A stretch of DNA of 54,540 nt, from NCBI GenBank assembly GCA_036383255.1, contig DASVOS010000016.1, positions 1 through 54,540 on the forward strand. The letters run 5' to 3'. The DNA comes from Gammaproteobacteria bacterium (GTDB lineage Bacteria; Pseudomonadota; Gammaproteobacteria; Natronospirales; REEB76). Numbering within the stretch: the stretch's first letter is position 1; every line of letters starts with the position of its first letter. The translations under genes were made by a program, and so were the position numbers. This document shows, in pieces, positions 1 to 54,540 of this stretch. Under the pieces are notes generated by a model. It saw nothing but the letters and a program-made list of their open reading frames with translations, searched no databases and was not told where the DNA came from.

Positions 1-1063
<1,063 letters not shown>

Positions 1064-1193
1064 TATAACCTCAAGTGGTTTGTATGGACCAAGATTTTGT
1101 TTGATGGTCTCCATGAGAGACTGACATACTTAAGCGACAACAACTTTCCTCACCGCGCGCGCCTTTGGGTGCTGCGCGACAGTGAAACCGGTT

Positions 1194-1311
1194 TGCCTGG
1201 CGACCATAGCGAGTGGGAACCACCCGATCCCATCCCGAACTCGGAAGTGAAACTGCTCAGCGCCGATGCTAGTTTGCGGTCTCCGCATGCGAAAGTAGGA
1301 CATCGCCAGGC
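1194..1311 (+). rRNA. rrf: 5S ribosomal RNA
   Basis: About 118 nt with the standard 5S layout. The ends tgcctggcgacc and catcgccaggct pair as helix I, and the conserved cccgaactcggaagtgaaac block and the gaaagtagg stretch are present. It lies about 130 nt after the 23S end with no tRNA between. The exact ends are estimated from E. coli 5S to within 1-2 nt. Confidence 0.95.
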
Positions 1312-1321
1312 TCTATACACG

Positions 1322-1358
1322 AAGGCCCGTCAATCTCACGATTGACGGGCCTTTTCCT
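1322..1358 (+). terminator. Intrinsic terminator of the rRNA operon
   Basis: A 13-bp perfect stem (aaggcccgtcaat at 1322-1334, attgacgggcctt at 1341-1353) with a 6-nt loop is followed by a T-rich tail. It starts about 10 nt after 5S, where an rrn terminator is expected. Confidence 0.9.
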
Positions 1359-1369
1359 TTTCTGCTTCT

Positions 1370-1395
1370 CTGGCGATGTCTTGCTTTCGCATGCG
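1370..1395 (-). repeat. Inverted remnant copy of the 5S 3' end
   Basis: These 26 nt are the reverse complement of 1284-1309 inside the 5S gene with only two mismatches. A further decayed direct-orientation piece (gcatgcggaagtaggg, about 1395-1410) follows. The centre holds a 14-bp palindrome (cgcatgcgcatgcg). It could be a relic of rearrangement between rRNA operons. The copy could also pair with 5S around the terminator. Confidence 0.65.
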
Positions 1396-1607
1396 CATGC
1401 GGAAGTAGGGTGAGCAAGAGCCGGCGCCCACCGGGCGGCGGCCTTGCGAACGCCTGGCCCGGACGGCCAGGCCGGCGTGGCTACGTACTCAGATGCTGTG
1501 CCAGGGATGGCGGCTACATACAGTTTCTTTATCTGGCGGATATCGGAGGTTGTACACTTTATCTCTCGTCTTATCCTGAGCTGCATGTGCATTACGATCC
1601 CGACAGC

Positions 1608-1994
1608 ATGGCCGCCGATATGCCGCCGAAGGTCCGGATCGGCATCGGCATTGTCTTCTTGATATTGGCGATCGGCCTCGGCGTCGCTGCTTTCCTGGTG
1701 GGAGGTCTATTCATCCCTGGCGCGATTGCCGCCGGCATACCCTTGGCAGCTTTGGGCGGGTCCGTGCTGTTCGGTCAGGATCGGGATGGCGACAAAGGCG
1801 TGGTCGGCCCCGTCACCCTCTATGTATTGGCCGGCGCTGTCACTCTCGGAACGGTTTGCGGCGTGTTTGCAGGAGCGCATGCCACGCTCGGGCCTGGAGC
1901 GACAGTTGCAGCATTGCTTGCTCTAGCAGCGCGTCGCGGCAAGAAGAAACTGGATTTGTCCCGAGTTCACGACCCTCGTGACCGAAATCTCTGA
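1608..1994 (+). CDS. Hypothetical small membrane protein
   Basis: 128 aa from the ATG at 1608 (MAADMPPKV...). It has hydrophobic segments around residues 10-55 (IGIGIVFLILAIGLGVAAFL, then a Gly/Ala-rich stretch) and 70-110, and a basic C-terminus (ARRGKKKLDLSRVHDPRDRN). Two to three membrane passes are likely. The frame stays open upstream to a GTG at 1410, but that part overlaps the 5S-derived repeat and has no protein-like character. I see no good Shine-Dalgarno for the ATG, so the start is uncertain. I do not recognise the family. It stands alone between the rRNA operon and a convergent hydrolase gene. Confidence 0.55.
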   Translation: MAADMPPKVRIGIGIVFLILAIGLGVAAFLVGGLFIPGAIAAGIPLAALGGSVLFGQDRDGDKGVVGPVTLYVLAGAVTLGTVCGVFAGAHATLGPGATVAALLALAARRGKKKLDLSRVHDPRDRNL

Positions 1995-1998
1995 GCCC

Positions 1999-2763
1999 TC
2001 AACTGGCTTCTAACAGCTTCTCCAACCACTCCACCACCTTCCCCCAGGCCTCGCCCTTCGGATCCAGATGCTCGAAATGCCTCACGCCGGGCAGCTCGAT
2101 GTATTCCACCGTATCGCCGGCCCTTTCCCCCGCCTTCACGTAGTCCCGGCCCACGGCCGCCGGCACCACATCGTCTTTTTCGCCATGCACCACCAGCTGC
2201 GGTACGCCCAGCGGCAGCAGTTCCTGGGGCGAGGCGAGGGCATAGCGCTCCGGCACCTCACTGGGCATGCCGCCCAGGAGTTCTCTCGCCACGCCGTTCG
2301 AGCAGCCGAGCTCGTGGATGCGCCTTAAGTCTGCCGCCGGCGCTTGGCCCACGGCCACCATGATCCGCACCTGCGGGAGAGCGCTGCTTGCGGCGATCCG
2401 GCGCGGACCCGCGGCCCAGAGCGCCAGGTGTCCGCCGGCGGAATGGCCCACGGTCAACACCCGCGAGAGATCGATGCCCGCGCCATCCGCCTTGAGTTGT
2501 GCGAGATGCTCGATGCCCGCGTGCACGTCCTCGAAGCTGCCCGGCCAGCCGCCGCCGGGCTCGCCCAGGCGCCGGTACTCCAGGTTCCAGGCGGCGTAGC
2601 CGCGGCGCGCGAGGTCCTCGGCGAGCGGTGTCATCTGGTCGCGGGCGTAGGGCATGCGCCAGAACCCGCCATGGAACAGGCAGACCACCGGCGCATCGTC
2701 ACGGTCAGGCAGGTGCAGGTCCCCGGCCTGGGAAGCGGCCGGGCCGTAGCGGAAGGTCTGCAT
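1999..2763 (-). CDS. Alpha/beta hydrolase, esterase/arylformamidase-like
   Basis: 254 aa, a cytoplasmic serine hydrolase without a signal peptide. The oxyanion-hole motif HGGFW is at residues 31-35 and the nucleophile elbow GHSAGG at 106-111 (Ser108). The probable acid is Asp197/198 in GEKDDVVP and the probable base His229 in GVRHFEHLDP. HGG-x-W plus GHSAGGHLA is typical of the kynurenine formamidase/esterase branch of the alpha/beta hydrolase fold, but nothing next to it points to tryptophan breakdown, so the substrate is open. It starts 5 nt after the upstream cupin gene's stop, so the two are probably co-transcribed. Confidence 0.8.
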   Translation of the reverse strand: MQTFRYGPAASQAGDLHLPDRDDAPVVCLFHGGFWRMPYARDQMTPLAEDLARRGYAAWNLEYRRLGEPGGGWPGSFEDVHAGIEHLAQLKADGAGIDLSRVLTVGHSAGGHLALWAAGPRRIAASSALPQVRIMVAVGQAPAADLRRIHELGCSNGVARELLGGMPSEVPERYALASPQELLPLGVPQLVVHGEKDDVVPAAVGRDYVKAGERAGDTVEYIELPGVRHFEHLDPKGEAWGKVVEWLEKLLEAS

Positions 2764-2768
2764 GGCTT

Positions 2769-3143
2769 TCAGCCCGCGAGCTGCTGCTCGATGGTCTTGC
2801 TGCGCGCGTCCTGCACGTCGCCGGTATGCTTGGTGGATACCGTCTCGATGAGTACCAGCCCCACTTCCTCCTCGGCCACCGGGTTATGCAGCGTGTCCTT
2901 GGGGATCACGTAGAAGTCACCGGGTCCGAGTTCCACCGTGCGGTCCTTGAGCTGGATCTTGAGGCGACCGTAGACCACCAGGAACATCTCGTCCTCATGG
3001 TCATGCTTGTGCCAAACCAGCTGGCCCTTCACCTTCGCCACCTTCACGTACTGGTCGTTGACACGCCCCACCACCCGCGGCGACCAGTGCTCGGTGACGC
3101 CTTTGAGAGCCTCAGTGAAATTGATGGGATTCAAAGCGTCCAT
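2769..3143 (-). CDS. Cupin-domain protein
   Basis: 124 aa, about the size of a single small cupin barrel. Motif 1 is HKHDHEDEMF at residues 45-54 (metal ligands His45/His47 and Glu52 by family analogy). Motif 2 is PGDFYVIPKDTLHNP, ending with His86. A metal site is therefore intact. Small cupins range from enzymes to sensors and the substrate cannot be inferred. A Shine-Dalgarno (cggag) lies 5 nt before the ATG. It leads a two-gene unit with the hydrolase and is separated from the VOC gene by 122 nt that hold a strong hairpin. Confidence 0.8.
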   Translation of the reverse strand: MDALNPINFTEALKGVTEHWSPRVVGRVNDQYVKVAKVKGQLVWHKHDHEDEMFLVVYGRLKIQLKDRTVELGPGDFYVIPKDTLHNPVAEEEVGLVLIETVSTKHTGDVQDARSKTIEQQLAG

Positions 3144-3213
3144 AGCAGCTCCGGAGAGATTTAAGATGATCTGCCATCCCTGGCGCGCGTCGTAGTACTA
3201 ACCATTGCTCCCT

Positions 3214-3232
3214 GCCGCACATCCTGTGCGGC
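3214..3232. repeat. Perfect 8-bp hairpin between VOC and cupin genes
   Basis: gccgcaca / tgtgcggc with a 3-nt loop lies between two genes on the minus strand. No T-run follows, so it is more likely an mRNA stabiliser, attenuator or partial terminator than a full intrinsic terminator. A smaller inverted repeat (ttcac-cggc-gtgaa) lies just beside it. Confidence 0.5.
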
Positions 3233-3265
3233 GTTCACCGGCGTGAAGCAGTGCTTCCCGCCGGT

Positions 3266-3649
3266 TCACCCAGCCGGGGGCTGCCAGAGCTCGACCTTGT
3301 TCCCCTCGGGATCCATGACCCAGCCGAACTTGCCGAACTCCGAGTCGTCGGTCTTCTCCAGCACCTCGCAACCCTCGGCCCGCAGCGCCTGCAGCAGCGC
3401 GGTCAGGTCATCCACGCGGTAGTTCACCATGAAGGTCGAACGGCTCGGCGCGAAATGGCCGCTGTCGGCCGCGCCGATGGACCAGACCGTCATGCCCCCG
3501 GTGGGGTTCCCCGCGTCGTCGGTCCAGGTGAAGGCCGTGCCGCCCCATTCCTGCACGTCTATCCCCAAGTGCCGCTGGTACCAGGCCCGCAATGCCTTGG
3601 GGTCCTTCGCGTGGAAGAAGATGCCGCCGATGCCCGTAACACGCTTCAT
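3266..3649 (-). CDS. VOC-family (glyoxalase/bleomycin-resistance-like) protein
   Basis: 127 aa starting MKRVTGIGGIFFHAKDP. It shows the beta-alpha-beta-beta-beta pattern of the vicinal-oxygen-chelate fold: 'FFHAKDPKALRAWYQRHLG' near the N-terminus, a central 'FMVNYRVDDLTALLQALRAEG', and the typical ending 'WVMDPEGNKVELWQP', whose Glu is the usual metal ligand. The frame is open to 3748, but the ATG at 3649 has a Shine-Dalgarno (gggaga) and matches where family members begin. It lies 25 nt after the 2-oxoglutarate oxygenase gene and is probably in the same operon. The substrate is unknown. Confidence 0.85.
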   Translation of the reverse strand: MKRVTGIGGIFFHAKDPKALRAWYQRHLGIDVQEWGGTAFTWTDDAGNPTGGMTVWSIGAADSGHFAPSRSTFMVNYRVDDLTALLQALRAEGCEVLEKTDDSEFGKFGWVMDPEGNKVELWQPPAG

Positions 3650-3674
3650 GTGTATCTCCCAACCTGACTGTATC

Positions 3675-4724
3675 TCAGCCGCCTGCCACCTGGTGCTGCA
3701 TCTCGGCCATCCGCTCCCGTTCCCCGAAGAAGAACCCCAGCAGGCCATAGCGGCTGCCGCGGGTCACGGGTGTGACCTCGTGCAGCAGCGAGCAGGAGAA
3801 GATCGCCGCGCCGCCGCGCTCGGGCACGTAGAGGTCCGGGCCGAACTCCGGGAAGCGCAGTTCGCCGCCGTCGTAGGCGCCGGTGTTGAGGTTGAGCGTC
3901 ATGGCGAAGCGCCGGTGCTGGGTGTCGCGGGACTCGTTGTCCCGGTGCGCGTGGAAGTAGCCGGCGCCCGCATCGTAGCGGATGAGCTTGAACACCTCGT
4001 GCTGCGTCACCTGGAAGTTGAAGCAGCGCTGGATCTCCGGCAGCACCCGCCGCACCAGCGCGTCCTTCACCTTGTCCAGCCACGGCCCGTCGGCGATGTA
4101 CACGTCCCGGCGCATCTTCACGCCGGGGTCCGGTTTCCACAGGGTCTTGTTGCCCTCCACGTAGGCGGTGCCGGAGGGCGTGCCGCCGGTCTCCTCGAAG
4201 TGGGCGATGAGCGCGTCGCAGGAGGCCGCATCCAGCACCCGCGGAATGAACAGCACCGGCGCCTGCTGGCGCAGCGTCCTGGGTTCGGGCCGCGGGCGCG
4301 CGGCATAGAGGTCCGCCACCCGCGCCATGAACTCCTGCGCATCCGCGCCGCGTTCCAGCCGCTCCAGGATACGCAGGTTGTCGTCCAGCACCAGCGCCGT
4401 TGTGCCCGTGGGTGCGCCGCCCAGCAGGTGCTGGGTCAGCACGCCGTCATCCGCGAGCAGCAGCACGCCTTCCGTCTCCTTCTCGAGCGGGGCGATCTCC
4501 GCCGGGCTGCCCAGGACCAGGGCCACCCGCGTGGCCTTCTCCCAGGCAGGATGCGGACGGGCGAGGGCCGCGAGGTCGGCGCGGGTGGCGGCGTCCCCGG
4601 CAGGGCCGCAGACGAACAGCGCCATGGGCTGGCCGTAGTGCAGGTCCAGGAACATGCGCGGCTTGCCGGAAGCATCCAGCCGCCTGAAATCCGGTATACG
4701 GTCGCCGAGGGCGAGACCCGCCAT
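3675..4724 (-). CDS. 2-oxoglutarate/Fe(II) oxygenase with N-terminal thioredoxin-like domain
   Basis: 349 aa. Residues 1-140 resemble a peroxiredoxin/AhpC-TSA fold (ALGDRIPDFRRLDASGKP..., FVCGPAGDAA) without an obvious resolving CxxC. Residues 150-349 form a prolyl-4-hydroxylase-type double-stranded beta-helix: the iron triad is His260-x-Asp262 in YFHAHRDN and His315 in SLLHEVTPV, and the 2-oxoglutarate-binding Arg is Arg325 in RGSRYGLLGF. It should hydroxylate a protein or peptide side chain using O2 and 2-oxoglutarate; the target is unknown. The ATG has a good Shine-Dalgarno (gggag). First gene of the minus-strand group, divergent from ctlX. Confidence 0.85.
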   Translation of the reverse strand: MAGLALGDRIPDFRRLDASGKPRMFLDLHYGQPMALFVCGPAGDAATRADLAALARPHPAWEKATRVALVLGSPAEIAPLEKETEGVLLLADDGVLTQHLLGGAPTGTTALVLDDNLRILERLERGADAQEFMARVADLYAARPRPEPRTLRQQAPVLFIPRVLDAASCDALIAHFEETGGTPSGTAYVEGNKTLWKPDPGVKMRRDVYIADGPWLDKVKDALVRRVLPEIQRCFNFQVTQHEVFKLIRYDAGAGYFHAHRDNESRDTQHRRFAMTLNLNTGAYDGGELRFPEFGPDLYVPERGGAAIFSCSLLHEVTPVTRGSRYGLLGFFFGERERMAEMQHQVAGG

Positions 4725-4841
4725 GGAGACTCCCGAAACGCGTGGGGGCGGCGGCTACTTTAGCACTTGGCCGGACAGGAGCGCCGCCGGGTCCCGGCCC
4801 ATGGGGTAAGATGCGGCGCATCCCGTCTCCTAAGGCCGCCG

Positions 4842-5780
4842 ATGGCTGCGACTCCCGAAAAGCAGAGCGCGTCCGCCGTGCTCATGATCCGCCCCGCCAA
4901 CTTCGGCGCCAACCCGGAGACCGCGGCGTCCAACGCGTTCCAGAAGAGCACCGAGGCCGGCGCCACCGTGCAGGCCCGGGCGACCGCGGAGTTCGACGCG
5001 CTGGTGGAGGCGCTCCGCGCCGCCGGCGTGGTGGTGGAGGTGTTCGATGACAGCCCCGAGCCCGTGACGCCGGACGCAGTGTTCCCCAACAACTGGGTGA
5101 GCTTCCACTCCGACGGCAGCGCCTGGCTCTATCCCATGCAGGCCCTGAACCGGCGCTGGGAGCGGCGGCGGGACATCCTCGATACCCTGCACGCCGAGCG
5201 CGGCTACGCGCTCAAGGACGTGCACGACCTCTCGTACTCGGAGTTGGACGGCCGCTACCTCGAAGGCACCGGCAGCCTGGTGCTGGACCGTGTGAACCGC
5301 GTGGCCTACGCCGGCCTCTCGCCGCGCACCGACGCGCGGCTGCTGCAGGACTGGGCCGCCCGCGCGGGGTACGAGGTGGTGAGCTTCCACCCGCGCGACA
5401 CCCGGGGCCAGCCCATCTACCACACCAACGTCATGCTCTGCATCGGCAGCGCCTTCGCCCTGGGCTGCTTCGACTGCATCGCCGACACGGCCGAGCGTGA
5501 GCGGGTGGTGCGGCGGCTCGCGGACACGGGCCACGAGGTGGTGGCCATCAGCCCTTACCAGATGGAGTCCTTCGCCGGGAACATGCTGGAGCTCAAGGGC
5601 CGCGGCGGCGAGACGCTGCTCGCCATGTCAGCCCGCGCCGAGCGCGCCCTGAATCCAGCCCAGCGCGCGGCGCTGGAGAAGCACGCGCGCATCGTCTCGT
5701 CACCTATAGATACCATCGAGGATTGCGCCGGCGGTTCTGTCCGGTGCATGCTCGCGGAAATACATTTACCCCGGAATTGA
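4842..5780 (+). CDS. ctlX: CtlX-like citrulline/arginine hydrolase (amidinotransferase fold)
   Basis: 312 aa from the ATG at 4842; the frame is open further upstream but conservation starts at ASAVLMIRPANFG. It belongs to the guanidino-group-modifying (arginine deiminase/DDAH) superfamily. Visible motifs are FPNNWVSFH (81-89), GRYLEGTGSLVLDR (137-150), PIYHTNVMLCIG with the catalytic His194, and GGSVRCM with the nucleophile Cys302. Length and motifs fit the citrulline-utilisation hydrolase CtlX better than DDAH or arginine deiminase. A -10-like taagat lies at 4807-4812. It is followed 10 nt later by a hotdog thioesterase gene. Together with the arginase gene at 10.96-11.9 kb it suggests use of arginine or citrulline. 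Confidence 0.85.
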   Translation: MAATPEKQSASAVLMIRPANFGANPETAASNAFQKSTEAGATVQARATAEFDALVEALRAAGVVVEVFDDSPEPVTPDAVFPNNWVSFHSDGSAWLYPMQALNRRWERRRDILDTLHAERGYALKDVHDLSYSELDGRYLEGTGSLVLDRVNRVAYAGLSPRTDARLLQDWAARAGYEVVSFHPRDTRGQPIYHTNVMLCIGSAFALGCFDCIADTAERERVVRRLADTGHEVVAISPYQMESFAGNMLELKGRGGETLLAMSARAERALNPAQRAALEKHARIVSSPIDTIEDCAGGSVRCMLAEIHLPRN

Positions 5781-5790
5781 GGAATCGCAG

Positions 5791-6252
5791 ATGGAGAAGT
5801 GCCTGCAAGAGACCTACGCCCCCCACAACGCCTGCTTCGGCTGCGGCCCGGCCAACGCCGAGGGCCTGCACGTGCGCAGCTTCCCGAAGGACGGCGAGGT
5901 GGTGGCCGAATGGCGCGCCCAGCCAAAGTACGAGGCCTTCCCCGGCATCCTGAACGGAGGCATCATCGGCTCGCTGCTGGACTGTCACTGCAACTGGACC
6001 GCCGCCTGGCACCTCATGCAGAAATCCGGCGCCGCCACGCCGCCCTGCACCGTCACCGCAGAGTACGCCATCACCCTCAAGCGTCCCACGCCCACCGACG
6101 GGCCCATCACCCTCAAGGCCCGCGTGGTGTCCTCCACCGAAGACCGGGCCGTGATCGATGGGGAGCTTTGGGCCGGCGGCAAGCTCTGCGACACCTGCCG
6201 CGGCACCTTCGTGGCCGTGAAAGAGGGTCACCCCGCCTTCCATCGCTGGTAA
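5791..6252 (+). CDS. PaaI-type hotdog-fold thioesterase
   Basis: 153 aa. The N-terminus 'HNACFGCGPANAEGLHVRS' is the usual opening of PaaI/thioesterase-superfamily proteins, followed by the hotdog helix region 'FPGILNGGIIGSLLDCHCNWTA' and the strand 'TAEYAITLKRPTPTDGPITLKA'. It probably hydrolyses an acyl-CoA of unknown identity. A Shine-Dalgarno (gaggaa) lies 7 nt before the ATG, and the gene follows ctlX by 10 nt, so they are likely co-transcribed although no metabolic link is obvious. Confidence 0.85.
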   Translation: MEKCLQETYAPHNACFGCGPANAEGLHVRSFPKDGEVVAEWRAQPKYEAFPGILNGGIIGSLLDCHCNWTAAWHLMQKSGAATPPCTVTAEYAITLKRPTPTDGPITLKARVVSSTEDRAVIDGELWAGGKLCDTCRGTFVAVKEGHPAFHRW

Positions 6253-6284
6253 GCTCTATATAGATACGGGAGCAGGGGTGTTCC

Positions 6285-8114
6285 ATGGTTAAAGGCATGC
6301 TGCGCGGGCGCACCTGGCTGCTCGGCCTCTTCGTCGTCCTCGTCGTCGCGGACTTCTTCGTGTTCGCCGGCTTCGATTCCCTGGAGCATCCGCTGCAGGA
6401 CCTCATGGTCCGCGCCCACTCCGCCGGCCGCGCGCCGGACCCGGACGTGGTGGTGGTGGACGTGGACGAGGCGAGCCTGGTAGCGGCGCAGCAGCAGCTC
6501 GGCGCCGGCTGGCCCTGGCCCCGTTCCCTCTACGCCCAGCTCCTGCAGGGCCTGCTCAAGCAGGACCCCAAGGCCGTGGTGTTCGACATCTACTTCGTGG
6601 ACCCGGACAACGTCAGGCCTGAGAACGACAAGTACCTCATCGAGGTCGCCGCGCCCAGCGACAAGGTGTTCTTCCCCTCGGTGCGCCTCGAGAACGCGGA
6701 CGACAGCAAGGGCGCACCGCTCAAGGACCTGCCGCCGCCCTTCGGCATCGAGCCGGGGCCCGGCGCGGACCCGGAGGCCCATGCCGCCATGCTGTTCCCG
6801 CTGCCGCAGCTCGCGCTGACGGGACGCGTGGGCGTGGTGAACTTCCTGCAGGATTCCGACAAGGTCGGCCGCCGCTACTACACCTTCTACGACGCCTACG
6901 GCTGGCTGATGCCCTCGCTGCCCGCGCGCGTGGCCCAGTCGGCGGGCTACCCGCTGCCGGAGTCGGACGCCTTCGTCATCAACTGGCGCAGCGGCGTGCC
7001 CCACGTGCCGTTCTATGAGCTCTACGCGGACATGCAGAAGCAAAAGTCCGCGCGTCCGGCGGGCGAGTTCAAGGACAAGATCGTGGTGATCGGCAGCACC
7101 GCCGCGGGCCTGGGTGACTCCCATCCCTCGCCGCTGGCGGCGAACTATCCCGGCGTGGACACCCTCGCCACCGCCATCGCGAACCTCAAGGACGGCGATT
7201 GGATGCGGCGCACGCCGCCCTGGACCGGCGCGTTCCTGTCCCTCGCCCTGCTGCTCGGCCTCGCGTTCCTCTTCGCCCGGGGCCAGGGCCCGTTCCGCAC
7301 CGGTCTCGCGCTGCTGGCTGTGTCCTTCCTCGTGGTGTTCCTGGGCTACCTCCTGCTCGGTTCCCGCTGGCTGCTGCCGGTGGCCCAGCCGCTATTGTTC
7401 GGCTGGCTGTTCTTCTTCGCCATGGCCCTCGCCGAATACCTGCGGGAGCGGCGCGAGCGCCAGCACGCCATCGGCCTGTTCGGCCGCTTCCTGGACCCGC
7501 GGGTGGTGGACGATCTCGTCAAGCACCGGCGCGACCTCCTGAGCGAGGGCGCCAAGAGCCGCGAGGTCACGCTGCTGTTCTCGGACATCCGCGGCTTCAC
7601 CACCCTCTCCGAGTCCCGCACGCCGGAGCAGGTGGTGGCGATCCTCAACCGCTACTTCTCCAAGCAGGTAGAGGTGGTGTTCCGTCACGGCGGCACCGTG
7701 GACAAGTTCATCGGCGACGCCATCATGGCGTTCTGGGGCGCGCCGCTGGAGGACAAGGACCAAGCCAGGCACGCGGTGGCCGCGGCCCTCGAGATGAGCG
7801 CGGTGCTGCTGGAGTTCCGCAAGGACCTGGGCGACCTCGCCGAGGTGTTCGACATCGGCATCGGCATCCACACCGGCCAGGCGGTGGTGGGCTTCATGGG
7901 CTCCGAGAACAAGCTCGACTACACCGCCATCGGCGACAGCGTGAACCTGGCCAGCCGCATCGAGGGCCAGACCAAGGGCGTGGCCCGGGTGCTGGTCTCC
8001 GCCGCCACCCGCGAGCGCTGCGGGGACGCCTTTGACTTCACCGAGCGGGGTACTTATAAAGTGAAGGGCAGGGAACAGCCGGTGGTGCTGTACGAACCCC
8101 GGGAGAAAACATGA
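6285..8114 (+). CDS. CHASE2-domain class III adenylate/guanylate cyclase
   Basis: 609 aa, a membrane-bound sensor cyclase. One N-terminal transmembrane helix (10-28) is followed by a periplasmic CHASE2 domain (about 30-305, with DVVVVDVDEASL and VVFDIYFVDPDN). Three membrane helices follow (about 313-332, 338-358, 362-382) and then a cytoplasmic cyclase domain (about 425-600). Metal ligands are Asp434 (LLFSDIRGFT) and Asp478 (FIGDAIMAFWG). Lys474 and Asp545 (KLDYTAIGDSVN) fit adenine rather than guanine recognition, and Asn554/Arg558 are the transition-state pair, so it should be active. It starts an operon with 4-nt overlaps into an SH3 gene and an M48 protease gene. A -10-like tatata lies about 28 nt upstream. 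Confidence 0.93.
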   Translation: MVKGMLRGRTWLLGLFVVLVVADFFVFAGFDSLEHPLQDLMVRAHSAGRAPDPDVVVVDVDEASLVAAQQQLGAGWPWPRSLYAQLLQGLLKQDPKAVVFDIYFVDPDNVRPENDKYLIEVAAPSDKVFFPSVRLENADDSKGAPLKDLPPPFGIEPGPGADPEAHAAMLFPLPQLALTGRVGVVNFLQDSDKVGRRYYTFYDAYGWLMPSLPARVAQSAGYPLPESDAFVINWRSGVPHVPFYELYADMQKQKSARPAGEFKDKIVVIGSTAAGLGDSHPSPLAANYPGVDTLATAIANLKDGDWMRRTPPWTGAFLSLALLLGLAFLFARGQGPFRTGLALLAVSFLVVFLGYLLLGSRWLLPVAQPLLFGWLFFFAMALAEYLRERRERQHAIGLFGRFLDPRVVDDLVKHRRDLLSEGAKSREVTLLFSDIRGFTTLSESRTPEQVVAILNRYFSKQVEVVFRHGGTVDKFIGDAIMAFWGAPLEDKDQARHAVAAALEMSAVLLEFRKDLGDLAEVFDIGIGIHTGQAVVGFMGSENKLDYTAIGDSVNLASRIEGQTKGVARVLVSAATRERCGDAFDFTERGTYKVKGREQPVVLYEPREKT

Positions 8115-8623
8115 GACGCTGGTCCATAGGAATCGCGGTCCTGTTGCTGGTGCTGGGCGCGGTGCACGCCGCCTCCACCTCCACCGCCCAGACCGTCGTC
8201 GCCGGCAACCTCACCTCCGGCCCGTACTCGGACGCGAGCGTGGTCGCGCCGGTGCCGAACGCCGCCCAGGTCACCATCATCGAGCGCCAGGGCGGCTGGT
8301 ACCACGTGCGCCTGGATTCGGGGAAGGACGGCTGGCTGCCCATGACCAGCATCCGCCTCAACAGCACCAGCACCGGCAGCGGCTGGGGCACCAGCTGGTT
8401 CAGCCTGTTCCAGAGCGGCCGCTCCGGCGCCAGCGGCAGCACCGCCACCACCGGCGTGCGCGGCCTCAACACCGGCGACATCCAGAACGCCAAGCCCGAT
8501 CCCAAGGCCGTGGCGGAGCTGGACCAGTGGCAGATGAAGCCGGGCCAGGCCCAGGCCTATGCCGAGCGCCTGCCGCTCACCGCCAAGCCCGAGATCGCCT
8601 ACATCCCGAAGGTGAAGCCGTGA
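8111..8623 (+). CDS. Exported SH3-domain protein
   Basis: 170 aa with a signal peptide (MRRWSIGIAVLLLVLGAVHA). A bacterial SH3-type fold follows at about 25-80 (LTSGPYSDASVVAPVPNAAQ...GGWYHVRLDSGKDGWLPMTSI). The remainder is Ser/Gly/Thr-rich and probably flexible. Such domains usually bind peptidoglycan or protein partners. The ATG overlaps the cyclase stop (ATGA) and the end overlaps the M48 gene (GTGA), so the three are translationally coupled. A role as partner or adaptor of the periplasmic protease or the CHASE2 sensor is inference from context. Confidence 0.85.
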   Translation: MRRWSIGIAVLLLVLGAVHAASTSTAQTVVAGNLTSGPYSDASVVAPVPNAAQVTIIERQGGWYHVRLDSGKDGWLPMTSIRLNSTSTGSGWGTSWFSLFQSGRSGASGSTATTGVRGLNTGDIQNAKPDPKAVAELDQWQMKPGQAQAYAERLPLTAKPEIAYIPKVKP

Positions 8624-9504
8624 AGGCCCGCGCGCTCGCCCTCGCCGCCGGCTTCGCCTTGGCCGGCCTGCCGCTCGCCGCGTCGAGCGTGGACCTCGGC
8701 AACCTCTTCAACACCGTCAAGCAGGCGGTGAAGCCCGCGGACCAGGACCAGGAGGCGGAGATCGGCCGCGACGCGGCCGCCACCCTGCTCGGCGCCACCA
8801 AGCCCATCCACGAGGCGGAGGTGCAGCAGTATGTGAACCGCATCGGCCTGTGGGTCGCCATGCACAGCGACCGGCCGGACCTGCCCTGGCGCTTCGCGGT
8901 GCTGGACTCGGACGACATCGACGCCTTCGCCGCCCCCGGCGGCTACGTGTTCATCACCCGCGGCCTGCTGCTGCGCATGCATAACGAGGCGGAGCTGGCC
9001 GGCGTGCTGGGCCACGAGATCAGCCACGTGGTGCTCAAGCACCACCTGAACGAGCTCATGCGCGCCGCGCGCCTCGACCTGCTCGGCCAGGCCGCGAGCT
9101 ACGAGATGCAGCAGCAAGGCCACGACACCAAGGTGCTGGACAAGGTGGCGGGCGCCAGCCGCACGCTGTACTCCAAGGGCCTGGACAAGGACGACGAGTT
9201 CGACGCGGACCGCTTCGGCGTGGTGCTGGCGGCGCGCGCGGGCTACGACCCCTACGGCCTGCTCTCGGTGCTCCAGACCCTGGAGAGCGTGGACCCCAAG
9301 AGCAGCAGCATGCAGCTCCTGATGGCCACCCACCCCTCGCCGGCGGACCGCATCGCGGCCTTGTCCGCGTCCATGCAGGCCGGCCGCATGGAGCGCTTCG
9401 GCAACCAGCCCGAGGGCCAGGGCCGGTTCGAGCGCATCGTGAAGAAGCTGGTGGCTCCGGACGCGGCCGGCAAGGATGACGAGGATGAGGACAAGAAGAA
9501 GTAG
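8620..9504 (+). CDS. M48-family periplasmic zinc metalloprotease
   Basis: 294 aa from a GTG that overlaps the SH3 gene stop by 4 nt. It has a signal peptide (residues 1-21, ending LPLAASS). The zinc motif GHEISH has His132, Glu133 and His136, with Glu193 of the downstream DDEFDADRFG motif as third ligand. The sequence 'VLDSDDIDAFAAPGGYVFITRGLL' is typical of the BepA/LoiP/YcaL branch, which handles misfolded outer-membrane proteins. The C-terminus is highly charged (DDEDEDKKK). No TPR domain is present, so it is closer to LoiP/YcaL than BepA. It is the last gene of the cyclase operon and is followed by a terminator. Confidence 0.92.
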   Translation: MKARALALAAGFALAGLPLAASSVDLGNLFNTVKQAVKPADQDQEAEIGRDAAATLLGATKPIHEAEVQQYVNRIGLWVAMHSDRPDLPWRFAVLDSDDIDAFAAPGGYVFITRGLLLRMHNEAELAGVLGHEISHVVLKHHLNELMRAARLDLLGQAASYEMQQQGHDTKVLDKVAGASRTLYSKGLDKDDEFDADRFGVVLAARAGYDPYGLLSVLQTLESVDPKSSSMQLLMATHPSPADRIAALSASMQAGRMERFGNQPEGQGRFERIVKKLVAPDAAGKDDEDEDKKK

Positions 9505-9529
9505 GGCTTGGCCCGTCTGCGGATGAAGT

Positions 9530-9559
9530 GATGGGGCCTGTACGGCCCCATCTTTTTTT
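9530..9559 (+). terminator. Intrinsic terminator after the M48 gene
   Basis: A 9-bp stem (gatggggcc / ggccccatc) with loop tgtac is followed by seven T residues. It ends the cyclase-SH3-M48 operon just before the convergent aspartic-protease pseudogene. Confidence 0.92.
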
Positions 9560-9564
9560 GCCCC

Positions 9565-10409
9565 TCAATGGGCCTGTGCGTGCGGATCCTTCGCCTCCGG
9601 CAACGGCGCGAGCCACACCCGCCCATGTTCAAGGTCCATGGTCATGATCCAGTGCTGCAGGAACCCGTAGCCGATGTTGCCGTCCATGATGAGGTTGCCG
9701 GTCTGGGCCGTCCCGCTCACCGGGATGCCATTCGCCAGCGTCAGGCTGCCGTCGAAGGTCGCTTTAACGTCCGGCTTCATTCCCACCAGCGGCGCGATGT
9801 GGTTGCCCACTACCATCGCCAGGTAGCCCCCGGTATCCAACTCCATCCAGGCGAGGCCGTCGGGCGTCTGCACCGCACCGTCCAGCGTCAGCGCCCCCGC
9901 ACCGGCAGCTCTTTCGCGTGAGCCTTGCGCGCCGCCAGGCTTGCCGGCGTCTCGACGATGATCTCCTTGCCCGGCACCAGCGTGATGGCGTGGCCCGCGA
10001 AGACGTCCAGGCCCACGATGCCATCGATGGGCGGCGCATCCGGACCCATGAAGCCCGCGACATCGAACACGCCGATGATAGGAGCCTGGGCCTTCACTCC
10101 CGGCATCTCGACCATGAGGCCATCGCAGTGCGGCCCGTCGAGCCGCTGGCCGTCCAGGCGGAAGCCGGTGGCCTGGCCCCAGGGCTTGCAGCCCACCTTC
10201 TGCGCGAAGGCCGGGGTCATGATCGTCACGCCTTCGCCGGTGTCGAACATGAACGTGCCCGTCTGTCCGCCTACCGTGGCATTGGCCGTGAAGAAGTAGG
10301 CGAAGTAGGGCTTGAGCGGGATATGGCCCGCCGGCTCCGGTCCGGCCGCCATCGCCAGGGCGGGAGCCAGCAGGGTGAACAGGGTGGGAGCTAACTGTCG
10401 TAGTTGCAT
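9565..10409 (-). pseudogene. Exported aspartic (pepsin/retropepsin-like) protease, frameshifted
   Basis: Two overlapping frames together make one protein of about 280 aa. The first starts at the ATG at 10409, with a strong Shine-Dalgarno (ggaggaa) and a signal peptide (MQLRQLAPTLFTLLAPALAMA). It carries the first active-site motif (FMFDTGEGV) and stops at 9888 shortly after ...HAKELPVRGR. The second frame continues with ALTLDGAVQTPDG and holds a second motif (MELDTGGY) down to 9565. One missing G in the five-base run at 9894-9898 (C5 on the plus strand) would restore the frame. This is either a real inactivating frameshift or a homopolymer sequencing error. Two DTG motifs in one chain imply a single-chain bilobal enzyme. 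Confidence 0.8.
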
Positions 10410-10592
10410 CTTTCGTTCCTCCAGGTCGTTGAGTGGTTGCGTCGTGACGCCGGCCCACCCCGGTGTCACTGATTACGACCGGACGAAGGAGAAGGGAATT
10501 CCGTAAGACGGGAAGGAAAAGAAACCTGCGGTTCGCGGGAGATGGACGAAGATGGTTTCTGGCGGGAACGCCGGAGATATCCGGCGAACGTG

Positions 10593-10946
10593 TCAGCGGG
10601 CTTGGTCTTCCAGAAGCTCATCCATGAAAGCGATTGCGCGTCTCATATGAGGGATGACGATCGTCCCGCCCACCACCAGCGCCACGCTCATCGCCTCCAC
10701 GATCTCTTCCTTGCTGCAGCCCGACTCGATGCACTGCCCGATGTGGTAGCTCACGCAGTCGTCGCAGCGCAGCACCATCGAGGTGGAGAGCCCCAGCAGC
10801 TCCTTGGTCTTCGCCGGCAGCGCGCCGTCCGTGTAGGTGAGGCTGTCCACCGAGAACACGCGCTTGATCACGCGATTGTCTTCAGCCAAGATTCTCTCAT
10901 TCATCTTGGCCCTGAAGGCGTTGAACTCATCGACGCGCTTGCCCAC
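10593..10946 (-). CDS. Carboxymuconolactone decarboxylase/AhpD-like protein
   Basis: 117 aa from a GTG at 10946 with an excellent Shine-Dalgarno (agggaga). An in-frame ATG at 10997 lies inside the arginase gene and is rejected. The AhpD-type redox motif is intact: MVLRCDDCVSYHIGQC with CxxC and the following His, then 'EEIVEAMSVALVVGGTIVIPHMRRA'. These proteins are small peroxide-handling or disulfide-exchange enzymes. The start codon lies 11 nt downstream of the arginase stop, so the two are probably one transcript. Confidence 0.88.
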   Translation of the reverse strand: MGKRVDEFNAFRAKMNERILAEDNRVIKRVFSVDSLTYTDGALPAKTKELLGLSTSMVLRCDDCVSYHIGQCIESGCSKEEIVEAMSVALVVGGTIVIPHMRRAIAFMDELLEDQAR

Positions 10947-10957
10947 TGAACTCTCCC

Positions 10958-11917
10958 TTAGAGAATCGTCCTGCCCAGGGCTGACTGGATCAGCCACACT
11001 GCAAATTTACCTGTCTTGTTCTCGGTATCCATGGTGGGATTGAGTTCGACGACTTCCATGCCGACGAGCTTGTTGCTCCGGGCCAGCACCTCGCACACCA
11101 GGTGCGACTCGCGGAAGTTGAGGCCGCCCGGCACCGGCGTGCCCACGCCCGGGGCCACGGTGGGGTCGCAGCCGTCCAGGTCGAAAGAGAGGTGGATGCC
11201 GCCGGAGGCCTTGCCCAGGATCTCCATGGCTTCCTCCAGGCAGGCCGGGGCGCCGCGCGCGTCGATCTCGCTCATGGTGAACACGCGCACGCCAAGTTCC
11301 TTCACGATCTTGGCTTCCTTGGCGTCCACCTGGCGCACGCCGAAGATCACCACGTTCTCGGGCTTGAGCGCCGGGGCGCGGCCGGCGATGCCGGTCAGCT
11401 CCTTCGGGCCGTTGCCCAGCAGCACCGAGAGCGGCATGCCGTGGATGTTGCCGGAGGGGCTGCTGTCGGGGGTGTTCATGTCCGTGTGGGCGTCGCACCA
11501 GAACACGCCGAGGTCCAGGTTCTTGCGGCGCAGGTGCTTGGCCATGCCCGAGATGGTGCCGATGGCCTGGGAATGGTCGCCCCCCAGCACCAGCGGGAAC
11601 TCGTCCTTGTCCATGGTGGCTTCCACCGTGCCGGCCAGGTCGCGGCAGACCTCGCTGATCACGCCGAGGTAGCGTGCGTTCTTCTCGCCGAGCTCGGCCG
11701 CCTCCATGGAGATCTGGCCGATGTTATGCATGCCGACCACCTCGTGGCCGATCTTCTTGAGCGCCGGCACCACGCCGGCGACATGCATGGCGGAGGAGCC
11801 CATGTCGGTCCCGCGCCGCCCGGCGCCGAGGTCGAGGTGGACGTTGGTGATGCGGATTTTCTTGGAAGCCAAGGGAGTAACCGGGGAATGCGCTAAGCAG
11901 GGCGGCCATTGTAACAT
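10958..11917 (-). CDS. rocF: Arginase
   Basis: 319 aa of the ureohydrolase family, converting L-arginine to ornithine and urea. The binuclear manganese site is complete: His115 (GGDHS), Asp142-His144-Asp146 (WCDAHTD) and Asp246-Asp248 (SFDLDGCDP). Asn157/His159 (SGNIHGMP) sit at the substrate site. This loop and 'ELNPTMDTENKT' point to arginase rather than agmatinase or formimidoylglutamase. The ATG at 11917 precedes a non-conserved stretch (MLQWPPCLAHSPVTPLASKK), so translation could begin a little further in. Divergent from the PKHD hydroxylase gene. Confidence 0.93.
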   Translation of the reverse strand: MLQWPPCLAHSPVTPLASKKIRITNVHLDLGAGRRGTDMGSSAMHVAGVVPALKKIGHEVVGMHNIGQISMEAAELGEKNARYLGVISEVCRDLAGTVEATMDKDEFPLVLGGDHSQAIGTISGMAKHLRRKNLDLGVFWCDAHTDMNTPDSSPSGNIHGMPLSVLLGNGPKELTGIAGRAPALKPENVVIFGVRQVDAKEAKIVKELGVRVFTMSEIDARGAPACLEEAMEILGKASGGIHLSFDLDGCDPTVAPGVGTPVPGGLNFRESHLVCEVLARSNKLVGMEVVELNPTMDTENKTGKFAVWLIQSALGRTIL

Positions 11918-11920
11918 GAC

Positions 11921-11956
11921 TGCATATTCACTGATTTGTGCATATTATTGTTGACA
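11921..11956. promoter_or_regulatory. Divergent control region with direct repeats (arginase / PKHD hydroxylase)
   Basis: An AT-rich patch between divergent genes. The octamer tgcatatt occurs at 11921-11928 and again at 11939-11946, in direct repeat 18 bp apart. A perfect -35-like ttgaca follows at 11951-11956, pointing toward the hydroxylase gene, though the -10 at the expected distance is poor. The repeats could be operator half-sites. Confidence 0.4.
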
Positions 11957-12009
11957 CCCCCCGCCCCGAGCGGGTCTCATGGGCCGGGGTCACACCAAGG
12001 TTTCCCATC

Positions 12010-12681
12010 ATGCTGCTCAAGATCGAAGGCCTGCTCAGCGCCGCCGAGTTGGTCCAGCTGCGCACGCAGCTCGCCGGGGTCAAGTTCGAGGACGGCCGCA
12101 CCACCGCCGGCGTCGCCGTGCGCGACGTCAAGCACAACCTGCAGAGCGCGGCCCAGGACAAGGCGCTGCTGGAGCCGCAGCAGCTCCTGGCCGCCGCCCT
12201 CGTCCGGAACGAGCTGTTCAACCAGTGGGTGCTGCCGCGCCGCCTGCTGCCGCCCATGTTCAACCGCTACGACACCGGCATGGACTACGGCGGCCACGTG
12301 GACAACGCCGTCATGGGTGGCGGCGACCCGCTCAGGGCCGACGTCTCCATCACCGTGTTCCTCACCGACCCCGCCGACTACGACGGCGGCGAGCTCGTCA
12401 TCAACAGCGACGGCGAGGCCCAGTCCGTGAAGCTCGCCGCCGGCAGCGCGGTGGTCTACAGCTCCACCAGCATCCACAAGGTGCAGAAGGTCACCCGCGG
12501 CAGCCGCGTGTGCGGGGTCACCTGGGCCCAGAGCTTCGTGCGCGACGAGCCGCGCCGCGAGATGCTGTACGAGCTCATGCAAGTCGCCCGCTGGGCGCGG
12601 GGCGTGGCGCCCGGTTCCGCCGAGGCCATGAAGATCAGCAAGCTGCGCGCCAATCTCATGCGCCTTTGGGCCGAAGTTTAA
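12010..12681 (+). CDS. piuC: PKHD-type Fe(II)/2-oxoglutarate hydroxylase (PiuC/YbiX family)
   Basis: 224 aa from the ATG at 12010 (MLLKIEGLLSAAELVQLR), matching the start and length of YbiX/PiuC. The iron site is YGGHVDNAVMG (HxD) plus the distal His in SSTSIHKVQKV, and the 2-oxoglutarate Arg is in VTRGSRVCGVTWAQSFV. PKHD hydroxylases of this branch usually sit next to TonB-dependent siderophore receptors; here no receptor is adjacent, so the iron-uptake link is family knowledge only. An in-frame ATG at 11938 is rejected because conservation starts later. This is the second 2-oxoglutarate oxygenase in the window. Confidence 0.88.
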   Translation: MLLKIEGLLSAAELVQLRTQLAGVKFEDGRTTAGVAVRDVKHNLQSAAQDKALLEPQQLLAAALVRNELFNQWVLPRRLLPPMFNRYDTGMDYGGHVDNAVMGGGDPLRADVSITVFLTDPADYDGGELVINSDGEAQSVKLAAGSAVVYSSTSIHKVQKVTRGSRVCGVTWAQSFVRDEPRREMLYELMQVARWARGVAPGSAEAMKISKLRANLMRLWAEV

Positions 12682-12852
12682 GTCTCATCTGGGCGCCTCC
12701 AGAAGCCAGAGATTTTGGTCGCGGGCAAGGCGAAGCTGCCCGAGCAACCGGGCGCGGCATATATTCCGCGCGGGCGGACAGGGATGTGCGTCCTGGACCG
12801 CGAGCGAAGCTGGATGCGTAGCGAGCATCAAACTAATCGAGGCTCATAACCG
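12682..12852. other. Intergenic region, no gene
   Basis: GC-rich, with short inverted elements (for example ggac...gtcc around 12777-12795) and several gcgag/gcgaagc words. I see no convincing promoter, RNA gene or coding frame, and no T-run terminator for the hydroxylase gene. Confidence 0.4.
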
Positions 12853-13722
12853 ATGTGGCAATTAGTGATCGGCGCCGTGCTTATTAGCTTCTCGGCGGTG
12901 TTCGTGAAGCTCGTCCACGTGCCCCCGACCGTGAGCGGTTTCTACCGGGTCTTCTTCGGCGGCGTGATCCTGCTCGCCGTGGTGCTCTGGCGGCGCGAGC
13001 ATCCCCGGCTGAATGGCGCGAGCTGGATCAAGCTCCTGCTCGCCGGATTCTTCTTCGCCCTGGACCTCTTCTTCTGGCACCGCAGCATCCTCTACGTGGG
13101 CCCCGGGGTCGCCACGCTGCTCGCCAACTTCCAGGTGTTCGTCATGGCCGCAGTGGGCGTGCTGTTCCTGAACGAGCGCCTGAGCCTGTTCCAGTGGCTC
13201 GCCATCGTCATGGCCATGTTCGGCCTGGTGCTGCTGGTGGGGGCGGACTGGAGCCATCTCTCGCCGCTCTACCACTGGGGCATCGTCCTGGCGCTCATCT
13301 CCGCGGTGGCCTATGCCGGCTACCTCCTGGCCCTGCGCAGCACCCGCAATGCCACCGGCGGCTCGTCCTACAGCGCCATCACCATCACCTCGTTCGCGTC
13401 GGCCGCGATGCTGGCGGTGTCGCTGCTGGTGGAAGGGGAGTCCTTCGCCATCCCCACCTGGGCGGACGCGGGCTGGCTGCTGCTCTATGGGCTGGTGCCC
13501 CAGGTGCTGGGGTGGGTGCTGATCTCCCACAGCATGCACAAGGTGCAGGCATCCCAGGTGGGGCTGGTGCTGCTGTTGCAGCCCGCCTGCGCCTTCGTCT
13601 GGGACAGCGCCTTCTTCGGCCGGCATTTCAGCCCGCCGGAGCTGGCCGGCGCGGCCATCACCTTGGTAGCCATCTATATGGGCTCCCTGAGGCGATCGCC
13701 CATGCGGAAAAGAACCGCCTGA
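12853..13722 (+). CDS. EamA/DMT-superfamily transporter
   Basis: 289 aa with about ten hydrophobic helices arranged as two EamA repeats (residues about 1-135 and 145-280). Typical features are 'FYRVFFGGVILLAVVLWRR' in the first repeat and 'GIVLALISAVAYAGYLLALR' opening the second. Members export amino acids, metabolites or drugs; the substrate is unknown. A Shine-Dalgarno (gagg) lies upstream of the ATG. The gene is convergent with the lipid kinase gene, and the 70-nt gap holds an inverted repeat (ccggaagc 13747-13754 / gcttccgg 13781-13788). Confidence 0.9.
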   Translation: MWQLVIGAVLISFSAVFVKLVHVPPTVSGFYRVFFGGVILLAVVLWRREHPRLNGASWIKLLLAGFFFALDLFFWHRSILYVGPGVATLLANFQVFVMAAVGVLFLNERLSLFQWLAIVMAMFGLVLLVGADWSHLSPLYHWGIVLALISAVAYAGYLLALRSTRNATGGSSYSAITITSFASAAMLAVSLLVEGESFAIPTWADAGWLLLYGLVPQVLGWVLISHSMHKVQASQVGLVLLLQPACAFVWDSAFFGRHFSPPELAGAAITLVAIYMGSLRRSPMRKRTA

Positions 13723-13792
13723 AATCTTGATCTTGGGGGACGTCAGCCGGAAGCGTTACGAGCAAAGGCAGAGCGCAGTAGCTTCCGGGTAA

Positions 13793-14680
13793 TCAGCAGA
13801 CGACCTCGAGGGCCCGGGGTAAAACCTCTATATCCAGTTTCTTCGCGCCGGTATAGGTGAGTTCCCCATCCGCGTGTATCGGCAGCGGCACGTCCGCCTC
13901 TACTGACAGCCGCCCGGTCCGGAACTTCACCACCTTCGGGTGGCTCATGTGCTCGCCCTTCAGCACCTGGGGCAGGAGCTGCAGGACGCCGAGGCGCCCC
14001 ATGCCCTTGGCCACCACCACGTCGAACAGCCCGTCGTCGATCTCGGCGTCCGGCGCCATCACGAACGCGCCGCCTTCCACCTTGCCGTTGTTGATGGTGA
14101 GCAGGGTGATGGGCGTCTCCAGCCTCTCGCCGTCGTGGCGCACCCGCACCGTGGGGGTGGAGTGCATCAAGAGCAGGATCTTGGCCAGCGCGATGCCGTA
14201 CACCGCGTTGCCGCGCAGCCAGCGGATGCGGTTGGCCTCCAGCGCCACCTGGGCGTCGAAGCCGATGCCGAGGCCGTTCGCGAAGTAGAAGTCGTTGCAG
14301 CGGCCCACGTCCACGCGGCGGGTCTGGCGGCGCACCGCGCGCCAGCAGGCCTCGCGCCAGTCATGGCTCGCGTCCAGCATCTTCACGAAGTCGTTGCCGG
14401 TGCCCACCGGCACCACCGCCAGCGGCGCGCCGCCGCCGCCCTTCATCCAGCCGTTCACCGCCTCGTGCACCGTGCCGTCGCCGCCGGCCACCACCACCAC
14501 CGGCGGCTTCTCTGCGAGCGCGGCCTGCACCTTGGCCTGCACGTCGCCGGGGCCGGTGCTGTTGAGGATGCGGGTAGGGAGGCTGAGTTCCTGCAGGTAG
14601 GCGCCGATGGCCGGGCCCATCTCGCGGCCCAGGCCGCGGCCTGCTTCGGGATTCACGATGACGGGAGCACGCGCACTCAT
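13793..14680 (-). CDS. Diacylglycerol-kinase-family lipid kinase (YegS-like)
   Basis: 295 aa. The N-terminal 'PVIVNPEAGRGLG' and the nucleotide motif 'VVVAGGDGTVHEAVNGW' (GGDGT near residue 66), then 'LAVVPVGTGNDFVKML', define the DAGK catalytic domain. The C-terminal beta-sandwich includes 'ETPITLLTINNGKVEGGAFVMAPDAEIDDGLFDVVV' and ends with 'PLPIHADGELT'. It phosphorylates a lipid (diacylglycerol, phosphatidylglycerol or sphingoid base in relatives) using ATP. No clear Shine-Dalgarno before the ATG at 14680. It lies 72 nt downstream of the MarR gene on the same strand and may be co-transcribed with it. Confidence 0.92.
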   Translation of the reverse strand: MSARAPVIVNPEAGRGLGREMGPAIGAYLQELSLPTRILNSTGPGDVQAKVQAALAEKPPVVVVAGGDGTVHEAVNGWMKGGGGAPLAVVPVGTGNDFVKMLDASHDWREACWRAVRRQTRRVDVGRCNDFYFANGLGIGFDAQVALEANRIRWLRGNAVYGIALAKILLLMHSTPTVRVRHDGERLETPITLLTINNGKVEGGAFVMAPDAEIDDGLFDVVVAKGMGRLGVLQLLPQVLKGEHMSHPKVVKFRTGRLSVEADVPLPIHADGELTYTGAKKLDIEVLPRALEVVC

Positions 14681-14752
14681 GGCGCGCGCCTGCGGGAAAG
14701 TCTCATCTTGTCACCCCAGCCCCTGAAAGCTGCGGCATAGCTTACTCGAAGC

Positions 14753-15232
14753 TCAGCGCTTCCCGTTGCCGTTTCCGTTTTTGGGGAGTTCGCCGTCTAG
14801 CTCGGCCATCATCCGCGCCACGCTGCCGAGCGCGAGGCGGATCGCCACCTGCTCGTCCGGCGGCAGCTCCGAGAGCCGCGCGCTGAAGCGCATCTGCAGG
14901 GGGGAGGGCAGTTCCAGGGACATCTGCTTGCCGAGCGGCGTGAGCGAGACCAGCACCCGGCGCTTGTCCTCGGGCCGCCGCTCGCGACTCACGAGGCCCC
15001 GCACCTCCAGCCGGTCCAGGATCCCCGTGAGGGTGGCGGGGCTGAGGGCGATGCCCTTCGCCAGCGCGCCGGTGGTGAGCGAGCCGCGCCCCGCGATCTC
15101 CCGGAGGCACAACATCTGCGGACCCGTGAGGCCATGGCTGCCGGAAAGCTGCCGGCTGTAGACGTCCATGGCGCGCATGATGCGCCGCAGATCCATGAAG
15201 ATGTCCTTCATGAGGTCTTGGTCCATTTCCAT
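14753..15232 (-). CDS. MarR-family transcriptional regulator
   Basis: 159 aa starting MEMDQDLMKDIFMDLRR. The second Met (15226) is equally possible, since the purine-rich run lies right before both. The winged helix-turn-helix spans about residues 30-100: 'HGLTGPQMLCLREIAGRGSLTTGALAKGIALSPATLTGILDRLEVRGLVSRERRPEDKRRVLVSLTPLG', with the D-x-R wing typical of MarR. The C-terminus is low complexity (NGNGNGKR). It probably represses its own promoter, where an AT-rich inverted repeat lies about 40-65 bp upstream, and possibly the divergent plsY. Confidence 0.93.
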   Translation of the reverse strand: MEMDQDLMKDIFMDLRRIMRAMDVYSRQLSGSHGLTGPQMLCLREIAGRGSLTTGALAKGIALSPATLTGILDRLEVRGLVSRERRPEDKRRVLVSLTPLGKQMSLELPSPLQMRFSARLSELPPDEQVAIRLALGSVARMMAELDGELPKNGNGNGKR

Positions 15233-15272
15233 CCCCTGAGTACTCGAAACCCCTAAGCTTCGGATGCAACTC

Positions 15273-15296
15273 TTATTATGTAATATAACATAATAA
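15273..15296. promoter_or_regulatory. Candidate MarR operator/promoter
   Basis: ttattatg (15273-15280) and cataataa (15289-15296) are exact inverted repeats separated by 8 AT-only bases. This 24-bp A/T-rich island in GC-rich DNA lies between divergent marR and plsY. The site could overlap the marR -10, which suits autoregulation. Confidence 0.6.
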
Positions 15297-15404
15297 ACAT
15301 TCATTTGCAAAGTACCCGCCTTGGCAGGACCAAGCCCCCGTCCTGCTTGGGCCGCCTGTAAACCCCCGCTAGAATGGACACTTCGCCCCGCCGGATGCAC
15401 CCCC

Positions 15405-16046
15405 ATGATCGCCCTTGGCCTGCGCTGCCTCCTGGCCTATCTATTGGGTTCCCTCCTGGGCAGCATGCTCGTGGGCCGGGTCTACGGCGGGGTGGATATC
15501 CGCACCCAGGGCTCCGGCAACGCCGGCGGCACCAACGCCCTGCGCACCCAGGGCAAGATCTTCGCCCTCTGGGTCATGCTCATCGACATCGGCAAGGGTG
15601 TGGCCGCCGCCTGGCTCGTGCCAGCCATCCCGCTGCCCGTGCCCGGCGGGGAAGTGCTCACGGGCCCCTGGACCGCCGCGCTCTGCGGCATGTTCGCCAT
15701 CGTCGGCCACGTGTTCCCGGTGTTCTACGGGTTCCGGGGCGGCAAGGGCGCCGCCACCTATGTCGGCGTCGTGGCCGTGTTGGCACCGGTGGCGCTGCTG
15801 CCGGGGCTCGCCGTGTTCGTGCTCGTGCTCACCCTCTCGGGCTACGTGGGCCTCTCCACCGTGCTCTCCGCCTGCACCGTGGCGGTGTTCGCGCTCTGGC
15901 GCGACGGCGCCGCCTCGCCGCTGTTCACCTTCGCCCTCGTCATGGCGCTCTTCATCGTCTACACCCACCGCAGCAACCTGCAGCGGCTCATGGCGGGCAA
16001 CGAGAACCGCTTCGAGCGCGCCATGCTGCTGCGCAAGCGGCGCTGA
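15405..16046 (+). CDS. plsY: Glycerol-3-phosphate acyltransferase PlsY
   Basis: 213 aa integral membrane enzyme that acylates glycerol-3-phosphate with acyl-phosphate, the first step of phospholipid synthesis. The three PlsY motifs are visible: 'GSGNAGGTNALR' (the usual P/A positions are changed, GNPGATN to GNAGGTN), 'FRGGKGAATYVG', and 'THRSNLQRLMAGNENR'. Five to seven membrane segments. The frame is open further upstream, but the ATG at 15405 begins the conserved first helix. A -10-like tagaat lies at 15370-15375. It leads plsY-birA-coaX-SPOR, with birA following 15 nt later. Confidence 0.93.
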   Translation: MIALGLRCLLAYLLGSLLGSMLVGRVYGGVDIRTQGSGNAGGTNALRTQGKIFALWVMLIDIGKGVAAAWLVPAIPLPVPGGEVLTGPWTAALCGMFAIVGHVFPVFYGFRGGKGAATYVGVVAVLAPVALLPGLAVFVLVLTLSGYVGLSTVLSACTVAVFALWRDGAASPLFTFALVMALFIVYTHRSNLQRLMAGNENRFERAMLLRKRR

Positions 16047-16061
16047 CCCGAAGTCAGCTCC

Positions 16062-17027
16062 ATGGACCGCGCCCACGCCATCCTGCAGGTGCTCGCCGAC
16101 GGCCGCTTCCACTCCGGTGAAGTGCTGGCCAAGAGCCTGGGCGTCACCCGCGCCGCCGTGTGGAAGAAGGTGCAGGGCCTGGAGAAGCTCGGCCTCTCCG
16201 TGTTCCGCATCCCCGGCAAGGGCTATCGGCTCTCCGATCCCCTCCAGCTCCTCAGCGAGGAGGCCATCGCCGCGGACTTGAGCCAGGCCACCCGCGCGCG
16301 GCTCAAGGCCTTGACCGTGCTGCCCGTGGTGGACTCCACCAACACCTGGCTCGCGTCCCAGGGCGGCGAGCCCGCCGCCTGTTTCGCCGAGTTCCAGTCC
16401 GCCGGCCGCGGCCGCCGTGGCCGGGCCTGGGTCTCGCCCTTCGGCGCGAACCTCTATATGTCCCTGGCTTGGCGCTTCGACGAGTGGCCGCCCGGGTTCA
16501 CGGCCCTGGGCATGGTCACCGCCATCGCCGCGGTGCGGGCGCTGGAGGTCCTGGGCGTGCCGGACGTGCGCATCAAGTGGCCCAACGATCTGATTGCTGC
16601 CGGCCGCAAGCTCGGCGGCGTGCTCATCGACATCCAGGGCGAGCCGCCCGGCGCCACCCGCGCCGTCATCGGCCTGGGGCTCAACGTGCGCATGCCGTCC
16701 CAGCCGGCGGAGCAGATAGACCAGCCCTGGATGGACCTCGCCACCCTCACCGACGGCAACGCGCCGGAGCGCAACGCCCTCGCCGCCGGGCTGATCGAGT
16801 CGCTGTTCACGGCCCTCGGGGAGTTCGAGACCTTAGGGTTCGCCGCCTTCAGCGCCGACTGGCAGCGCCTGGACCTCGTGGCCGGCCGCGCCGTGGCGCT
16901 GCACTCCCACGAGCACACCGTCACCGGCGTCGCCGCCGGGGTGGACGAGCAGGGCGCGCTGCTGCTGCGCACGCCGGCGGGCGTCAAGCGCTTCGTCTCC
17001 GGCGACCTCTCCTTGAGGATCACCTGA
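16062..17027 (+). CDS. birA: Bifunctional biotin-protein ligase / biotin operon repressor
   Basis: 321 aa. The N-terminal winged helix (residues about 1-60, 'LADGRFHSGEVLAKSLGVTRAAVWKKVQGLEKLG') marks a group II (repressor-type) BirA. The catalytic domain shows DSTN (91-94), the biotinoyl-AMP loop GRGRRGR (115-121), KWPNDL (172-177) and GRKLGGVL (181-188), followed by the C-terminal SH3-like domain. It attaches biotin to acetyl-CoA carboxylase carrier protein and should repress bio genes, none of which are in the window. Its stop overlaps the coaX start by 1 nt (TGATG). Confidence 0.95.
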   Translation: MDRAHAILQVLADGRFHSGEVLAKSLGVTRAAVWKKVQGLEKLGLSVFRIPGKGYRLSDPLQLLSEEAIAADLSQATRARLKALTVLPVVDSTNTWLASQGGEPAACFAEFQSAGRGRRGRAWVSPFGANLYMSLAWRFDEWPPGFTALGMVTAIAAVRALEVLGVPDVRIKWPNDLIAAGRKLGGVLIDIQGEPPGATRAVIGLGLNVRMPSQPAEQIDQPWMDLATLTDGNAPERNALAAGLIESLFTALGEFETLGFAAFSADWQRLDLVAGRAVALHSHEHTVTGVAAGVDEQGALLLRTPAGVKRFVSGDLSLRIT

Positions 17028-17767
17028 TGGTGCTGTTGCTCGACATCGGCAACACCCGCGTGAAGTGGGCGCGCCTCTCGGCCGGCGAGCTCGGCCGCAT
17101 GGACGCGCGCGTCCACGCGGACGAGCAGCTGAAACCCGCGCTCCAGGCCGCGTTCGAGGGTCCCCAGCCCAAGCGCGTAGTGGTCTGCAACGTGGCAGGT
17201 CCCCTGGTGGCCCGGTACTTGAGCGAGTTCTGCCAGGAGCGGCTCGGCGCCAACCCCGAGTTCTTCATCTCCTCCGCCGAGCGCTGCGGCGTCACCAACG
17301 GCTACCTGGATCCGGTGCGCCTGGGCGCGGACCGCTGGGCCGCCGTCATCGGCGGGTTCCGCAAGTTCGGCGGACCCGTCTGCGTCATCGACGCCGGCAC
17401 CGCCATCACCGTGGATGCGGTGAACGGTGGCGGCCGGCACCTGGGCGGGCTCATCGCCCCCGGCCCCCAGACCATGCGCCGCTCGCTCGCGGACGCCACC
17501 GCCGGCCTGCAGGACCTGGGCGAAGGCGAGCTCGCGCTGCTCTGCAAGGACACCCGCTCCGCCATCTGGAGCGGCGGCTGGCACACCGCCGCGGGTCTCC
17601 TGGAGCGCGTGCACGGCCTCGTCACCAAGCAGCTCGGCAACAGCACCAGGTTCGTGCTCACGGGCGGCGATGCCAGGCGGCTGGACGCGCTGCTTCCGGG
17701 CAGGTTCACCCTCTGCCCCGAGCTCGTGCTCATGGGGCTCGCCGCCGCCGCCTCGGAGCGCGCGTGA
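17027..17767 (+). CDS. coaX: Type III pantothenate kinase
   Basis: 246 aa. The start 'MVLLLDIGNTRVKWARL' holds the catalytic/phosphate Asp6 of the ASKHA fold. 'LGADRWAAVIGG' and 'VCVIDAGTAITVDAV' are the adenosine- and pantothenate-side motifs, and 'HLGGLIAPGPQTMRRSLADATAGL' is characteristic. It catalyses the first step of CoA synthesis. Type III replaces the type I CoaA found after birA in E. coli. The ATG is coupled to the birA stop and its own stop overlaps the next gene (GTGA). A long open frame running through birA into this gene is a shadow, not a fusion. Confidence 0.95.
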   Translation: MVLLLDIGNTRVKWARLSAGELGRMDARVHADEQLKPALQAAFEGPQPKRVVVCNVAGPLVARYLSEFCQERLGANPEFFISSAERCGVTNGYLDPVRLGADRWAAVIGGFRKFGGPVCVIDAGTAITVDAVNGGGRHLGGLIAPGPQTMRRSLADATAGLQDLGEGELALLCKDTRSAIWSGGWHTAAGLLERVHGLVTKQLGNSTRFVLTGGDARRLDALLPGRFTLCPELVLMGLAAAASERA

Positions 17768-18486
17768 AACGCGCGATCTTCCTCGTGCTCCTGCTGGCGA
17801 ACCTGGGGTTGTTCGCTTGGTATCGCTGGTACCTGCAGCCCGGCGAGAAGGCCCCCGCGCCGGCCCCGGCGCTCACGGCGAAACCGCTGCAGCTCATGAG
17901 CGAGCTCACGCCCGCCGAGAAGAAAGCGCTCGCTGCCCAGGCGCCCGCCGCCGCCACGGCACCCATGCTCGCCACCGCCGCGCCGGCACCGGCCACTGTG
18001 GCGCCGTCCGCCGCGGGGCAGACCTGCGCGAGCTACGGCCCCTTCCCCAGCGCCGACGCCGCAAGCCAGGCCCTCGCGCGCCTCAAGGCCGCGGGCCTCA
18101 CCGGTGCCCAGCACCTCGTGCCCGGCAAGGCCAAGCTCGGCTACTGGGTGTACCTGCCGCCCTTCGGCTCCCGCCGCGAGGCGGACGCGGCGGCGAACCT
18201 CTTGCGCAAGCGCGGCGTGAAGGACATCTACGTGGTCGCGGACGAGGCCAACCGTAACGCCATCTCGCTGGGCGTGTTCAGCCAGAAAGACGGGGCCGTC
18301 CAGCGGCAGAAAGAGATCAGGAAGATGGGATACCGGCCCCAGATGGCCGAGAGATTTAGAGACGAACCCAGGTACTGGCTCAATGCCCAGGGGCCGGAGG
18401 CGATGCTTCCGGGAGCGGATGTATTTAAGGATTTGGGGGATGAGGCGGCGCCGGTCGGACGAGCCTCGACGGCCTGTTCCAACTGA
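17764..18486 (+). CDS. Membrane-anchored SPOR-domain protein
   Basis: 240 aa from a GTG overlapping coaX by 4 nt. A single N-terminal membrane anchor (KRAIFLVLLLANLGLFAWYRW) is followed by an Ala/Pro-rich linker (about 25-85). Two SPOR-like stretches follow: 'CASYGPFPSADAASQALARLKAAG...YWVYLPPFGSRREADAAANLLRKRGVKD' and 'AISLGVFSQKDGAVQRQKEIRKMGY'. SPOR domains bind denuded glycan strands at the septum. Linkage of a SPOR gene to birA-coaX is common in related gammaproteobacteria as I recall. The exact role is unknown. Confidence 0.88.
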   Translation: MKRAIFLVLLLANLGLFAWYRWYLQPGEKAPAPAPALTAKPLQLMSELTPAEKKALAAQAPAAATAPMLATAAPAPATVAPSAAGQTCASYGPFPSADAASQALARLKAAGLTGAQHLVPGKAKLGYWVYLPPFGSRREADAAANLLRKRGVKDIYVVADEANRNAISLGVFSQKDGAVQRQKEIRKMGYRPQMAERFRDEPRYWLNAQGPEAMLPGADVFKDLGDEAAPVGRASTACSN

Positions 18487-18515
18487 CAGCCATTCGACCG
18501 CAAGGAAGGGTTCCC

Positions 18516-19727
18516 ATGAGAAGACATTGGAGGCTTATCGGGATACTGATCTTGGGGGCTGGCATCCTGGGCGGCTGCCGGTCCGGGAGCTCCACCTCCA
18601 GCGGAGGCGGAGCCTGTACCAATTCTTTCACCTGTCAACTGACCAGTGTGACTTACGGCGCCGGCATGTTCGTGGCGGTGGGGTCGGGCGGCGAGACGAG
18701 AGGGGATGACGGCAACCCGTGGATCGAAGTCAGCACCGACGGCATCAACTGGACGCCCGACCACGTCCAGTACACCGACGAGCAGCTCAACGAAGCGTAC
18801 ACACTCCGGTCGGTCACCTACGGCTCGAACGGCTTCGTGACCACGGACGGGGTGCACGTGCTGCACAGTACCGACGGCCTCAACTGGACTGTCGAGTCCT
18901 TCGAAAGCGCATCTGACAAGATCTCCTATGTCCTCTATGACGGCACTCGCTACATCCTGTATTCGAATACCGACGGGCCGAGTGGAAAACTGGGGATGAT
19001 CGACAATTTTCCCTGGAAAGTCAGTACCGATGGGGTGGACTGGGCCGACTACGGCGCCATCACCATCAACAACGGCCCTGCGGGCGAACCGGTGTCCATC
19101 ATCCATGTGGGCGGCATGTACGAAGCCGCCTGGCAACCGGCGGAGAACGTGCCGGGTAATACACGCTACCTCACCGCCACCTCGACAGATGGCCTGTCCT
19201 GGACCTTGGGTACCCCCGTTGCTGCGGTCACTCCCAAACCCACCATGTATTGGATCCTGCACGCCGGGGACCAATACCTCGTGTACGGTGGCATAGACGA
19301 TCCCGCGCAACAGGGTGATTTTGGCGTGGTGCTGTATGGATCCTCGATGTCGGCCATGAAGGTCGCGAGCCCGCTCACAGTCCCAAGCAATGACAACCTG
19401 GGTGACGTCGCCGACGACTTCGATCCCACTGGAAGTTCGTTCCCCGGGCCCCCTTACCAGACCCATGGGCTGGTCAGCAATGGCACCGTGGCCGTGGCCC
19501 TCGGTACGCCGGGACTCTTTGTGAGCACGGATGGCATCGCCTGGCACTGGAAGAGCATGGATGGCGTAGTGCCTCTGACTGCCTGCAATACCTTTGAGGG
19601 AAACATCTGCAGCTCCTTCGCTTCAGGTGCCGCCGCACCCGGCGGTTCGATCGTGGTGTTGGTGGCCAGCGGAAGCGCGGGGGCGGAGACGACGGATGGC
19701 ATCCATTGGGTCACCAGCAACTTGTAA
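18516..19727 (+). CDS. Lipoprotein with repeated STDG-x-x-W (Asp-box-like) motifs
   Basis: 403 aa lipoprotein: signal peptide with lipobox ILGGC (Cys21), then a Ser/Gly linker. The motif S-T-D-G-x-x-W recurs at residues 73, 118, 170, 223 and 337, with TTDGIHW at 392. Spacing is about 45-55 aa except for one gap of 114, where a degenerate repeat may sit near 280. These resemble Asp-box (sialidase/BNR) hairpins, so a six- or seven-bladed beta-propeller on the outer membrane is likely. Sialidase catalytic residues are not evident. Strong Shine-Dalgarno (aaggaagg), 29 nt after the SPOR gene. Function unknown. Confidence 0.75.
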   Translation: MRRHWRLIGILILGAGILGGCRSGSSTSSGGGACTNSFTCQLTSVTYGAGMFVAVGSGGETRGDDGNPWIEVSTDGINWTPDHVQYTDEQLNEAYTLRSVTYGSNGFVTTDGVHVLHSTDGLNWTVESFESASDKISYVLYDGTRYILYSNTDGPSGKLGMIDNFPWKVSTDGVDWADYGAITINNGPAGEPVSIIHVGGMYEAAWQPAENVPGNTRYLTATSTDGLSWTLGTPVAAVTPKPTMYWILHAGDQYLVYGGIDDPAQQGDFGVVLYGSSMSAMKVASPLTVPSNDNLGDVADDFDPTGSSFPGPPYQTHGLVSNGTVAVALGTPGLFVSTDGIAWHWKSMDGVVPLTACNTFEGNICSSFASGAAAPGGSIVVLVASGSAGAETTDGIHWVTSNL

Positions 19728-19793
19728 GGGGCTAGTGAAGGCCACAGGCTGCGCCCGGGGTGAAAAACCGATCTTTTGGCCCCCGGCGTTGTT

Positions 19794-19855
19794 GAAAAGC
19801 CCCTCGCACTGCTCACATACGCGAAAAGTATGCTCCGCCTGCTCGGGAGCTTTTC
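19794..19855. repeat. Large imperfect hairpin upstream of tRNA-Thr
   Basis: The arm gaaaagcccctcg... (from 19794) and the arm ...cgggagcttttc (to 19855) fold back with several mismatches over about 27 bp around a loop near gcgaaaa. It lies in the 222-nt gap between the lipoprotein gene and tRNA-Thr. It looks like a dispersed palindromic (REP-type) unit, but I see no second copy in the window. Confidence 0.45.
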
Positions 19856-19899
19856 GCCTAGCCGGATGACCAAAATCTCGGGTTTTCCATGTGGCCTGC

Positions 19900-19937
19900 T
19901 AAAATCTTGAGGGTTGACCGCGAGGGGTCGCGGTCAA
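19900..19937 (+). promoter_or_regulatory. tRNA-Thr promoter/leader with 9-bp hairpin
   Basis: taaaat at 19900-19905 is a plausible -10, though I find no good -35. Between it and the tRNA lies a perfect 9-bp inverted repeat, ttgaccgcg (19914-19922) / cgcggtcaa (19929-19937). That could be a leader processing stem. Confidence 0.4.
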
Positions 19938-19949
19938 GAAGGGTAAGTG

Positions 19950-20025
19950 GCCGGCGTAGCTCAGTTGGTAGAGCATCTGATTTGTAATCAGGTGGTCGGG
20001 GGTTCGATTCCCTCCGCCGGCACCA
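19950..20025 (+). tRNA. tRNA-Thr (anticodon UGU)
   Basis: 76 nt including encoded CCA. The acceptor gccggcg pairs with cgccggc. The anticodon stem tctga/tcagg encloses loop tttgtaa, giving anticodon TGT (threonine). T-arm ggttcgattcc. In E. coli this tRNA is the first of the Thr-Tyr-Gly-Thr-tufB cluster; here its partners lie 34 kb away. An AT-rich insert begins about 18 nt after its 3' end. Confidence 0.97.
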
Positions 20026-20043
20026 ATTTCAGTCACTATCTAA

Positions 20044-21591
20044 ATGGTCGACGAAGAACAGCACAAAAGCATTTTCGATACCTCAAGCTCAGAGGGCGTT
20101 ACCGAGTCAGAACGTCTTCTTATGCGCCTGTGTCGCAAGTCGTTTTTAAGTTTGTGGTCCTATGCAAATCTTCATACCGATGAGGGAATGCACGGCGAAA
20201 ATAAAGCTCCCAAAGAATTTGCAGACGTCCTCGTTGTATTTGGCAACGATGTAATTCTTTTCTCAGATAAACACGTTAATTTTTCTGAAACTGCACCACT
20301 TGAGGTGGCATGGCCGCGATGGCGCAAGCGGGCTATTGATAAATCAGTAAGTCAACTTTACGGGGCATTGCACTGGCTTAAGCGGTTTCCATCCAAAATA
20401 TTCCTGGACCCAAGGTGCGAGCGCCAATTGCCTATCGCACTCCCGAGTGTAGAACTAGCTAACTATCACCTAGTTGCTGTAACTCGAGGGACAGCCGAGG
20501 CATGCGCCAGGAATTTCCCGGGAAGTCTTGGCACACTTCTTATTAACACTGAAGTGGAAAATATAGCTAGCGAAATACCATTTACTACTGGCAAGCCGGC
20601 TGAGGGTAAGCCATTTGTGCATGTATTCGACGAACTGGCTCTCGAAATCGTGCTGAATGAGTTAGATACGATTACTGACTTTGTCAGGTATCTCAATAAG
20701 CGTGAACAATTTTTGTCTGATCCAGAAATGGTAGTTATGGCGCCCGGCGAAGAGCAACTCGTCGCCGCATATATAACCAATATGACGGGCGATAAGCATT
20801 ATTTCGTCTCGAAGTCTGAAGAAGATAAAAAAGCAGATTTAATTGCTTTTGATGAGTCTTATTATGATGGGCTCATCAGCCGCCCTGAATACAAAGATAA
20901 AAAGAGAGCAGAGCTAGATAGCTATACTTGGGATCAGCTCATAGAAAAATTTATTAAGATCGGTGATCCCAAAGCAATCTTTCCTGAAATCAATCAAGAC
21001 ACCCATGATACGGAGCAAGCACTTCGGGTGATGGCTTCCGAAAGCCGATTTCGTCGGCGAGTTTTGGTAGATAACCTCAAAGCAACTTTACATGCGGCGG
21101 CAGAGAAGCCGACTGCGCGCCGGGCGCGGGTTTTTTCTACACGGCAAGAGCCAAATGTTGCGTATATTTTCTTATTCGTACCAAAGCGTGCAGAAGATAC
21201 GTATGAGACCTATCGACATTTAAGAGCTGGTCTATTGATGGCCTATTGTCGCTGCTCCAAGCTGAAATTTCCTGATGCCAATATCTTCATTGGGCTTGGA
21301 TTCGATCATCCGGTGAAAGACTACCCTGGAGTATCGGAGGACTTGGTGGTCCATACCTGGAAGAACTTTGATCAAGAAGCGCGGGCAGAGGCTGAAAATA
21401 TTAGAAATGAACTCGGAATATTAGGTGATGAGCTTACGTACTATTCTGGGCGTGCGACAGAATTTCCAAATACGAGTAGCTTAGATGAATTTCTCCAAAG
21501 GGAAAGGACGACTAAAGCCAAATCGTTAAAAGCTAAACAAAAGCGCAAACGCAAAGAGGCGAAGAGGTCGCGGCGACGCAATCGTAAATGA
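20044..21591 (+). CDS. Unknown 515-aa protein in AT-rich island, possible nuclease-like fold
   Basis: 515 aa, soluble, with a strongly basic C-terminal tail (KQKRKRKEAKRSRRRNRK). The N-terminal part contains 'KEFADVLVVFGNDVILFSDKHV' followed by 'WRKRAIDKSVSQLYGALHWLKRFP'. This alternation of strand, acidic residue, strand and Lys recalls NERD/PD-(D/E)xK-like nucleases, but the exact E-x-K signature is not met, so this is only a suggestion. The middle holds 'FVHVFDELALEIVLNELDTITDFVRYLNKRE'. Base composition and codon use are far more AT-rich than the neighbours, indicating transfer. It begins 18 nt after tRNA-Thr and converges on another orphan gene. A defence or mobile-cargo role is inference. 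Confidence 0.7.
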   Translation: MVDEEQHKSIFDTSSSEGVTESERLLMRLCRKSFLSLWSYANLHTDEGMHGENKAPKEFADVLVVFGNDVILFSDKHVNFSETAPLEVAWPRWRKRAIDKSVSQLYGALHWLKRFPSKIFLDPRCERQLPIALPSVELANYHLVAVTRGTAEACARNFPGSLGTLLINTEVENIASEIPFTTGKPAEGKPFVHVFDELALEIVLNELDTITDFVRYLNKREQFLSDPEMVVMAPGEEQLVAAYITNMTGDKHYFVSKSEEDKKADLIAFDESYYDGLISRPEYKDKKRAELDSYTWDQLIEKFIKIGDPKAIFPEINQDTHDTEQALRVMASESRFRRRVLVDNLKATLHAAAEKPTARRARVFSTRQEPNVAYIFLFVPKRAEDTYETYRHLRAGLLMAYCRCSKLKFPDANIFIGLGFDHPVKDYPGVSEDLVVHTWKNFDQEARAEAENIRNELGILGDELTYYSGRATEFPNTSSLDEFLQRERTTKAKSLKAKQKRKRKEAKRSRRRNRK

Positions 21592-21603
21592 GTGGCAATC
21601 GGC

Positions 21604-21646
21604 ATAGGCCGCCTAATAGCATCTTACTGGATTATTAGGCCTATTT
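21604..21646 (+). terminator. Terminator between the convergent island genes
   Basis: ataggccgcctaata...ttattaggcctat forms a long imperfect stem followed by a T-run on the plus strand. The hairpin overlaps the last codons of the minus-strand gene, so it may serve both directions. Confidence 0.7.
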
Positions 21647-22442
21647 TTTCTGCCGCGTGATAGAGACTGGTTAATAGCTTATCTCCATTCGCCAGAAATG
21701 CGGTCGTGTCGGCAATCGTTCTGAGAAAAGAACGCAATTTTGTGGTGTTTGGTTTCTTGGATTTAAGTTCCTCTACGCATTCACTTGTTACTGACAAAGC
21801 TTCTTGTTTTGGTGTCTCAGGCATGTTGCTTGAGTTTATGGCTTGGGCAAACTCTTCCAATATAGCTTTAAGTCCAGCAAGATTCTCTGCGTTGTAGGTA
21901 ACATTGGCGGTGGCATAAGGAGCTTGGATAACCACAAGATTTCCTTGCCCCACCGAATAAGTGTTTCCCTGTGCAGCCGCACCATTCCGAGTACTAACGC
22001 GCAGACCATCAGTATATAAGTCTATTTCTGCACTATAGATACCCAGTAATCCTCCTTCATTAATGGTGGTACTTCCCGCGATGCCGCCTGCTAATCCACC
22101 ATCTGACAGGCGTACGTGGTAAATCCTGTTGGCTTCGCCAGCTATTCCATTTAAATGGAGGCGCATTTGTTCTTTTAAGTCGCTCTCAATTCCGTCATAC
22201 CATTGAACCTGAAGTGTCGTTAGAACACGTTTAAAAGTGTTCCATACAAATTGTGCTTGTTCTTCCAGTGTTGATCTACAGGCTTGGTCCAAGAGCACTA
22301 CCATAGCGCCTGATCCAAAGGCTCCCTTAGCCGAAAGTTCATGTATCACAGCAGTACAGCGCTGGTTCATAGCAGCGGAGTATGCAGATTGCTGAGCCTG
22401 CACAATTTGGTCAATCCGACTAACAAGCGCCTGGTCGAGCAT
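21624..22442 (-). CDS. Unknown 272-aa island protein
   Basis: 272 aa with no signal peptide or membrane segment. The N-terminal third is helical (MLDQALVSRIDQIVQAQQSAYSAAM...). The centre is Gly/Ala- and strand-rich (LSDGGLAGGIAGSTTINEGGLLGIYSAEIDLYTDGLRV, NTYSVGQGNLVVIQAPYATANVTYN). The C-terminus is helical again (LKAILEEFAQAINS...LRTIADTTAFLANGDKLL). The layout helix / glycine-rich beta / helix is unusual and I do not recognise it. It is AT-rich like its convergent partner and shares a terminator with it. Shine-Dalgarno (gggaga) about 10 nt upstream. Together they form the island between tRNA-Thr and the nadC region. Confidence 0.7.
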   Translation of the reverse strand: MLDQALVSRIDQIVQAQQSAYSAAMNQRCTAVIHELSAKGAFGSGAMVVLLDQACRSTLEEQAQFVWNTFKRVLTTLQVQWYDGIESDLKEQMRLHLNGIAGEANRIYHVRLSDGGLAGGIAGSTTINEGGLLGIYSAEIDLYTDGLRVSTRNGAAAQGNTYSVGQGNLVVIQAPYATANVTYNAENLAGLKAILEEFAQAINSSNMPETPKQEALSVTSECVEELKSKKPNTTKLRSFLRTIADTTAFLANGDKLLTSLYHAAEKIGLIIQ

Positions 22443-22513
22443 GGCGGTTTTCTCTCCCTTACTCGAATATACGCTTATGCTCTAAGAACACACAATAAGA
22501 AGGGAGACATCAA

Positions 22514-22708
22514 TTACTTCGTGCTTGCGGCCGGCGACGGTGCTGTAGTCGCGGCCGGAGCAGTCCCCGCCGCCTGCTGGAACCAACCTTCGGTGATGCT
22601 AAAAGACTTGTCGTAGAGGTCTTTGGCGCCTGCCGGATTGTCGAGATGTCCCACCTTGTGGTTCTTGCAAGCCAGCGTCTTCTTGGTGAACTGCTGCAGG
22701 GAGGCCGC
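22514..22708 (-). pseudogene. Truncated C-terminal copy of the gene at 23657-24238
   Basis: The minus-strand frame encodes 'LQQFTKKTLACKNHKVGH...NPAGAKDLYDKSFSITEGWFQQAAGT', about 85 percent identical to the end of the full-length protein encoded at 23657-24238. The first ~130 residues are missing: homology stops at about 22708, just before the nadC start codon at 22725. It ends with its own Ala/Pro-rich tail. DNA identity to the full copy is lower (roughly 80 percent by eye), so the duplication is not recent. Confidence 0.85.
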
Positions 22709-22724
22709 ATGATAAACTTCGCGA

Positions 22725-23576
22725 ATGTTGCAGCTTCCATCCGACCTCGCCCAGCAGGTCACGACTGCCCTGGCTGAGGACATCGGTGGCGGTGACATCA
22801 CCGCTCAACTGGTCCCCGCCGCACAGCGGGTCACGGGTAAGGTCATCACCCGTGAGGAGGCGACCTTATGCGGCCGCCCTTGGGTGACTGAGGTATTCCG
22901 TCAGCTGGATCCGGCCGTCCGATTGACCTGGCATGCCGACGACGGCGACCGCGTCACTGCGGATCAGACCCTGTTTGAGATCACGGGCCTTGCCCGGCCC
23001 GTCCTCACGGGCGAGCGGACCGCGCTTAACTTCCTCCAGCTCCTTTCCGCGACGGCGACCGCCACTCGCCGCTATGTGGATGCGATCGCGGGAACCCGCT
23101 GCGCGGTCTGGGATACGCGAAAGACGCTCCCAGGACTGCGGACGGCGCAGAAATACGCGGTTTTGTGCGGCGGCGGCCAGAACTACCGCATCGGGCTCTT
23201 CGACCAGGTGCTGATCAAGGAAAACCACATCGCCGCAGCCGGCTCCCTGACGGCCGCGGTGGAAGCAGCCCACCGCGCAGCCGGTGCGCGCAAAGTCAAG
23301 GTGGATGTGGAAGTGGAGACGATGGAGGAGTTCGAGGAGGCGCTGCGCGCAGGGCCGGACATCATCATGCTCGACGAGTTCAGCCTGGCCGACATGAGAG
23401 CCGCGGTGGCGCTGAACGACTCCAAGGGCCATCGGGTCATGATCGAAGCATCGGGCAGCGTGACGCTCGAGAATGTCCGCAGCGTCGCGGAGACCGGCGT
23501 CGACTACATCTCGATCGGCGGCATCACCAAGCACGTCCGCGCTGTGGACCTGTCGATGCGGCTGGCATTTGAATGA
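22725..23576 (+). CDS. nadC: Nicotinate-nucleotide pyrophosphorylase (quinolinate phosphoribosyltransferase)
   Basis: 283 aa. It converts quinolinate and PRPP to nicotinate mononucleotide in NAD synthesis. Key motifs are 'ALAEDIGGGDITAQLVP', 'GERTALNFLQLLSATATATRRYVDAIAGT', 'WDTRKTLPGLRTAQKYAVLCGGGQNYRIGLFDQVLIKENHI' (Arg/Lys/His substrate site) and 'IEASGSVTLENVRSVAETGVDYISIGGITK'. The ATG at 22725 has no clear Shine-Dalgarno; a better-looking ATG at 22709 is out of frame and gives only a short peptide. nadA and nadB are not nearby. It is flanked on both sides by copies of one gene family in the opposite orientation and ends in a strong terminator. Confidence 0.94.
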   Translation: MLQLPSDLAQQVTTALAEDIGGGDITAQLVPAAQRVTGKVITREEATLCGRPWVTEVFRQLDPAVRLTWHADDGDRVTADQTLFEITGLARPVLTGERTALNFLQLLSATATATRRYVDAIAGTRCAVWDTRKTLPGLRTAQKYAVLCGGGQNYRIGLFDQVLIKENHIAAAGSLTAAVEAAHRAAGARKVKVDVEVETMEEFEEALRAGPDIIMLDEFSLADMRAAVALNDSKGHRVMIEASGSVTLENVRSVAETGVDYISIGGITKHVRAVDLSMRLAFE

Positions 23577-23598
23577 TCGGGGACAGATCACGGCTGAT

Positions 23599-23630
23599 AA
23601 AAAAGGCCGCTCATTGAGCGGCCTTTTTTA
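23599..23630. terminator. Bidirectional terminator after nadC
   Basis: An A6 run, stem ggccgctc / gagcggcc with loop att, then a T6 run. The flanking A and T runs make it work on both strands, serving nadC and the convergent gene at 23657. Confidence 0.93.
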
Positions 23631-23656
23631 TAGAAACGATTGGGGACGGGAGCCGA

Positions 23657-24238
23657 TTACTCTCCGGGCTGCGGCGTCGCTGCCGTCGTCGCCGGCGCCG
23701 GCTGAGTCCCCGCCGCCTGCTGGAACCATCCCTCGGTCACGCTGAAAGACTTGTCATAGAGATCCTTCGCGCCAGCCGGATTGTCGAGGTGCGATACCTT
23801 GTGAGTCTTGCAAACCAGCGTCTTCTTGGTGAACTCCTGCAGGGCATCCTCGAGCCCCTTGTCATGCTGGGTCGGGGGCTCGGAATAGAGGCTCACGTGG
23901 TAGTCGTCCGGCTGGTCGGCGAAGGCCTTGAAGCTGATCTGGCGGCGGGCGCTGTCCATTCCCACGATGTCCATCTTCATCCAGCTGAAATCGGGGGTGA
24001 GCTTCTTCCCGGCGGCAACCTTGTCCAGGACGCGGAAGCCTTGGGCGGTCATGAACTGCTGGATGGCTTGGTTGGAAGGGGTCTTGCCCTTGCAGTCGAA
24101 ACTGAAAGCCAGGTCCGCGCCGAAGACGCTCGGCCTGCTGTCGGCGTCCTCAGGCGTCGTATCCGGACGGACTATGATCAGGATCAGTCCGATCACGGCG
24201 AACAGCGTGATGAATCCGGGCACTATCCACTTCTTCAT
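23657..24238 (-). CDS. Membrane-anchored periplasmic protein of unknown function
   Basis: 193 aa. One N-terminal hydrophobic helix (MKKWIVPGFITLFAVIGLILIIV) acts as anchor or uncleaved signal. A globular domain (about 40-165) includes 'GFRVLDKVAAGKKLTPDFSWMKMDIVGMDSARRQISFKAFADQPDDYHVSLYSEPP' and 'KTHKVSHLDNPAGAKDLYDKSFSVTEGWFQQAAGT'. The tail is Ala/Thr/Pro-rich. It is the intact member of a family whose truncated copy lies on the other side of nadC. Shine-Dalgarno-like cgaggt before the ATG. I do not recognise the family. Confidence 0.75.
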   Translation of the reverse strand: MKKWIVPGFITLFAVIGLILIIVRPDTTPEDADSRPSVFGADLAFSFDCKGKTPSNQAIQQFMTAQGFRVLDKVAAGKKLTPDFSWMKMDIVGMDSARRQISFKAFADQPDDYHVSLYSEPPTQHDKGLEDALQEFTKKTLVCKTHKVSHLDNPAGAKDLYDKSFSVTEGWFQQAAGTQPAPATTAATPQPGE

Positions 24239-24422
24239 CTTCGACCTCGTGGGGGCGTTGAGCCTGTGTGGCGCGGTATTCTCGCATTCTGCGAGCGATA
24301 AGGGGATAGACGGTGCCTGCTTCTCAGGCCTGGCGAACCCAGGTCCTCGTGCGCGGTGTTAGTATCTGGGTGGGGAAAGAAGCCGTCTTGGGATGGACTG
24401 TTTGGCGACTAAGGGGAATCTG

Positions 24423-25622
24423 GTGGCGCATGCGTGGCCGCTATGCCTGGCGGCGCTGCTCGCCTGCCTGTGTGTCTCTGCTGCACCCGCTTCCCATGAA
24501 GCTTTTCGACAAGATGCCTATATATGGCAGCGCCATTGGACGCCCGCGCTTGATAGTGCCGTGCAAAGGTCCGCCGATGTTGTGGACGGCTGGCGCGTGC
24601 TTGCGGCAGAGACCGATGGTCTGGGTCACCTGAGGCCGGTGCAGGCGAATTGGGAGCTGTTGGCCGTGAGCGACCGGCCTGTCACCCCCGTGATTCGCAT
24701 AGATGGCCAGCTGCAAGACTGGAGCATCGATCGCTTAGTTGCGGATATCGGGTCTGTGGTTTCCGAGTTGCGCGCCACCCATGTCCCCGTAGCGGGTCTG
24801 GAGATCGATCACGACTGCGCCACGGCGCGTCTGCCTAAGTACGCCGCTTTCATGAAGGCTTTGCGCCGGGCACTGCCCGATGTCCATCTTTCCATGACGG
24901 CACTGCCGGCCTGGATGGAGTCCTCACAACTCGATGCCCTATTGGCACAGGCGGACGAGGTCGTGCTGCAAGTACACGCTGTGCGAGATCCACGCAGCGG
25001 CCTGTTCGACACCGGCATCGCGCGGGACTGGATCGAGCGCTTCTCGGTCCGCATCCATGGCCCGTTCCGTGTGGCCTTGCCTGCCTACGGCGTGCGGGTC
25101 ACCTGGGGCGAGCGCGGCGAGATCGCCGTGGTGGAAAGCGAGATGCCGCGCTTCAGTGCTGGCACCGATGCTGCCGAGCTCATGGCCTCGCCGAGCGAAG
25201 TCGCCGCGTTGCTTTCCATGCTCCGGAAGGAGCACCTCGCGCACTTGGCCGGTGTGGTCTGGTTTCGCCTGCCTACGGATGAGGACAGCCGCGCCTGGAA
25301 CCTCGCCACTTTGCGAGCAGTCATGCAGGGCATGCTACCTGAAGCCGTGGTCTCAGTGGAGTTGCGAGAGAGCAGCACTCCTGGCATGAGCGACGTGTTG
25401 CTGGGCAATCCTGGCCCCACTGATGCGGAACTTCCGCAGCGCATCGCGCTTCCGGTGAACTGCGGGGAGGCGGACGGTATCAACGGATATTCCCTGGAGC
25501 GGGTAGGTTTGGGCCTCGCGCTCACGCGACTCCAGTCCGGTATCTTGCATGGTCATCATCAGCGCCTAATTGGTTGGGCGCGCTGTACTCAAACCAAGGT
25601 AGCTTTCGATGCGCATCCCTAA
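24423..25622 (+). CDS. DUF3142-family exported protein
   Basis: 399 aa from a GTG at 24423 with a strong Shine-Dalgarno (aagggga). An ATG at 24393 lacks one. The signal sequence AWPLCLAALLACLC may include a lipobox (LLAC). The body matches the DUF3142 pattern as I remember it: 'IRIDGQLQDWSIDRLVADIGSVVSELR', 'VAGLEIDHDCATARLPKYAAFMKALRRALP', 'LSMTALPAWMESSQLDALLAQADEVVLQVH'. The strand-helix rhythm and the acidic D-x-D suggest a TIM-barrel, glycoside-hydrolase-like fold. It overlaps the next gene by 14 nt, so the two products probably act together in the envelope. Function unknown. Confidence 0.8.
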   Translation: MAHAWPLCLAALLACLCVSAAPASHEAFRQDAYIWQRHWTPALDSAVQRSADVVDGWRVLAAETDGLGHLRPVQANWELLAVSDRPVTPVIRIDGQLQDWSIDRLVADIGSVVSELRATHVPVAGLEIDHDCATARLPKYAAFMKALRRALPDVHLSMTALPAWMESSQLDALLAQADEVVLQVHAVRDPRSGLFDTGIARDWIERFSVRIHGPFRVALPAYGVRVTWGERGEIAVVESEMPRFSAGTDAAELMASPSEVAALLSMLRKEHLAHLAGVVWFRLPTDEDSRAWNLATLRAVMQGMLPEAVVSVELRESSTPGMSDVLLGNPGPTDAELPQRIALPVNCGEADGINGYSLERVGLGLALTRLQSGILHGHHQRLIGWARCTQTKVAFDAHP

Positions 25623-27942
25623 GCGTTGGTATATCGCTGTCTCTGCCGTTGCTTTCATCGGTGGGGTTCTCGCTTGCGGCCCCGATTTCCCCTGGCAGTT
25701 GCTGGATGATCGCAACGTGACTTTGCGTTCGACGCCGGCGAATGACTTCCAGGACGAGATGCCCGCATTCCTGCCCAAGCCGGCGGACCAGCTCAAACCC
25801 AATGAAGAATATCTCTTGGAGAGACATTCGTATTACGACGAGAACTGGAATGGGTCGTTGAAGGCGGAGCGCGCCGCAGAGGAAGAGCGGGAACTAAAGA
25901 CGGAAGCCGAAATAGCTTCGATACGTGTCATGCGCTCTCAGGACAGTGATGACAAGGCCTATGCGGCAGGCGCCGGTCTGCCCGAGGCAGTGCGGCTCTA
26001 TACTGCAGGCGCCGTGGCGTATCACGGAAATGCCATGACCCAGGCCGCTCGGCGCTTCGAGGCAGTGCTGGCGCTACCGGCGGACCAGCGCAAGTCGCGC
26101 GCCACTTGGGCGGCCTTCATGCTTGGACGCATCCATGCTGCGGCTGGTGAGGAGGCTGATGCTGCCAGGTACTTCACCATGACCCGCGAATTCGCATTGC
26201 AGGGTGCTCCAGACCCGTTGGGGTTGGCTGTAGCCAGCTATAACGAGGAGGCCGGGATGCACTACCGGTTGGCAGAAGCACTGTTGCATGACGGTGTGCT
26301 TCCTGCAGACCAGGCAGAGATTTTCGGTCGCCACATGACGGTGGCTGGCAAGCTCTATGGTGAGGCTGAGGCCCGTGGTTCCCGCTGGAGTTTCAATTCC
26401 CTGGTCTGGGTCGCAGGCGAGGTGATGGCGGAACCAGTACGGGTGGAAGCCGCCGCCCGTGACCCATTCATGCAGCATCTCTTGGTGGCCTATACCCTGG
26501 GCCGCATACCCGATGCGTCCACCGAACGTAGCGATTACTACTTCGATTACTTCATCGACGGGCACCACCCTTTGGATGCGGCCAGCGGCAAGCCCAACAT
26601 GATCCTTGAGCCATCGGTCGCGGTACTGGTGGCTGTACTAGAGAAACATCCCGCATCACGGCAGGGATGGGATGGTCTTGGGGCAATCATGTACCGGGCG
26701 GGCCGCTATGACCTTGCGGCGAAGCTTGTTGCAGATTCCTCTACGCCCATGGCTGCATGGCTCAAGGCCAAACTCGCCATCCAGAAAGGTGATCTCGCCA
26801 AGGCTGCGGAGTTCTATTCCCAGGCGGTGGAATCCTTCAAGTCCACCAAGGCCGGAATCAGCGACTACAATGCCGTATTACTCCAGGGGGAACAGGCTAC
26901 GCTCGCACTTGCCCGAGGCGAATATCTGGATGCGCTGGATAAACTTTACGCTCAGGGCGATAAGTACTGGGGTGATATTGCCTATGTTGCAGAGCGGATC
27001 CTCACTACCGATGAACTGAAGCAGTTCGTGGACACGCGCGGTGCCACGGTCCAGTCGGATCACGTGGTATCCGACGAAGACTACTATGGCATTACCGCGG
27101 GTAGCCGGACCGAGTTGCGCGACCTGCTGGCTAGACGCTTGGTTCGTGATGGACGCTACAACGAGTCTTTAGTCTATTTTCACGGCTCGAAGGAGAGTGG
27201 GTTCGCCGATCCCCAGGTCCGTGACCATGTTACGGCCTACGCGAAAGCATTAGCCATCGCGGAAGGGAAGGAAGATTCGCTCGCGCGAGCCCATGCCTGG
27301 TATGACGCTGGAGTGTTGGCCCGTGAATGGGGCATGGAGATGATGGGCTATGAATCGGCGCCGGATTATTTCTCCGTTCAAGGCTACTACGCCTATGGCT
27401 ATGGCCAGGAAAAGACGGGCGGCTCCTTCGTAACCGATGACGAGAAACGCCGCTTCAGCGCCAGCACAGCTAAGCCTGACTCGCGTTTCCACTACCGTTT
27501 CCTCGCGGTGGATGACCTGCGGAAGGCGGCGGCGCTGGTGCCACCCCGTGGCCAGGCTTATGCAGCCATACTTTGCACCGCCGCCGGCTGGATGTATCAC
27601 ACCCAGGATCAGGCTCCGTTAGGCGACGAGCTGTATAAGCAGTACGTCGCCCACGGTGCTATCGTCGATTTCGCCACCCATTTCGGCAATAGCTGTCCCG
27701 ATCCGGATTTCACCGAGACTGCGGCGGATGTGACTGACAAGGCACATGCGCAAACCGTGGCCTGGATCGCCGCGCGGAAAGCCGCTGGACACCCTGTAAA
27801 TCGGCTCAGCTTCATTCAGCGCATCATGGGCAAGATACGTCGGCATATGGGCTTGGCTCTTCTTGCTGTGCTTGGGCTCATGATCGTACTTGCGGGTGCT
27901 GCTGCAGCAGGGATCTGGCGGTGGCATTCGAAACCACGCTGA
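25609..27942 (+). CDS. Large TPR-type lipoprotein with C-terminal membrane helix
   Basis: 777 aa. Lipoprotein signal (VAFIGGVLACGPDFPW, Cys23). Helical repeats resembling TPR/Sel1 are visible around 125-165 (AVAYHGNAMTQAARRFEAVLALPADQRKSRATWAAFMLGRIHAAAGEEADAARYF) and 345-420 (GLGAIMYRAGRYDLAAKLV..., LAIQKGDLAKAAEFYSQAVESF). A hydrophobic helix near the C-terminus (MGLALLAVLGLMIVLAGAAAAGIW) would add a second membrane contact, which is unusual for a lipoprotein. The start overlaps the DUF3142 gene by 14 nt. Shine-Dalgarno aaggtag. Probably the scaffold partner of the DUF3142 protein. Confidence 0.78.
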   Translation: MRIPKRWYIAVSAVAFIGGVLACGPDFPWQLLDDRNVTLRSTPANDFQDEMPAFLPKPADQLKPNEEYLLERHSYYDENWNGSLKAERAAEEERELKTEAEIASIRVMRSQDSDDKAYAAGAGLPEAVRLYTAGAVAYHGNAMTQAARRFEAVLALPADQRKSRATWAAFMLGRIHAAAGEEADAARYFTMTREFALQGAPDPLGLAVASYNEEAGMHYRLAEALLHDGVLPADQAEIFGRHMTVAGKLYGEAEARGSRWSFNSLVWVAGEVMAEPVRVEAAARDPFMQHLLVAYTLGRIPDASTERSDYYFDYFIDGHHPLDAASGKPNMILEPSVAVLVAVLEKHPASRQGWDGLGAIMYRAGRYDLAAKLVADSSTPMAAWLKAKLAIQKGDLAKAAEFYSQAVESFKSTKAGISDYNAVLLQGEQATLALARGEYLDALDKLYAQGDKYWGDIAYVAERILTTDELKQFVDTRGATVQSDHVVSDEDYYGITAGSRTELRDLLARRLVRDGRYNESLVYFHGSKESGFADPQVRDHVTAYAKALAIAEGKEDSLARAHAWYDAGVLAREWGMEMMGYESAPDYFSVQGYYAYGYGQEKTGGSFVTDDEKRRFSASTAKPDSRFHYRFLAVDDLRKAAALVPPRGQAYAAILCTAAGWMYHTQDQAPLGDELYKQYVAHGAIVDFATHFGNSCPDPDFTETAADVTDKAHAQTVAWIAARKAAGHPVNRLSFIQRIMGKIRRHMGLALLAVLGLMIVLAGAAAAGIWRWHSKPR

Positions 27943-28076
27943 TACCGAGAGCTCAATCCAGTTAAATTGTCGGCATGTAGTTATGGGACATTGGGAAAAG
28001 ATGCTGGATCGGCACGGGTTTTGGTGAAGGTTGTTAATATCAAGAGACCGCAGGATCCCTTTAAGAGGATGACCTT

Positions 28077-28667
28077 ATGAAACGCTATTCCCTGGTCCTG
28101 TTGCTGACGTTCCTGGCCTGCGGCTGCGCCCATGCGCCCGCCCCACTGAATGACATCCCGCTCGTATGGGCGCCCACGTCCACCGTCGCCGAGATCGGCG
28201 CGATCGACACCACCGGCATGACAGACGTGAAGATCCAGATGGGCGGCTTCACGGACGCGCGCAAGGACACGGCTCTCATCGGGGCGAACCGCGAAGACGG
28301 GCAAGACAGGCCCGTTACCACCCGGGATGCCGTCGCCGGTTACGTCACGGACCACTTGCGCGAGACGCTGCAGAAGACCGGCCTCGACGTCGTGGATTCG
28401 GGCGGCACCGCGGTCCTGAGCGGCGAGGTCAAGGATTTCTTCGTGACCGAAGTGAACACCTACCACGCGGAGATCACCTTGAGCGTCACGCTGCGCAATG
28501 CCGCGGGCAAGACCCTGTGGTCCGGCGTCGTCGGCGGCAGTTCCACCACCTTCGGCCATTCCTATAGCGCGGCGAACTACTACAAGGTGCTGTCCAACGC
28601 GCTGGTGGATGCCACGCACACTCTGCTGGCGAACCCTGGCTTCCACGATGCCTTAGCGGCGAAGTGA
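28077..28667 (+). CDS. YajG-like lipoprotein
   Basis: 196 aa. The signal peptide ends in a lipobox (TFLACGC; Cys15 or Cys17 is modified). The mature part has the pattern of YajG-type outer-membrane lipoproteins: an N-terminal strand 'KIQMGGFTDARKD', then 'TRDAVAGYVTDHLRETLQKTGLDVVDSGGTAVLSGEVKDFFV' and 'HAEITLSVTLRNAAGKTLWSGVVGGSSTTFG'. A Shine-Dalgarno (gagga) lies before the ATG. It stands alone after the TPR gene. Family function is poorly known. Confidence 0.75.
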   Translation: MKRYSLVLLLTFLACGCAHAPAPLNDIPLVWAPTSTVAEIGAIDTTGMTDVKIQMGGFTDARKDTALIGANREDGQDRPVTTRDAVAGYVTDHLRETLQKTGLDVVDSGGTAVLSGEVKDFFVTEVNTYHAEITLSVTLRNAAGKTLWSGVVGGSSTTFGHSYSAANYYKVLSNALVDATHTLLANPGFHDALAAK

Positions 28668-28739
28668 TCGCCGTTGCAAGGGAGAAAATAACCGGGATCG
28701 CTTCAGGCCACGCTTTACGAAGCGGCGCAATCCCCTCCC

Positions 28740-28757
28740 TTGTCACAAAAGAGTCAT
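28740..28757 (+). promoter_or_regulatory. Weak candidate Pho box
   Basis: ttgtcac-aaaa-gagtcat follows the 7-4-7 architecture of PhoB sites, but no -10 lies 8-11 bp downstream and the next gene starts 155 nt away. A hairpin-like C/G-rich inverted repeat follows at about 28766-28796. Confidence 0.25.
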
Positions 28758-28858
28758 ACAGTTGCCCCCCTCCTTTGAGACGGAAGGGGAGGGGCTATCT
28801 TCCGCACCCGTAACCAGCCAGCATCCCTCTGTGAGAGTACCGGTCGTGCGACAGGTTT

Positions 28859-28905
28859 GGCCGGTGTTAAACCGGGTTTGGCGGAGCGGCCCCCCAAGCT
28901 AGACT
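28859..28905 (+). promoter_or_regulatory. Candidate promoter with leaderless start for the VTT gene
   Basis: tagact at 28900-28905 ends exactly 6 nt before the ATG at 28912, which puts +1 on the A of the start codon. The upstream block ggccggtgttaaaccgg sits in the same position relative to the -10 as the activator-like sites at 33428, 34098 and 36459, but matches TGTG-N8-CACA only weakly. Confidence 0.45.
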
Positions 28906-28911
28906 CGGTGC

Positions 28912-29622
28912 ATGTCCCGTGTAAGTGGCCGTACCGAGTCATGGGGCCCCCGGATACGGCTGGGCCTCATCATCGCCTCGGTCGTGGTGGCTCTGGTCCT
29001 GTTTGCCGGAAGCAAGCACTGGCTATCCATAGATGCGCTGCGCAATCACCGCGATGCGCTCCTGCACCTCGTGGAAGGGCGCTATTGGCAGGTCGCGTTC
29101 ATCATGGCCGGGCTCACCATCACGCTGGTGGGGATGAGCATGCCGGTGACGCCCATCCTGATGCTCCTCTCGGGCCTGTTCTTCAATCGCTGGATCGGCA
29201 GCACGTTGATGCTGGTCTCCCTCGCCCTGGGTGCGACGCTCGCGCTGTTGGTGGTGCGCTACCTGGCCCAGGATTTCGTGCGTGCCCGGGTCCAGGACTT
29301 CCCGCGCACCCGGCGCCTGCTGAGTAGCTTCGGGCAACATCAGTCCAGCTACCTCTTGTTCCTGCGCTTCGCGCCGGGGATCCCGTTCTGGCTCACCAAC
29401 ATCCTGTATGGCTTGACTGAGATCAGCGCGCTACGCTTCCTGCTGCTGACCCTGGTGGGCCTCATCCCCAGCGTGGTCATCTACTGCAACATCGGCGCGA
29501 ACCTGGCGCATGTGAAATCGGTCCATGAACTCCTGTCTCCGGGCATCATCGGAGGCCTGGCCCTGCTGGCCGCCCTGTGCCTCCTGCCCGTGGCCGTCCA
29601 GCGCTGGCGGCATCGCGCCTGA
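28912..29622 (+). CDS. VTT-domain (TVP38/TMEM64/DedA-like) membrane protein
   Basis: 236 aa with about six hydrophobic segments. The VTT (SNARE-associated) signature is present: 'GMSMPVTPILMLLSGLFFNRWIGSTLMLVSLALGATLALLVVRYLAQDF' and 'FLRFAPGIPFWLTNILYGLTEISALRFLLLTLVGLIPSVVIY'. Relatives in the DedA/VTT group flip or scramble lipids across membranes. No Shine-Dalgarno is present, and a -10-like hexamer ends 6 nt before the ATG, consistent with a leaderless mRNA. Confidence 0.88.
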   Translation: MSRVSGRTESWGPRIRLGLIIASVVVALVLFAGSKHWLSIDALRNHRDALLHLVEGRYWQVAFIMAGLTITLVGMSMPVTPILMLLSGLFFNRWIGSTLMLVSLALGATLALLVVRYLAQDFVRARVQDFPRTRRLLSSFGQHQSSYLLFLRFAPGIPFWLTNILYGLTEISALRFLLLTLVGLIPSVVIYCNIGANLAHVKSVHELLSPGIIGGLALLAALCLLPVAVQRWRHRA

Positions 29623-29671
29623 ATCAGGCCTATATGTAGAATAGGACGGCATGTAACGGGGGGTCTGAGCC

Positions 29672-30343
29672 ATGCGTCTTGCTTTCCATCTCGCCATCCT
29701 CGCCACCTGCCTGCTGACACCTGCCATCGCGGCGGCAGATGACTCTGGCTGGTATGTGGGTTACAGCGGCGCACAGACCCATGCATCCCAAGCTTCCTAT
29801 TTCAAGGGCTTCTTCCCTAGGGGGATCGTGCCCTCAGACCCCTCTGTCTCCTCAAGCCTGGATTCCTCGGGCAAGCGCCTCGAAGGAGGCTACTGGTTTA
29901 CGCCGAATATAGGCGTGCAAGCGGCCATCACGGATCTGGGCCGGTTTTCATTCAAGGCGACGTATGATTCCGGAGGGTTTGTGGGATGCGTCGGCGCGCA
30001 GTGTGGTCCCGCCACCATCACCGACTCGCGGATCGAGCCGACCGCGGAGACCCTTGCCCTGACCGGAAGATGGGCGCTTTCCGATGAATTCGACTTGATT
30101 GGCCGTGCCGGGGTCTTGTGGGGCAGCACCACGTATGAAGATCAAAGCATCGGCGTCCCTAACGGGCACCCGCGCATAATCGAGGCAAGTCGAGGAGGAA
30201 CATTGGGCGTCAGTTTGGGGTGGAACTTCACGGATCACTCCGAGCTGCTGCTGGGATGGGACGAGTACACTGGTCTTGGCGGTAACCGCTTCGCGTCATT
30301 CAACGTGTCGGCTGTCTCGATAGGCCTGCAATACCACTTCTGA
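29672..30343 (+). CDS. Outer-membrane beta-barrel protein (8-strand, OmpA/OmpW-like)
   Basis: 223 aa with a signal peptide (MRLAFHLAILATCLLTPAIAAA), then alternating amphipathic strands: 'GWYVGYSGAQTHAS', 'GKRLEGGYWFTPNIGVQAAITDLG', 'LALTGRWALSDEFDLIGRAGVLWG', 'GTLGVSLGWNFTDHSELLLGWDEY', ending 'AVSIGLQYHF'. The terminal Phe is the Bam-complex signature. A Cys pair in 'GCVGAQCGP' may form a loop disulfide. It probably plays a structural or small-molecule role in the outer membrane. The lipid-transporter-like gene upstream ends 49 nt earlier. Confidence 0.82.
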   Translation: MRLAFHLAILATCLLTPAIAAADDSGWYVGYSGAQTHASQASYFKGFFPRGIVPSDPSVSSSLDSSGKRLEGGYWFTPNIGVQAAITDLGRFSFKATYDSGGFVGCVGAQCGPATITDSRIEPTAETLALTGRWALSDEFDLIGRAGVLWGSTTYEDQSIGVPNGHPRIIEASRGGTLGVSLGWNFTDHSELLLGWDEYTGLGGNRFASFNVSAVSIGLQYHF

Positions 30344-30368
30344 CGACACACCCGATGGAGCCATAACC

Positions 30369-30806
30369 ATGCGCTTACGCGCTTTAGCAGCCGCCGTCTT
30401 CCTGAGTCTCTTCGCCGTCGCCGCCTTCGCCGCGCCGCCGGGGAAGGACGCCGGCATGCCCTTCAACCTGAAGGCGACCAACCAGGCGTTCCAGAAGAAC
30501 CCCACCGGCGGCATCCAGCAGATGACGGCGAAGGACCCGAACGACAAGGGCCTCATCGCCGCCATCCGCGCGCGCCTGCTGCAGGAAGCAGAGCGCTTCG
30601 GCGATGGCGACTACTCCAGCATCACCAAGGGCGGCGGCAAGCCGATGCCGGGCACCGAGTACCTGCGCGGCATCAAGCACGGCCAGCTCGCCATCACCTA
30701 CCGCGAGGTACCCGCCGGCGCGGCGGTGGATTACGCGGGCCGCGACCCCGCCACCGTGGATGCCATCCACAAGTGGATCGACGCTCAGATCGGTAGCCAC
30801 GACTAG
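30369..30806 (+). CDS. Small periplasmic protein (AIHxWxDAQ family)
   Basis: 145 aa, cleavable signal peptide (MRLRALAAAVFLSLFAVAAFA). The mature part is 'MPFNLKATNQAFQKNPTGGIQQMTAKDP...LIAAIRARLLQEAERFGDGDYSSI' and ends 'DPATVDAIHKWIDAQIGSHD'. I recall this as a conserved family often misannotated as aspartate carbamoyltransferase. It is not that enzyme, lacking its size and motifs. Two His near the C-terminus could bind metal. Function unknown. It follows the beta-barrel gene by 25 nt. Confidence 0.7.
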   Translation: MRLRALAAAVFLSLFAVAAFAAPPGKDAGMPFNLKATNQAFQKNPTGGIQQMTAKDPNDKGLIAAIRARLLQEAERFGDGDYSSITKGGGKPMPGTEYLRGIKHGQLAITYREVPAGAAVDYAGRDPATVDAIHKWIDAQIGSHD

Positions 30807-30912
30807 GCGCGCTGCAACATATCGGGTTCTATCGGCACACCGATGCAATAGCTGCATTCCGCCGCATTGGCGCATAAGCTGATGCGATGCGCATGGAACG
30901 CAGAGCCAGGTC

Positions 30913-32097
30913 ATGAGGATCGCCATCAGCGGCGCCGGCGTCGCGGGGCCCGCGGCAGCGTTCTGGCTGAGCCGCGCGGGCCACGAGGTCACGCTCATCG
31001 AGCGGGCGCCCCAGTTCCGCGCCGGCGGCTACATCGTGGACTTCTGGGGCGTCGGCTACGACGTGGCCGAGCGCATGGGCATCATCGGAAAGGTCCGCGA
31101 CGCGGGCTACCTGGTGCGGGAAGTGCGCCTCGTGGACCGGCAGGGCAGGCGCGTCTCCGGCTTCGACGTGGGTTCCCTGCGCAACGTCACCGGCGACAGG
31201 TTCACGAGCCTGCCGCGCGGCCAGCTGGCGCTCGCCTCTTACCACGCGCTGGGTGACAAGGTGGAAGCGCTGTTCGGCGAGAGCATCGTCTCGGTGCAGG
31301 ACACGGGGCCCGCGTTGCGCCTCAGCTTCGAGAAGCAGTCGCCCCGCGAGTTCGACTTGCTCATCGGCGCCGACGGCCAGCACTCCAACGTGCGCAGACT
31401 GGTGTTCGGTCCCGAGGAGCGCTTCGAGAAGCGCCTCGGCTACTACGTGGCGGCCTTCGAGGCATCCGGCTATGGGCCGCGGGACGAGCTGGTGTACATG
31501 ATGCACTGCATCCCGGGGCGGCAGGTCTCGCGTTTCTCCATGCGCGGCGGCCGCACCATGTTCCTGTTCATCTTCCGCAGCGAATACCTGCGCGGGTCCG
31601 AGCCGCACGACACGGCGGGGTTCAAGTCCACCCTCGAAGGCGTCTTCGCCGACGTGGGCTGGGAGACGCCACAGATCCTCGCCGCCATGCGCGGGGTGGA
31701 CGAGGTCTATTTCGACCGGGTGTCCCAGATCAAGTTGCCCGCCTGGTCCAAGGGCCGCGTGGCGCTGATCGGGGATGCCGCTGCGGCCGTCTCGCTGCTG
31801 GCGGGCGAGGGCACGGGGCTCGGACTCACGGAGGCTTATGTGCTCGCCGGCGCGCTACGGGATGCCGACGGCGATCACGTGCGCGCGTTCCGGCACTACG
31901 AGCAGACGTTGCGCCGCTTCGTCGAGGCGAAGCAGAAGGGCGCGGAGAATTTCGCCTCCACCTTCGCGCCCCGCACGGCCTTCGGCGTCTGGACGCGTGA
32001 CCAGGCGCTGAAGCTCATGGCTGTGCCGGCCCTGGCGCGGGTCTTCCTGTCCTCCGCGCTCAAGGACGACATCACGCTGCCGGACTATCGCGCCTGA
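30913..32097 (+). CDS. FAD-dependent monooxygenase (PHBH/TetX-like)
   Basis: 394 aa group A flavoprotein hydroxylase. The dinucleotide-binding start 'MRIAISGAGVAGPAAAFWLSRAGHEVTLIERAP' has the GxGxxG motif. 'LLIGADGQHSNVRRLVFG' is the DG motif contacting FAD/NADPH, and 'VALIGDAAAAVSLLAGEGTGLGLTEAYVLAGAL' is the GD motif. The length is typical. Such enzymes hydroxylate aromatic compounds or inactivate antibiotics (TetX); the substrate cannot be told here. Modest Shine-Dalgarno (aggt) before the ATG. Monocistronic. Confidence 0.88.
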   Translation: MRIAISGAGVAGPAAAFWLSRAGHEVTLIERAPQFRAGGYIVDFWGVGYDVAERMGIIGKVRDAGYLVREVRLVDRQGRRVSGFDVGSLRNVTGDRFTSLPRGQLALASYHALGDKVEALFGESIVSVQDTGPALRLSFEKQSPREFDLLIGADGQHSNVRRLVFGPEERFEKRLGYYVAAFEASGYGPRDELVYMMHCIPGRQVSRFSMRGGRTMFLFIFRSEYLRGSEPHDTAGFKSTLEGVFADVGWETPQILAAMRGVDEVYFDRVSQIKLPAWSKGRVALIGDAAAAVSLLAGEGTGLGLTEAYVLAGALRDADGDHVRAFRHYEQTLRRFVEAKQKGAENFASTFAPRTAFGVWTRDQALKLMAVPALARVFLSSALKDDITLPDYRA

Positions 32098-32124
32098 TCC
32101 GGGCGATCCGGACCGTCGGGTTGG

Positions 32125-32757
32125 TTACGGCCTCCCGCCCATCCTGTCGCCGCCCAGGGGCCGGCCCGGCGGCTCGAACAGCATGCTCGGGGTGGAAGCT
32201 TCCTCCGGCGAGTCGCAGACCTGCTGCAGGAGCTGGATCTTGAGGTCCAGCAGCTGCACGCCGAGGTCGTCCAGGTCCAGGTCGCAATCCTTGGCCCGGG
32301 GGAACATGGTGCCTTCCTCTTCCTTCACGTGGTGCTTGGTGTATTCCTCCATCACCTTCACGTGGGCCTGGCAGTCGATGTCGCTCTCGGCGTCCTCCAC
32401 TTCGGCGATGAGCTTCTTCAGGCTCTCGTGCTCCAGGCGCGCTTCCGGCACGATCAGCTCGTCCTTCTCCTTGGTCCGGGCCGTGCCCGCGAGCGCGTTC
32501 TTCACCGCCGGATAGAAGAGCTCCTCTTCCATGCGCATGTGCAGGCTGAGCGCCAGGCACAGCTTGGAGCTGATGAGCTTCCGTTCCGTGATGGTCTTGG
32601 CCTTGGAGTGTTTCTCGTAGAGGTCCGTGGCTTCCTGGTGGTCGGCCTTCAGCAGCGCGATCGCGTCCTTGGGCTTGTCTCTCATCGCCTGGGCGGCCTC
32701 GAGCATCTTGGTGGCGACTTCGGAGCGCGGGGCGCTGTTCTGTGTCTCTTCAGCCAT
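32125..32757 (-). CDS. Hemerythrin-domain protein (paralogue 1)
   Basis: 210 aa from the ATG at 32757 with a strong Shine-Dalgarno (gaggagg). Hemerythrin HHE-type ligands are visible: His40 (ALLKADHQEAT), His73 and nearby Glu77 (SLHMRMEEELFYP), His110 (ARLEHESLKKLI) and His142/143 (YTKHHVKEEEGTMFP). A di-iron, O2/NO-sensing or storage four-helix bundle is expected. The C-terminal tail is Pro/Gly-rich. Close in sequence and layout to the protein at 36547. Divergent from a DoxX gene. Confidence 0.9.
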   Translation of the reverse strand: MAEETQNSAPRSEVATKMLEAAQAMRDKPKDAIALLKADHQEATDLYEKHSKAKTITERKLISSKLCLALSLHMRMEEELFYPAVKNALAGTARTKEKDELIVPEARLEHESLKKLIAEVEDAESDIDCQAHVKVMEEYTKHHVKEEEGTMFPRAKDCDLDLDDLGVQLLDLKIQLLQQVCDSPEEASTPSMLFEPPGRPLGGDRMGGRP

Positions 32758-32972
32758 GTGGGTGTTCCTCCTCGTTTGGGCGGTCAGTGCAGATGCGGGA
32801 CCATAGAGGACGCCGGCGCCGTTGGCCGTGAGGTGCACCGCAGAATAACGCTGCCCGCAAGATGACCTCACTATTGCTGCGTTCGCAGAACGTGTAGGTC
32901 GGCCCGAGGTCGTTCCTGTAATAAATGTCCCGCGCGGTCGCTCCTGGGTTGGTGCACCACTCGGAGAGATGC

Positions 32973-33422
32973 ATGAAGGACTTTTCCCGCTGGGCTCCCG
33001 TCCCGTTGCGGCTGATCGTGGGCTACGGTTTCATGGCCCACGGCGTCGCCAAGCTGCTGCGCGGCCCTGAGCACTTCACGGCCATCCTGCAGGCCATCGG
33101 CGTGCCCGATCCGCAGCTCATGGCCTGGCTCACCATCGGTATCGAGGTCGCCGGGGGCTTGGCCGTGATGCTGGGCGCCTTCGTCACGCTGGCCAGCCTG
33201 CCCATGGCGGTGGTGCTGCTGGTGGCGATGTTCACCGTGCACCTGCCCAACGGCTTCAGTTCCATCAAGCTCCTGGCGGTGACACCCGGCGGCGCGCAGT
33301 TCGGGCAACCTGGCTACGAGACGGACCTGCTCTACCTCGCCTGTCTCGCGGCGCTCGTCCTCGGCGGTCCCGGACCGCTGGCCCTGGACGTGGCCTTGGC
33401 CAAGAGGAGACGAGGCGGCTGA
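32973..33422 (+). CDS. DoxX-family membrane protein
   Basis: 149 aa with four hydrophobic helices: 'PVPLRLIVGYGFMAHGVAKLL' (the DoxX signature with GxxF..HG..K), 'WLTIGIEVAGGLAVMLGAFVTLASLPMAVVLLVAMFTVHL', and a C-terminal 'LLYLACLAALVLGGPGPLALDVAL'. DoxX proteins form redox or thiol-stress membrane complexes in other bacteria. The ATG at 32973 follows a Shine-Dalgarno (ggagag); the frame is open slightly upstream. Divergent from hemerythrin 1 across a 215-nt region. Confidence 0.85.
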   Translation: MKDFSRWAPVPLRLIVGYGFMAHGVAKLLRGPEHFTAILQAIGVPDPQLMAWLTIGIEVAGGLAVMLGAFVTLASLPMAVVLLVAMFTVHLPNGFSSIKLLAVTPGGAQFGQPGYETDLLYLACLAALVLGGPGPLALDVALAKRRRGG

Positions 33423-33427
33423 CCGCG

Positions 33428-33474
33428 GGACTGTGCCCGGGCGCATGGACGGCTGTGCGCCCGTCCCGTAGATT
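33428..33474 (+). promoter_or_regulatory. Class II CRP/FNR-type promoter candidate (DUF924 gene)
   Basis: tgtg-cccgggcg-catg (33432-33447) is centred 29.5 bp before the start of the -10 tagatt (33469-33474). That corresponds to -41.5 relative to +1. The predicted +1 at 33481 leaves only 3 nt before the ATG. Confidence 0.5.
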
Positions 33475-33483
33475 CTGCGGTGC

Positions 33484-34056
33484 ATGGAACGCTACCGCGA
33501 GATACTCGATTTCTGGTTCGGGCCCGGCGCGGGCCCCAAGTTCTGGTTCGGCGCCGATGCCGCCACGGACCGCGTGGTGCGCGAGCGGTTCGCAGGCGAC
33601 CTCGAGGATGCCGTCGCCGGCAAGCTGGATCCCTGGGAAGATTCGCCCGAGAGTGCGCTGGCGCTGGTGGTGTTGCTCGATCAGTTCTCGATGCAGCTCC
33701 ACCGCAAGCAGCGGCGGGGCTACGAGCTGTCCGCCCTGGCGCTGCCCGTGGCCGAACGGGCGATCATCAAAGGCTTCGACCGGCAGTTGGATTGCGCCCG
33801 GCGCGGCTTCCTCTACATGCCCTTCATGCACGCCGAGGACCTGACGCATCAGGAGCGCGGGGTGCAGCTCTTCTGCACGCTCGTGCAGGAATGCGGCCCC
33901 GGCGACCAGGAAGCCAACACGGGTTTCCTGAAGTACGCCCGGCTGCACCGTGACATCGTCGCCCGCTATGGCCGCTTCCCGGGACGCAACGCCGCCTACG
34001 GGCGTGAGAGCACGTATGCCGAGCGGGTGTATCTCGATGAGGGAGGGTACTTCTAG
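33484..34056 (+). CDS. DUF924-family protein
   Basis: 190 aa, soluble, alpha-helical (TPR-like in family structures as I recall). Family signatures are 'ILDFWFG' at the N-terminus, 'SALALVVLLDQFSMQLHRK', 'RGFLYMPFMHAEDLTHQERGVQLF' and the C-terminal 'GRFPGRNAAYGRESTYAERVYLDEGGYF'. In most homologues the second motif reads LLDQFPRN; here it is LLDQFSMQ, a local change. No Shine-Dalgarno. The -10-like tagatt ends 9 nt before the ATG, so the transcript is nearly leaderless. Function unknown. Confidence 0.87.
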   Translation: MERYREILDFWFGPGAGPKFWFGADAATDRVVRERFAGDLEDAVAGKLDPWEDSPESALALVVLLDQFSMQLHRKQRRGYELSALALPVAERAIIKGFDRQLDCARRGFLYMPFMHAEDLTHQERGVQLFCTLVQECGPGDQEANTGFLKYARLHRDIVARYGRFPGRNAAYGRESTYAERVYLDEGGYF

Positions 34057-34097
34057 GCGCGCCCGTGCAGCATCCGTGACCTGGCTCAGGTGCTTCG

Positions 34098-34144
34098 GGT
34101 TTGTGGTGGCCCGCACAGATTCACGCGGTGCCCGCCCGTAGATT
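34098..34144 (+). promoter_or_regulatory. Class II CRP/FNR-type promoter candidate (small basic protein)
   Basis: tgtg (34102-34105), 8 bp, caca (34114-34117): the exact half-site spacing of CRP sites. The centre at 34109.5 is 29.5 bp before tagatt (34139-34144), the class II position. It shares long identity with the site at 36459. Confidence 0.6.
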
Positions 34145-34182
34145 TTGTGGCATCACGCAAGGAAGCTACGAGGAACGCCGCC

Positions 34183-34365
34183 ATGCCGAAGGATGATGTA
34201 ATCGGGCGCAAGGTCCGCGCCGTCAAGGATTGGATGTCGAAGGTCACGCACCAGGTCACTGCATCCGGCAACACCGACGCCCGCAGTCCCAACGGCGAGC
34301 GCCGCATCCGGGACGTGGGCCGCCTGCCGGAACGCCGCGGTACTGACCGGCGCGACATCGTCTGA
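34183..34365 (+). CDS. Small basic protein (paralogue of 37163-37351)
   Basis: 60 aa: MPKDDVIGRKVRAVKDWM... then 'GERRIRDVGRLPERRGTDRRDIV'. Good Shine-Dalgarno (gaggaa) 7 nt before the ATG. The amphipathic start 'RKVRAVKDWMSKVTHQV' and the Arg-rich second half closely mirror the 62-aa protein after the second hemerythrin gene. A short helical, nucleic-acid- or membrane-binding peptide is possible. Too short to classify; duplication and a conserved promoter argue that it is real. Confidence 0.7.
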   Translation: MPKDDVIGRKVRAVKDWMSKVTHQVTASGNTDARSPNGERRIRDVGRLPERRGTDRRDIV

Positions 34366-34377
34366 GGCCTTGCAGCC

Positions 34378-34680
34378 TCAGAGCAGGTCCGGGTGGGGGA
34401 AGTCCTGGTAGCCCTTGTAGATCGTGAGGGCGGACATGCTCGCCTGGACCGGGCGCGGGGCACGCTGCGTGCGCGGCTTGAACGGCTTACCCGTGTGGCC
34501 GGCCTTGGCCTTGTTGGTGACCAGCCGCCCGTTCTGCATCATTTCGCCGAGATAGCGTCCCGTGGGACAGAATATCTCGTCGCCCACGCGGTGGCCTACG
34601 TGCCGGCCGCTGTAAGTCCAAAGGTCGTTGCCCATCCAGTAGCCGAAGCACTGGCCCGACCAGGTCCATATCCAATCCAT
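34378..34680 (-). CDS. Four-repeat beta-hairpin (4-fold beta-flower-like) protein 1
   Basis: 100 aa. Four short repeats of about 14-16 residues: 'WTWSGQCFGYWMGND', 'LWTYSGRHVGHRVGDE', 'IFCPTGRYLGEMMQNG', 'RLVTNKAKAGHTGKP'. Each has a strand-[S/T]G-strand layout and the first three a conserved G, as in the 4-fold beta-flower fold. The C-terminal 35 residues are basic and unstructured. A second protein with the same architecture is at 41043-41447. The upstream region is AT-rich with ctattag repeated twice (18 bp apart). Function unknown. Confidence 0.65.
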   Translation of the reverse strand: MDWIWTWSGQCFGYWMGNDLWTYSGRHVGHRVGDEIFCPTGRYLGEMMQNGRLVTNKAKAGHTGKPFKPRTQRAPRPVQASMSALTIYKGYQDFPHPDLL

Positions 34681-34871
34681 CTTCGCGATCCTTCAGCCAC
34701 GGAAGGGTGCTTTTCGCTCTCGTTATGGCGGGCATTCTAATAGATATTTAGTGTACTAATAGAATCGTACGACATTTTTTTAGCGAGCGGGTGGGCCGCG
34801 CCCCGCGGGGACATCTGGGCTCACCAACGAGGGATCGAGCTTGCCGTCTTGGATCAGCTTTATCAGCAGCT

Positions 34872-34901
34872 GCGGGCCGCGGACAGGCGTCCGCGGCCCG
34901 C
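34872..34901 (-). terminator. Strong GC hairpin downstream of KGG-like gene 1
   Basis: A 13-bp perfect stem (gcgggccgcggac / gtccgcggcccgc) with loop aggc lies 23 nt after the stop. No T-run follows on the minus strand, so it could stabilise the 3' end rather than terminate. The left arm recurs at 35312-35325 as part of the ~440-bp tandem duplication. Confidence 0.6.
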
Positions 34902-34924
34902 GTCCTCACACACTGATGTGCAGC

Positions 34925-35137
34925 TTATCTGCCGCCGCTTCCGCTGCCATGGCTATGCTGGCCGCCCCGGCGCTGGGCATCCTTGTCCACCGCCGCACCG
35001 CTGGCGTTCGAGCCGCTGTGGGAGCCGCTTCGGCCCGAGGCGCTGCGGCTGCGTGAGCCGCCGCGGCTCTGGCTCGAACCGCTTTGGCTGCGGCCGGCCG
35101 CCTGCATGGGTTTGCCGCCGTTCTGTTCATCGCTCAT
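34925..35137 (-). CDS. KGG-like stress protein 1 (short)
   Basis: 70 aa, Gly/Ser/Arg-rich and disordered: MSDEQNGGKPMQAAGRSQSG... ending 'SGAAVDKDAQRRGGQHSHGSGSGGR'. The 'DKDAQRRGGQHSHG' block resembles the con-10/GsiB-type KGG repeat of general stress proteins (E/D-x-x-R/K-GG) and is nearly identical to two blocks in the next gene. Good Shine-Dalgarno (gaggaga). Tandem paralogue with conserved upstream DNA. Confidence 0.75.
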   Translation of the reverse strand: MSDEQNGGKPMQAAGRSQSGSSQSRGGSRSRSASGRSGSHSGSNASGAAVDKDAQRRGGQHSHGSGSGGR

Positions 35138-35260
35138 CGTGCATCTCCTCTGTCGTGGGCAGCCTTGAGTGCCCGCCGTGCGAGCCGCCCGTGCGCATCA
35201 GCGTGTGCGCATTCTCGTCCTCCTCGCCGGAGCGACTGTGAAGCGTTCCGCGGTCTCTGG

Positions 35261-35302
35261 ACGACATGTGCAGATGTGATGCGTACGTGCCGCTGATGGG
35301 GT
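35261..35302 (-). promoter_or_regulatory. Conserved upstream element of KGG-like gene 1
   Basis: On the minus strand: accccatc, 15 bp, tcacatctgca then catgtcgt. Identical spacing and near-identical sequence stand before KGG-like gene 2 (35889-35930), while the bases between the blocks differ. Confidence 0.55.
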
Positions 35303-35330
35303 CATCCCAAATGCGGGCCGCGGACAAACG

Positions 35331-35359
35331 AAAGCCGGTGGACTCGCATCCACCGGCCC
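35331..35359 (-). terminator. Terminator of KGG-like gene 2
   Basis: On the minus strand, gccggtgga / tccaccggc forms a 9-bp stem with a 6-nt loop, followed by a T-rich stretch (tttcgttt). It starts 24 nt after the stop codon. Confidence 0.75.
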
Positions 35360-35382
35360 CGTGCGCACGAGCGCGGTGAGGC

Positions 35383-35739
35383 TTAGCGGTTGCTTCCGCC
35401 TTGTCCGCCCTGTCCGCCGCCGCCATGGCTGTGCTCGCCGCCGCGACGCTGGGCCTCTTTATCCGTCGCCGCACCGCTGGCGTTCTGGCCGCCGTGGGAG
35501 CTGCTCCGGTTGCTGCCACTCTGGCTGCCGCTGCGGCTGCTGCCGGACGAACCTTCATCCTCGTCTTCCGATGAAGACGCGGCGCTCTGGCTCTGGCCGC
35601 CATGGCTGTGCTGTCCGCCCCGCCGTTGGGCTTCCTTGTCCTGGCTCGCGCCGCTCTGGCCGCGGCCGGCAGCTTCCACGCGGGAGCTCTCGTCGGACTC
35701 GTTGCTGGTCTGGTTGTTGCGGTCTTGCTCTGTGTTCAT
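35383..35739 (-). CDS. KGG-like stress protein 2 (two repeats)
   Basis: 118 aa from the ATG at 35739; the frame is open further upstream without support. Asn/Ser/Glu-rich start (MNTEQDRNNQTSNESDESS), then 'SGASQDKEAQRRGGQHSHGG', an acidic Ser/Glu/Asp linker and Ser/Gly spacer, then 'SGAATDKEAQRRGGEHSHGG' and a Gly/Gln-rich end. The protein is hydrophilic and expected to be disordered, like hydrophilin or KGG-type desiccation/general stress proteins. The twin repeat and conserved flanks show origin by tandem duplication with its neighbour. Confidence 0.75.
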   Translation of the reverse strand: MNTEQDRNNQTSNESDESSRVEAAGRGQSGASQDKEAQRRGGQHSHGGQSQSAASSSEDEDEGSSGSSRSGSQSGSNRSSSHGGQNASGAATDKEAQRRGGEHSHGGGGQGGQGGSNR

Positions 35740-35888
35740 CTGAATTCCCTCTCGTCTGGGCAGCTTGCGGTGCGGTCCTAAAGCGGCGGCTGCCGGCGCC
35801 GCTGGACCACGGCCCGGCATGGAACCGGGCGTCCTCGCATTCTGCTCGGCGTGGATGCCAGAAGTGTGAACCGGCGCGCAGTCCCGGC

Positions 35889-35930
35889 ACGACACATGCA
35901 GATGTGAGGCCAGTGCAACCTGGATGGGGT
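35889..35930 (-). promoter_or_regulatory. Conserved upstream element of KGG-like gene 2
   Basis: Minus strand: accccatc, 15 bp, tcacatctgca then tgtgtcgt. It contains the inverted repeat cacat-ctgc-atgtg. Same 42-bp layout as 35261-35302. Confidence 0.55.
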
Positions 35931-35969
35931 GTTCCTAAACTTGCGTAGGCGACTGGAAGTGAGGGGCGT

Positions 35970-36383
35970 TCAGCGCGGGTACTGGTCGAGATGACGCAGC
36001 ACTTCGGGGATGCGGTCGAGCTGGCGCTTGGAGAGATAGCCGTCCGCGCCGGCCTTGGAAGAGATCTCGGCGAACACGTGCGACTCATGCCATGAGAGCA
36101 CCACCACGCGCGGTGGCTTGTGGCGCGCTTTCAGGGCCTTCGCCACGGCTGCGCCGGTCATGTCCTCCATGTTGAAGTCCGAAAGCACGAGCTGCGGCTC
36201 GAGCTCGCTCGCGAGCTTCAGCGCTTCCCAGCCGTTGCGCGCCTGGCCCACGATCTCGATGTACGGTTGCTGTTCCAGGAATGCCGCGAGGGAGGAGAGG
36301 AAACGCGCGTTGTTCCCGACCAGCAGCGTGCGCAGCCTGCGGCCTAAGCGTTCCGTGGGTTCGTTCGCCGGTGTCGTTTCCAT
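35970..36383 (-). CDS. Stand-alone receiver-domain protein with degenerate acidic pocket
   Basis: 137 aa from the ATG at 36383, a single REC domain without output domain. Phosphoacceptor Asp69 (LVLSDFNMEDMTG), switch residue Ser97 (VVVLSWHE) and Lys119 (GYLSKRQ) are present. However, the acidic pair that normally binds Mg2+ after strand 1 (usually DD in IxxVDD) is replaced: 'TLLVGNNARFLSSL' has Gly23-Asn24. Phosphorylation may be lost or Mg-independent. The C-terminus has no DNA-binding domain. Divergent from hemerythrin 2, with the CRP-type element between them. Confidence 0.85.
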   Translation of the reverse strand: METTPANEPTERLGRRLRTLLVGNNARFLSSLAAFLEQQPYIEIVGQARNGWEALKLASELEPQLVLSDFNMEDMTGAAVAKALKARHKPPRVVVLSWHESHVFAEISSKAGADGYLSKRQLDRIPEVLRHLDQYPR

Positions 36384-36458
36384 GGTGGGATTCTTTCCGG
36401 GATGCGTTGACGCTGCAAATCTTCTTGACATAGTGGCACTGTGTCCGCTCGGCATCAT

Positions 36459-36505
36459 GGTTTGTGTGGGACCGCACAGACGCAGGCACGACATGCCCGT
36501 AGATT
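36459..36505 (+). promoter_or_regulatory. Class II CRP/FNR-type promoter candidate (hemerythrin 2)
   Basis: tgtg-tgggaccg-caca (36463-36478) is centred at 36470.5, exactly 29.5 bp before tagatt at 36500-36505. It is the best palindrome of the set (tgtgtgg-ga-ccgcaca, one mismatch). Confidence 0.62.
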
Positions 36506-36546
36506 CCCTGGCTCACCTTTCCGTCGGCCGACACGAGGATAACCCC

Positions 36547-37176
36547 ATGCCCCGCAAGAAGACGCTCCGCTCCAAGGTCACCGAGAAGATGTTCGAGGCC
36601 GAGAAGTCCCGGCCCAGCGACGCCATCGAACTGCTGAAGACCGACCACAAGGAGGCCACCGCTCTGTTCAAGAAGTTCTTCAAGGCCCGCACCGCCGCCC
36701 AGAAGAAGGACTTGGTGGGCGAGATCTGCCTGGCTCTGAGCATCCACATGCGCATCGAGGAAGAGATCTTCTATCCCGCCGTGAAGCAAGCCCTCGGGAA
36801 GGACGACAAGGAACTGGTTCCCGAAGCCCGCGTCGAGCATTCCAGCCTCAAGAAACTTATCACCGAAGTGGAAGCCGCGGAGCCGGACGAGGAGTTCGAT
36901 GCGCGGGTGCAGGTGATGTGCGAGTACACCAGCCACCACGTCAAGGAAGAAGAGACCAAGATGTTCCCCAAGGTCCGCGATACGGACGTGGACCTCGAGG
37001 CGCTCTGCCAGAAGCTCCTGCAGCGCAAGCTCGCGCTCATGGACAGCATCGCCAGCAAGGCCTCGGGCCGCGCCAAACCGCCGCGCCCCAGCAGTCTGTT
37101 CAAGGGCCGTGGCGCACGCGGCAGCGCGCGCAGCAGCTCCAGCCGCAGCACCGGGCGTTCCCATGCCAGACATTGA
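36547..37176 (+). CDS. Hemerythrin-domain protein (paralogue 2)
   Basis: 209 aa from the ATG at 36547 with Shine-Dalgarno gagga. Same layout as the protein at 32125: 'SDAIELLKTDHKEATALFKKFFKA', 'LSIHMRIEEEIFYPAVKQAL', 'PEARVEHSSLKKLITEVEAA', 'YTSHHVKEEETKMFPKVRD'. Together these supply the His/Glu ligands of a di-iron site. The C-terminal tail is basic and Ser/Arg-rich (GRGARGSARSSSSRSTGRSHARH), unlike paralogue 1. The gene overlaps a small basic-protein gene by 14 nt. Expected role: O2, NO or iron sensing or storage under stress. Confidence 0.9.
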   Translation: MPRKKTLRSKVTEKMFEAEKSRPSDAIELLKTDHKEATALFKKFFKARTAAQKKDLVGEICLALSIHMRIEEEIFYPAVKQALGKDDKELVPEARVEHSSLKKLITEVEAAEPDEEFDARVQVMCEYTSHHVKEEETKMFPKVRDTDVDLEALCQKLLQRKLALMDSIASKASGRAKPPRPSSLFKGRGARGSARSSSSRSTGRSHARH

Positions 37177-37351
37177 GCGCGGCATCCGCACCGTGAAGGG
37201 CTGGCTGCTGAGGGCCACCCAGAAATCCAGTGTGCAGGAGAGTCCGTCGACGCGCGGCGCCGGCGAACGCCGCTACGGCCTCGACGATCGGCGCGGCCCG
37301 CCGCGACTGAATGCCTCTGATCGTCGAGACGGCCAGCCGGGCGTCGGCTAG
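37163..37351 (+). CDS. Small basic protein (paralogue of 34183-34365)
   Basis: 62 aa: MPDIERGIRTVKGWLLRATQ... then 'GERRYGLDDRRGPPRLNASDRRDGQ'. It shares the pattern [R]-x-[IV]-R-[AT]-V-K-[DG]-W-[ML] and the 'GERR...DRRD' half with the 60-aa protein at 34183. The start overlaps the hemerythrin 2 coding end by 14 nt, suggesting coupled translation. Function unknown. Confidence 0.65.
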   Translation: MPDIERGIRTVKGWLLRATQKSSVQESPSTRGAGERRYGLDDRRGPPRLNASDRRDGQPGVG

Positions 37352-37403
37352 CGATGGAGAAGCAAGCTGGCCGTCTCATCGCGACGGCCAGCTTGGTCCT
37401 TCC

Positions 37404-37664
37404 TTAAGACCGTTTCTTCCGGCGGCCACCCCGGGATTTCTTCTTGCGCCCGCCCGATTTCTTCTTGCGCTTCGGCGGCACTTTCTTGCCTTTCTTGCGC
37501 GCCTTGGACAGGCCGATGGCGATGGCCTGCTTGCGCGACTTCACCTTGCCGCCGCGTCCGCCCTTGCCGCTCCTGGCCTTGCCGCGCTTGGCGCGGTGGA
37601 TCTCGCGGCCCACGTCGCTGCGTGAGCTGCGGGAGTACTTGCGGCGCTTCTTCTTCCTTGCCAT
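37404..37664 (-). CDS. Small Lys/Arg-rich protein (DUF6496-like)
   Basis: 86 aa, extremely basic. The core 'SGKGGRGGKVKSRKQAIAIGLSKARKKGKKVP' matches the DUF6496 pattern as I recall it (GGKVKSRKQAIAIALSEARKKG). The rest is Lys/Arg repeats (KPKRKKKSGGRKKKSRGG-like). Good Shine-Dalgarno (agagga). It likely binds nucleic acid in a histone-like way, and such genes often accompany general-stress loci. About 27 nt downstream of the SDR gene, so probably co-transcribed. Confidence 0.78.
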   Translation of the reverse strand: MARKKKRRKYSRSSRSDVGREIHRAKRGKARSGKGGRGGKVKSRKQAIAIGLSKARKKGKKVPPKRKKKSGGRKKKSRGGRRKKRS

Positions 37665-37691
37665 GGTCTCTTCCTCTTTGCTGCCTCGAAA

Positions 37692-38687
37692 TCAGCCTCC
37701 CTTGTATCCTCCGATGATCGGCAGGATCTCACCCGTGATGTAGCTGGAGCAGGCGGGCGCCGCCAGGAACACGTAGGCCGGCGCGATCTCCTCCGGCTGC
37801 GCCGCGCGCTTCATGGGCGTGGACTGGCCGAACTTCGCCACGCCCTTGCCGCCGCTGTCGGCGGGATTGAGGGGCGACCACACCGGCCCCGGGGCCACCG
37901 CGTTCACGCGGATGCCCTTCTGCACCAGGTTCTCCGAGAGGGAGCGGGCCAGCATGTGCAGGCCGCCCTTGGTGGCGGAGTAGGCGAGCAGGTCGCTGTT
38001 GCCCACGAGCCCGGTCACCGAGCCCGTGATGATGATGGAGCTGCTCCCGGATTTCATGTGCGGCACCGCCGCCTGGCACATGAACACCGTGCCGTAGAGG
38101 TTGGTCTTCATGTGCATGTCGAGGGCCTCCTCCGTGAGATCCTCGAGCTTGGTGCTGTGCATCTGGAAGCCGGCGTTGCTGACAAGGATGTCCACGCCAC
38201 CCAGTTCCGCCACGGTCTTCTTCACGGCCTCCTCGCAGAACTTCTTGCTGCGCACGTCGCCGGGGATCAGGATCGCCTTGCGGCCCTCCTTCTCCACCGC
38301 GCGCTTGGTCTCCTTAGCATCGTCGTGCTCGTCCAGGTACACGATGGCCACGTCCGCGCCTTCCCGCGCGTAGAGCACCGCCACGGCGCGGCCGATGCCG
38401 GAGTCGCCGCCGGTGACGATCGCCACCATGTCCTTGAGCTTCTCCGAGCCCTTGTAGCGCGGCGCGTCGTACATGGGCTCGGGCTCCAGCCGTGACTCGT
38501 GGCCGGGTTTCTTGTGGTGCTGCTGCGGGAACGAGGAGGGGTACTCGCGCATGCCGGTCTGGACCGCATGCTCCTTCTCCCGCTCGCCTGAACGGGATTC
38601 GTCCTTCCGGTCGACGTCTGCCTGGATGCGGCGGTGCTGTTTCGCGACCTTGTCGGGGTCATGGGTGCGGGTGCTGTTCTGTGCCAT
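37692..38687 (-). CDS. Short-chain dehydrogenase/reductase (YhdG/YhxC type)
   Basis: 331 aa from the ATG at 38687 with Shine-Dalgarno agaggag. The N-terminal extension of about 80 residues is polar ('PSSFPQQHHKKPGHESRLEPEPMYDAPRYKGSEKLKDM'), as in stress-induced SDRs such as B. subtilis YhdF/YhxC. The NAD(P) motif is TGGDSGIG, the NAG motif 'LVSNAGF', catalytic Ser in 'IITGSVTG' and Tyr-x-x-x-Lys in 'AYSATKGG'. The conserved end is 'SSYITGEILPIIGGYKGG'. An NAD(P)-dependent alcohol/sugar dehydrogenase of unknown substrate. Confidence 0.9.
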   Translation of the reverse strand: MAQNSTRTHDPDKVAKQHRRIQADVDRKDESRSGEREKEHAVQTGMREYPSSFPQQHHKKPGHESRLEPEPMYDAPRYKGSEKLKDMVAIVTGGDSGIGRAVAVLYAREGADVAIVYLDEHDDAKETKRAVEKEGRKAILIPGDVRSKKFCEEAVKKTVAELGGVDILVSNAGFQMHSTKLEDLTEEALDMHMKTNLYGTVFMCQAAVPHMKSGSSSIIITGSVTGLVGNSDLLAYSATKGGLHMLARSLSENLVQKGIRVNAVAPGPVWSPLNPADSGGKGVAKFGQSTPMKRAAQPEEIAPAYVFLAAPACSSYITGEILPIIGGYKGG

Positions 38688-38797
38688 CGCTTGCTCCTCT
38701 TTGTCCATGGTGGCGCGTACGTCAGGAAGTCTGCGGCGACGGCGGCGGCGATGCTGCGAATCAGCCGACAAAAAGCCGAACAGCACTTCCGTTCACA

Positions 38798-38846
38798 CCC
38801 TTAGGGTCTCTACCGCATGCGAGGGGCGCCGGCCGGGGCGTACGAT
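38798..38846 (+). promoter_or_regulatory. Shared promoter element, second type (four-helix protein gene)
   Basis: cccttaggg at 38798-38806, accgcat at 38812-38818 and the -10-like tacgat at 38841-38846. The same three blocks with identical spacing occur at 40309-40357. accgcat sits at the same distance from the -10 as the ccgcac half-site in the CRP-type group. Confidence 0.45.
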
Positions 38847-38875
38847 GCCGCTTTGAACGCATTAGGAGCAGGCAC

Positions 38876-39304
38876 ATGGAACGACAGCGTGAAGCCGGCA
38901 ACGCCGGAATCGGCGGCAACATGCGCGCGGCGGTGGAGGTCGCGAACCGTTGCCGCGACGTGTGCCTCGGCACCGCCGTCAACTACTGCCTGCGGGAAGG
39001 CGGCGAGCATGCGGAGCAGGCGCACCTGCGCCTGATGCTGGATTGCGCCGAGATCTGCCGCACCGCGGGCACTTTCATGCTGGTCGATTCCCCCTACCAT
39101 CAGGACGTGTGCGCCGTCTGCGCCGAGATCTGCGACGACTGTGCCCGCGAGTGCGAGGACATGGAGGGCATGGAAGCCTGCGCGCAGGCTTGCCGCGACT
39201 GTGCCGAGAGTTGCCGCCAGATGGCGGACGCGGAGCCGCACCTGCAGACTGCCGGCGCGGTGGCCCGGGCGCGCCGCCGCGGCTCCGAGGCGCACGACGT
39301 CTGA
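38876..39304 (+). CDS. Four-helix-bundle copper-binding protein (Csp/DUF326-like)
   Basis: 142 aa from the ATG at 38876 with Shine-Dalgarno aggag. Cys residues recur on one face of each helix: 'CRDVCLGTAVNYC', 'LDCAEICRTAG', 'VCAVCAEICDDCARECEDM', 'CAQACRDCAESCRQM'. This CxxxC/CxxC pattern is that of Csp copper-storage and DUF326 ferredoxin-like proteins. No signal peptide, so a cytosolic copper store (Csp3-like) is likely. Divergent from the SDR gene. Confidence 0.85.
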   Translation: MERQREAGNAGIGGNMRAAVEVANRCRDVCLGTAVNYCLREGGEHAEQAHLRLMLDCAEICRTAGTFMLVDSPYHQDVCAVCAEICDDCARECEDMEGMEACAQACRDCAESCRQMADAEPHLQTAGAVARARRRGSEAHDV

Positions 39305-39313
39305 ATCCGGCGC

Positions 39314-40252
39314 TCAGGGGTCAGCGCGGTCCTCGCGGCGGGATGCCTCCCGCAGCCGGTTGTGCATGGTGGTGGCCGCCACCGCGGCCTGGCCGATGGC
39401 CACACTGATCTGGTTGAGCCCCTGCACCACGTCACCGGCCGCGAAGCAGTTGCGCACCGAGGTCTCCTGGTGGCCGTCGGTCACGATACGCTGGTCCTCG
39501 CCGATCTCCACCTGCAGGCGCGTCGCCAGGTCGTTGCGCGGCGTGCAGCCCATGGCTGAATAGACGAGGTCGAAATCCAGCTCATGGCCGCCGGTGAGGG
39601 TGAGGCGTATCCGGCCGCCTTCCGTGTCCGCCGCGAGCTTCGCCAGCGGCTGCTCTATGACCTGCACCTGCCGGTCCTCCAGCCGCAGGTACGCAGGACT
39701 GCCCGGGTCCACTTGGATCCCTTGGGTCAGGACCGTGACGCGGTCGCTGAAGTCCCGCAGGAAGTCCGCCTCGCCGAAGCCGCTCTCGCCGGAGCCCAGC
39801 ACCAGGATGTCCTTGCCGCGCGCTTCATAGGCGTCGCAGACGGGACAGTAACGCACCAGGCCGTCCCGCACCGCATCCACGAGGTCCGGCAATTCCGGCT
39901 TCACGTCCACCACGCCGGTGGCTAGCAACAGCGTGCGTCCATGCACCGGCCCCATGCGCGTCTCCAGCATGAACGAGCCGGGCACCTGGCGCGCGTCCTC
40001 GACGCGGGTGTGGTCGATGCGTCCACCCGCATCCAGCACTTGCCGGCGCATGCGTTCCAGCAGCTCCGGCCCCTCGATGCCCTTCGGAAAGCCCGCATGA
40101 TTGTGGGTGACCGGCACCCAGGCGGCACGGCTCTCTCCCGAGTCAAGGACCCGCACACTGCGGCGGAACCGCGCCAGGTAGTAGGCGGCCGCCAGGCCGC
40201 CCGGCCCGCCGCCCACGATCAGCGCATCGAAGAGCTTTTCTCCGTCTTCCAT
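39314..40252 (-). CDS. Thioredoxin-reductase-like NAD(P)/FAD oxidoreductase
   Basis: 312 aa. FAD motif 'DALIVGGGPGGLAAAYYLARF' (GGGPGG 14-19), NAD(P) motif 'ILVLGSGESGFGEADFL', and 'NCFAAGDVVQGLNQISVAIGQAAVAA' at the C-terminus. The redox pair 'RYCPVCDAYE' (Cys136, Cys139) is in the TrxB position. Compared with E. coli TrxB (CATCDG) the motif is CPVC, typical of TrxR-like proteins that do not always reduce thioredoxin. The electron acceptor is unknown. Divergent from the TPP-enzyme remnant. Confidence 0.88.
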   Translation of the reverse strand: MEDGEKLFDALIVGGGPGGLAAAYYLARFRRSVRVLDSGESRAAWVPVTHNHAGFPKGIEGPELLERMRRQVLDAGGRIDHTRVEDARQVPGSFMLETRMGPVHGRTLLLATGVVDVKPELPDLVDAVRDGLVRYCPVCDAYEARGKDILVLGSGESGFGEADFLRDFSDRVTVLTQGIQVDPGSPAYLRLEDRQVQVIEQPLAKLAADTEGGRIRLTLTGGHELDFDLVYSAMGCTPRNDLATRLQVEIGEDQRIVTDGHQETSVRNCFAAGDVVQGLNQISVAIGQAAVAATTMHNRLREASRREDRADP

Positions 40253-40308
40253 GCCGCGAGGTTAGGGCGGCTGGCGACTCCTCCGCCACCATTCGCTCCA
40301 TAACGCGA

Positions 40309-40357
40309 CCCTTAAGGCTTCCACCGCATCGGCAGCGCCGGGCATGCGGAGTAGCAT
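40309..40357 (+). promoter_or_regulatory. Shared promoter element, second type (before TPP remnant)
   Basis: cccttaagg (40309-40317), accgcat (40323-40329) and tagcat (40352-40357), spaced exactly as at 38798-38846. It stands before a gene that is now only a fragment, so it may be a fossil of that gene's promoter. Confidence 0.45.
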
Positions 40358-40380
40358 CGGTCCTTTACCAGGAGCAGGAC

Positions 40381-40494
40381 ATGGCAGCGGGAACGGAGAA
40401 GCAGCAAGGGCCGCGCAATGGTGCCGACATCCTGGTGGAGACGCTCATGGCCTTCGGCGTGCGGGAGCCGTCCCGCATGCCGCTGCAGCTCTAG
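40381..40494 (+). pseudogene. N-terminal fragment of a thiamine-pyrophosphate-dependent enzyme
   Basis: 37 codons with a good Shine-Dalgarno (aggag): MAAGTEKQQG..., then 'NGADILVETLMAFGVRE' and an early stop after 'PSRMPLQL'. The block NGADxLVxTLxxxGV is the start of the TPP-binding N-terminal domain of acetolactate-synthase-like enzymes (normally 500-600 aa). No downstream continuation is seen; the LRAT-like gene follows 55 nt later. A deletion has removed nearly the whole gene. Confidence 0.7.
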
Positions 40495-40549
40495 GCATTA
40501 CAGGTCAAATCGGCTCAGCAATACACGCGCCACTGCCTATACTCGTCCC

Positions 40550-41026
40550 ATGTCCACCGTGTTCGATCCCGAATGGCTGCCGCTGGAGCGGCACATGATC
40601 GCAGGTCTCAAGCCCGGCGACGTGCTGCGCCGCTGGAAGACCGGCGTGTGGCACCTCGGCATCTACCTCGGCGACGGCAAGGTGCTGCACAACGTGCCCG
40701 GCGACTCCGTCGGTGAGCGGCTCACCTCCTACCACACGTTCGCCAGCGGCAAGGACGTGCAGGTGGCGCGGGGGTATCCGGCACTGCGTGCCGAGGTGAT
40801 GCAGCGCGCCACCGAGATCCTGGAGAACCCGCGCGCCTACTCGTACATCTGGCGCAACTGCGAGCACACTGCCTACGAGATCATGGAGGGCCAGCCCCGC
40901 AGCCCCACGGTGCAGCGCGTGAACGGCGTGTTGAGCGTGATGGTGGTCGTATCGCTCACGGCGCTGGCGTACAACTTCCGCCGCGAGATCGGTTCCGGGT
41001 TGCGGCGGTTCGGGCGCGGGTCCTAG
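40550..41026 (+). CDS. LRAT-like (NlpC/P60-superfamily) acyltransferase/hydrolase
   Basis: 158 aa. LRAT-type active site: His35 in 'TGVWHLGIYLGDGKVLHN' and the nucleophile Cys104 in 'YIWRNCEHTAYEIM' (NCEH is the LRAT signature). A C-terminal hydrophobic helix (NGVLSVMVVVSLTALAYNF) anchors it to the membrane, as in eukaryotic LRAT/HRASLS phospholipid acyltransferases. It probably acts on phospholipid acyl chains. No Shine-Dalgarno; tatact at 40538-40543 ends 6 nt before the ATG, predicting a leaderless transcript. Confidence 0.82.
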   Translation: MSTVFDPEWLPLERHMIAGLKPGDVLRRWKTGVWHLGIYLGDGKVLHNVPGDSVGERLTSYHTFASGKDVQVARGYPALRAEVMQRATEILENPRAYSYIWRNCEHTAYEIMEGQPRSPTVQRVNGVLSVMVVVSLTALAYNFRREIGSGLRRFGRGS

Positions 41027-41042
41027 TCCGGTCGCGGAAGGC

Positions 41043-41447
41043 TCACTTGGTGCCGAGGTCACCCGGCCAGCTGCGGGGAAGGCGGGAGAGCAGGTCGAGC
41101 GCACTCTGCCTCGACCAGGCGTTGGAGTGGATCGGCCGCAGGGCGCGGGTATCCTGGTGTTCCCTCACCGGGACCGGTTGCTTGGGCGCGATCTCGGGCT
41201 TCTGGCGCCGCAGGGGGCGTTGCGGTCCGGTCGCGGGGTTCTCCGAGAACGCCACGCAGCGGCCATCCTTGTCGCGCAGCCAGCCCCTCTCGAACCAGCC
41301 CAGCAGCACGCCACGGTAGGAATAGACCGCGTCCGCGTCCATGTAGGCGACGGCCTCGCCGGTGAAGAGGAAGATGTGCACCTCATCATCGCTGTATGCG
41401 ATGGCTTGGCCGCTCTGGTCGTAAAAGACTATCTGCACGTGCCCCAC
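41043..41447 (-). CDS. Four-repeat beta-hairpin (4-fold beta-flower-like) protein 2
   Basis: 134 aa. Four repeats fill residues 5-70: 'IVFYDQSGQAIAYSDDE', 'VHIFLFTGEAVAYMDADA', 'VYSYRGVLLGWFERG', 'WLRDKDGRCVAFSE', each strand-[T/S/D/R]-G-strand. This fits the 4-fold beta-flower domain better than the protein at 34378. The second half (70-134) is basic, Pro/Arg-rich and probably disordered. Convergent with the LRAT-like gene, 16 nt apart. Function unknown. Confidence 0.75.
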   Translation of the reverse strand: MGHVQIVFYDQSGQAIAYSDDEVHIFLFTGEAVAYMDADAVYSYRGVLLGWFERGWLRDKDGRCVAFSENPATGPQRPLRRQKPEIAPKQPVPVREHQDTRALRPIHSNAWSRQSALDLLSRLPRSWPGDLGTK

Positions 41448-41619
41448 TCAGCGAGATCTGCGGCGGCCCGCCCATAAGGGCGGCATCGCAGACATGATAC
41501 GCGATGCTACCGGGCCTGAAAATTTGACAGGCCATTTAACCGTTGCGTCGGACCGCTGATGCATTCGGCGCGAATGCGGCGGAAATCACGGACACGGCGT
41601 GCGGCGCATAGCAGCATTC

Positions 41620-43038
41620 ATGCGCATGCGCAGGCCCCTCAAGTACCTCTCCATCGCCCTCGTCAGCCTGCTGGCGCTGCTCCTCCTTGCGACGCTGGGC
41701 CTCGCGCGATACGCGCGCACCGGCGCGTTCCATGCCCGCATCGAGACCGCCGCTTCGCGGGGGCTGGGCATGGAGGTGAGGGCAGGCGCGCTGGGCCTGG
41801 GATTCCTGCCTACTCCCCACTTGACCCTGCACGATGTGCGCGTACGCAACCGCGGCGTGGACGTCGCGGCCATCGACGTGATGCATGTGCGGTTCCGGCT
41901 CTTCCCGCTGCTGCAGCGGCGAGCGGAGCCCGCGACCCTGGACCTCGATGGGCTGCATCTCCTGGTCAAGAAAGGCGAGGACGGCATCCTGGACCTCGTG
42001 CGCAGCCAGCCTCCCGCCCACAAGCGCGCCCATGGGCCCATGGAGATCCGTGTGGAGGATGCCAGCGTCCGTTACGAGGGTGCGAAGACCGGCGCCTGGG
42101 TGGAGGCGGTGGGCTGCGAAGCGCGTGTGCACGACGTGCGCACCGAGATGCCCGACGGCCGGCCCGGGCTGCAGCGCGTGAGCCTCACCGGCGACATCGC
42201 CTGCAAGCAAGTGCGCGCTCCCAAGTTCGCCGGTACCGACCTCAAGGCCGGCATCTCCGCCGGCGGCGGCGTCTATGCCTTCGAGCCCGTGAGCCTGCAG
42301 GCCTTCGGTGCCGAGGGCCGCGGCAGCCTGCATGCCGACGTGGTGCAGTGGCGCTACACGGTGGATCTCGCCGTGCCGCAGCTGGACGTGGCGCGGTTCA
42401 TCAAGGATATGGGTTTGCGCCAGCTCGGGGAAGGCAGCGTGGCGTTCGCGGCGGACATCGCGGCCCAAGGGAAGGACCGCGACGAGGTGGTGAAGAGCGC
42501 CTCCGGCAGCCTGTCGCTCCAAGGCAAGGAACTCAAGCTGGAAGGCTACGACCTGGACGGCGAGCTCAAGCGTTTCGAGCACAGCCAGCGCTTCAGCCTG
42601 GTGGACATGGGCGCGCTGTTCTACGCCGGCCCCCTGGGACTCGCAGCCACCAAGGGCTATGACTTCTCCCGCATCAAGGGCCCGGGCGGCGGCACCAGCC
42701 CCATCCACGTCCTGCTCTCGGACTGGAAGGTGAAGCACGGCGTCGCGACAGCGAGCGATGTGGCCATGTCCACCGATACGCACCGCATGGCGCTGCAGGG
42801 CAAGCTGGACTTCAACAGCGAGAGCTTCAACGGCGTCACCGTGGCGGTGGTGGACGCCCAGGGCTGCGTGATCGCGCGGCAGGACATCTCGGGCAGCTTC
42901 ACGCGACCCAAGCTCGAGAAGCCCGACATCCTGGCGGCCCTCACCGCGCCGGTGCGGCGGCTGGTCAACAAGGGGGAGAACCTGCTGACACAGCGGGGCT
43001 GCAAGGCGTTCTACTCCGGATCCGTCAAGCCCTACTAG
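41620..43038 (+). CDS. AsmA-like inner-membrane-anchored protein
   Basis: 472 aa from the ATG at 41620 (MRMRRPLKYL); a GTG at 41599 in frame is an alternative. One N-terminal membrane helix (LSIALVSLLALLLLATLGLA) is followed by an AsmA-type beta-rich periplasmic part: 'RIETAASRGLGMEVRAGALGLGFLPTPHLTLHDVRVRN' and 'LRQLGEGSVAFAADIAAQGKDRDEVVKSASGSLSLQGKELKLEGYDL'. AsmA-like proteins (TamB, YhdP, YicH) carry phospholipids toward the outer membrane. This one is on the short side (AsmA about 617 aa). No obvious Shine-Dalgarno. Confidence 0.85.
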   Translation: MRMRRPLKYLSIALVSLLALLLLATLGLARYARTGAFHARIETAASRGLGMEVRAGALGLGFLPTPHLTLHDVRVRNRGVDVAAIDVMHVRFRLFPLLQRRAEPATLDLDGLHLLVKKGEDGILDLVRSQPPAHKRAHGPMEIRVEDASVRYEGAKTGAWVEAVGCEARVHDVRTEMPDGRPGLQRVSLTGDIACKQVRAPKFAGTDLKAGISAGGGVYAFEPVSLQAFGAEGRGSLHADVVQWRYTVDLAVPQLDVARFIKDMGLRQLGEGSVAFAADIAAQGKDRDEVVKSASGSLSLQGKELKLEGYDLDGELKRFEHSQRFSLVDMGALFYAGPLGLAATKGYDFSRIKGPGGGTSPIHVLLSDWKVKHGVATASDVAMSTDTHRMALQGKLDFNSESFNGVTVAVVDAQGCVIARQDISGSFTRPKLEKPDILAALTAPVRRLVNKGENLLTQRGCKAFYSGSVKPY

Positions 43039-43157
43039 CGCGCTGTTGAAGATCCGATACGCACGTGAGGGCAATCCGCGATCGAAGCCGGGCCTTCACC
43101 CGATGTCGTTATGTGACATGCGCCGATACATTGGTCGCCAGCAGCAAGGAGAGCAGC

Positions 43158-43496
43158 ATGCATTACATCCTCGACAGCTACCAGAACGTCGTCTGCAGTC
43201 CCGGCGACAACGAGAGCATCGAATCCGTCGGGCCCCGGCCGGATCCGGGCAGCGTGGAGCATGCCGGAGATGGCGATCCTGATTACGACAACCCCGAACG
43301 CCTCGCCGGAGATCTCTCGTCGGACCGGGCGGAAGGCGACCCGAAGCGGCGGTCGCCTGCGGGCCATGGTAGCGGCGACCGCAACGAGGCCGGCTATGCA
43401 GAGGACGGCGAGAGCGTGCGCGGCCGCGGCGCGAGCGGTGAATCCTACGAAGACGAGGCCGACGAAGCGCTGTTCAGGCCGCGGCGCGAGCGCTGA
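43158..43496 (+). CDS. Small charged hypothetical protein
   Basis: 112 aa with Shine-Dalgarno aaggag. The first 15 residues (MHYILDSYQNVVCSP) may form a strand; the rest is acidic, Gly/Ser/Arg/Asp-rich and disordered (DPDYDNPERLAGDLSSDRAEGDPKRR..., ending EDEADEALFRPRRER). The upstream region holds a short inverted repeat (atgtc-gttatgt-gacat, about 43101-43117). Its stop abuts the convergent DsbG-like gene with no gap. Function unknown; composition resembles stress-cluster hydrophilins. Confidence 0.6.
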   Translation: MHYILDSYQNVVCSPGDNESIESVGPRPDPGSVEHAGDGDPDYDNPERLAGDLSSDRAEGDPKRRSPAGHGSGDRNEAGYAEDGESVRGRGASGESYEDEADEALFRPRRER

Positions 43497-44261
43497 TCAC
43501 TTCGGGTCGAGAGTAGAGATGAATGCCGTCATGTCCTTCGGCAGACCCGCGCTCAGGGCCCACTGACCCGAGCGCCGGAACAGCAGCAGCGGCGTGCCGG
43601 GATCGCCCACTTGCCTCAGCTGCTCGCCGTGGGCGAGCAGCGCGGCGCTGACTTGCGGCGGGATGGGGGAGAGGGGCGGGATGCCGCCTTCCTCGTGGGC
43701 GGTGTCGAACTGAGTCTCGTCTAGCGCGAGCGCCGCGGCCTTGTCCTTCGCCGCGAGGATCGCAGCTGAGCGGCCCGGGCTGGATTCCTTCAGGAACGCC
43801 ACCATCACCCAGCGCACCCGCACCTTGCCCGCTTCCAGGAACGGCCGCAGCTGCGTCCACAGGTGATTGCAGTAGATGCAGTTGGGGTCAGCGTAGGCAT
43901 AGAGCAACGGTGCATCCGGCTTGCCTTCCTCCACCGTGGCGAGGTCCTTCGCCAGCGAGGTGGCGAGCGACTCGGCCTGGGGTGCCATCACGTACTTGTC
44001 GAAGTACTGCTGGGTGAGGTTGTTCCCGTCCTTGTCCACCAGCGGTGCGCCGAACACATAGGCGCCGCTAGGCGTGGTGAAGACGATCACGGGACGGTCG
44101 GGCAGCCTCACCACCCAGCCGGTGAGGCCGTCCACCGCTGGGAAGCTGCGCTCCAGCTTGGCGCCGCTGTCCAGCAGCTGTTTGAGCGCGGGAGGAGCAT
44201 CGGTGGCGAAGGTGGTGAGCGGCAGCAGGGCCGCGAGGAGAAGTGCGTATGGGTGTCTCAT
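43497..44261 (-). CDS. dsbG: DsbG/DsbC-like periplasmic thiol isomerase
   Basis: 254 aa from the ATG at 44261 with signal peptide (MRHPYALLLAALLPLTTFA). An N-terminal cystatin-like dimerisation domain (about 25-95, 'SFPAVDGLTGWVVRLPDRPVIVFTTPSGAYVFGAPLVDKDGNNLT') is followed by a thioredoxin domain with active site Cys128-Ile-Tyr-Cys131 ('YADPNCIYCNHLW') and the cis-Pro loop 'GDPGTPLLLF'. E. coli DsbG has CPYC, so CIYC is a variation that would alter redox potential. Probably repairs sulfenylated or mispaired cysteines. Weak Shine-Dalgarno. Divergent from the UBP-type gene. Confidence 0.88.
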   Translation of the reverse strand: MRHPYALLLAALLPLTTFATDAPPALKQLLDSGAKLERSFPAVDGLTGWVVRLPDRPVIVFTTPSGAYVFGAPLVDKDGNNLTQQYFDKYVMAPQAESLATSLAKDLATVEEGKPDAPLLYAYADPNCIYCNHLWTQLRPFLEAGKVRVRWVMVAFLKESSPGRSAAILAAKDKAAALALDETQFDTAHEEGGIPPLSPIPPQVSAALLAHGEQLRQVGDPGTPLLLFRRSGQWALSAGLPKDMTAFISTLDPK

Positions 44262-44358
44262 GGAGCGATTGTGACAGGTCGCGCGCAGTACGGGAAATGC
44301 TCCGGTTTGACGCGTCGCGGGTGCAAGGCGAAGACTGCCGTTTTGCAGGAGGCATGTG

Positions 44359-44652
44359 ATGACCCCAGTGAAGCTCAGCCAGCGGCAGGCTAAGTCCGCT
44401 GCCTGCATCCATACCAGCCAGGCCCAGGAGGTGGAATACGCCCGGCATGAGTGCCCCGAGTGCATGGCCCTCGGCGACGAGTGGGTGCAGCTGCGCATCT
44501 GCATGACCTGCGGCCACGTGGGCTGCTGCGACAGCTCCAAGAACAAGCACGCCGCCGCGCATCACAAGAGGACTGGGCACCCCATCATCAAGACGATCGA
44601 ACAGGGAGATGACTGGGCCTGGTGCTATGTGGAAAACACCTATCTAAAGTAG
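44359..44652 (+). CDS. UBP-type zinc-finger protein
   Basis: 97 aa from the ATG at 44359, Shine-Dalgarno agga 8 nt upstream. Zinc ligands follow the ZnF-UBP pattern: 'CIH' near residue 16, 'CPEC' (32-35), 'CMTCGHVGCC' (48-57), then His64, His68/69 and His74 in 'NKHAAAHHKRTGHPIIKTIE'. The ending 'WAWCYVENTYLK' is typical. In eukaryotes this domain binds ubiquitin tails; in bacteria it is a small stand-alone protein of unknown function. Confidence 0.88.
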   Translation: MTPVKLSQRQAKSAACIHTSQAQEVEYARHECPECMALGDEWVQLRICMTCGHVGCCDSSKNKHAAAHHKRTGHPIIKTIEQGDDWAWCYVENTYLK

Positions 44653-44685
44653 GCCGGCCTGCGTGGCTTGCCGGGTTTCACCGAA

Positions 44686-44717
44686 CGGTCAAGGAACCGT
44701 CATAGCCTCTTTATAAG
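44686..44717 (+). promoter_or_regulatory. Pho box and -10 in front of olsB
   Basis: cggtcaa (44686-44692), ggaa, ccgtcat (44697-44703): two PhoB half-sites with the canonical 4-bp spacer. The -10 tataag follows at 44712-44717, 8 bp later. It probably drives olsB-olsA-phoU-ppx in phosphate starvation. Confidence 0.75.
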
Positions 44718-44759
44718 CCAACGGCATCCTGACGCTCGGAAACCCGTCAGGAGACCGTC

Positions 44760-45533
44760 ATGGCCGTCAATCCGGAACTGCTGTTCGAGGGCGCCGCTCC
44801 CGCCGTCCTGGGGAAACCGGACCTGCACGTGGGCCTCGCCCGCGACGACGAGGAGTTGCGTGCCGCCCAGCGGCTGCGCTACCGGGTGTTCGCCGGGGAG
44901 ATGCAGGCACGCCTGCACAGCGAAGAACCCGGCCTCGACGTGGACCCCTTCGATGCCTACTGCCGCCATCTCATCGTGCGCGACCGGCGCAACGACGAGG
45001 TGGTGGCCTGCCTGCGCGTGCTCCTGGATGTGGACGCGCAGCGTGCGGGCTCATTCTATTCCGAGACCGAGTTCGACCTCGGCAACCTCATCACCGCCCC
45101 CGGCCGCGTGATGGAGATAGGGCGGGTCTGCGTGCACCCGGAGTATCGCGGCGGAATGGTGGTGTCCATGCTGTGGGCAGGGCTGGCGCGCTTCTTCCAG
45201 GTGTCGCAGTTCAATCGCATCCTGGGCTGCGCCAGCATCCCCGTGCTGGGCGACGGCGCCAACGCCATGGCCGCCTTCGCCACCCTGGCGGAGCGCTACA
45301 TGGCGCCGGAGGAGTTCCGGGTGCGGCCGAAGCTGCCGCTGCCGCTCAGGGACGGGCCTGTGCCGCCGGCGCGCATCCCCTCGCTATTGCTCGCCTACAT
45401 GCGCCTCGGCGCGCGGATCTGCGGCGAGCCCTGCTGGGATCCTGACTTCAACACCGCCGACGTGGTGGTATTGCTGGATCCGGCGGACCTGCGCCAGCGC
45501 TATGCGCGGCGTTTCCTGAAGCAGGTTGCCTGA
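44760..45533 (+). CDS. olsB: Ornithine N-acyltransferase (lyso-ornithine lipid synthase)
   Basis: 257 aa GNAT-type enzyme of the OlsB/hemolysin-like group. 'LRAAQRLRYRVFAGEMQARLH...LDVDPFDAYCRHLIVRD' is the family start, and 'VMEIGRVCVHPEYRGGMVVSMLWAGLARF' the acyl-carrier and acetyl-CoA-fold core. It transfers a 3-hydroxyacyl group from ACP to the alpha-amino group of ornithine. Phosphate-free ornithine lipids replace phospholipids when phosphate is scarce, which fits the Pho box upstream and phoU-ppx downstream. Shine-Dalgarno caggag. olsA starts 4 nt after its stop. Confidence 0.9.
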   Translation: MAVNPELLFEGAAPAVLGKPDLHVGLARDDEELRAAQRLRYRVFAGEMQARLHSEEPGLDVDPFDAYCRHLIVRDRRNDEVVACLRVLLDVDAQRAGSFYSETEFDLGNLITAPGRVMEIGRVCVHPEYRGGMVVSMLWAGLARFFQVSQFNRILGCASIPVLGDGANAMAAFATLAERYMAPEEFRVRPKLPLPLRDGPVPPARIPSLLLAYMRLGARICGEPCWDPDFNTADVVVLLDPADLRQRYARRFLKQVA

Positions 45534-45537
45534 GCCC

Positions 45538-46332
45538 ATGCCGCGTGGGCTGATTCGCTTCCTGCGCGCGTCGCTGCTGGCGGTACATGTGCTGCTCGGC
45601 CTGCTGTTGGGCGGCCTCACGCTCACGCTGCCACCATTGCGGCGGCAGGTGCCGGCGTTGCGCAGCTGGTGGCTCATGCAGGGGGTCGCGATCCTGGGCA
45701 TCCGGGTCATCGCCTGCGGCCGGCCCGCACGAGGCCTGATGCTGGCGAACCATCTCTCCTGGGTCGACATCCTCGTGCTCGCCACCCAGTCACGTTCCGG
45801 CTTCGTGGCCAAGGCGGAGATGGCGCGCTGGCCGCTGCTCGGCTGGCTGGCGCAGATGGGCGGCACCGAGTTCGTGCGCCGCGGTTCCCATGACGACGTG
45901 AAGCGCGTGCTCGCGCGCATGGTGGCGCGGCTCGAGGCCGGTGAGAGTCTGACGCTCTTCCCGGAGGGCACCAGTACGGGCTCCACGTTGCCGCTGCGTT
46001 TCCGGCCGCGCCTCTTGCAGGCGGCGGTGGACGCGGGAGTGCCGGTGCAGCCGGTGGCGCTCTATTACGGCACTCGGCTGTCGGCGGTGGCGTTCGTGGG
46101 GGAAGACAGCTTCCTCTGCCATCTGTGGCGCCTCCTGGCGGCGGAGCCGGTGCTCGCCGAGGTGAACTTCCTGCCGGAGCTCGCGAGCCGGTCGGGCGAC
46201 TGCCGTCTGCTGGCGGATGAGTCCTGGCGCGCCGTGACCCACGCGCTGACCCGCCTCGAGCGGTTCGAGCGTGAGGCCGTGATCACGGGAGACGAGGGAC
46301 TAGGCGAGCCGGAACCGGCCGGCGTCGTCTGA
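45538..46332 (+). CDS. olsA: Lyso-ornithine lipid O-acyltransferase (PlsC family)
   Basis: 264 aa. One N-terminal membrane helix (LLAVHVLLGLLLGGLTLTLPPL), then PlsC acyltransferase motifs: I 'NHLSWVDILVL' (NHxxxxD), II 'GGTEFVRRGS', III 'FPEGTSTGS' and IV 'VQPVALYYG'. It acylates the hydroxyl of lyso-ornithine lipid or of lysophosphatidic acid; pairing with olsB favours the former. ATG 4 nt after the olsB stop, and phoU 19 nt downstream. Confidence 0.88.
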   Translation: MPRGLIRFLRASLLAVHVLLGLLLGGLTLTLPPLRRQVPALRSWWLMQGVAILGIRVIACGRPARGLMLANHLSWVDILVLATQSRSGFVAKAEMARWPLLGWLAQMGGTEFVRRGSHDDVKRVLARMVARLEAGESLTLFPEGTSTGSTLPLRFRPRLLQAAVDAGVPVQPVALYYGTRLSAVAFVGEDSFLCHLWRLLAAEPVLAEVNFLPELASRSGDCRLLADESWRAVTHALTRLERFEREAVITGDEGLGEPEPAGVV

Positions 46333-46351
46333 CGGTCGGTGGGGAGGGATC

Positions 46352-47053
46352 ATGGAAGAGAACGATCTCAGCACACACATCTCGCATGCCTTCAACGATG
46401 ACCTGACGCGGATCCGCACCCTGACGCTGGACATGGGACACATGGTGGAGCGGCAGATCGGCGCTGCACTCACCGCGCTCACCACCGCGGACGTGCATCT
46501 GGCCCACCAGGTGGAAGTGGAGGACTACCGGGTGGACCTCTTGGAGGTCGCCATCGACAACGAATGCAGCCGGGTGATCGTGCGGCGCCAGCCTACCGCC
46601 ATGGACCTGCGCTACGTGCTGTCGGTCATCAAGATCACCTCCGATCTGGAGCGGATCGGCGATGAGGCGGAGAAGGTGGCGCGCATCGCCGTGCACCTCA
46701 CGGGACTGGACCGCCCGTGGGACAACTACGCCGAGCTCGGCCTCCTGGGGCAGGACGTGCGGGACATGGTGCGGGACGCGGTCATGGCGTTCGAGACCTA
46801 CAACGTGCGCCTGGCGCGGGACGTGCTGCGCCGGGATGCGGCGGTGGACCAGCGTCACGAGGCCATCAACGCCCGCTGCATGGCTGCCATGAGCACCGAC
46901 CCCCGCGACATCCGCCGGCTGCTTTATGTGCTGTGGCTGACCCGGGCCCTGGAACGCGCCGGGGACCATGCCAAGAACGTGAGCGAGCAAGTGTTTTACT
47001 TTGTAGAAGGGCTGGATATCCGGCACGTGACTCCGACGCACGCGCCTGCCTGA
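46352..47053 (+). CDS. phoU: Phosphate signalling protein PhoU
   Basis: 233 aa, two PhoU three-helix repeats: 'MGHMVERQIGAALTALTTADVHLAHQVEVEDYRVDLLEVAIDNECSRVIVRRQP' and 'VRDMVRDAVMAFETYNVRLARDVLRRDAAVDQRHEAINARCMAAM', each with the metal-binding E/DxxxD-type helix and 'DLERIGDEAEKVA' / 'ALERAGDHAKNVSEQVFYF'. It mediates inhibition of PhoR by the Pst transporter at high phosphate. It normally ends the pstSCAB-phoU operon; here it lies between olsA and ppx. Shine-Dalgarno ggagg. Confidence 0.95.
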   Translation: MEENDLSTHISHAFNDDLTRIRTLTLDMGHMVERQIGAALTALTTADVHLAHQVEVEDYRVDLLEVAIDNECSRVIVRRQPTAMDLRYVLSVIKITSDLERIGDEAEKVARIAVHLTGLDRPWDNYAELGLLGQDVRDMVRDAVMAFETYNVRLARDVLRRDAAVDQRHEAINARCMAAMSTDPRDIRRLLYVLWLTRALERAGDHAKNVSEQVFYFVEGLDIRHVTPTHAPA

Positions 47054-47083
47054 CCGCCCCATTTTCGGGGTAACCTTAAGTCC

Positions 47084-48574
47084 ATGAAGAAGAAGCAGGC
47101 GCCCCACGTCCTGGCCGCGGTGGACCTCGGCTCGAACAGCTTCCACCTGCTGGTGGCGCAGGTCACCGGACGGCGCATCGAAGTGCTGGACAACATGCGG
47201 GAGATGCTGCGCTTCGGCTCGGGCCTGGATGCCCGCGGCCGCATCACCCGCCACGCGGAGTCGCGGGCGCTAGCCTGCCTCAAGCGTTTCGGCGACCGGC
47301 TCTCGGGCTACAACCCGGAGTTCGTGCGGGCGGTGGGCACCAACACCCTGCGCCGTGCCCGTGCCAGCCAGGACTTCATCGCCGAGGGCGGCCGCATGCT
47401 CGGGCACCCCATCGAGGTCATCAGCGGCATCGAGGAGGCACGGCTCATATATAGGGGCGTCTGCGCCTACCTGCCGCCCTCCCGCGAGCGGCGTCTGGTG
47501 GTGGACATCGGCGGCGGCAGCACCGAGCTCATCGCGGGGCAGGGCGGCGAACCGAAGTTGATGGAGAGCCTGGCGATCGGTTCCGGCACCGTCACCGACC
47601 AGCATTTCCTGCGCGCCGGCGTCACCCGCAAGAGCTACGCGGATGCGCTGCTGGCAGCGCGCCGCCGCCTGGAACCGGTGGAAGCGGCACTGCGTCGCGC
47701 CGGCTGGCGCGTGGCATTGGGCTCTTCCGGGACTATCCGGGCAGTGAGTAACGTGTTGGAGGAACTGGGCTGGACCCGCGGCGAGATCACCCATGCGGAC
47801 CTCCTGCGCCTCGCCGAGCTGCTGGTACAGAAGCGCCACCACCGCCGCTACGAGCTGCCGGGCCTCAAGGCGGAGCGCGCGCCGGTATTCGCCGGCGGCG
47901 TGGCGGTACTGCAGGCCGTGTTCGAAGCGCTGGATCTCGGCGTCATGGAAGTGGCGCCGGGCGCGCTACGTGAAGGCGTGCTGCTGGACCTCGTCGGCCG
48001 GCTCAAGGACCGGGACGTGCGGGCGGCGGCGGTGGACTCACTCATGGCCCGCTACAGCGTGGACCGGGAACAGGCCCGGCGCGTGGCGGACACAGTCCAG
48101 AAGCTCGCCCGCGGCGCGACCCATTGGGACCTGGGAGACGACGGCCGGCGCGCCCTGGGCTGGGCGGCGCAGCTGCACGAATGCGGCCGGGCGGTGGCCC
48201 GCAGCGGTTACCACAAGCATGGCGCCTACATCCTGGCGAACGCCGACATGGCGGGTTTCGCCCGCAACGAGCAGCAGCTCCTGGCGGCGCTGGTGCGAAG
48301 CCACCGGGGGAGGGTGGACCCCGACGTGTTCTATGGTTTCGCCTGGGCCGAGCAGGACAGGGCGCGCCGGCTCACGGCGCTTCTGCGCCTCGCCTATTCC
48401 CTCAATCGTGGCCACGAGCCCGAGGTGCCGCGCTTCAGCTTCAAGGTGCGGGGCAACCAGCTGAAGCTCAAGTTCCAGAAGGGTTGGCTCAAGCGCCGGC
48501 CGCTGCTGGAAGCGGACATGGAAGAAGAGATAAAGAACTTAAGAGACCTGGGATTCAATCTGAAGGTCAATTGA
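47084..48574 (+). CDS. ppx: Exopolyphosphatase (Ppx/GppA family)
   Basis: 496 aa. The ASKHA start 'VLAAVDLGSNSFHLLVAQV' and phosphate loop 'RLVVDIGGGSTELIAGQGG' are intact, with 'SLAIGSGTVTDQHF' and the C-terminal HD-like domain (about 320-496; 'LHECGRAVARSGYHKHGAYILANADMAGF'). The length fits Ppx (513 in E. coli). It removes terminal phosphates from polyphosphate. A taacct hexamer (47071-47076) ends 7 nt before the ATG and no Shine-Dalgarno is seen, so an extra near-leaderless promoter is possible. Convergent with ppk, 1 nt apart. Confidence 0.95.
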   Translation: MKKKQAPHVLAAVDLGSNSFHLLVAQVTGRRIEVLDNMREMLRFGSGLDARGRITRHAESRALACLKRFGDRLSGYNPEFVRAVGTNTLRRARASQDFIAEGGRMLGHPIEVISGIEEARLIYRGVCAYLPPSRERRLVVDIGGGSTELIAGQGGEPKLMESLAIGSGTVTDQHFLRAGVTRKSYADALLAARRRLEPVEAALRRAGWRVALGSSGTIRAVSNVLEELGWTRGEITHADLLRLAELLVQKRHHRRYELPGLKAERAPVFAGGVAVLQAVFEALDLGVMEVAPGALREGVLLDLVGRLKDRDVRAAAVDSLMARYSVDREQARRVADTVQKLARGATHWDLGDDGRRALGWAAQLHECGRAVARSGYHKHGAYILANADMAGFARNEQQLLAALVRSHRGRVDPDVFYGFAWAEQDRARRLTALLRLAYSLNRGHEPEVPRFSFKVRGNQLKLKFQKGWLKRRPLLEADMEEEIKNLRDLGFNLKVN

Positions 48575-48575
48575 T

Positions 48576-50642
48576 TTATTTATCCGCGTACTGCGCCAAG
48601 AGTTCTTGTTGTGCCGAATGGTGTTTCTTACCCTTGGCCGACAGCCGCCGATAGCGCCCGTCGGTGGCGAGCTGCCAGGCGCCGGTGTTGTCCTTGAGGT
48701 AGCGTTTCAGGTCCACCAGCAGCCGGTCCCGTAGCTTCTTCTGGGTGATGGGGAAGCACACCTCCACCCGGCGGAAGAAGTTGCGCTCCATCCAGTCGGC
48801 GCTGGCGCAGTAGACCTCGCGCTTGCCGCCGTTGTGGAAGCAGTAGACCCGGGTGTGCTCCAGGAAGCGGCCCAGCACGGAGCGCACCCTGATGTTGTCG
48901 GACATGCCCGGGATGCCGGGCCTGAGGCAGCACACTCCTCTTACGATCAGGTCGATCTTCACCCCCGCCATCCCGGCCCGGTACAGGGCCTGGATCACGC
49001 CGGGTTCGGTGAGGGCGTTCAGCTTGGCGATGATGCGGGCCGGCTTGCCGGTGGCGGCATGCTTGCGCTCCCGGTCGATCATCTCAACGACGTCGGTGTG
49101 CAGCGTGAACGGCGACTGCTTGAGGCAGGAGAGCTTGCTCAGCTTGCCGAGACTGGTGAGCTGCAGGAAGATGCGGTTCACGTCCTCACCCATGTCCGCG
49201 TCGGCGCTGAACAGGCTGTAGTCGGTGTAGATGCGCGAAGTGCGCGGGTGGTAGTTGCCGGTGCCGAGGTGCACGTAGCGCCGGAGTCTCCGGCCCTCGC
49301 GCCGCACCACCAGTATCATCTTCGCGTGGGTCTTGTAGCCCACGATGCCGTAGACCACGTGGGCGCCGGCTTCCTGCAGGCGGTTGGCGAGCGCGATGTT
49401 GTCCGCCTCGTCGAAGCGGGCGCGCAACTCGATCACCACCGTGACTTCCTTGCCGGCATGGGCGGCGGCGAGCAGGGCGTCGACGATCGGCGAGTCCGGG
49501 CCGGTGCGGTACAGGGTCTGCTTGATGGCCAGCACCTTGGGATCGGCGGCGGCCTGGCGCAGGAAATCCAGCACCGGCATGAACGACTCATAGGGGTGGT
49601 GCAGCAGCACGTCCTTATCGTCCAGCACTTCGCAGATGGGCTTGCCGCCGGTGAACGCCTTGGGGATACCGGGGACGAACGGCGGGTACTTGAGCTCAGG
49701 CCGGTCCACCATGTCGTACACGGCGTCGAGGCGGCTCAGGTTCACCGGTCCTTCCACCGTGAAGAGGTCCTCGGGCGCGAGCTCGAACTCCGAGAGCAGG
49801 AACGCAGCGGTCTCCTCGGGGCATTCGGCCGCGACCTCGAGGCGCACCGCATCGCCGTAGCGGCGCGAGGCCAGCTCACCCTGCACGGCGCGCAGCATGT
49901 CGTCGATGTCTTCCTCGTCCACATACAGATCGCTGTTGCGGGTGACGCGGAACTGGTAGCAGCCCGTCACCTTCATGCCCGGGAACAGCTCTTCCACGTG
50001 GGCGTGGATGACGGAGGAGAGCAGCACGAAGGGGTGCCCTTCCTTCGCCTCCGCCGGGATCTGGATGACGCGCGGCAGCGAACGGGGCGCCTGTACCACT
50101 GCCATGCCGCTGTTGCGGCCGAAGGCGTCCTTGCCCTCCAGTGAGACGATGAAGTTGAGGCTCTTGTTGAGGATGCGCGGGAAGGGGTGTGAGGGGTCCA
50201 GCCCCATGGGCGAGAGCACCGGCAAGACTTCATCGTGGAAGTACTTGTGCATCCAGGCCTCCTGGGCGGCATTCCACTCGCTGCGCTTCAGCACGCGGAT
50301 CGCCGCCTTCTCGAGCGCCGGGATCAAGAGCTCGTTGAGCGTGCGGTACTGCTGGCTGACGAGGTCGCGGGCCTCCTCGCTGATGCACCGCACCGCCTCG
50401 GACTCCGGCAGGTCGTCCGGGCCCATGGGCGCGGTCTGGAGCTCCAGGCGCTGCTTCAGGCCCGCCAGCCGAATCTCGTAGAACTCGTCCAGGTTGGTGG
50501 AGGAGATGCACAGGAAGCGCAGCCGTTCGAGCAGCGGCAGGGAGGGGTCCTGGGCCAGGTCCAGCACCCTGCGGTTGAATGCCAGCTGGCTCAACTCACG
50601 GTTGATGTAGAGCCCGGGTTGGTTGAGGTCCACGCTGTCCAC
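48576..50642 (-). CDS. ppk: Polyphosphate kinase 1
   Basis: 688 aa from the GTG at 50642, equal to the length of E. coli PPK. Motifs: N-terminal 'LYINRELSQLAFNRRVLDLA', 'HHPYESFMPVLDFLRQAA', first active His in 'VVYGIVGYKTHAKMILVVRR' and second in 'YVHLGTGNYHPRTSRIYTDYSLF'. It makes polyphosphate from ATP. The frame opens at an ATG at 50675, but a PhoB box overlaps that codon and its -10 (50649-50654) lies downstream of it. Predicted +1 coincides with the GTG, so a leaderless start is proposed. No Shine-Dalgarno supports either start. Confidence 0.93.
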   Translation of the reverse strand: MDSVDLNQPGLYINRELSQLAFNRRVLDLAQDPSLPLLERLRFLCISSTNLDEFYEIRLAGLKQRLELQTAPMGPDDLPESEAVRCISEEARDLVSQQYRTLNELLIPALEKAAIRVLKRSEWNAAQEAWMHKYFHDEVLPVLSPMGLDPSHPFPRILNKSLNFIVSLEGKDAFGRNSGMAVVQAPRSLPRVIQIPAEAKEGHPFVLLSSVIHAHVEELFPGMKVTGCYQFRVTRNSDLYVDEEDIDDMLRAVQGELASRRYGDAVRLEVAAECPEETAAFLLSEFELAPEDLFTVEGPVNLSRLDAVYDMVDRPELKYPPFVPGIPKAFTGGKPICEVLDDKDVLLHHPYESFMPVLDFLRQAAADPKVLAIKQTLYRTGPDSPIVDALLAAAHAGKEVTVVIELRARFDEADNIALANRLQEAGAHVVYGIVGYKTHAKMILVVRREGRRLRRYVHLGTGNYHPRTSRIYTDYSLFSADADMGEDVNRIFLQLTSLGKLSKLSCLKQSPFTLHTDVVEMIDRERKHAATGKPARIIAKLNALTEPGVIQALYRAGMAGVKIDLIVRGVCCLRPGIPGMSDNIRVRSVLGRFLEHTRVYCFHNGGKREVYCASADWMERNFFRRVEVCFPITQKKLRDRLLVDLKRYLKDNTGAWQLATDGRYRRLSAKGKKHHSAQQELLAQYADK

Positions 50643-50648
50643 GCCGCT

Positions 50649-50682
50649 TATATACGCATCCAGGTTGACAAGCATATGACAG
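50649..50682 (-). promoter_or_regulatory. Pho box and -10 of ppk
   Basis: Minus strand: ctgtcat (50682-50676), atgc, ttgtcaa (50671-50665), 10-bp gap, then tatata (50654-50649). The layout is that of a PhoB-activated promoter. It overlaps the ATG at 50675. Confidence 0.78.
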
Positions 50683-50760
50683 GGACGCCGTCCCGACGCG
50701 GCAATACAACATATGCGCCTGGATCCGTGGGGGGCGAGGGCCGTGCTGTGGTGTTTTAAC

Positions 50761-50816
50761 CTGTCACATCAGGTTCCCGGTTCTGTAATCTGCCTGTCAT
50801 AGGCGCTCCGTAACCT
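50761..50816 (+). promoter_or_regulatory. Pho box array and -10 of the porin gene
   Basis: Half-sites at 11-bp intervals: ctgtcac (50761), a degenerate ggttccc (50772), ctgtaat (50783) and ctgtcat (50794-50800). The last two form a canonical 7-4-7 box. After a 10-bp gap comes taacct (50811-50816) as -10. Multiple PhoB dimers on one face of the helix are likely. Confidence 0.78.
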
Positions 50817-50871
50817 TGCCCGCCATCCGGTCCTGCCGGCAGATTTCATCAATCATAGGGAGACCTTTGAC

Positions 50872-51972
50872 ATGCGTAAGTTCAACCTGATTTCCCTGGC
50901 GGTCGCAGCGGTCCTGGCCGCCCCGCTGGCCCATGCCGACGTCGGCGACACGACCCTCGGCGGCGTGCTGTACACCGACCTGACCAGCATCAGCACCACC
51001 CAGGATACCGCCACCGGCTCGACCGACAAGGACCCGAACGGTTTCGGTCTGGACGTGAAGCGCGCTTATCTGATCTTCAACCATGACTTCGACGACATGT
51101 GGTCCATGAACGTGACCACCGACTTCAACTTCCCGAAGCTGTCGGTCACCGGCACGGACTCCACCGGCGCCACTGTCAACTCCAGCGGCAACGCCCCTGA
51201 GACCCAGGTTTTCATCAAGAAGGCCTACGTGCAGGGCAAGTTCAGCAAGCTGGCCGTGCTGCGCGTCGGCGCCGCCGACATGCCCTGGATCCCGTACGTG
51301 GAAGGCGTGTACGGCTACCGCTTCGTGGAGAACACCCTCATCGACCGCACCGGTTTCGGCAACTCCGCCGACTGGGGCGTGAACCTGAACGGCAGCGGCG
51401 ACCTCGCCAACTACTCCGTGTCGCTGGTCAACGGCGGCGGCTACAAGAACCCGAGCCGCAGCAAGGGCATGGACGCGGAAGGTCGCGTGAGCTTCGCGCC
51501 GCTGGACGGCAAGCTGATCATCGGCATCGGCGCCTATACCGGCAAGCGCGGCAAGGACATGGAAGCCGCTCCCGCCGCCAACACCGCTAGCCGCCAGGAC
51601 CTATTGCTGGCCTGGAAGGACGCCGGCCTGACCGTGGGCCTCGAGTGGTTCAGTGCCGACAAGTGGAACGACGTGACCAACACCGGCACCACCACCAAGT
51701 CGGACGGCACCTCGCTGTTCGCGTCCTATGACTTCCCGGGCACCGACTTCTCCGTGTTCGGCCGCTACGACGACGTGAAGCCGACCAAGGACACTTTCTC
51801 CACCCAGGAAGACAAGTACTACAACGCCGGCTTCGCCTGGAAGTCGAACAAGAATGTGACCTGGGCCCTCGCCTACAAGAGCGACAAGGTGACGGACAAC
51901 CTCAAGCTCGGCAACACCACTAACTCCCTGAAGACCCAGGAATTCGGCATCTGGGCCCAGGTGAAGTTCTGA
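50872..51972 (+). CDS. Outer-membrane porin, probably phosphate-starvation inducible
   Basis: 366 aa with signal peptide (MRKFNLISLAVAAVLAAPLAHA) and about 16 predicted amphipathic strands, ending 'LKTQEFGIWAQVKF' with terminal Phe. Features such as 'GFGLDVKRAYLIFNHDFDDMWSMNVTTDFNF', 'VFIKKAYVQGKFSKLAVLRVGAADMPWIPYVEG' and 'YRFVENTLIDRTGFGNSADWGVNL' place it with OprO/OprP-like and short-chain porins. A Pho box array upstream supports phosphate or polyphosphate uptake; channel selectivity cannot be read from sequence. Shine-Dalgarno (gggaga) upstream. Divergent from ppk. Confidence 0.88.
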   Translation: MRKFNLISLAVAAVLAAPLAHADVGDTTLGGVLYTDLTSISTTQDTATGSTDKDPNGFGLDVKRAYLIFNHDFDDMWSMNVTTDFNFPKLSVTGTDSTGATVNSSGNAPETQVFIKKAYVQGKFSKLAVLRVGAADMPWIPYVEGVYGYRFVENTLIDRTGFGNSADWGVNLNGSGDLANYSVSLVNGGGYKNPSRSKGMDAEGRVSFAPLDGKLIIGIGAYTGKRGKDMEAAPAANTASRQDLLLAWKDAGLTVGLEWFSADKWNDVTNTGTTTKSDGTSLFASYDFPGTDFSVFGRYDDVKPTKDTFSTQEDKYYNAGFAWKSNKNVTWALAYKSDKVTDNLKLGNTTNSLKTQEFGIWAQVKF

Positions 51973-52009
51973 TCCGGTCCTAAGTTCCAAGCCTCCGAGA
52001 CGAGAGTTG

Positions 52010-52040
52010 GGGCGGGTCTGCAAAGACCCGCCCTTTTTTT
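52010..52040 (+). terminator. Terminator of the porin gene
   Basis: gggcgggtct / agacccgccc, a 10-bp perfect stem with loop gcaa, then seven T residues. Confidence 0.95.
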
Positions 52041-52215
52041 GGGGGCAGCGATTCTCATGCCTACCCGCCCCCGGCGGTCACAGTGGCGGGCCCGCCTTTT
52101 CGGCCGCATGCGGCTGTTCCTTAAGACTTCAGTTCTTCATGGCCCCTTAACAGGGGCGCAAGAAAATCCCGCCAGAATGCCGCTCGAACCCCACCCCGCG
52201 AAAGGACCTGCCGCC

Positions 52216-52368
52216 ATGAAGCTCATCAACACCGATTCCTACACGCTGGAAAGCCGCCTGCAGCGGCTGGCCTCGGGCCGCCGGCGCCGCCGCCTGAACC
52301 GCCACGCGCCCGGAGCGAACCCCGGGGACAACAGCCCCCGCGGCACCACGCCCAAGAAAGCCGCCTGA
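52216..52368 (+). CDS. Small basic hypothetical protein
   Basis: 50 aa: MKLINTDSYTLESRLQRLAS..., then 'GRRRRRLNRHAPGANPGDNSPRGTTPKKAA'. Shine-Dalgarno aaagga 10 nt upstream. The first 20 residues can form an amphipathic helix; the rest is Arg/Pro-rich. It lies between the porin and pstS and could be a stress- or Pho-regulated small protein. A stem of cccgcccac...gctgtgggtt type follows near 52390-52420. Coding status moderately sure. Confidence 0.5.
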   Translation: MKLINTDSYTLESRLQRLASGRRRRRLNRHAPGANPGDNSPRGTTPKKAA

Positions 52369-52506
52369 CCCGAGTTCTCCGCCCGCTTACCCCCGCCCAC
52401 AGCGCCCATGGCTGTGGGTTTTTCGTTTTCCTTCCGATGCGGTAAAGGCAGGGCGAAACGTCAAATCACGGGGGCGGCCGGACGCTGTAATACTGTTGAA
52501 ATATTT

Positions 52507-52540
52507 CAGTCATGGAGGCGTAACGCCCCTCCCCTAAAGT
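52507..52540 (+). promoter_or_regulatory. Pho box and -10 of pstS
   Basis: cagtcat (52507-52513), ggag, gcgtaac (52518-52524), 10 bp, then taaagt (52535-52540). Weaker than the other three boxes but with the same geometry. A 12-bp palindrome (tgaaatatttca) lies immediately upstream, overlapping its first bases. Confidence 0.6.
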
Positions 52541-52613
52541 GGCGCGCATCCCGGACGGGCAGGCCCCGCGGGCGTGCCAGATCCGACCATCTCTTAAATT
52601 AGGGAGTCACGAC

Positions 52614-53672
52614 ATGTCAGTCACTTTCATCAAAAAGGCGGCCCTGGCTGCCGGCATGCTGGCCGCCAGCCTCGGCGGCGCCGCTTCGGCGGCCGATCAG
52701 CAGCAGTTCACCGGCGCCGGCAGCACGGCCATCTACCCGGTGCTGTCCGCCTGGTCCGATACCTACCACAAGGACACCGGCATCGCCTTGAACTACCAGT
52801 CCATCGGCTCCGGCGGCGGCATCAAGGCCGTCGAGGAGAAGACGGTGAACTTCGGTGCCACCGACAAGCCCCTGACTCCGGACGTGCTGACCCAGAACAA
52901 CCTGGTGCAGTTCCCGGCGATCATCATCGGCATCACCCCGGTGGTGAACATCCCGGGCGTGGCCCCCGGCCAGATGGTGTTGAACGGCCAGGTGCTGGCG
53001 GACATCTACCTGGGCAAGATCACCAACTGGAACGACAAGGCCATCGTGGCCCTAAACCCGGGTCTGACCCTGCCGGACTCCACCATCGCCGTGGTGCACC
53101 GCGCCGACGGCTCGGGCACGACCTTCACCTTCACCAACTACCTGTCCAAGGTCTCCGACGAGTGGAAGACCAAGGTGGGCTCCGACACCGCCGTCTCCTG
53201 GCCGACCGGCCTCGGTGGCAAGGGCAACGCGGGCGTGGCCAACTTCGTCAACCAGGTGAAGGGCTCCATCGGCTACGTGGAATACGCCTATGCGCTGCAG
53301 AACAACATGGCCTATACCAAGATGGCGAACCATGACGGCAAGACCGTCGCCCCGGAGCTGAAGAGCTTCCAGGCGGCCTCGGCCAATGCCGACTTCACCA
53401 AGGTGGAGGGTTTCTACCTGATCCTGACCGACCAGCCGGGTGCCGAGAGCTGGCCGATCACGGGCGCCACCTGGGTGCTGATGCGCTCCGATGGTGACAA
53501 GGCCCAGAACACCGCCGTGGCCAAGTTCTTCGGCTGGGCCCTGACCAAGGGTCAGGCGCAGGCCGAGAAGCTCCAGTACGTGCCGCTGACCCAGAAGACC
53601 TACGACCTGATCGCCTCCTACTGGAAGGCCAAGCTGGGCATCACCCTGAATAGCCACCAGAACTTCCACTGA
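52614..53672 (+). CDS. pstS: Periplasmic phosphate-binding protein PstS
   Basis: 352 aa from the ATG at 52614 (Shine-Dalgarno aggga); an earlier in-frame ATG is rejected because the signal peptide MSVTFIKKAALAAGMLAASLG starts here. Phosphate-binding loops: 'FTGAGSTAIYPVLSAWSDTY', 'SIGSGGGIKAVEEKTVNFGATDKPLT', 'VVHRADGSGTTFTFTNYLSKV', 'WPTGLGGKGNAGV'. It binds inorganic phosphate for the PstCAB ABC transporter. pstC, pstA and pstB do not follow: a terminator and tRNA genes do, so pstS is transcribed alone. Confidence 0.95.
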   Translation: MSVTFIKKAALAAGMLAASLGGAASAADQQQFTGAGSTAIYPVLSAWSDTYHKDTGIALNYQSIGSGGGIKAVEEKTVNFGATDKPLTPDVLTQNNLVQFPAIIIGITPVVNIPGVAPGQMVLNGQVLADIYLGKITNWNDKAIVALNPGLTLPDSTIAVVHRADGSGTTFTFTNYLSKVSDEWKTKVGSDTAVSWPTGLGGKGNAGVANFVNQVKGSIGYVEYAYALQNNMAYTKMANHDGKTVAPELKSFQAASANADFTKVEGFYLILTDQPGAESWPITGATWVLMRSDGDKAQNTAVAKFFGWALTKGQAQAEKLQYVPLTQKTYDLIASYWKAKLGITLNSHQNFH

Positions 53673-53724
53673 TCGCGGGGAGGGGGCCGGACACCCGGTA
53701 AGGGCTCCGGCGGACCTCTAAGGG

Positions 53725-53765
53725 GCGGCGGTAGGGCAATAGTGCCCTGCCGCCGCCGCTTTTTT
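53725..53765 (+). terminator. Terminator of pstS
   Basis: gcggcggtagggca / tgccctgccgccgc, a 14-bp stem with one G-T pair and loop atag, then cgc and six T residues. The rest of the 300-nt gap to tRNA-Tyr holds only the tRNA promoter. Confidence 0.93.
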
Positions 53766-53927
53766 AGCCATCCCAAAAGAGATCGTCACCCTCTCTAAGG
53801 GGCCTACAAGCCCCGGATTGGCCCCTCCTATGCTTTAGAGCCATCCGGCCGGTGAAAGTGTCGTGCGCGGCAGGCCCGCAAGGCCCCACCCATACCCCCG
53901 AAACCCGCGCCGTTCCTGGGCTTTAAG

Positions 53928-53957
53928 TTGACACGGTTCAGCCACTTATCAGACAAT
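53928..53957 (+). promoter_or_regulatory. Promoter of the tRNA-Tyr-Gly-Thr-tuf operon
   Basis: A perfect -35 ttgaca (53928-53933), 18-bp spacer and gacaat (53952-53957) as -10. +1 would fall about 10 nt before tRNA-Tyr. A GC-rich discriminator (ccggc) follows, as in stringently controlled stable-RNA promoters. Confidence 0.7.
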
Positions 53958-53973
53958 TACCGGCTTCGCCTGT

Positions 53974-54060
53974 GGAGGGGTACTCAAGCGGCCAACGAGG
54001 GCAGACTGTAAATCTGCTGGCTTCACGCCTACGAAGGTTCGAATCCTTCCCCCTCCACCA
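53974..54060 (+). tRNA. tRNA-Tyr (anticodon GUA)
   Basis: 87 nt with encoded CCA and the long variable arm of a class II tRNA. The anticodon stem gcaga/tctgc encloses loop ctgtaaa (GTA). T-arm ggttcgaatcc. Very close to E. coli tRNA-Tyr. Confidence 0.97.
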
Positions 54061-54134
54061 GACAGTGCGGCGCTTAAGACCACCGGAGCCCTCGTTGGCA
54101 GGGTAGACCGGAGCGCCCGGACTAAACGCCTAAA

Positions 54135-54208
<74 letters not shown>

Positions 54209-54263
54209 GAGTGCTTGCTGGACTGAGTGTCGTCGAAAGAGTGAGAGAGACCGACTGTTTATC

Positions 54264-54339
54264 GCCCATGTAGCTCAGTCGGCAGAGCACGTCCTTGGTA
54301 AGGACGAGGTCACCGGTTCGATTCCGGTCATGGGCTCCA
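54264..54339 (+). tRNA. tRNA-Thr (anticodon GGU)
   Basis: 76 nt with encoded CCA. Acceptor gcccatg/catgggc, anticodon loop ttggtaa (GGT), T-arm ccggttcgattccgg. Last tRNA before tuf, as in E. coli thrT-tufB. Confidence 0.97.
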
Positions 54340-54349
54340 GGTCGCCCGA

Positions 54350-54365
54350 CTCCATATATATGGAG
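54350..54365. repeat. 16-bp perfect palindrome between tRNA-Thr and tuf
   Basis: ctccatatatatggag is fully self-complementary. It lies 10 nt after the tRNA and could form a processing or protein-binding site in the tRNA-tuf transcript. Confidence 0.7.
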
Positions 54366-54407
54366 AGGGCAGTGTGAGACGCAACAGAGCAAAAACGGAG
54401 TAGCACC

Positions 54408-54540
54408 GTGTCCAAGGCAAAATTCGAGCGTACCAAACCGCACGTGAACGTTGGCACCATCGGTCACGTCGACCATGGCAAGACCACGCTGACCGCGGCC
54501 TTGACCGTGGTGCAGGCGAAGAAGTTCGGCGGTGAGGCGA
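54408..54540 (+). CDS. tuf: Elongation factor Tu, N-terminal part
   Basis: Starts with GTG at 54408 after a Shine-Dalgarno (ggag) and runs off the window after 44 codons. The sequence '[32 protein letters not shown]' contains the G1 P-loop GHVDHGKT of EF-Tu, which delivers aminoacyl-tRNA to the ribosome. The tRNA-Tyr-Gly-Thr-tuf order is the classic gammaproteobacterial tufB locus. Confidence 0.97.

Follow-up and report, generated by a model that had tools for sequence, protein, structure and literature searches.

Shedu (SduA, DUF4263) is a system in which a single protein carries a PD-(D/E)XK nuclease, and EcSduA is described in a 2026 review as a DNA-end-sensing nicking nuclease (PMC12904381). 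The protein analysed here, which we call P1, is encoded beside a tRNA-Thr gene in a gammaproteobacterium and resembles SduA in being a single protein with a predicted PD-(D/E)XK nuclease, with a structural match over ~160 residues (Z 6.6). However, the SduA nuclease follows an N-terminal clamp (matched residues 225–408), whereas that of P1 is N-terminal (residues 18–219 of 515), and no match to the DUF4263 Pfam model (E 0.1) or to PADLOC Shedu was found in 70 P1 homologues. A second resemblance is to the NERD domain (PF08378), which gave sub-threshold matches in 2 of the 70 homologues (best E 0.057) and in a P1 homologue from a Klebsiella aerogenes plasmid (E 0.15). These scores are far under the Pfam gathering score, P1 itself does not match, and NERD has an ExK motif where P1 has an acid directly before the lysine, plus a large extra C-terminal half. 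The best structural match to the P1 nuclease domain is the small subunit of R.BspD6I (PDB 2p14; Z 8.7, rmsd 3.6 over 147 residues), which is only 12% identical to it and is a 186-residue restriction-enzyme subunit that has neither tail nor C-terminal half. The link to SEC-C-tailed proteins is one of naming: PGAP calls the P1 homologue of an IncN plasmid 'YecA family' or 'SEC-C metal-binding domain-containing protein', but the Pfam basis for these names is a tail motif of ~20 residues, and the remainder is the P1 family.

P1 lies in an AT-rich stretch of the window, by which we mean the whole 54.5-kb piece of DNA analysed here. GC content falls from ~0.60 to 0.42–0.47 across 20.0–22.5 kb and then returns to 0.62–0.66. 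The same drop is seen at third codon positions, with a GC3 of 0.43 for P1 and 0.40 for its neighbour P2, compared with 0.81 for nadC, 0.77 for a gene of 403 aa and 0.71–0.84 for most genes flanking the pair. An earlier note, made from the sequence alone, had described an AT-rich stretch that starts just after tRNA-Thr and ends near 22.5 kb, with convergent ORFs of 515 aa (plus strand) and 272 aa (minus strand); GC and GC3 agree with these limits, and the ORF coordinates proved exact (Table 1). It had also reported neither an integrase nor a repeat of the tRNA 3' end at the right edge, and we likewise found no integrase ORF within the AT-rich stretch, including between tRNA-Thr and P1, and a search of the window for another copy of the tRNA 3' end, tolerating as many as three mismatches, found none. 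The right edge carries a truncated gene copy. Between this copy and the intact 193-aa gene, to the right of the AT-rich DNA, lies nadC (22725–23576), a second copy that is ~56% identical to the nadC on another contig of the same genome (C13).

The gap between the 3' end of tRNA-Thr and the start of P1 is 18 nt, and no Shine-Dalgarno-like purine run was seen in it. As this gap is too short for a promoter of its own, P1 would probably be transcribed by read-through from the tRNA promoter, with transcription ending at its own terminator. The hairpin downstream of P1, which reaches into the 3' end of P2, had been taken for a terminator common to both genes. Its U-run serves the plus strand only, so it is the probable terminator of P1 and not a bidirectional one.

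Table 1. Coordinates of the features discussed (positions in the window)
Feature	Position	Strand	Remarks
tRNA-Thr (anticodon TGT)	19950..20025	+	Insertion site; the foreign DNA starts at its 3' end
Stretch between tRNA-Thr and the downstream genes of relatives	20026..50871		~31 kb; the AT-rich pair is its left end
P1, 515 aa, stand-alone PD-(D/E)XK nuclease family protein (predicted)	20044..21591	+	phrog_18195 match, E 1.6e-57
P1 nuclease domain (predicted), residues ~18–219	20095..20700	+	Conserved E23, E58, D61, D75-K76, Q104
P1 C-terminal half, residues ~285–461	20896..21426	+	Conserved D297, R335, R338, R391, R394, D433
P1 basic helical tail, residues ~477–515	21472..21588	+	SEC-C zinc motif instead in ~1 in 6 homologues
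Hairpin (~21611–21640) and U-run	21611..21649	+	-15.6 kcal/mol, z -2.35
P2, 272 aa, rare	21624..22442	-	Helical stretch 176–260 weakly like PADLOC candidate PDC-M14B
Partial gene copy	22532..22701	-	170 bp, 83% identity to 3' part of gene 23657–24238

Neither P1 nor P2 has a homologue in the 55 relatives searched, 11 of which belong to the same family. Six same-family genomes have this tRNA-Thr(TGT) no more than ~1 kb after coaX, and in four of them a tRNA block, Tyr-Gly-Thr(GGT), lies 3.2–5.5 kb past the tRNA. An exported-protein gene and a PstS-like gene (names assigned by sequence motifs) occupy the interval between tRNA-Thr and this block. The window has homologues of these two genes at 50872 and 52539, followed by the tRNA block at 53974, and two genes sampled from the intervening ~31 kb have no clear orthologue in the family. 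The site is empty in relatives. One same-family genome (G002), however, carries a 340-aa integrase-like ORF 97 nt past the same tRNA-Thr, within a 7.4-kb element (L109:1811–9263) whose last 45 bp repeat the 3' half of the tRNA perfectly, and the matching empty site is present in G001 (L112). Both an integrase and a direct repeat of the tRNA 3' end are present at this tRNA in G002, and this makes tRNA-Thr(TGT) an integrase target in this bacterial family. As the window has no tRNA repeat, its own insertion has decayed or came by another route. Absence in relatives, the empty site, the integrase element of G002, GC and GC3 together support the view, already put forward in the earlier note along with the suggestion to examine this tRNA site in relatives, that the segment with P1 and P2 is foreign tRNA-adjacent cargo.

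P1 belongs to a widely distributed family. Homologues were found on at least 237 GTDB genome contigs, in 141 plasmid records and on 22 IMG/VR viral contigs, and the PHROG that P1 matches is annotated as of unknown function. The best 80 of the at least 237 contigs come from Pseudomonadota, Chloroflexota, Bacteroidota, Cyanobacteriota, Planctomycetota and candidate phyla. Per genome P1 is rare, with 5 of 299 genomes of the phylum carrying it. The plasmid homologues are mostly on conjugative plasmids and are common in Klebsiella, Citrobacter, Providencia and E. coli; the closest is from Xanthomonas campestris (50.5%). The homologue of the IncN plasmid (L007:2829–4304), whose annotation apparently derives from its tail, is carried by 21 of the 5426 complete E. 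coli genomes, in every case on a plasmid. The 22 viral contigs, which have tail, portal, replication and CII-like genes nearby, come from an alignment-based scan, earlier single-sequence scans of viral contigs having found none. P1 as a single sequence had no match in phage records, and a Bacillota homologue matches such records via its C-terminal tail only. In the family tree, phyla are mixed in places and largely clustered, which suggests an old spread plus some transfer. The dN/dS ratio was 0.11–0.22 in six close pairs, and the family is under purifying selection.

The AlphaFold2 model of P1, built from 70 homologues, has a pLDDT of 91.9 and a pTM of 0.89. For residues ~18–240, the top of the structural ranking consists almost without exception of PD-(D/E)XK nucleases: besides the R.BspD6I subunit and SduA, these include Upx (Z 7.4), Can2/Cdn1 (~7) and McrC (6.5), although most Z scores are below 8, a range in which common arrangements score too. 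A Foldseek search of P1 against the PDB and viral models gave no match at E<=0.001. The predicted model nonetheless has the PD-(D/E)XK fold, and it bears out both the nuclease-like strand pattern and the basic tail that had been read from the sequence.

The candidate active site has an acidic pair and a hairpin lysine in a variant spacing, with E23, D61 and D75-K76 kept in all or nearly all homologues. E23 is on the first helix, the hairpin opens with D61 and closes with S74-D75-K76, and Q104 belongs to the helix that follows; further on, H193 and also D212 are conserved. Ser74, not an acid, occupies the acid place of the canonical (D/E)xK motif, and D/E75 adjoins the lysine. TnsA is a precedent for a non-acid at that position. 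Eight residues (E23, E58, D61, Q104, H193, D297, R335 and R338) are invariant in the 70 homologues and position 75 is D or E in all of them, but the genome-contig homologues were fetched with degenerate patterns over E58-D61 and FSDK, so that part of the invariance in these segments comes from the selection itself. In a set of 17 homologous proteins or fragments collected with no such pre-selection, E23, E58, D61 and D75 are kept wherever covered and K76 in all but two. In two divergent homologues (L158 and L159), R replaces K76, F replaces S74 and T replaces Q104; these are perhaps an inactive or altered branch.

No fold was recognised for the C-terminal half. We considered that it could be a degenerate second nuclease domain and rejected this, as profiles of the two halves showed no similarity. 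P1 and many of its homologues have a basic tail, whereas SEC-C takes its place in 11 of 70 and some have no tail. PADLOC matches were found in as many homologues as bear SEC-C, and these weak matches probably reflect the SEC-C tail. P1 itself gave nothing beyond chance in the Pfam, NCBIfam and PADLOC models (no family of the 2023 PADLOC-DB) and no PDB match by sequence profile. The family is large and diverse and, judged by these profile searches, has no Pfam domain outside the tail, no PADLOC entry and no solved sequence relative. We found no description of it in the part of the literature on SEC-C/PD-(D/E)XK or NERD single-gene defence that we covered, and an earlier description may exist.

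No gene family neighbours P1 homologues in more than four of ~85 loci, which suggests that P1 would work alone or with host factors. Among the 149 neighbouring genes were five phage integrases and four rve transposases. A control set of 145 genes, drawn from 19 genomes, had no integrase family with two or more members among the top 25 families listed, although TniB had two. Immediate neighbours also include AlpA, PemK, ResIII and methylases. By a rough estimate, tRNA genes do not occur at distances of up to 6 kb from P1 homologues clearly more often than by chance, so we used only cases with an integrase in between. An integrase precedes P1 at a tmRNA (L075), in Thiobacillus (L008, L009) and in Azospirillum (L087), and at a tRNA-Phe the integrase and the P1 homologue are convergent (L074). 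These arrangements mirror the tRNA-P1 order of the window.

Other neighbours are genes of defence systems or of mutagenesis. A Hachiman-like DUF1837 protein and helicase (L163), EcoRII (L007) and type I (L003) restriction-modification genes, SIR2 and ThiF/multiubiquitin genes (L005) and a TrlF ATPase (L162) lie near P1 homologues; this list comes from reading plasmid annotations by eye, with no matched control set, and such genes are usual on plasmids and islands. In three xanthomonad loci, the gene immediately upstream of the P1 homologue encodes a large protein (~1235–1346 aa) which, where intact, has a LexA-type DNA-binding domain at its N terminus (L016:1785–5819, L020:1778–5818, L002:4111–7818). 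In candidate-phylum bacteria, divergent LexA-HTH proteins of 474–494 aa have an intergenic region in common with the P1 homologue (L058:790–2214, L083:4461–5945). P1 homologues are also found beside dnaE2/imuB mutagenesis cassettes in three unrelated bacteria (L020:7598–13313, L084:5064–9842, L087:7622–12555).

With moderate confidence, we regard P1 as a stand-alone mobile PD-(D/E)XK nuclease that most likely defends, on its own and in a restriction-like manner, against incoming phage or plasmid nucleic acid, a reading that rests on the predicted fold, the distribution and the neighbouring genes. The candidate residues E23, D61 and D75-K76, with Q104, would bind metal and cut DNA or RNA. The conserved Arg-rich C-terminal half may sense either the target or the cell's state and restrain the nuclease, and the interchangeable basic or SEC-C tail would tether the protein to nucleic acid or ribosomes, with defence as the probable biological role. 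More tentatively, the whole family may be a widespread single-protein immunity system, with an N-terminal nuclease under a conserved sensor half and exchangeable basic or SEC-C tethering tails, moved across many phyla by prophages, plasmids and tRNA-integrating islands.

The LexA-type and dnaE2 neighbourhoods could instead point to a nuclease that serves DNA repair, recombination or SOS mutagenesis and that mobile elements carry for their own upkeep. P1 homologues lie 95–891 bp from dnaE2, which imuB adjoins, in three loci, LexA-type proteins are upstream or divergent in five, and resolvases as well as RecB-type exonucleases are known with PD-(D/E)XK folds. However, these associations concern fewer than 10% of loci, imu cassettes may be no more than places where insertions occur, and the sporadic distribution of P1 is unlike that of a housekeeping gene. 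SOS control was discarded, as LexA boxes were not above expectation upstream of 82 P1 homologues. We consider this explanation unlikely.

The tails suggest another possibility, namely a translation-linked nuclease that cuts RNA in a stress or abortive-infection response while docked on ribosomes. The C-terminal metal-binding (SEC-C) domain of SecA interacts with ribosomes (PMC6620043), and SEC-C is present in 11 of 70 P1 homologues, with basic tails in many others. Yet such tails can also bind DNA or merely stabilise the protein, some homologues have none, and the structural neighbours are mostly DNA nucleases, so that we hold this to be quite unlikely. That P1 serves the element itself, in transfer, exclusion of rival plasmids or counter-defence, would fit its frequency on conjugative plasmids and in prophages, but it is tied to no one transfer system or phage type and is also chromosomal, beside integrases only; we give this very little credence.

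A two-gene system of P1 and P2, such as a nuclease plus a regulator, had been raised in the earlier note and is extremely improbable: the two genes are on one AT-rich segment with the same GC3 and P2 weakly matches the C-terminal part of a PADLOC candidate, but they are convergent and ~80 P1 loci have neither P2 nor any conserved partner nearby, which speaks against a partnership. The match of P2 to PDC-M14B covers positions 171–255 of 267 only (E 7.8e-8) and is not full-length, and the same model also matches in B. subtilis, C. glutamicum and M. acetivorans. P2 homologues amount to one divergent match (E 2.6e-4) among 398 genomes of the phylum and one partial match (30%) in plasmids, with none in phages. 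The glycine-rich beta core ascribed to P2 is visible in its sequence, but was modelled poorly (pLDDT ~30 there, 58.8 for the whole single-sequence model), and a fold search with this model was meaningless. P2 is best called an unrelated second cargo gene of unexplained role.

The locus also shows that, within this bacterial family, tRNA-Thr(TGT) is a hot spot for integration. If P1 is indeed a defence nuclease, it would represent a simple one-gene system on conjugative plasmids, IncN among them, and in prophages, and could influence susceptibility to phages as well as the spread of plasmids. One would then have to ask what the conserved second half of P1 detects. On clinical plasmids, this family has so far been labelled by its tail motif only.
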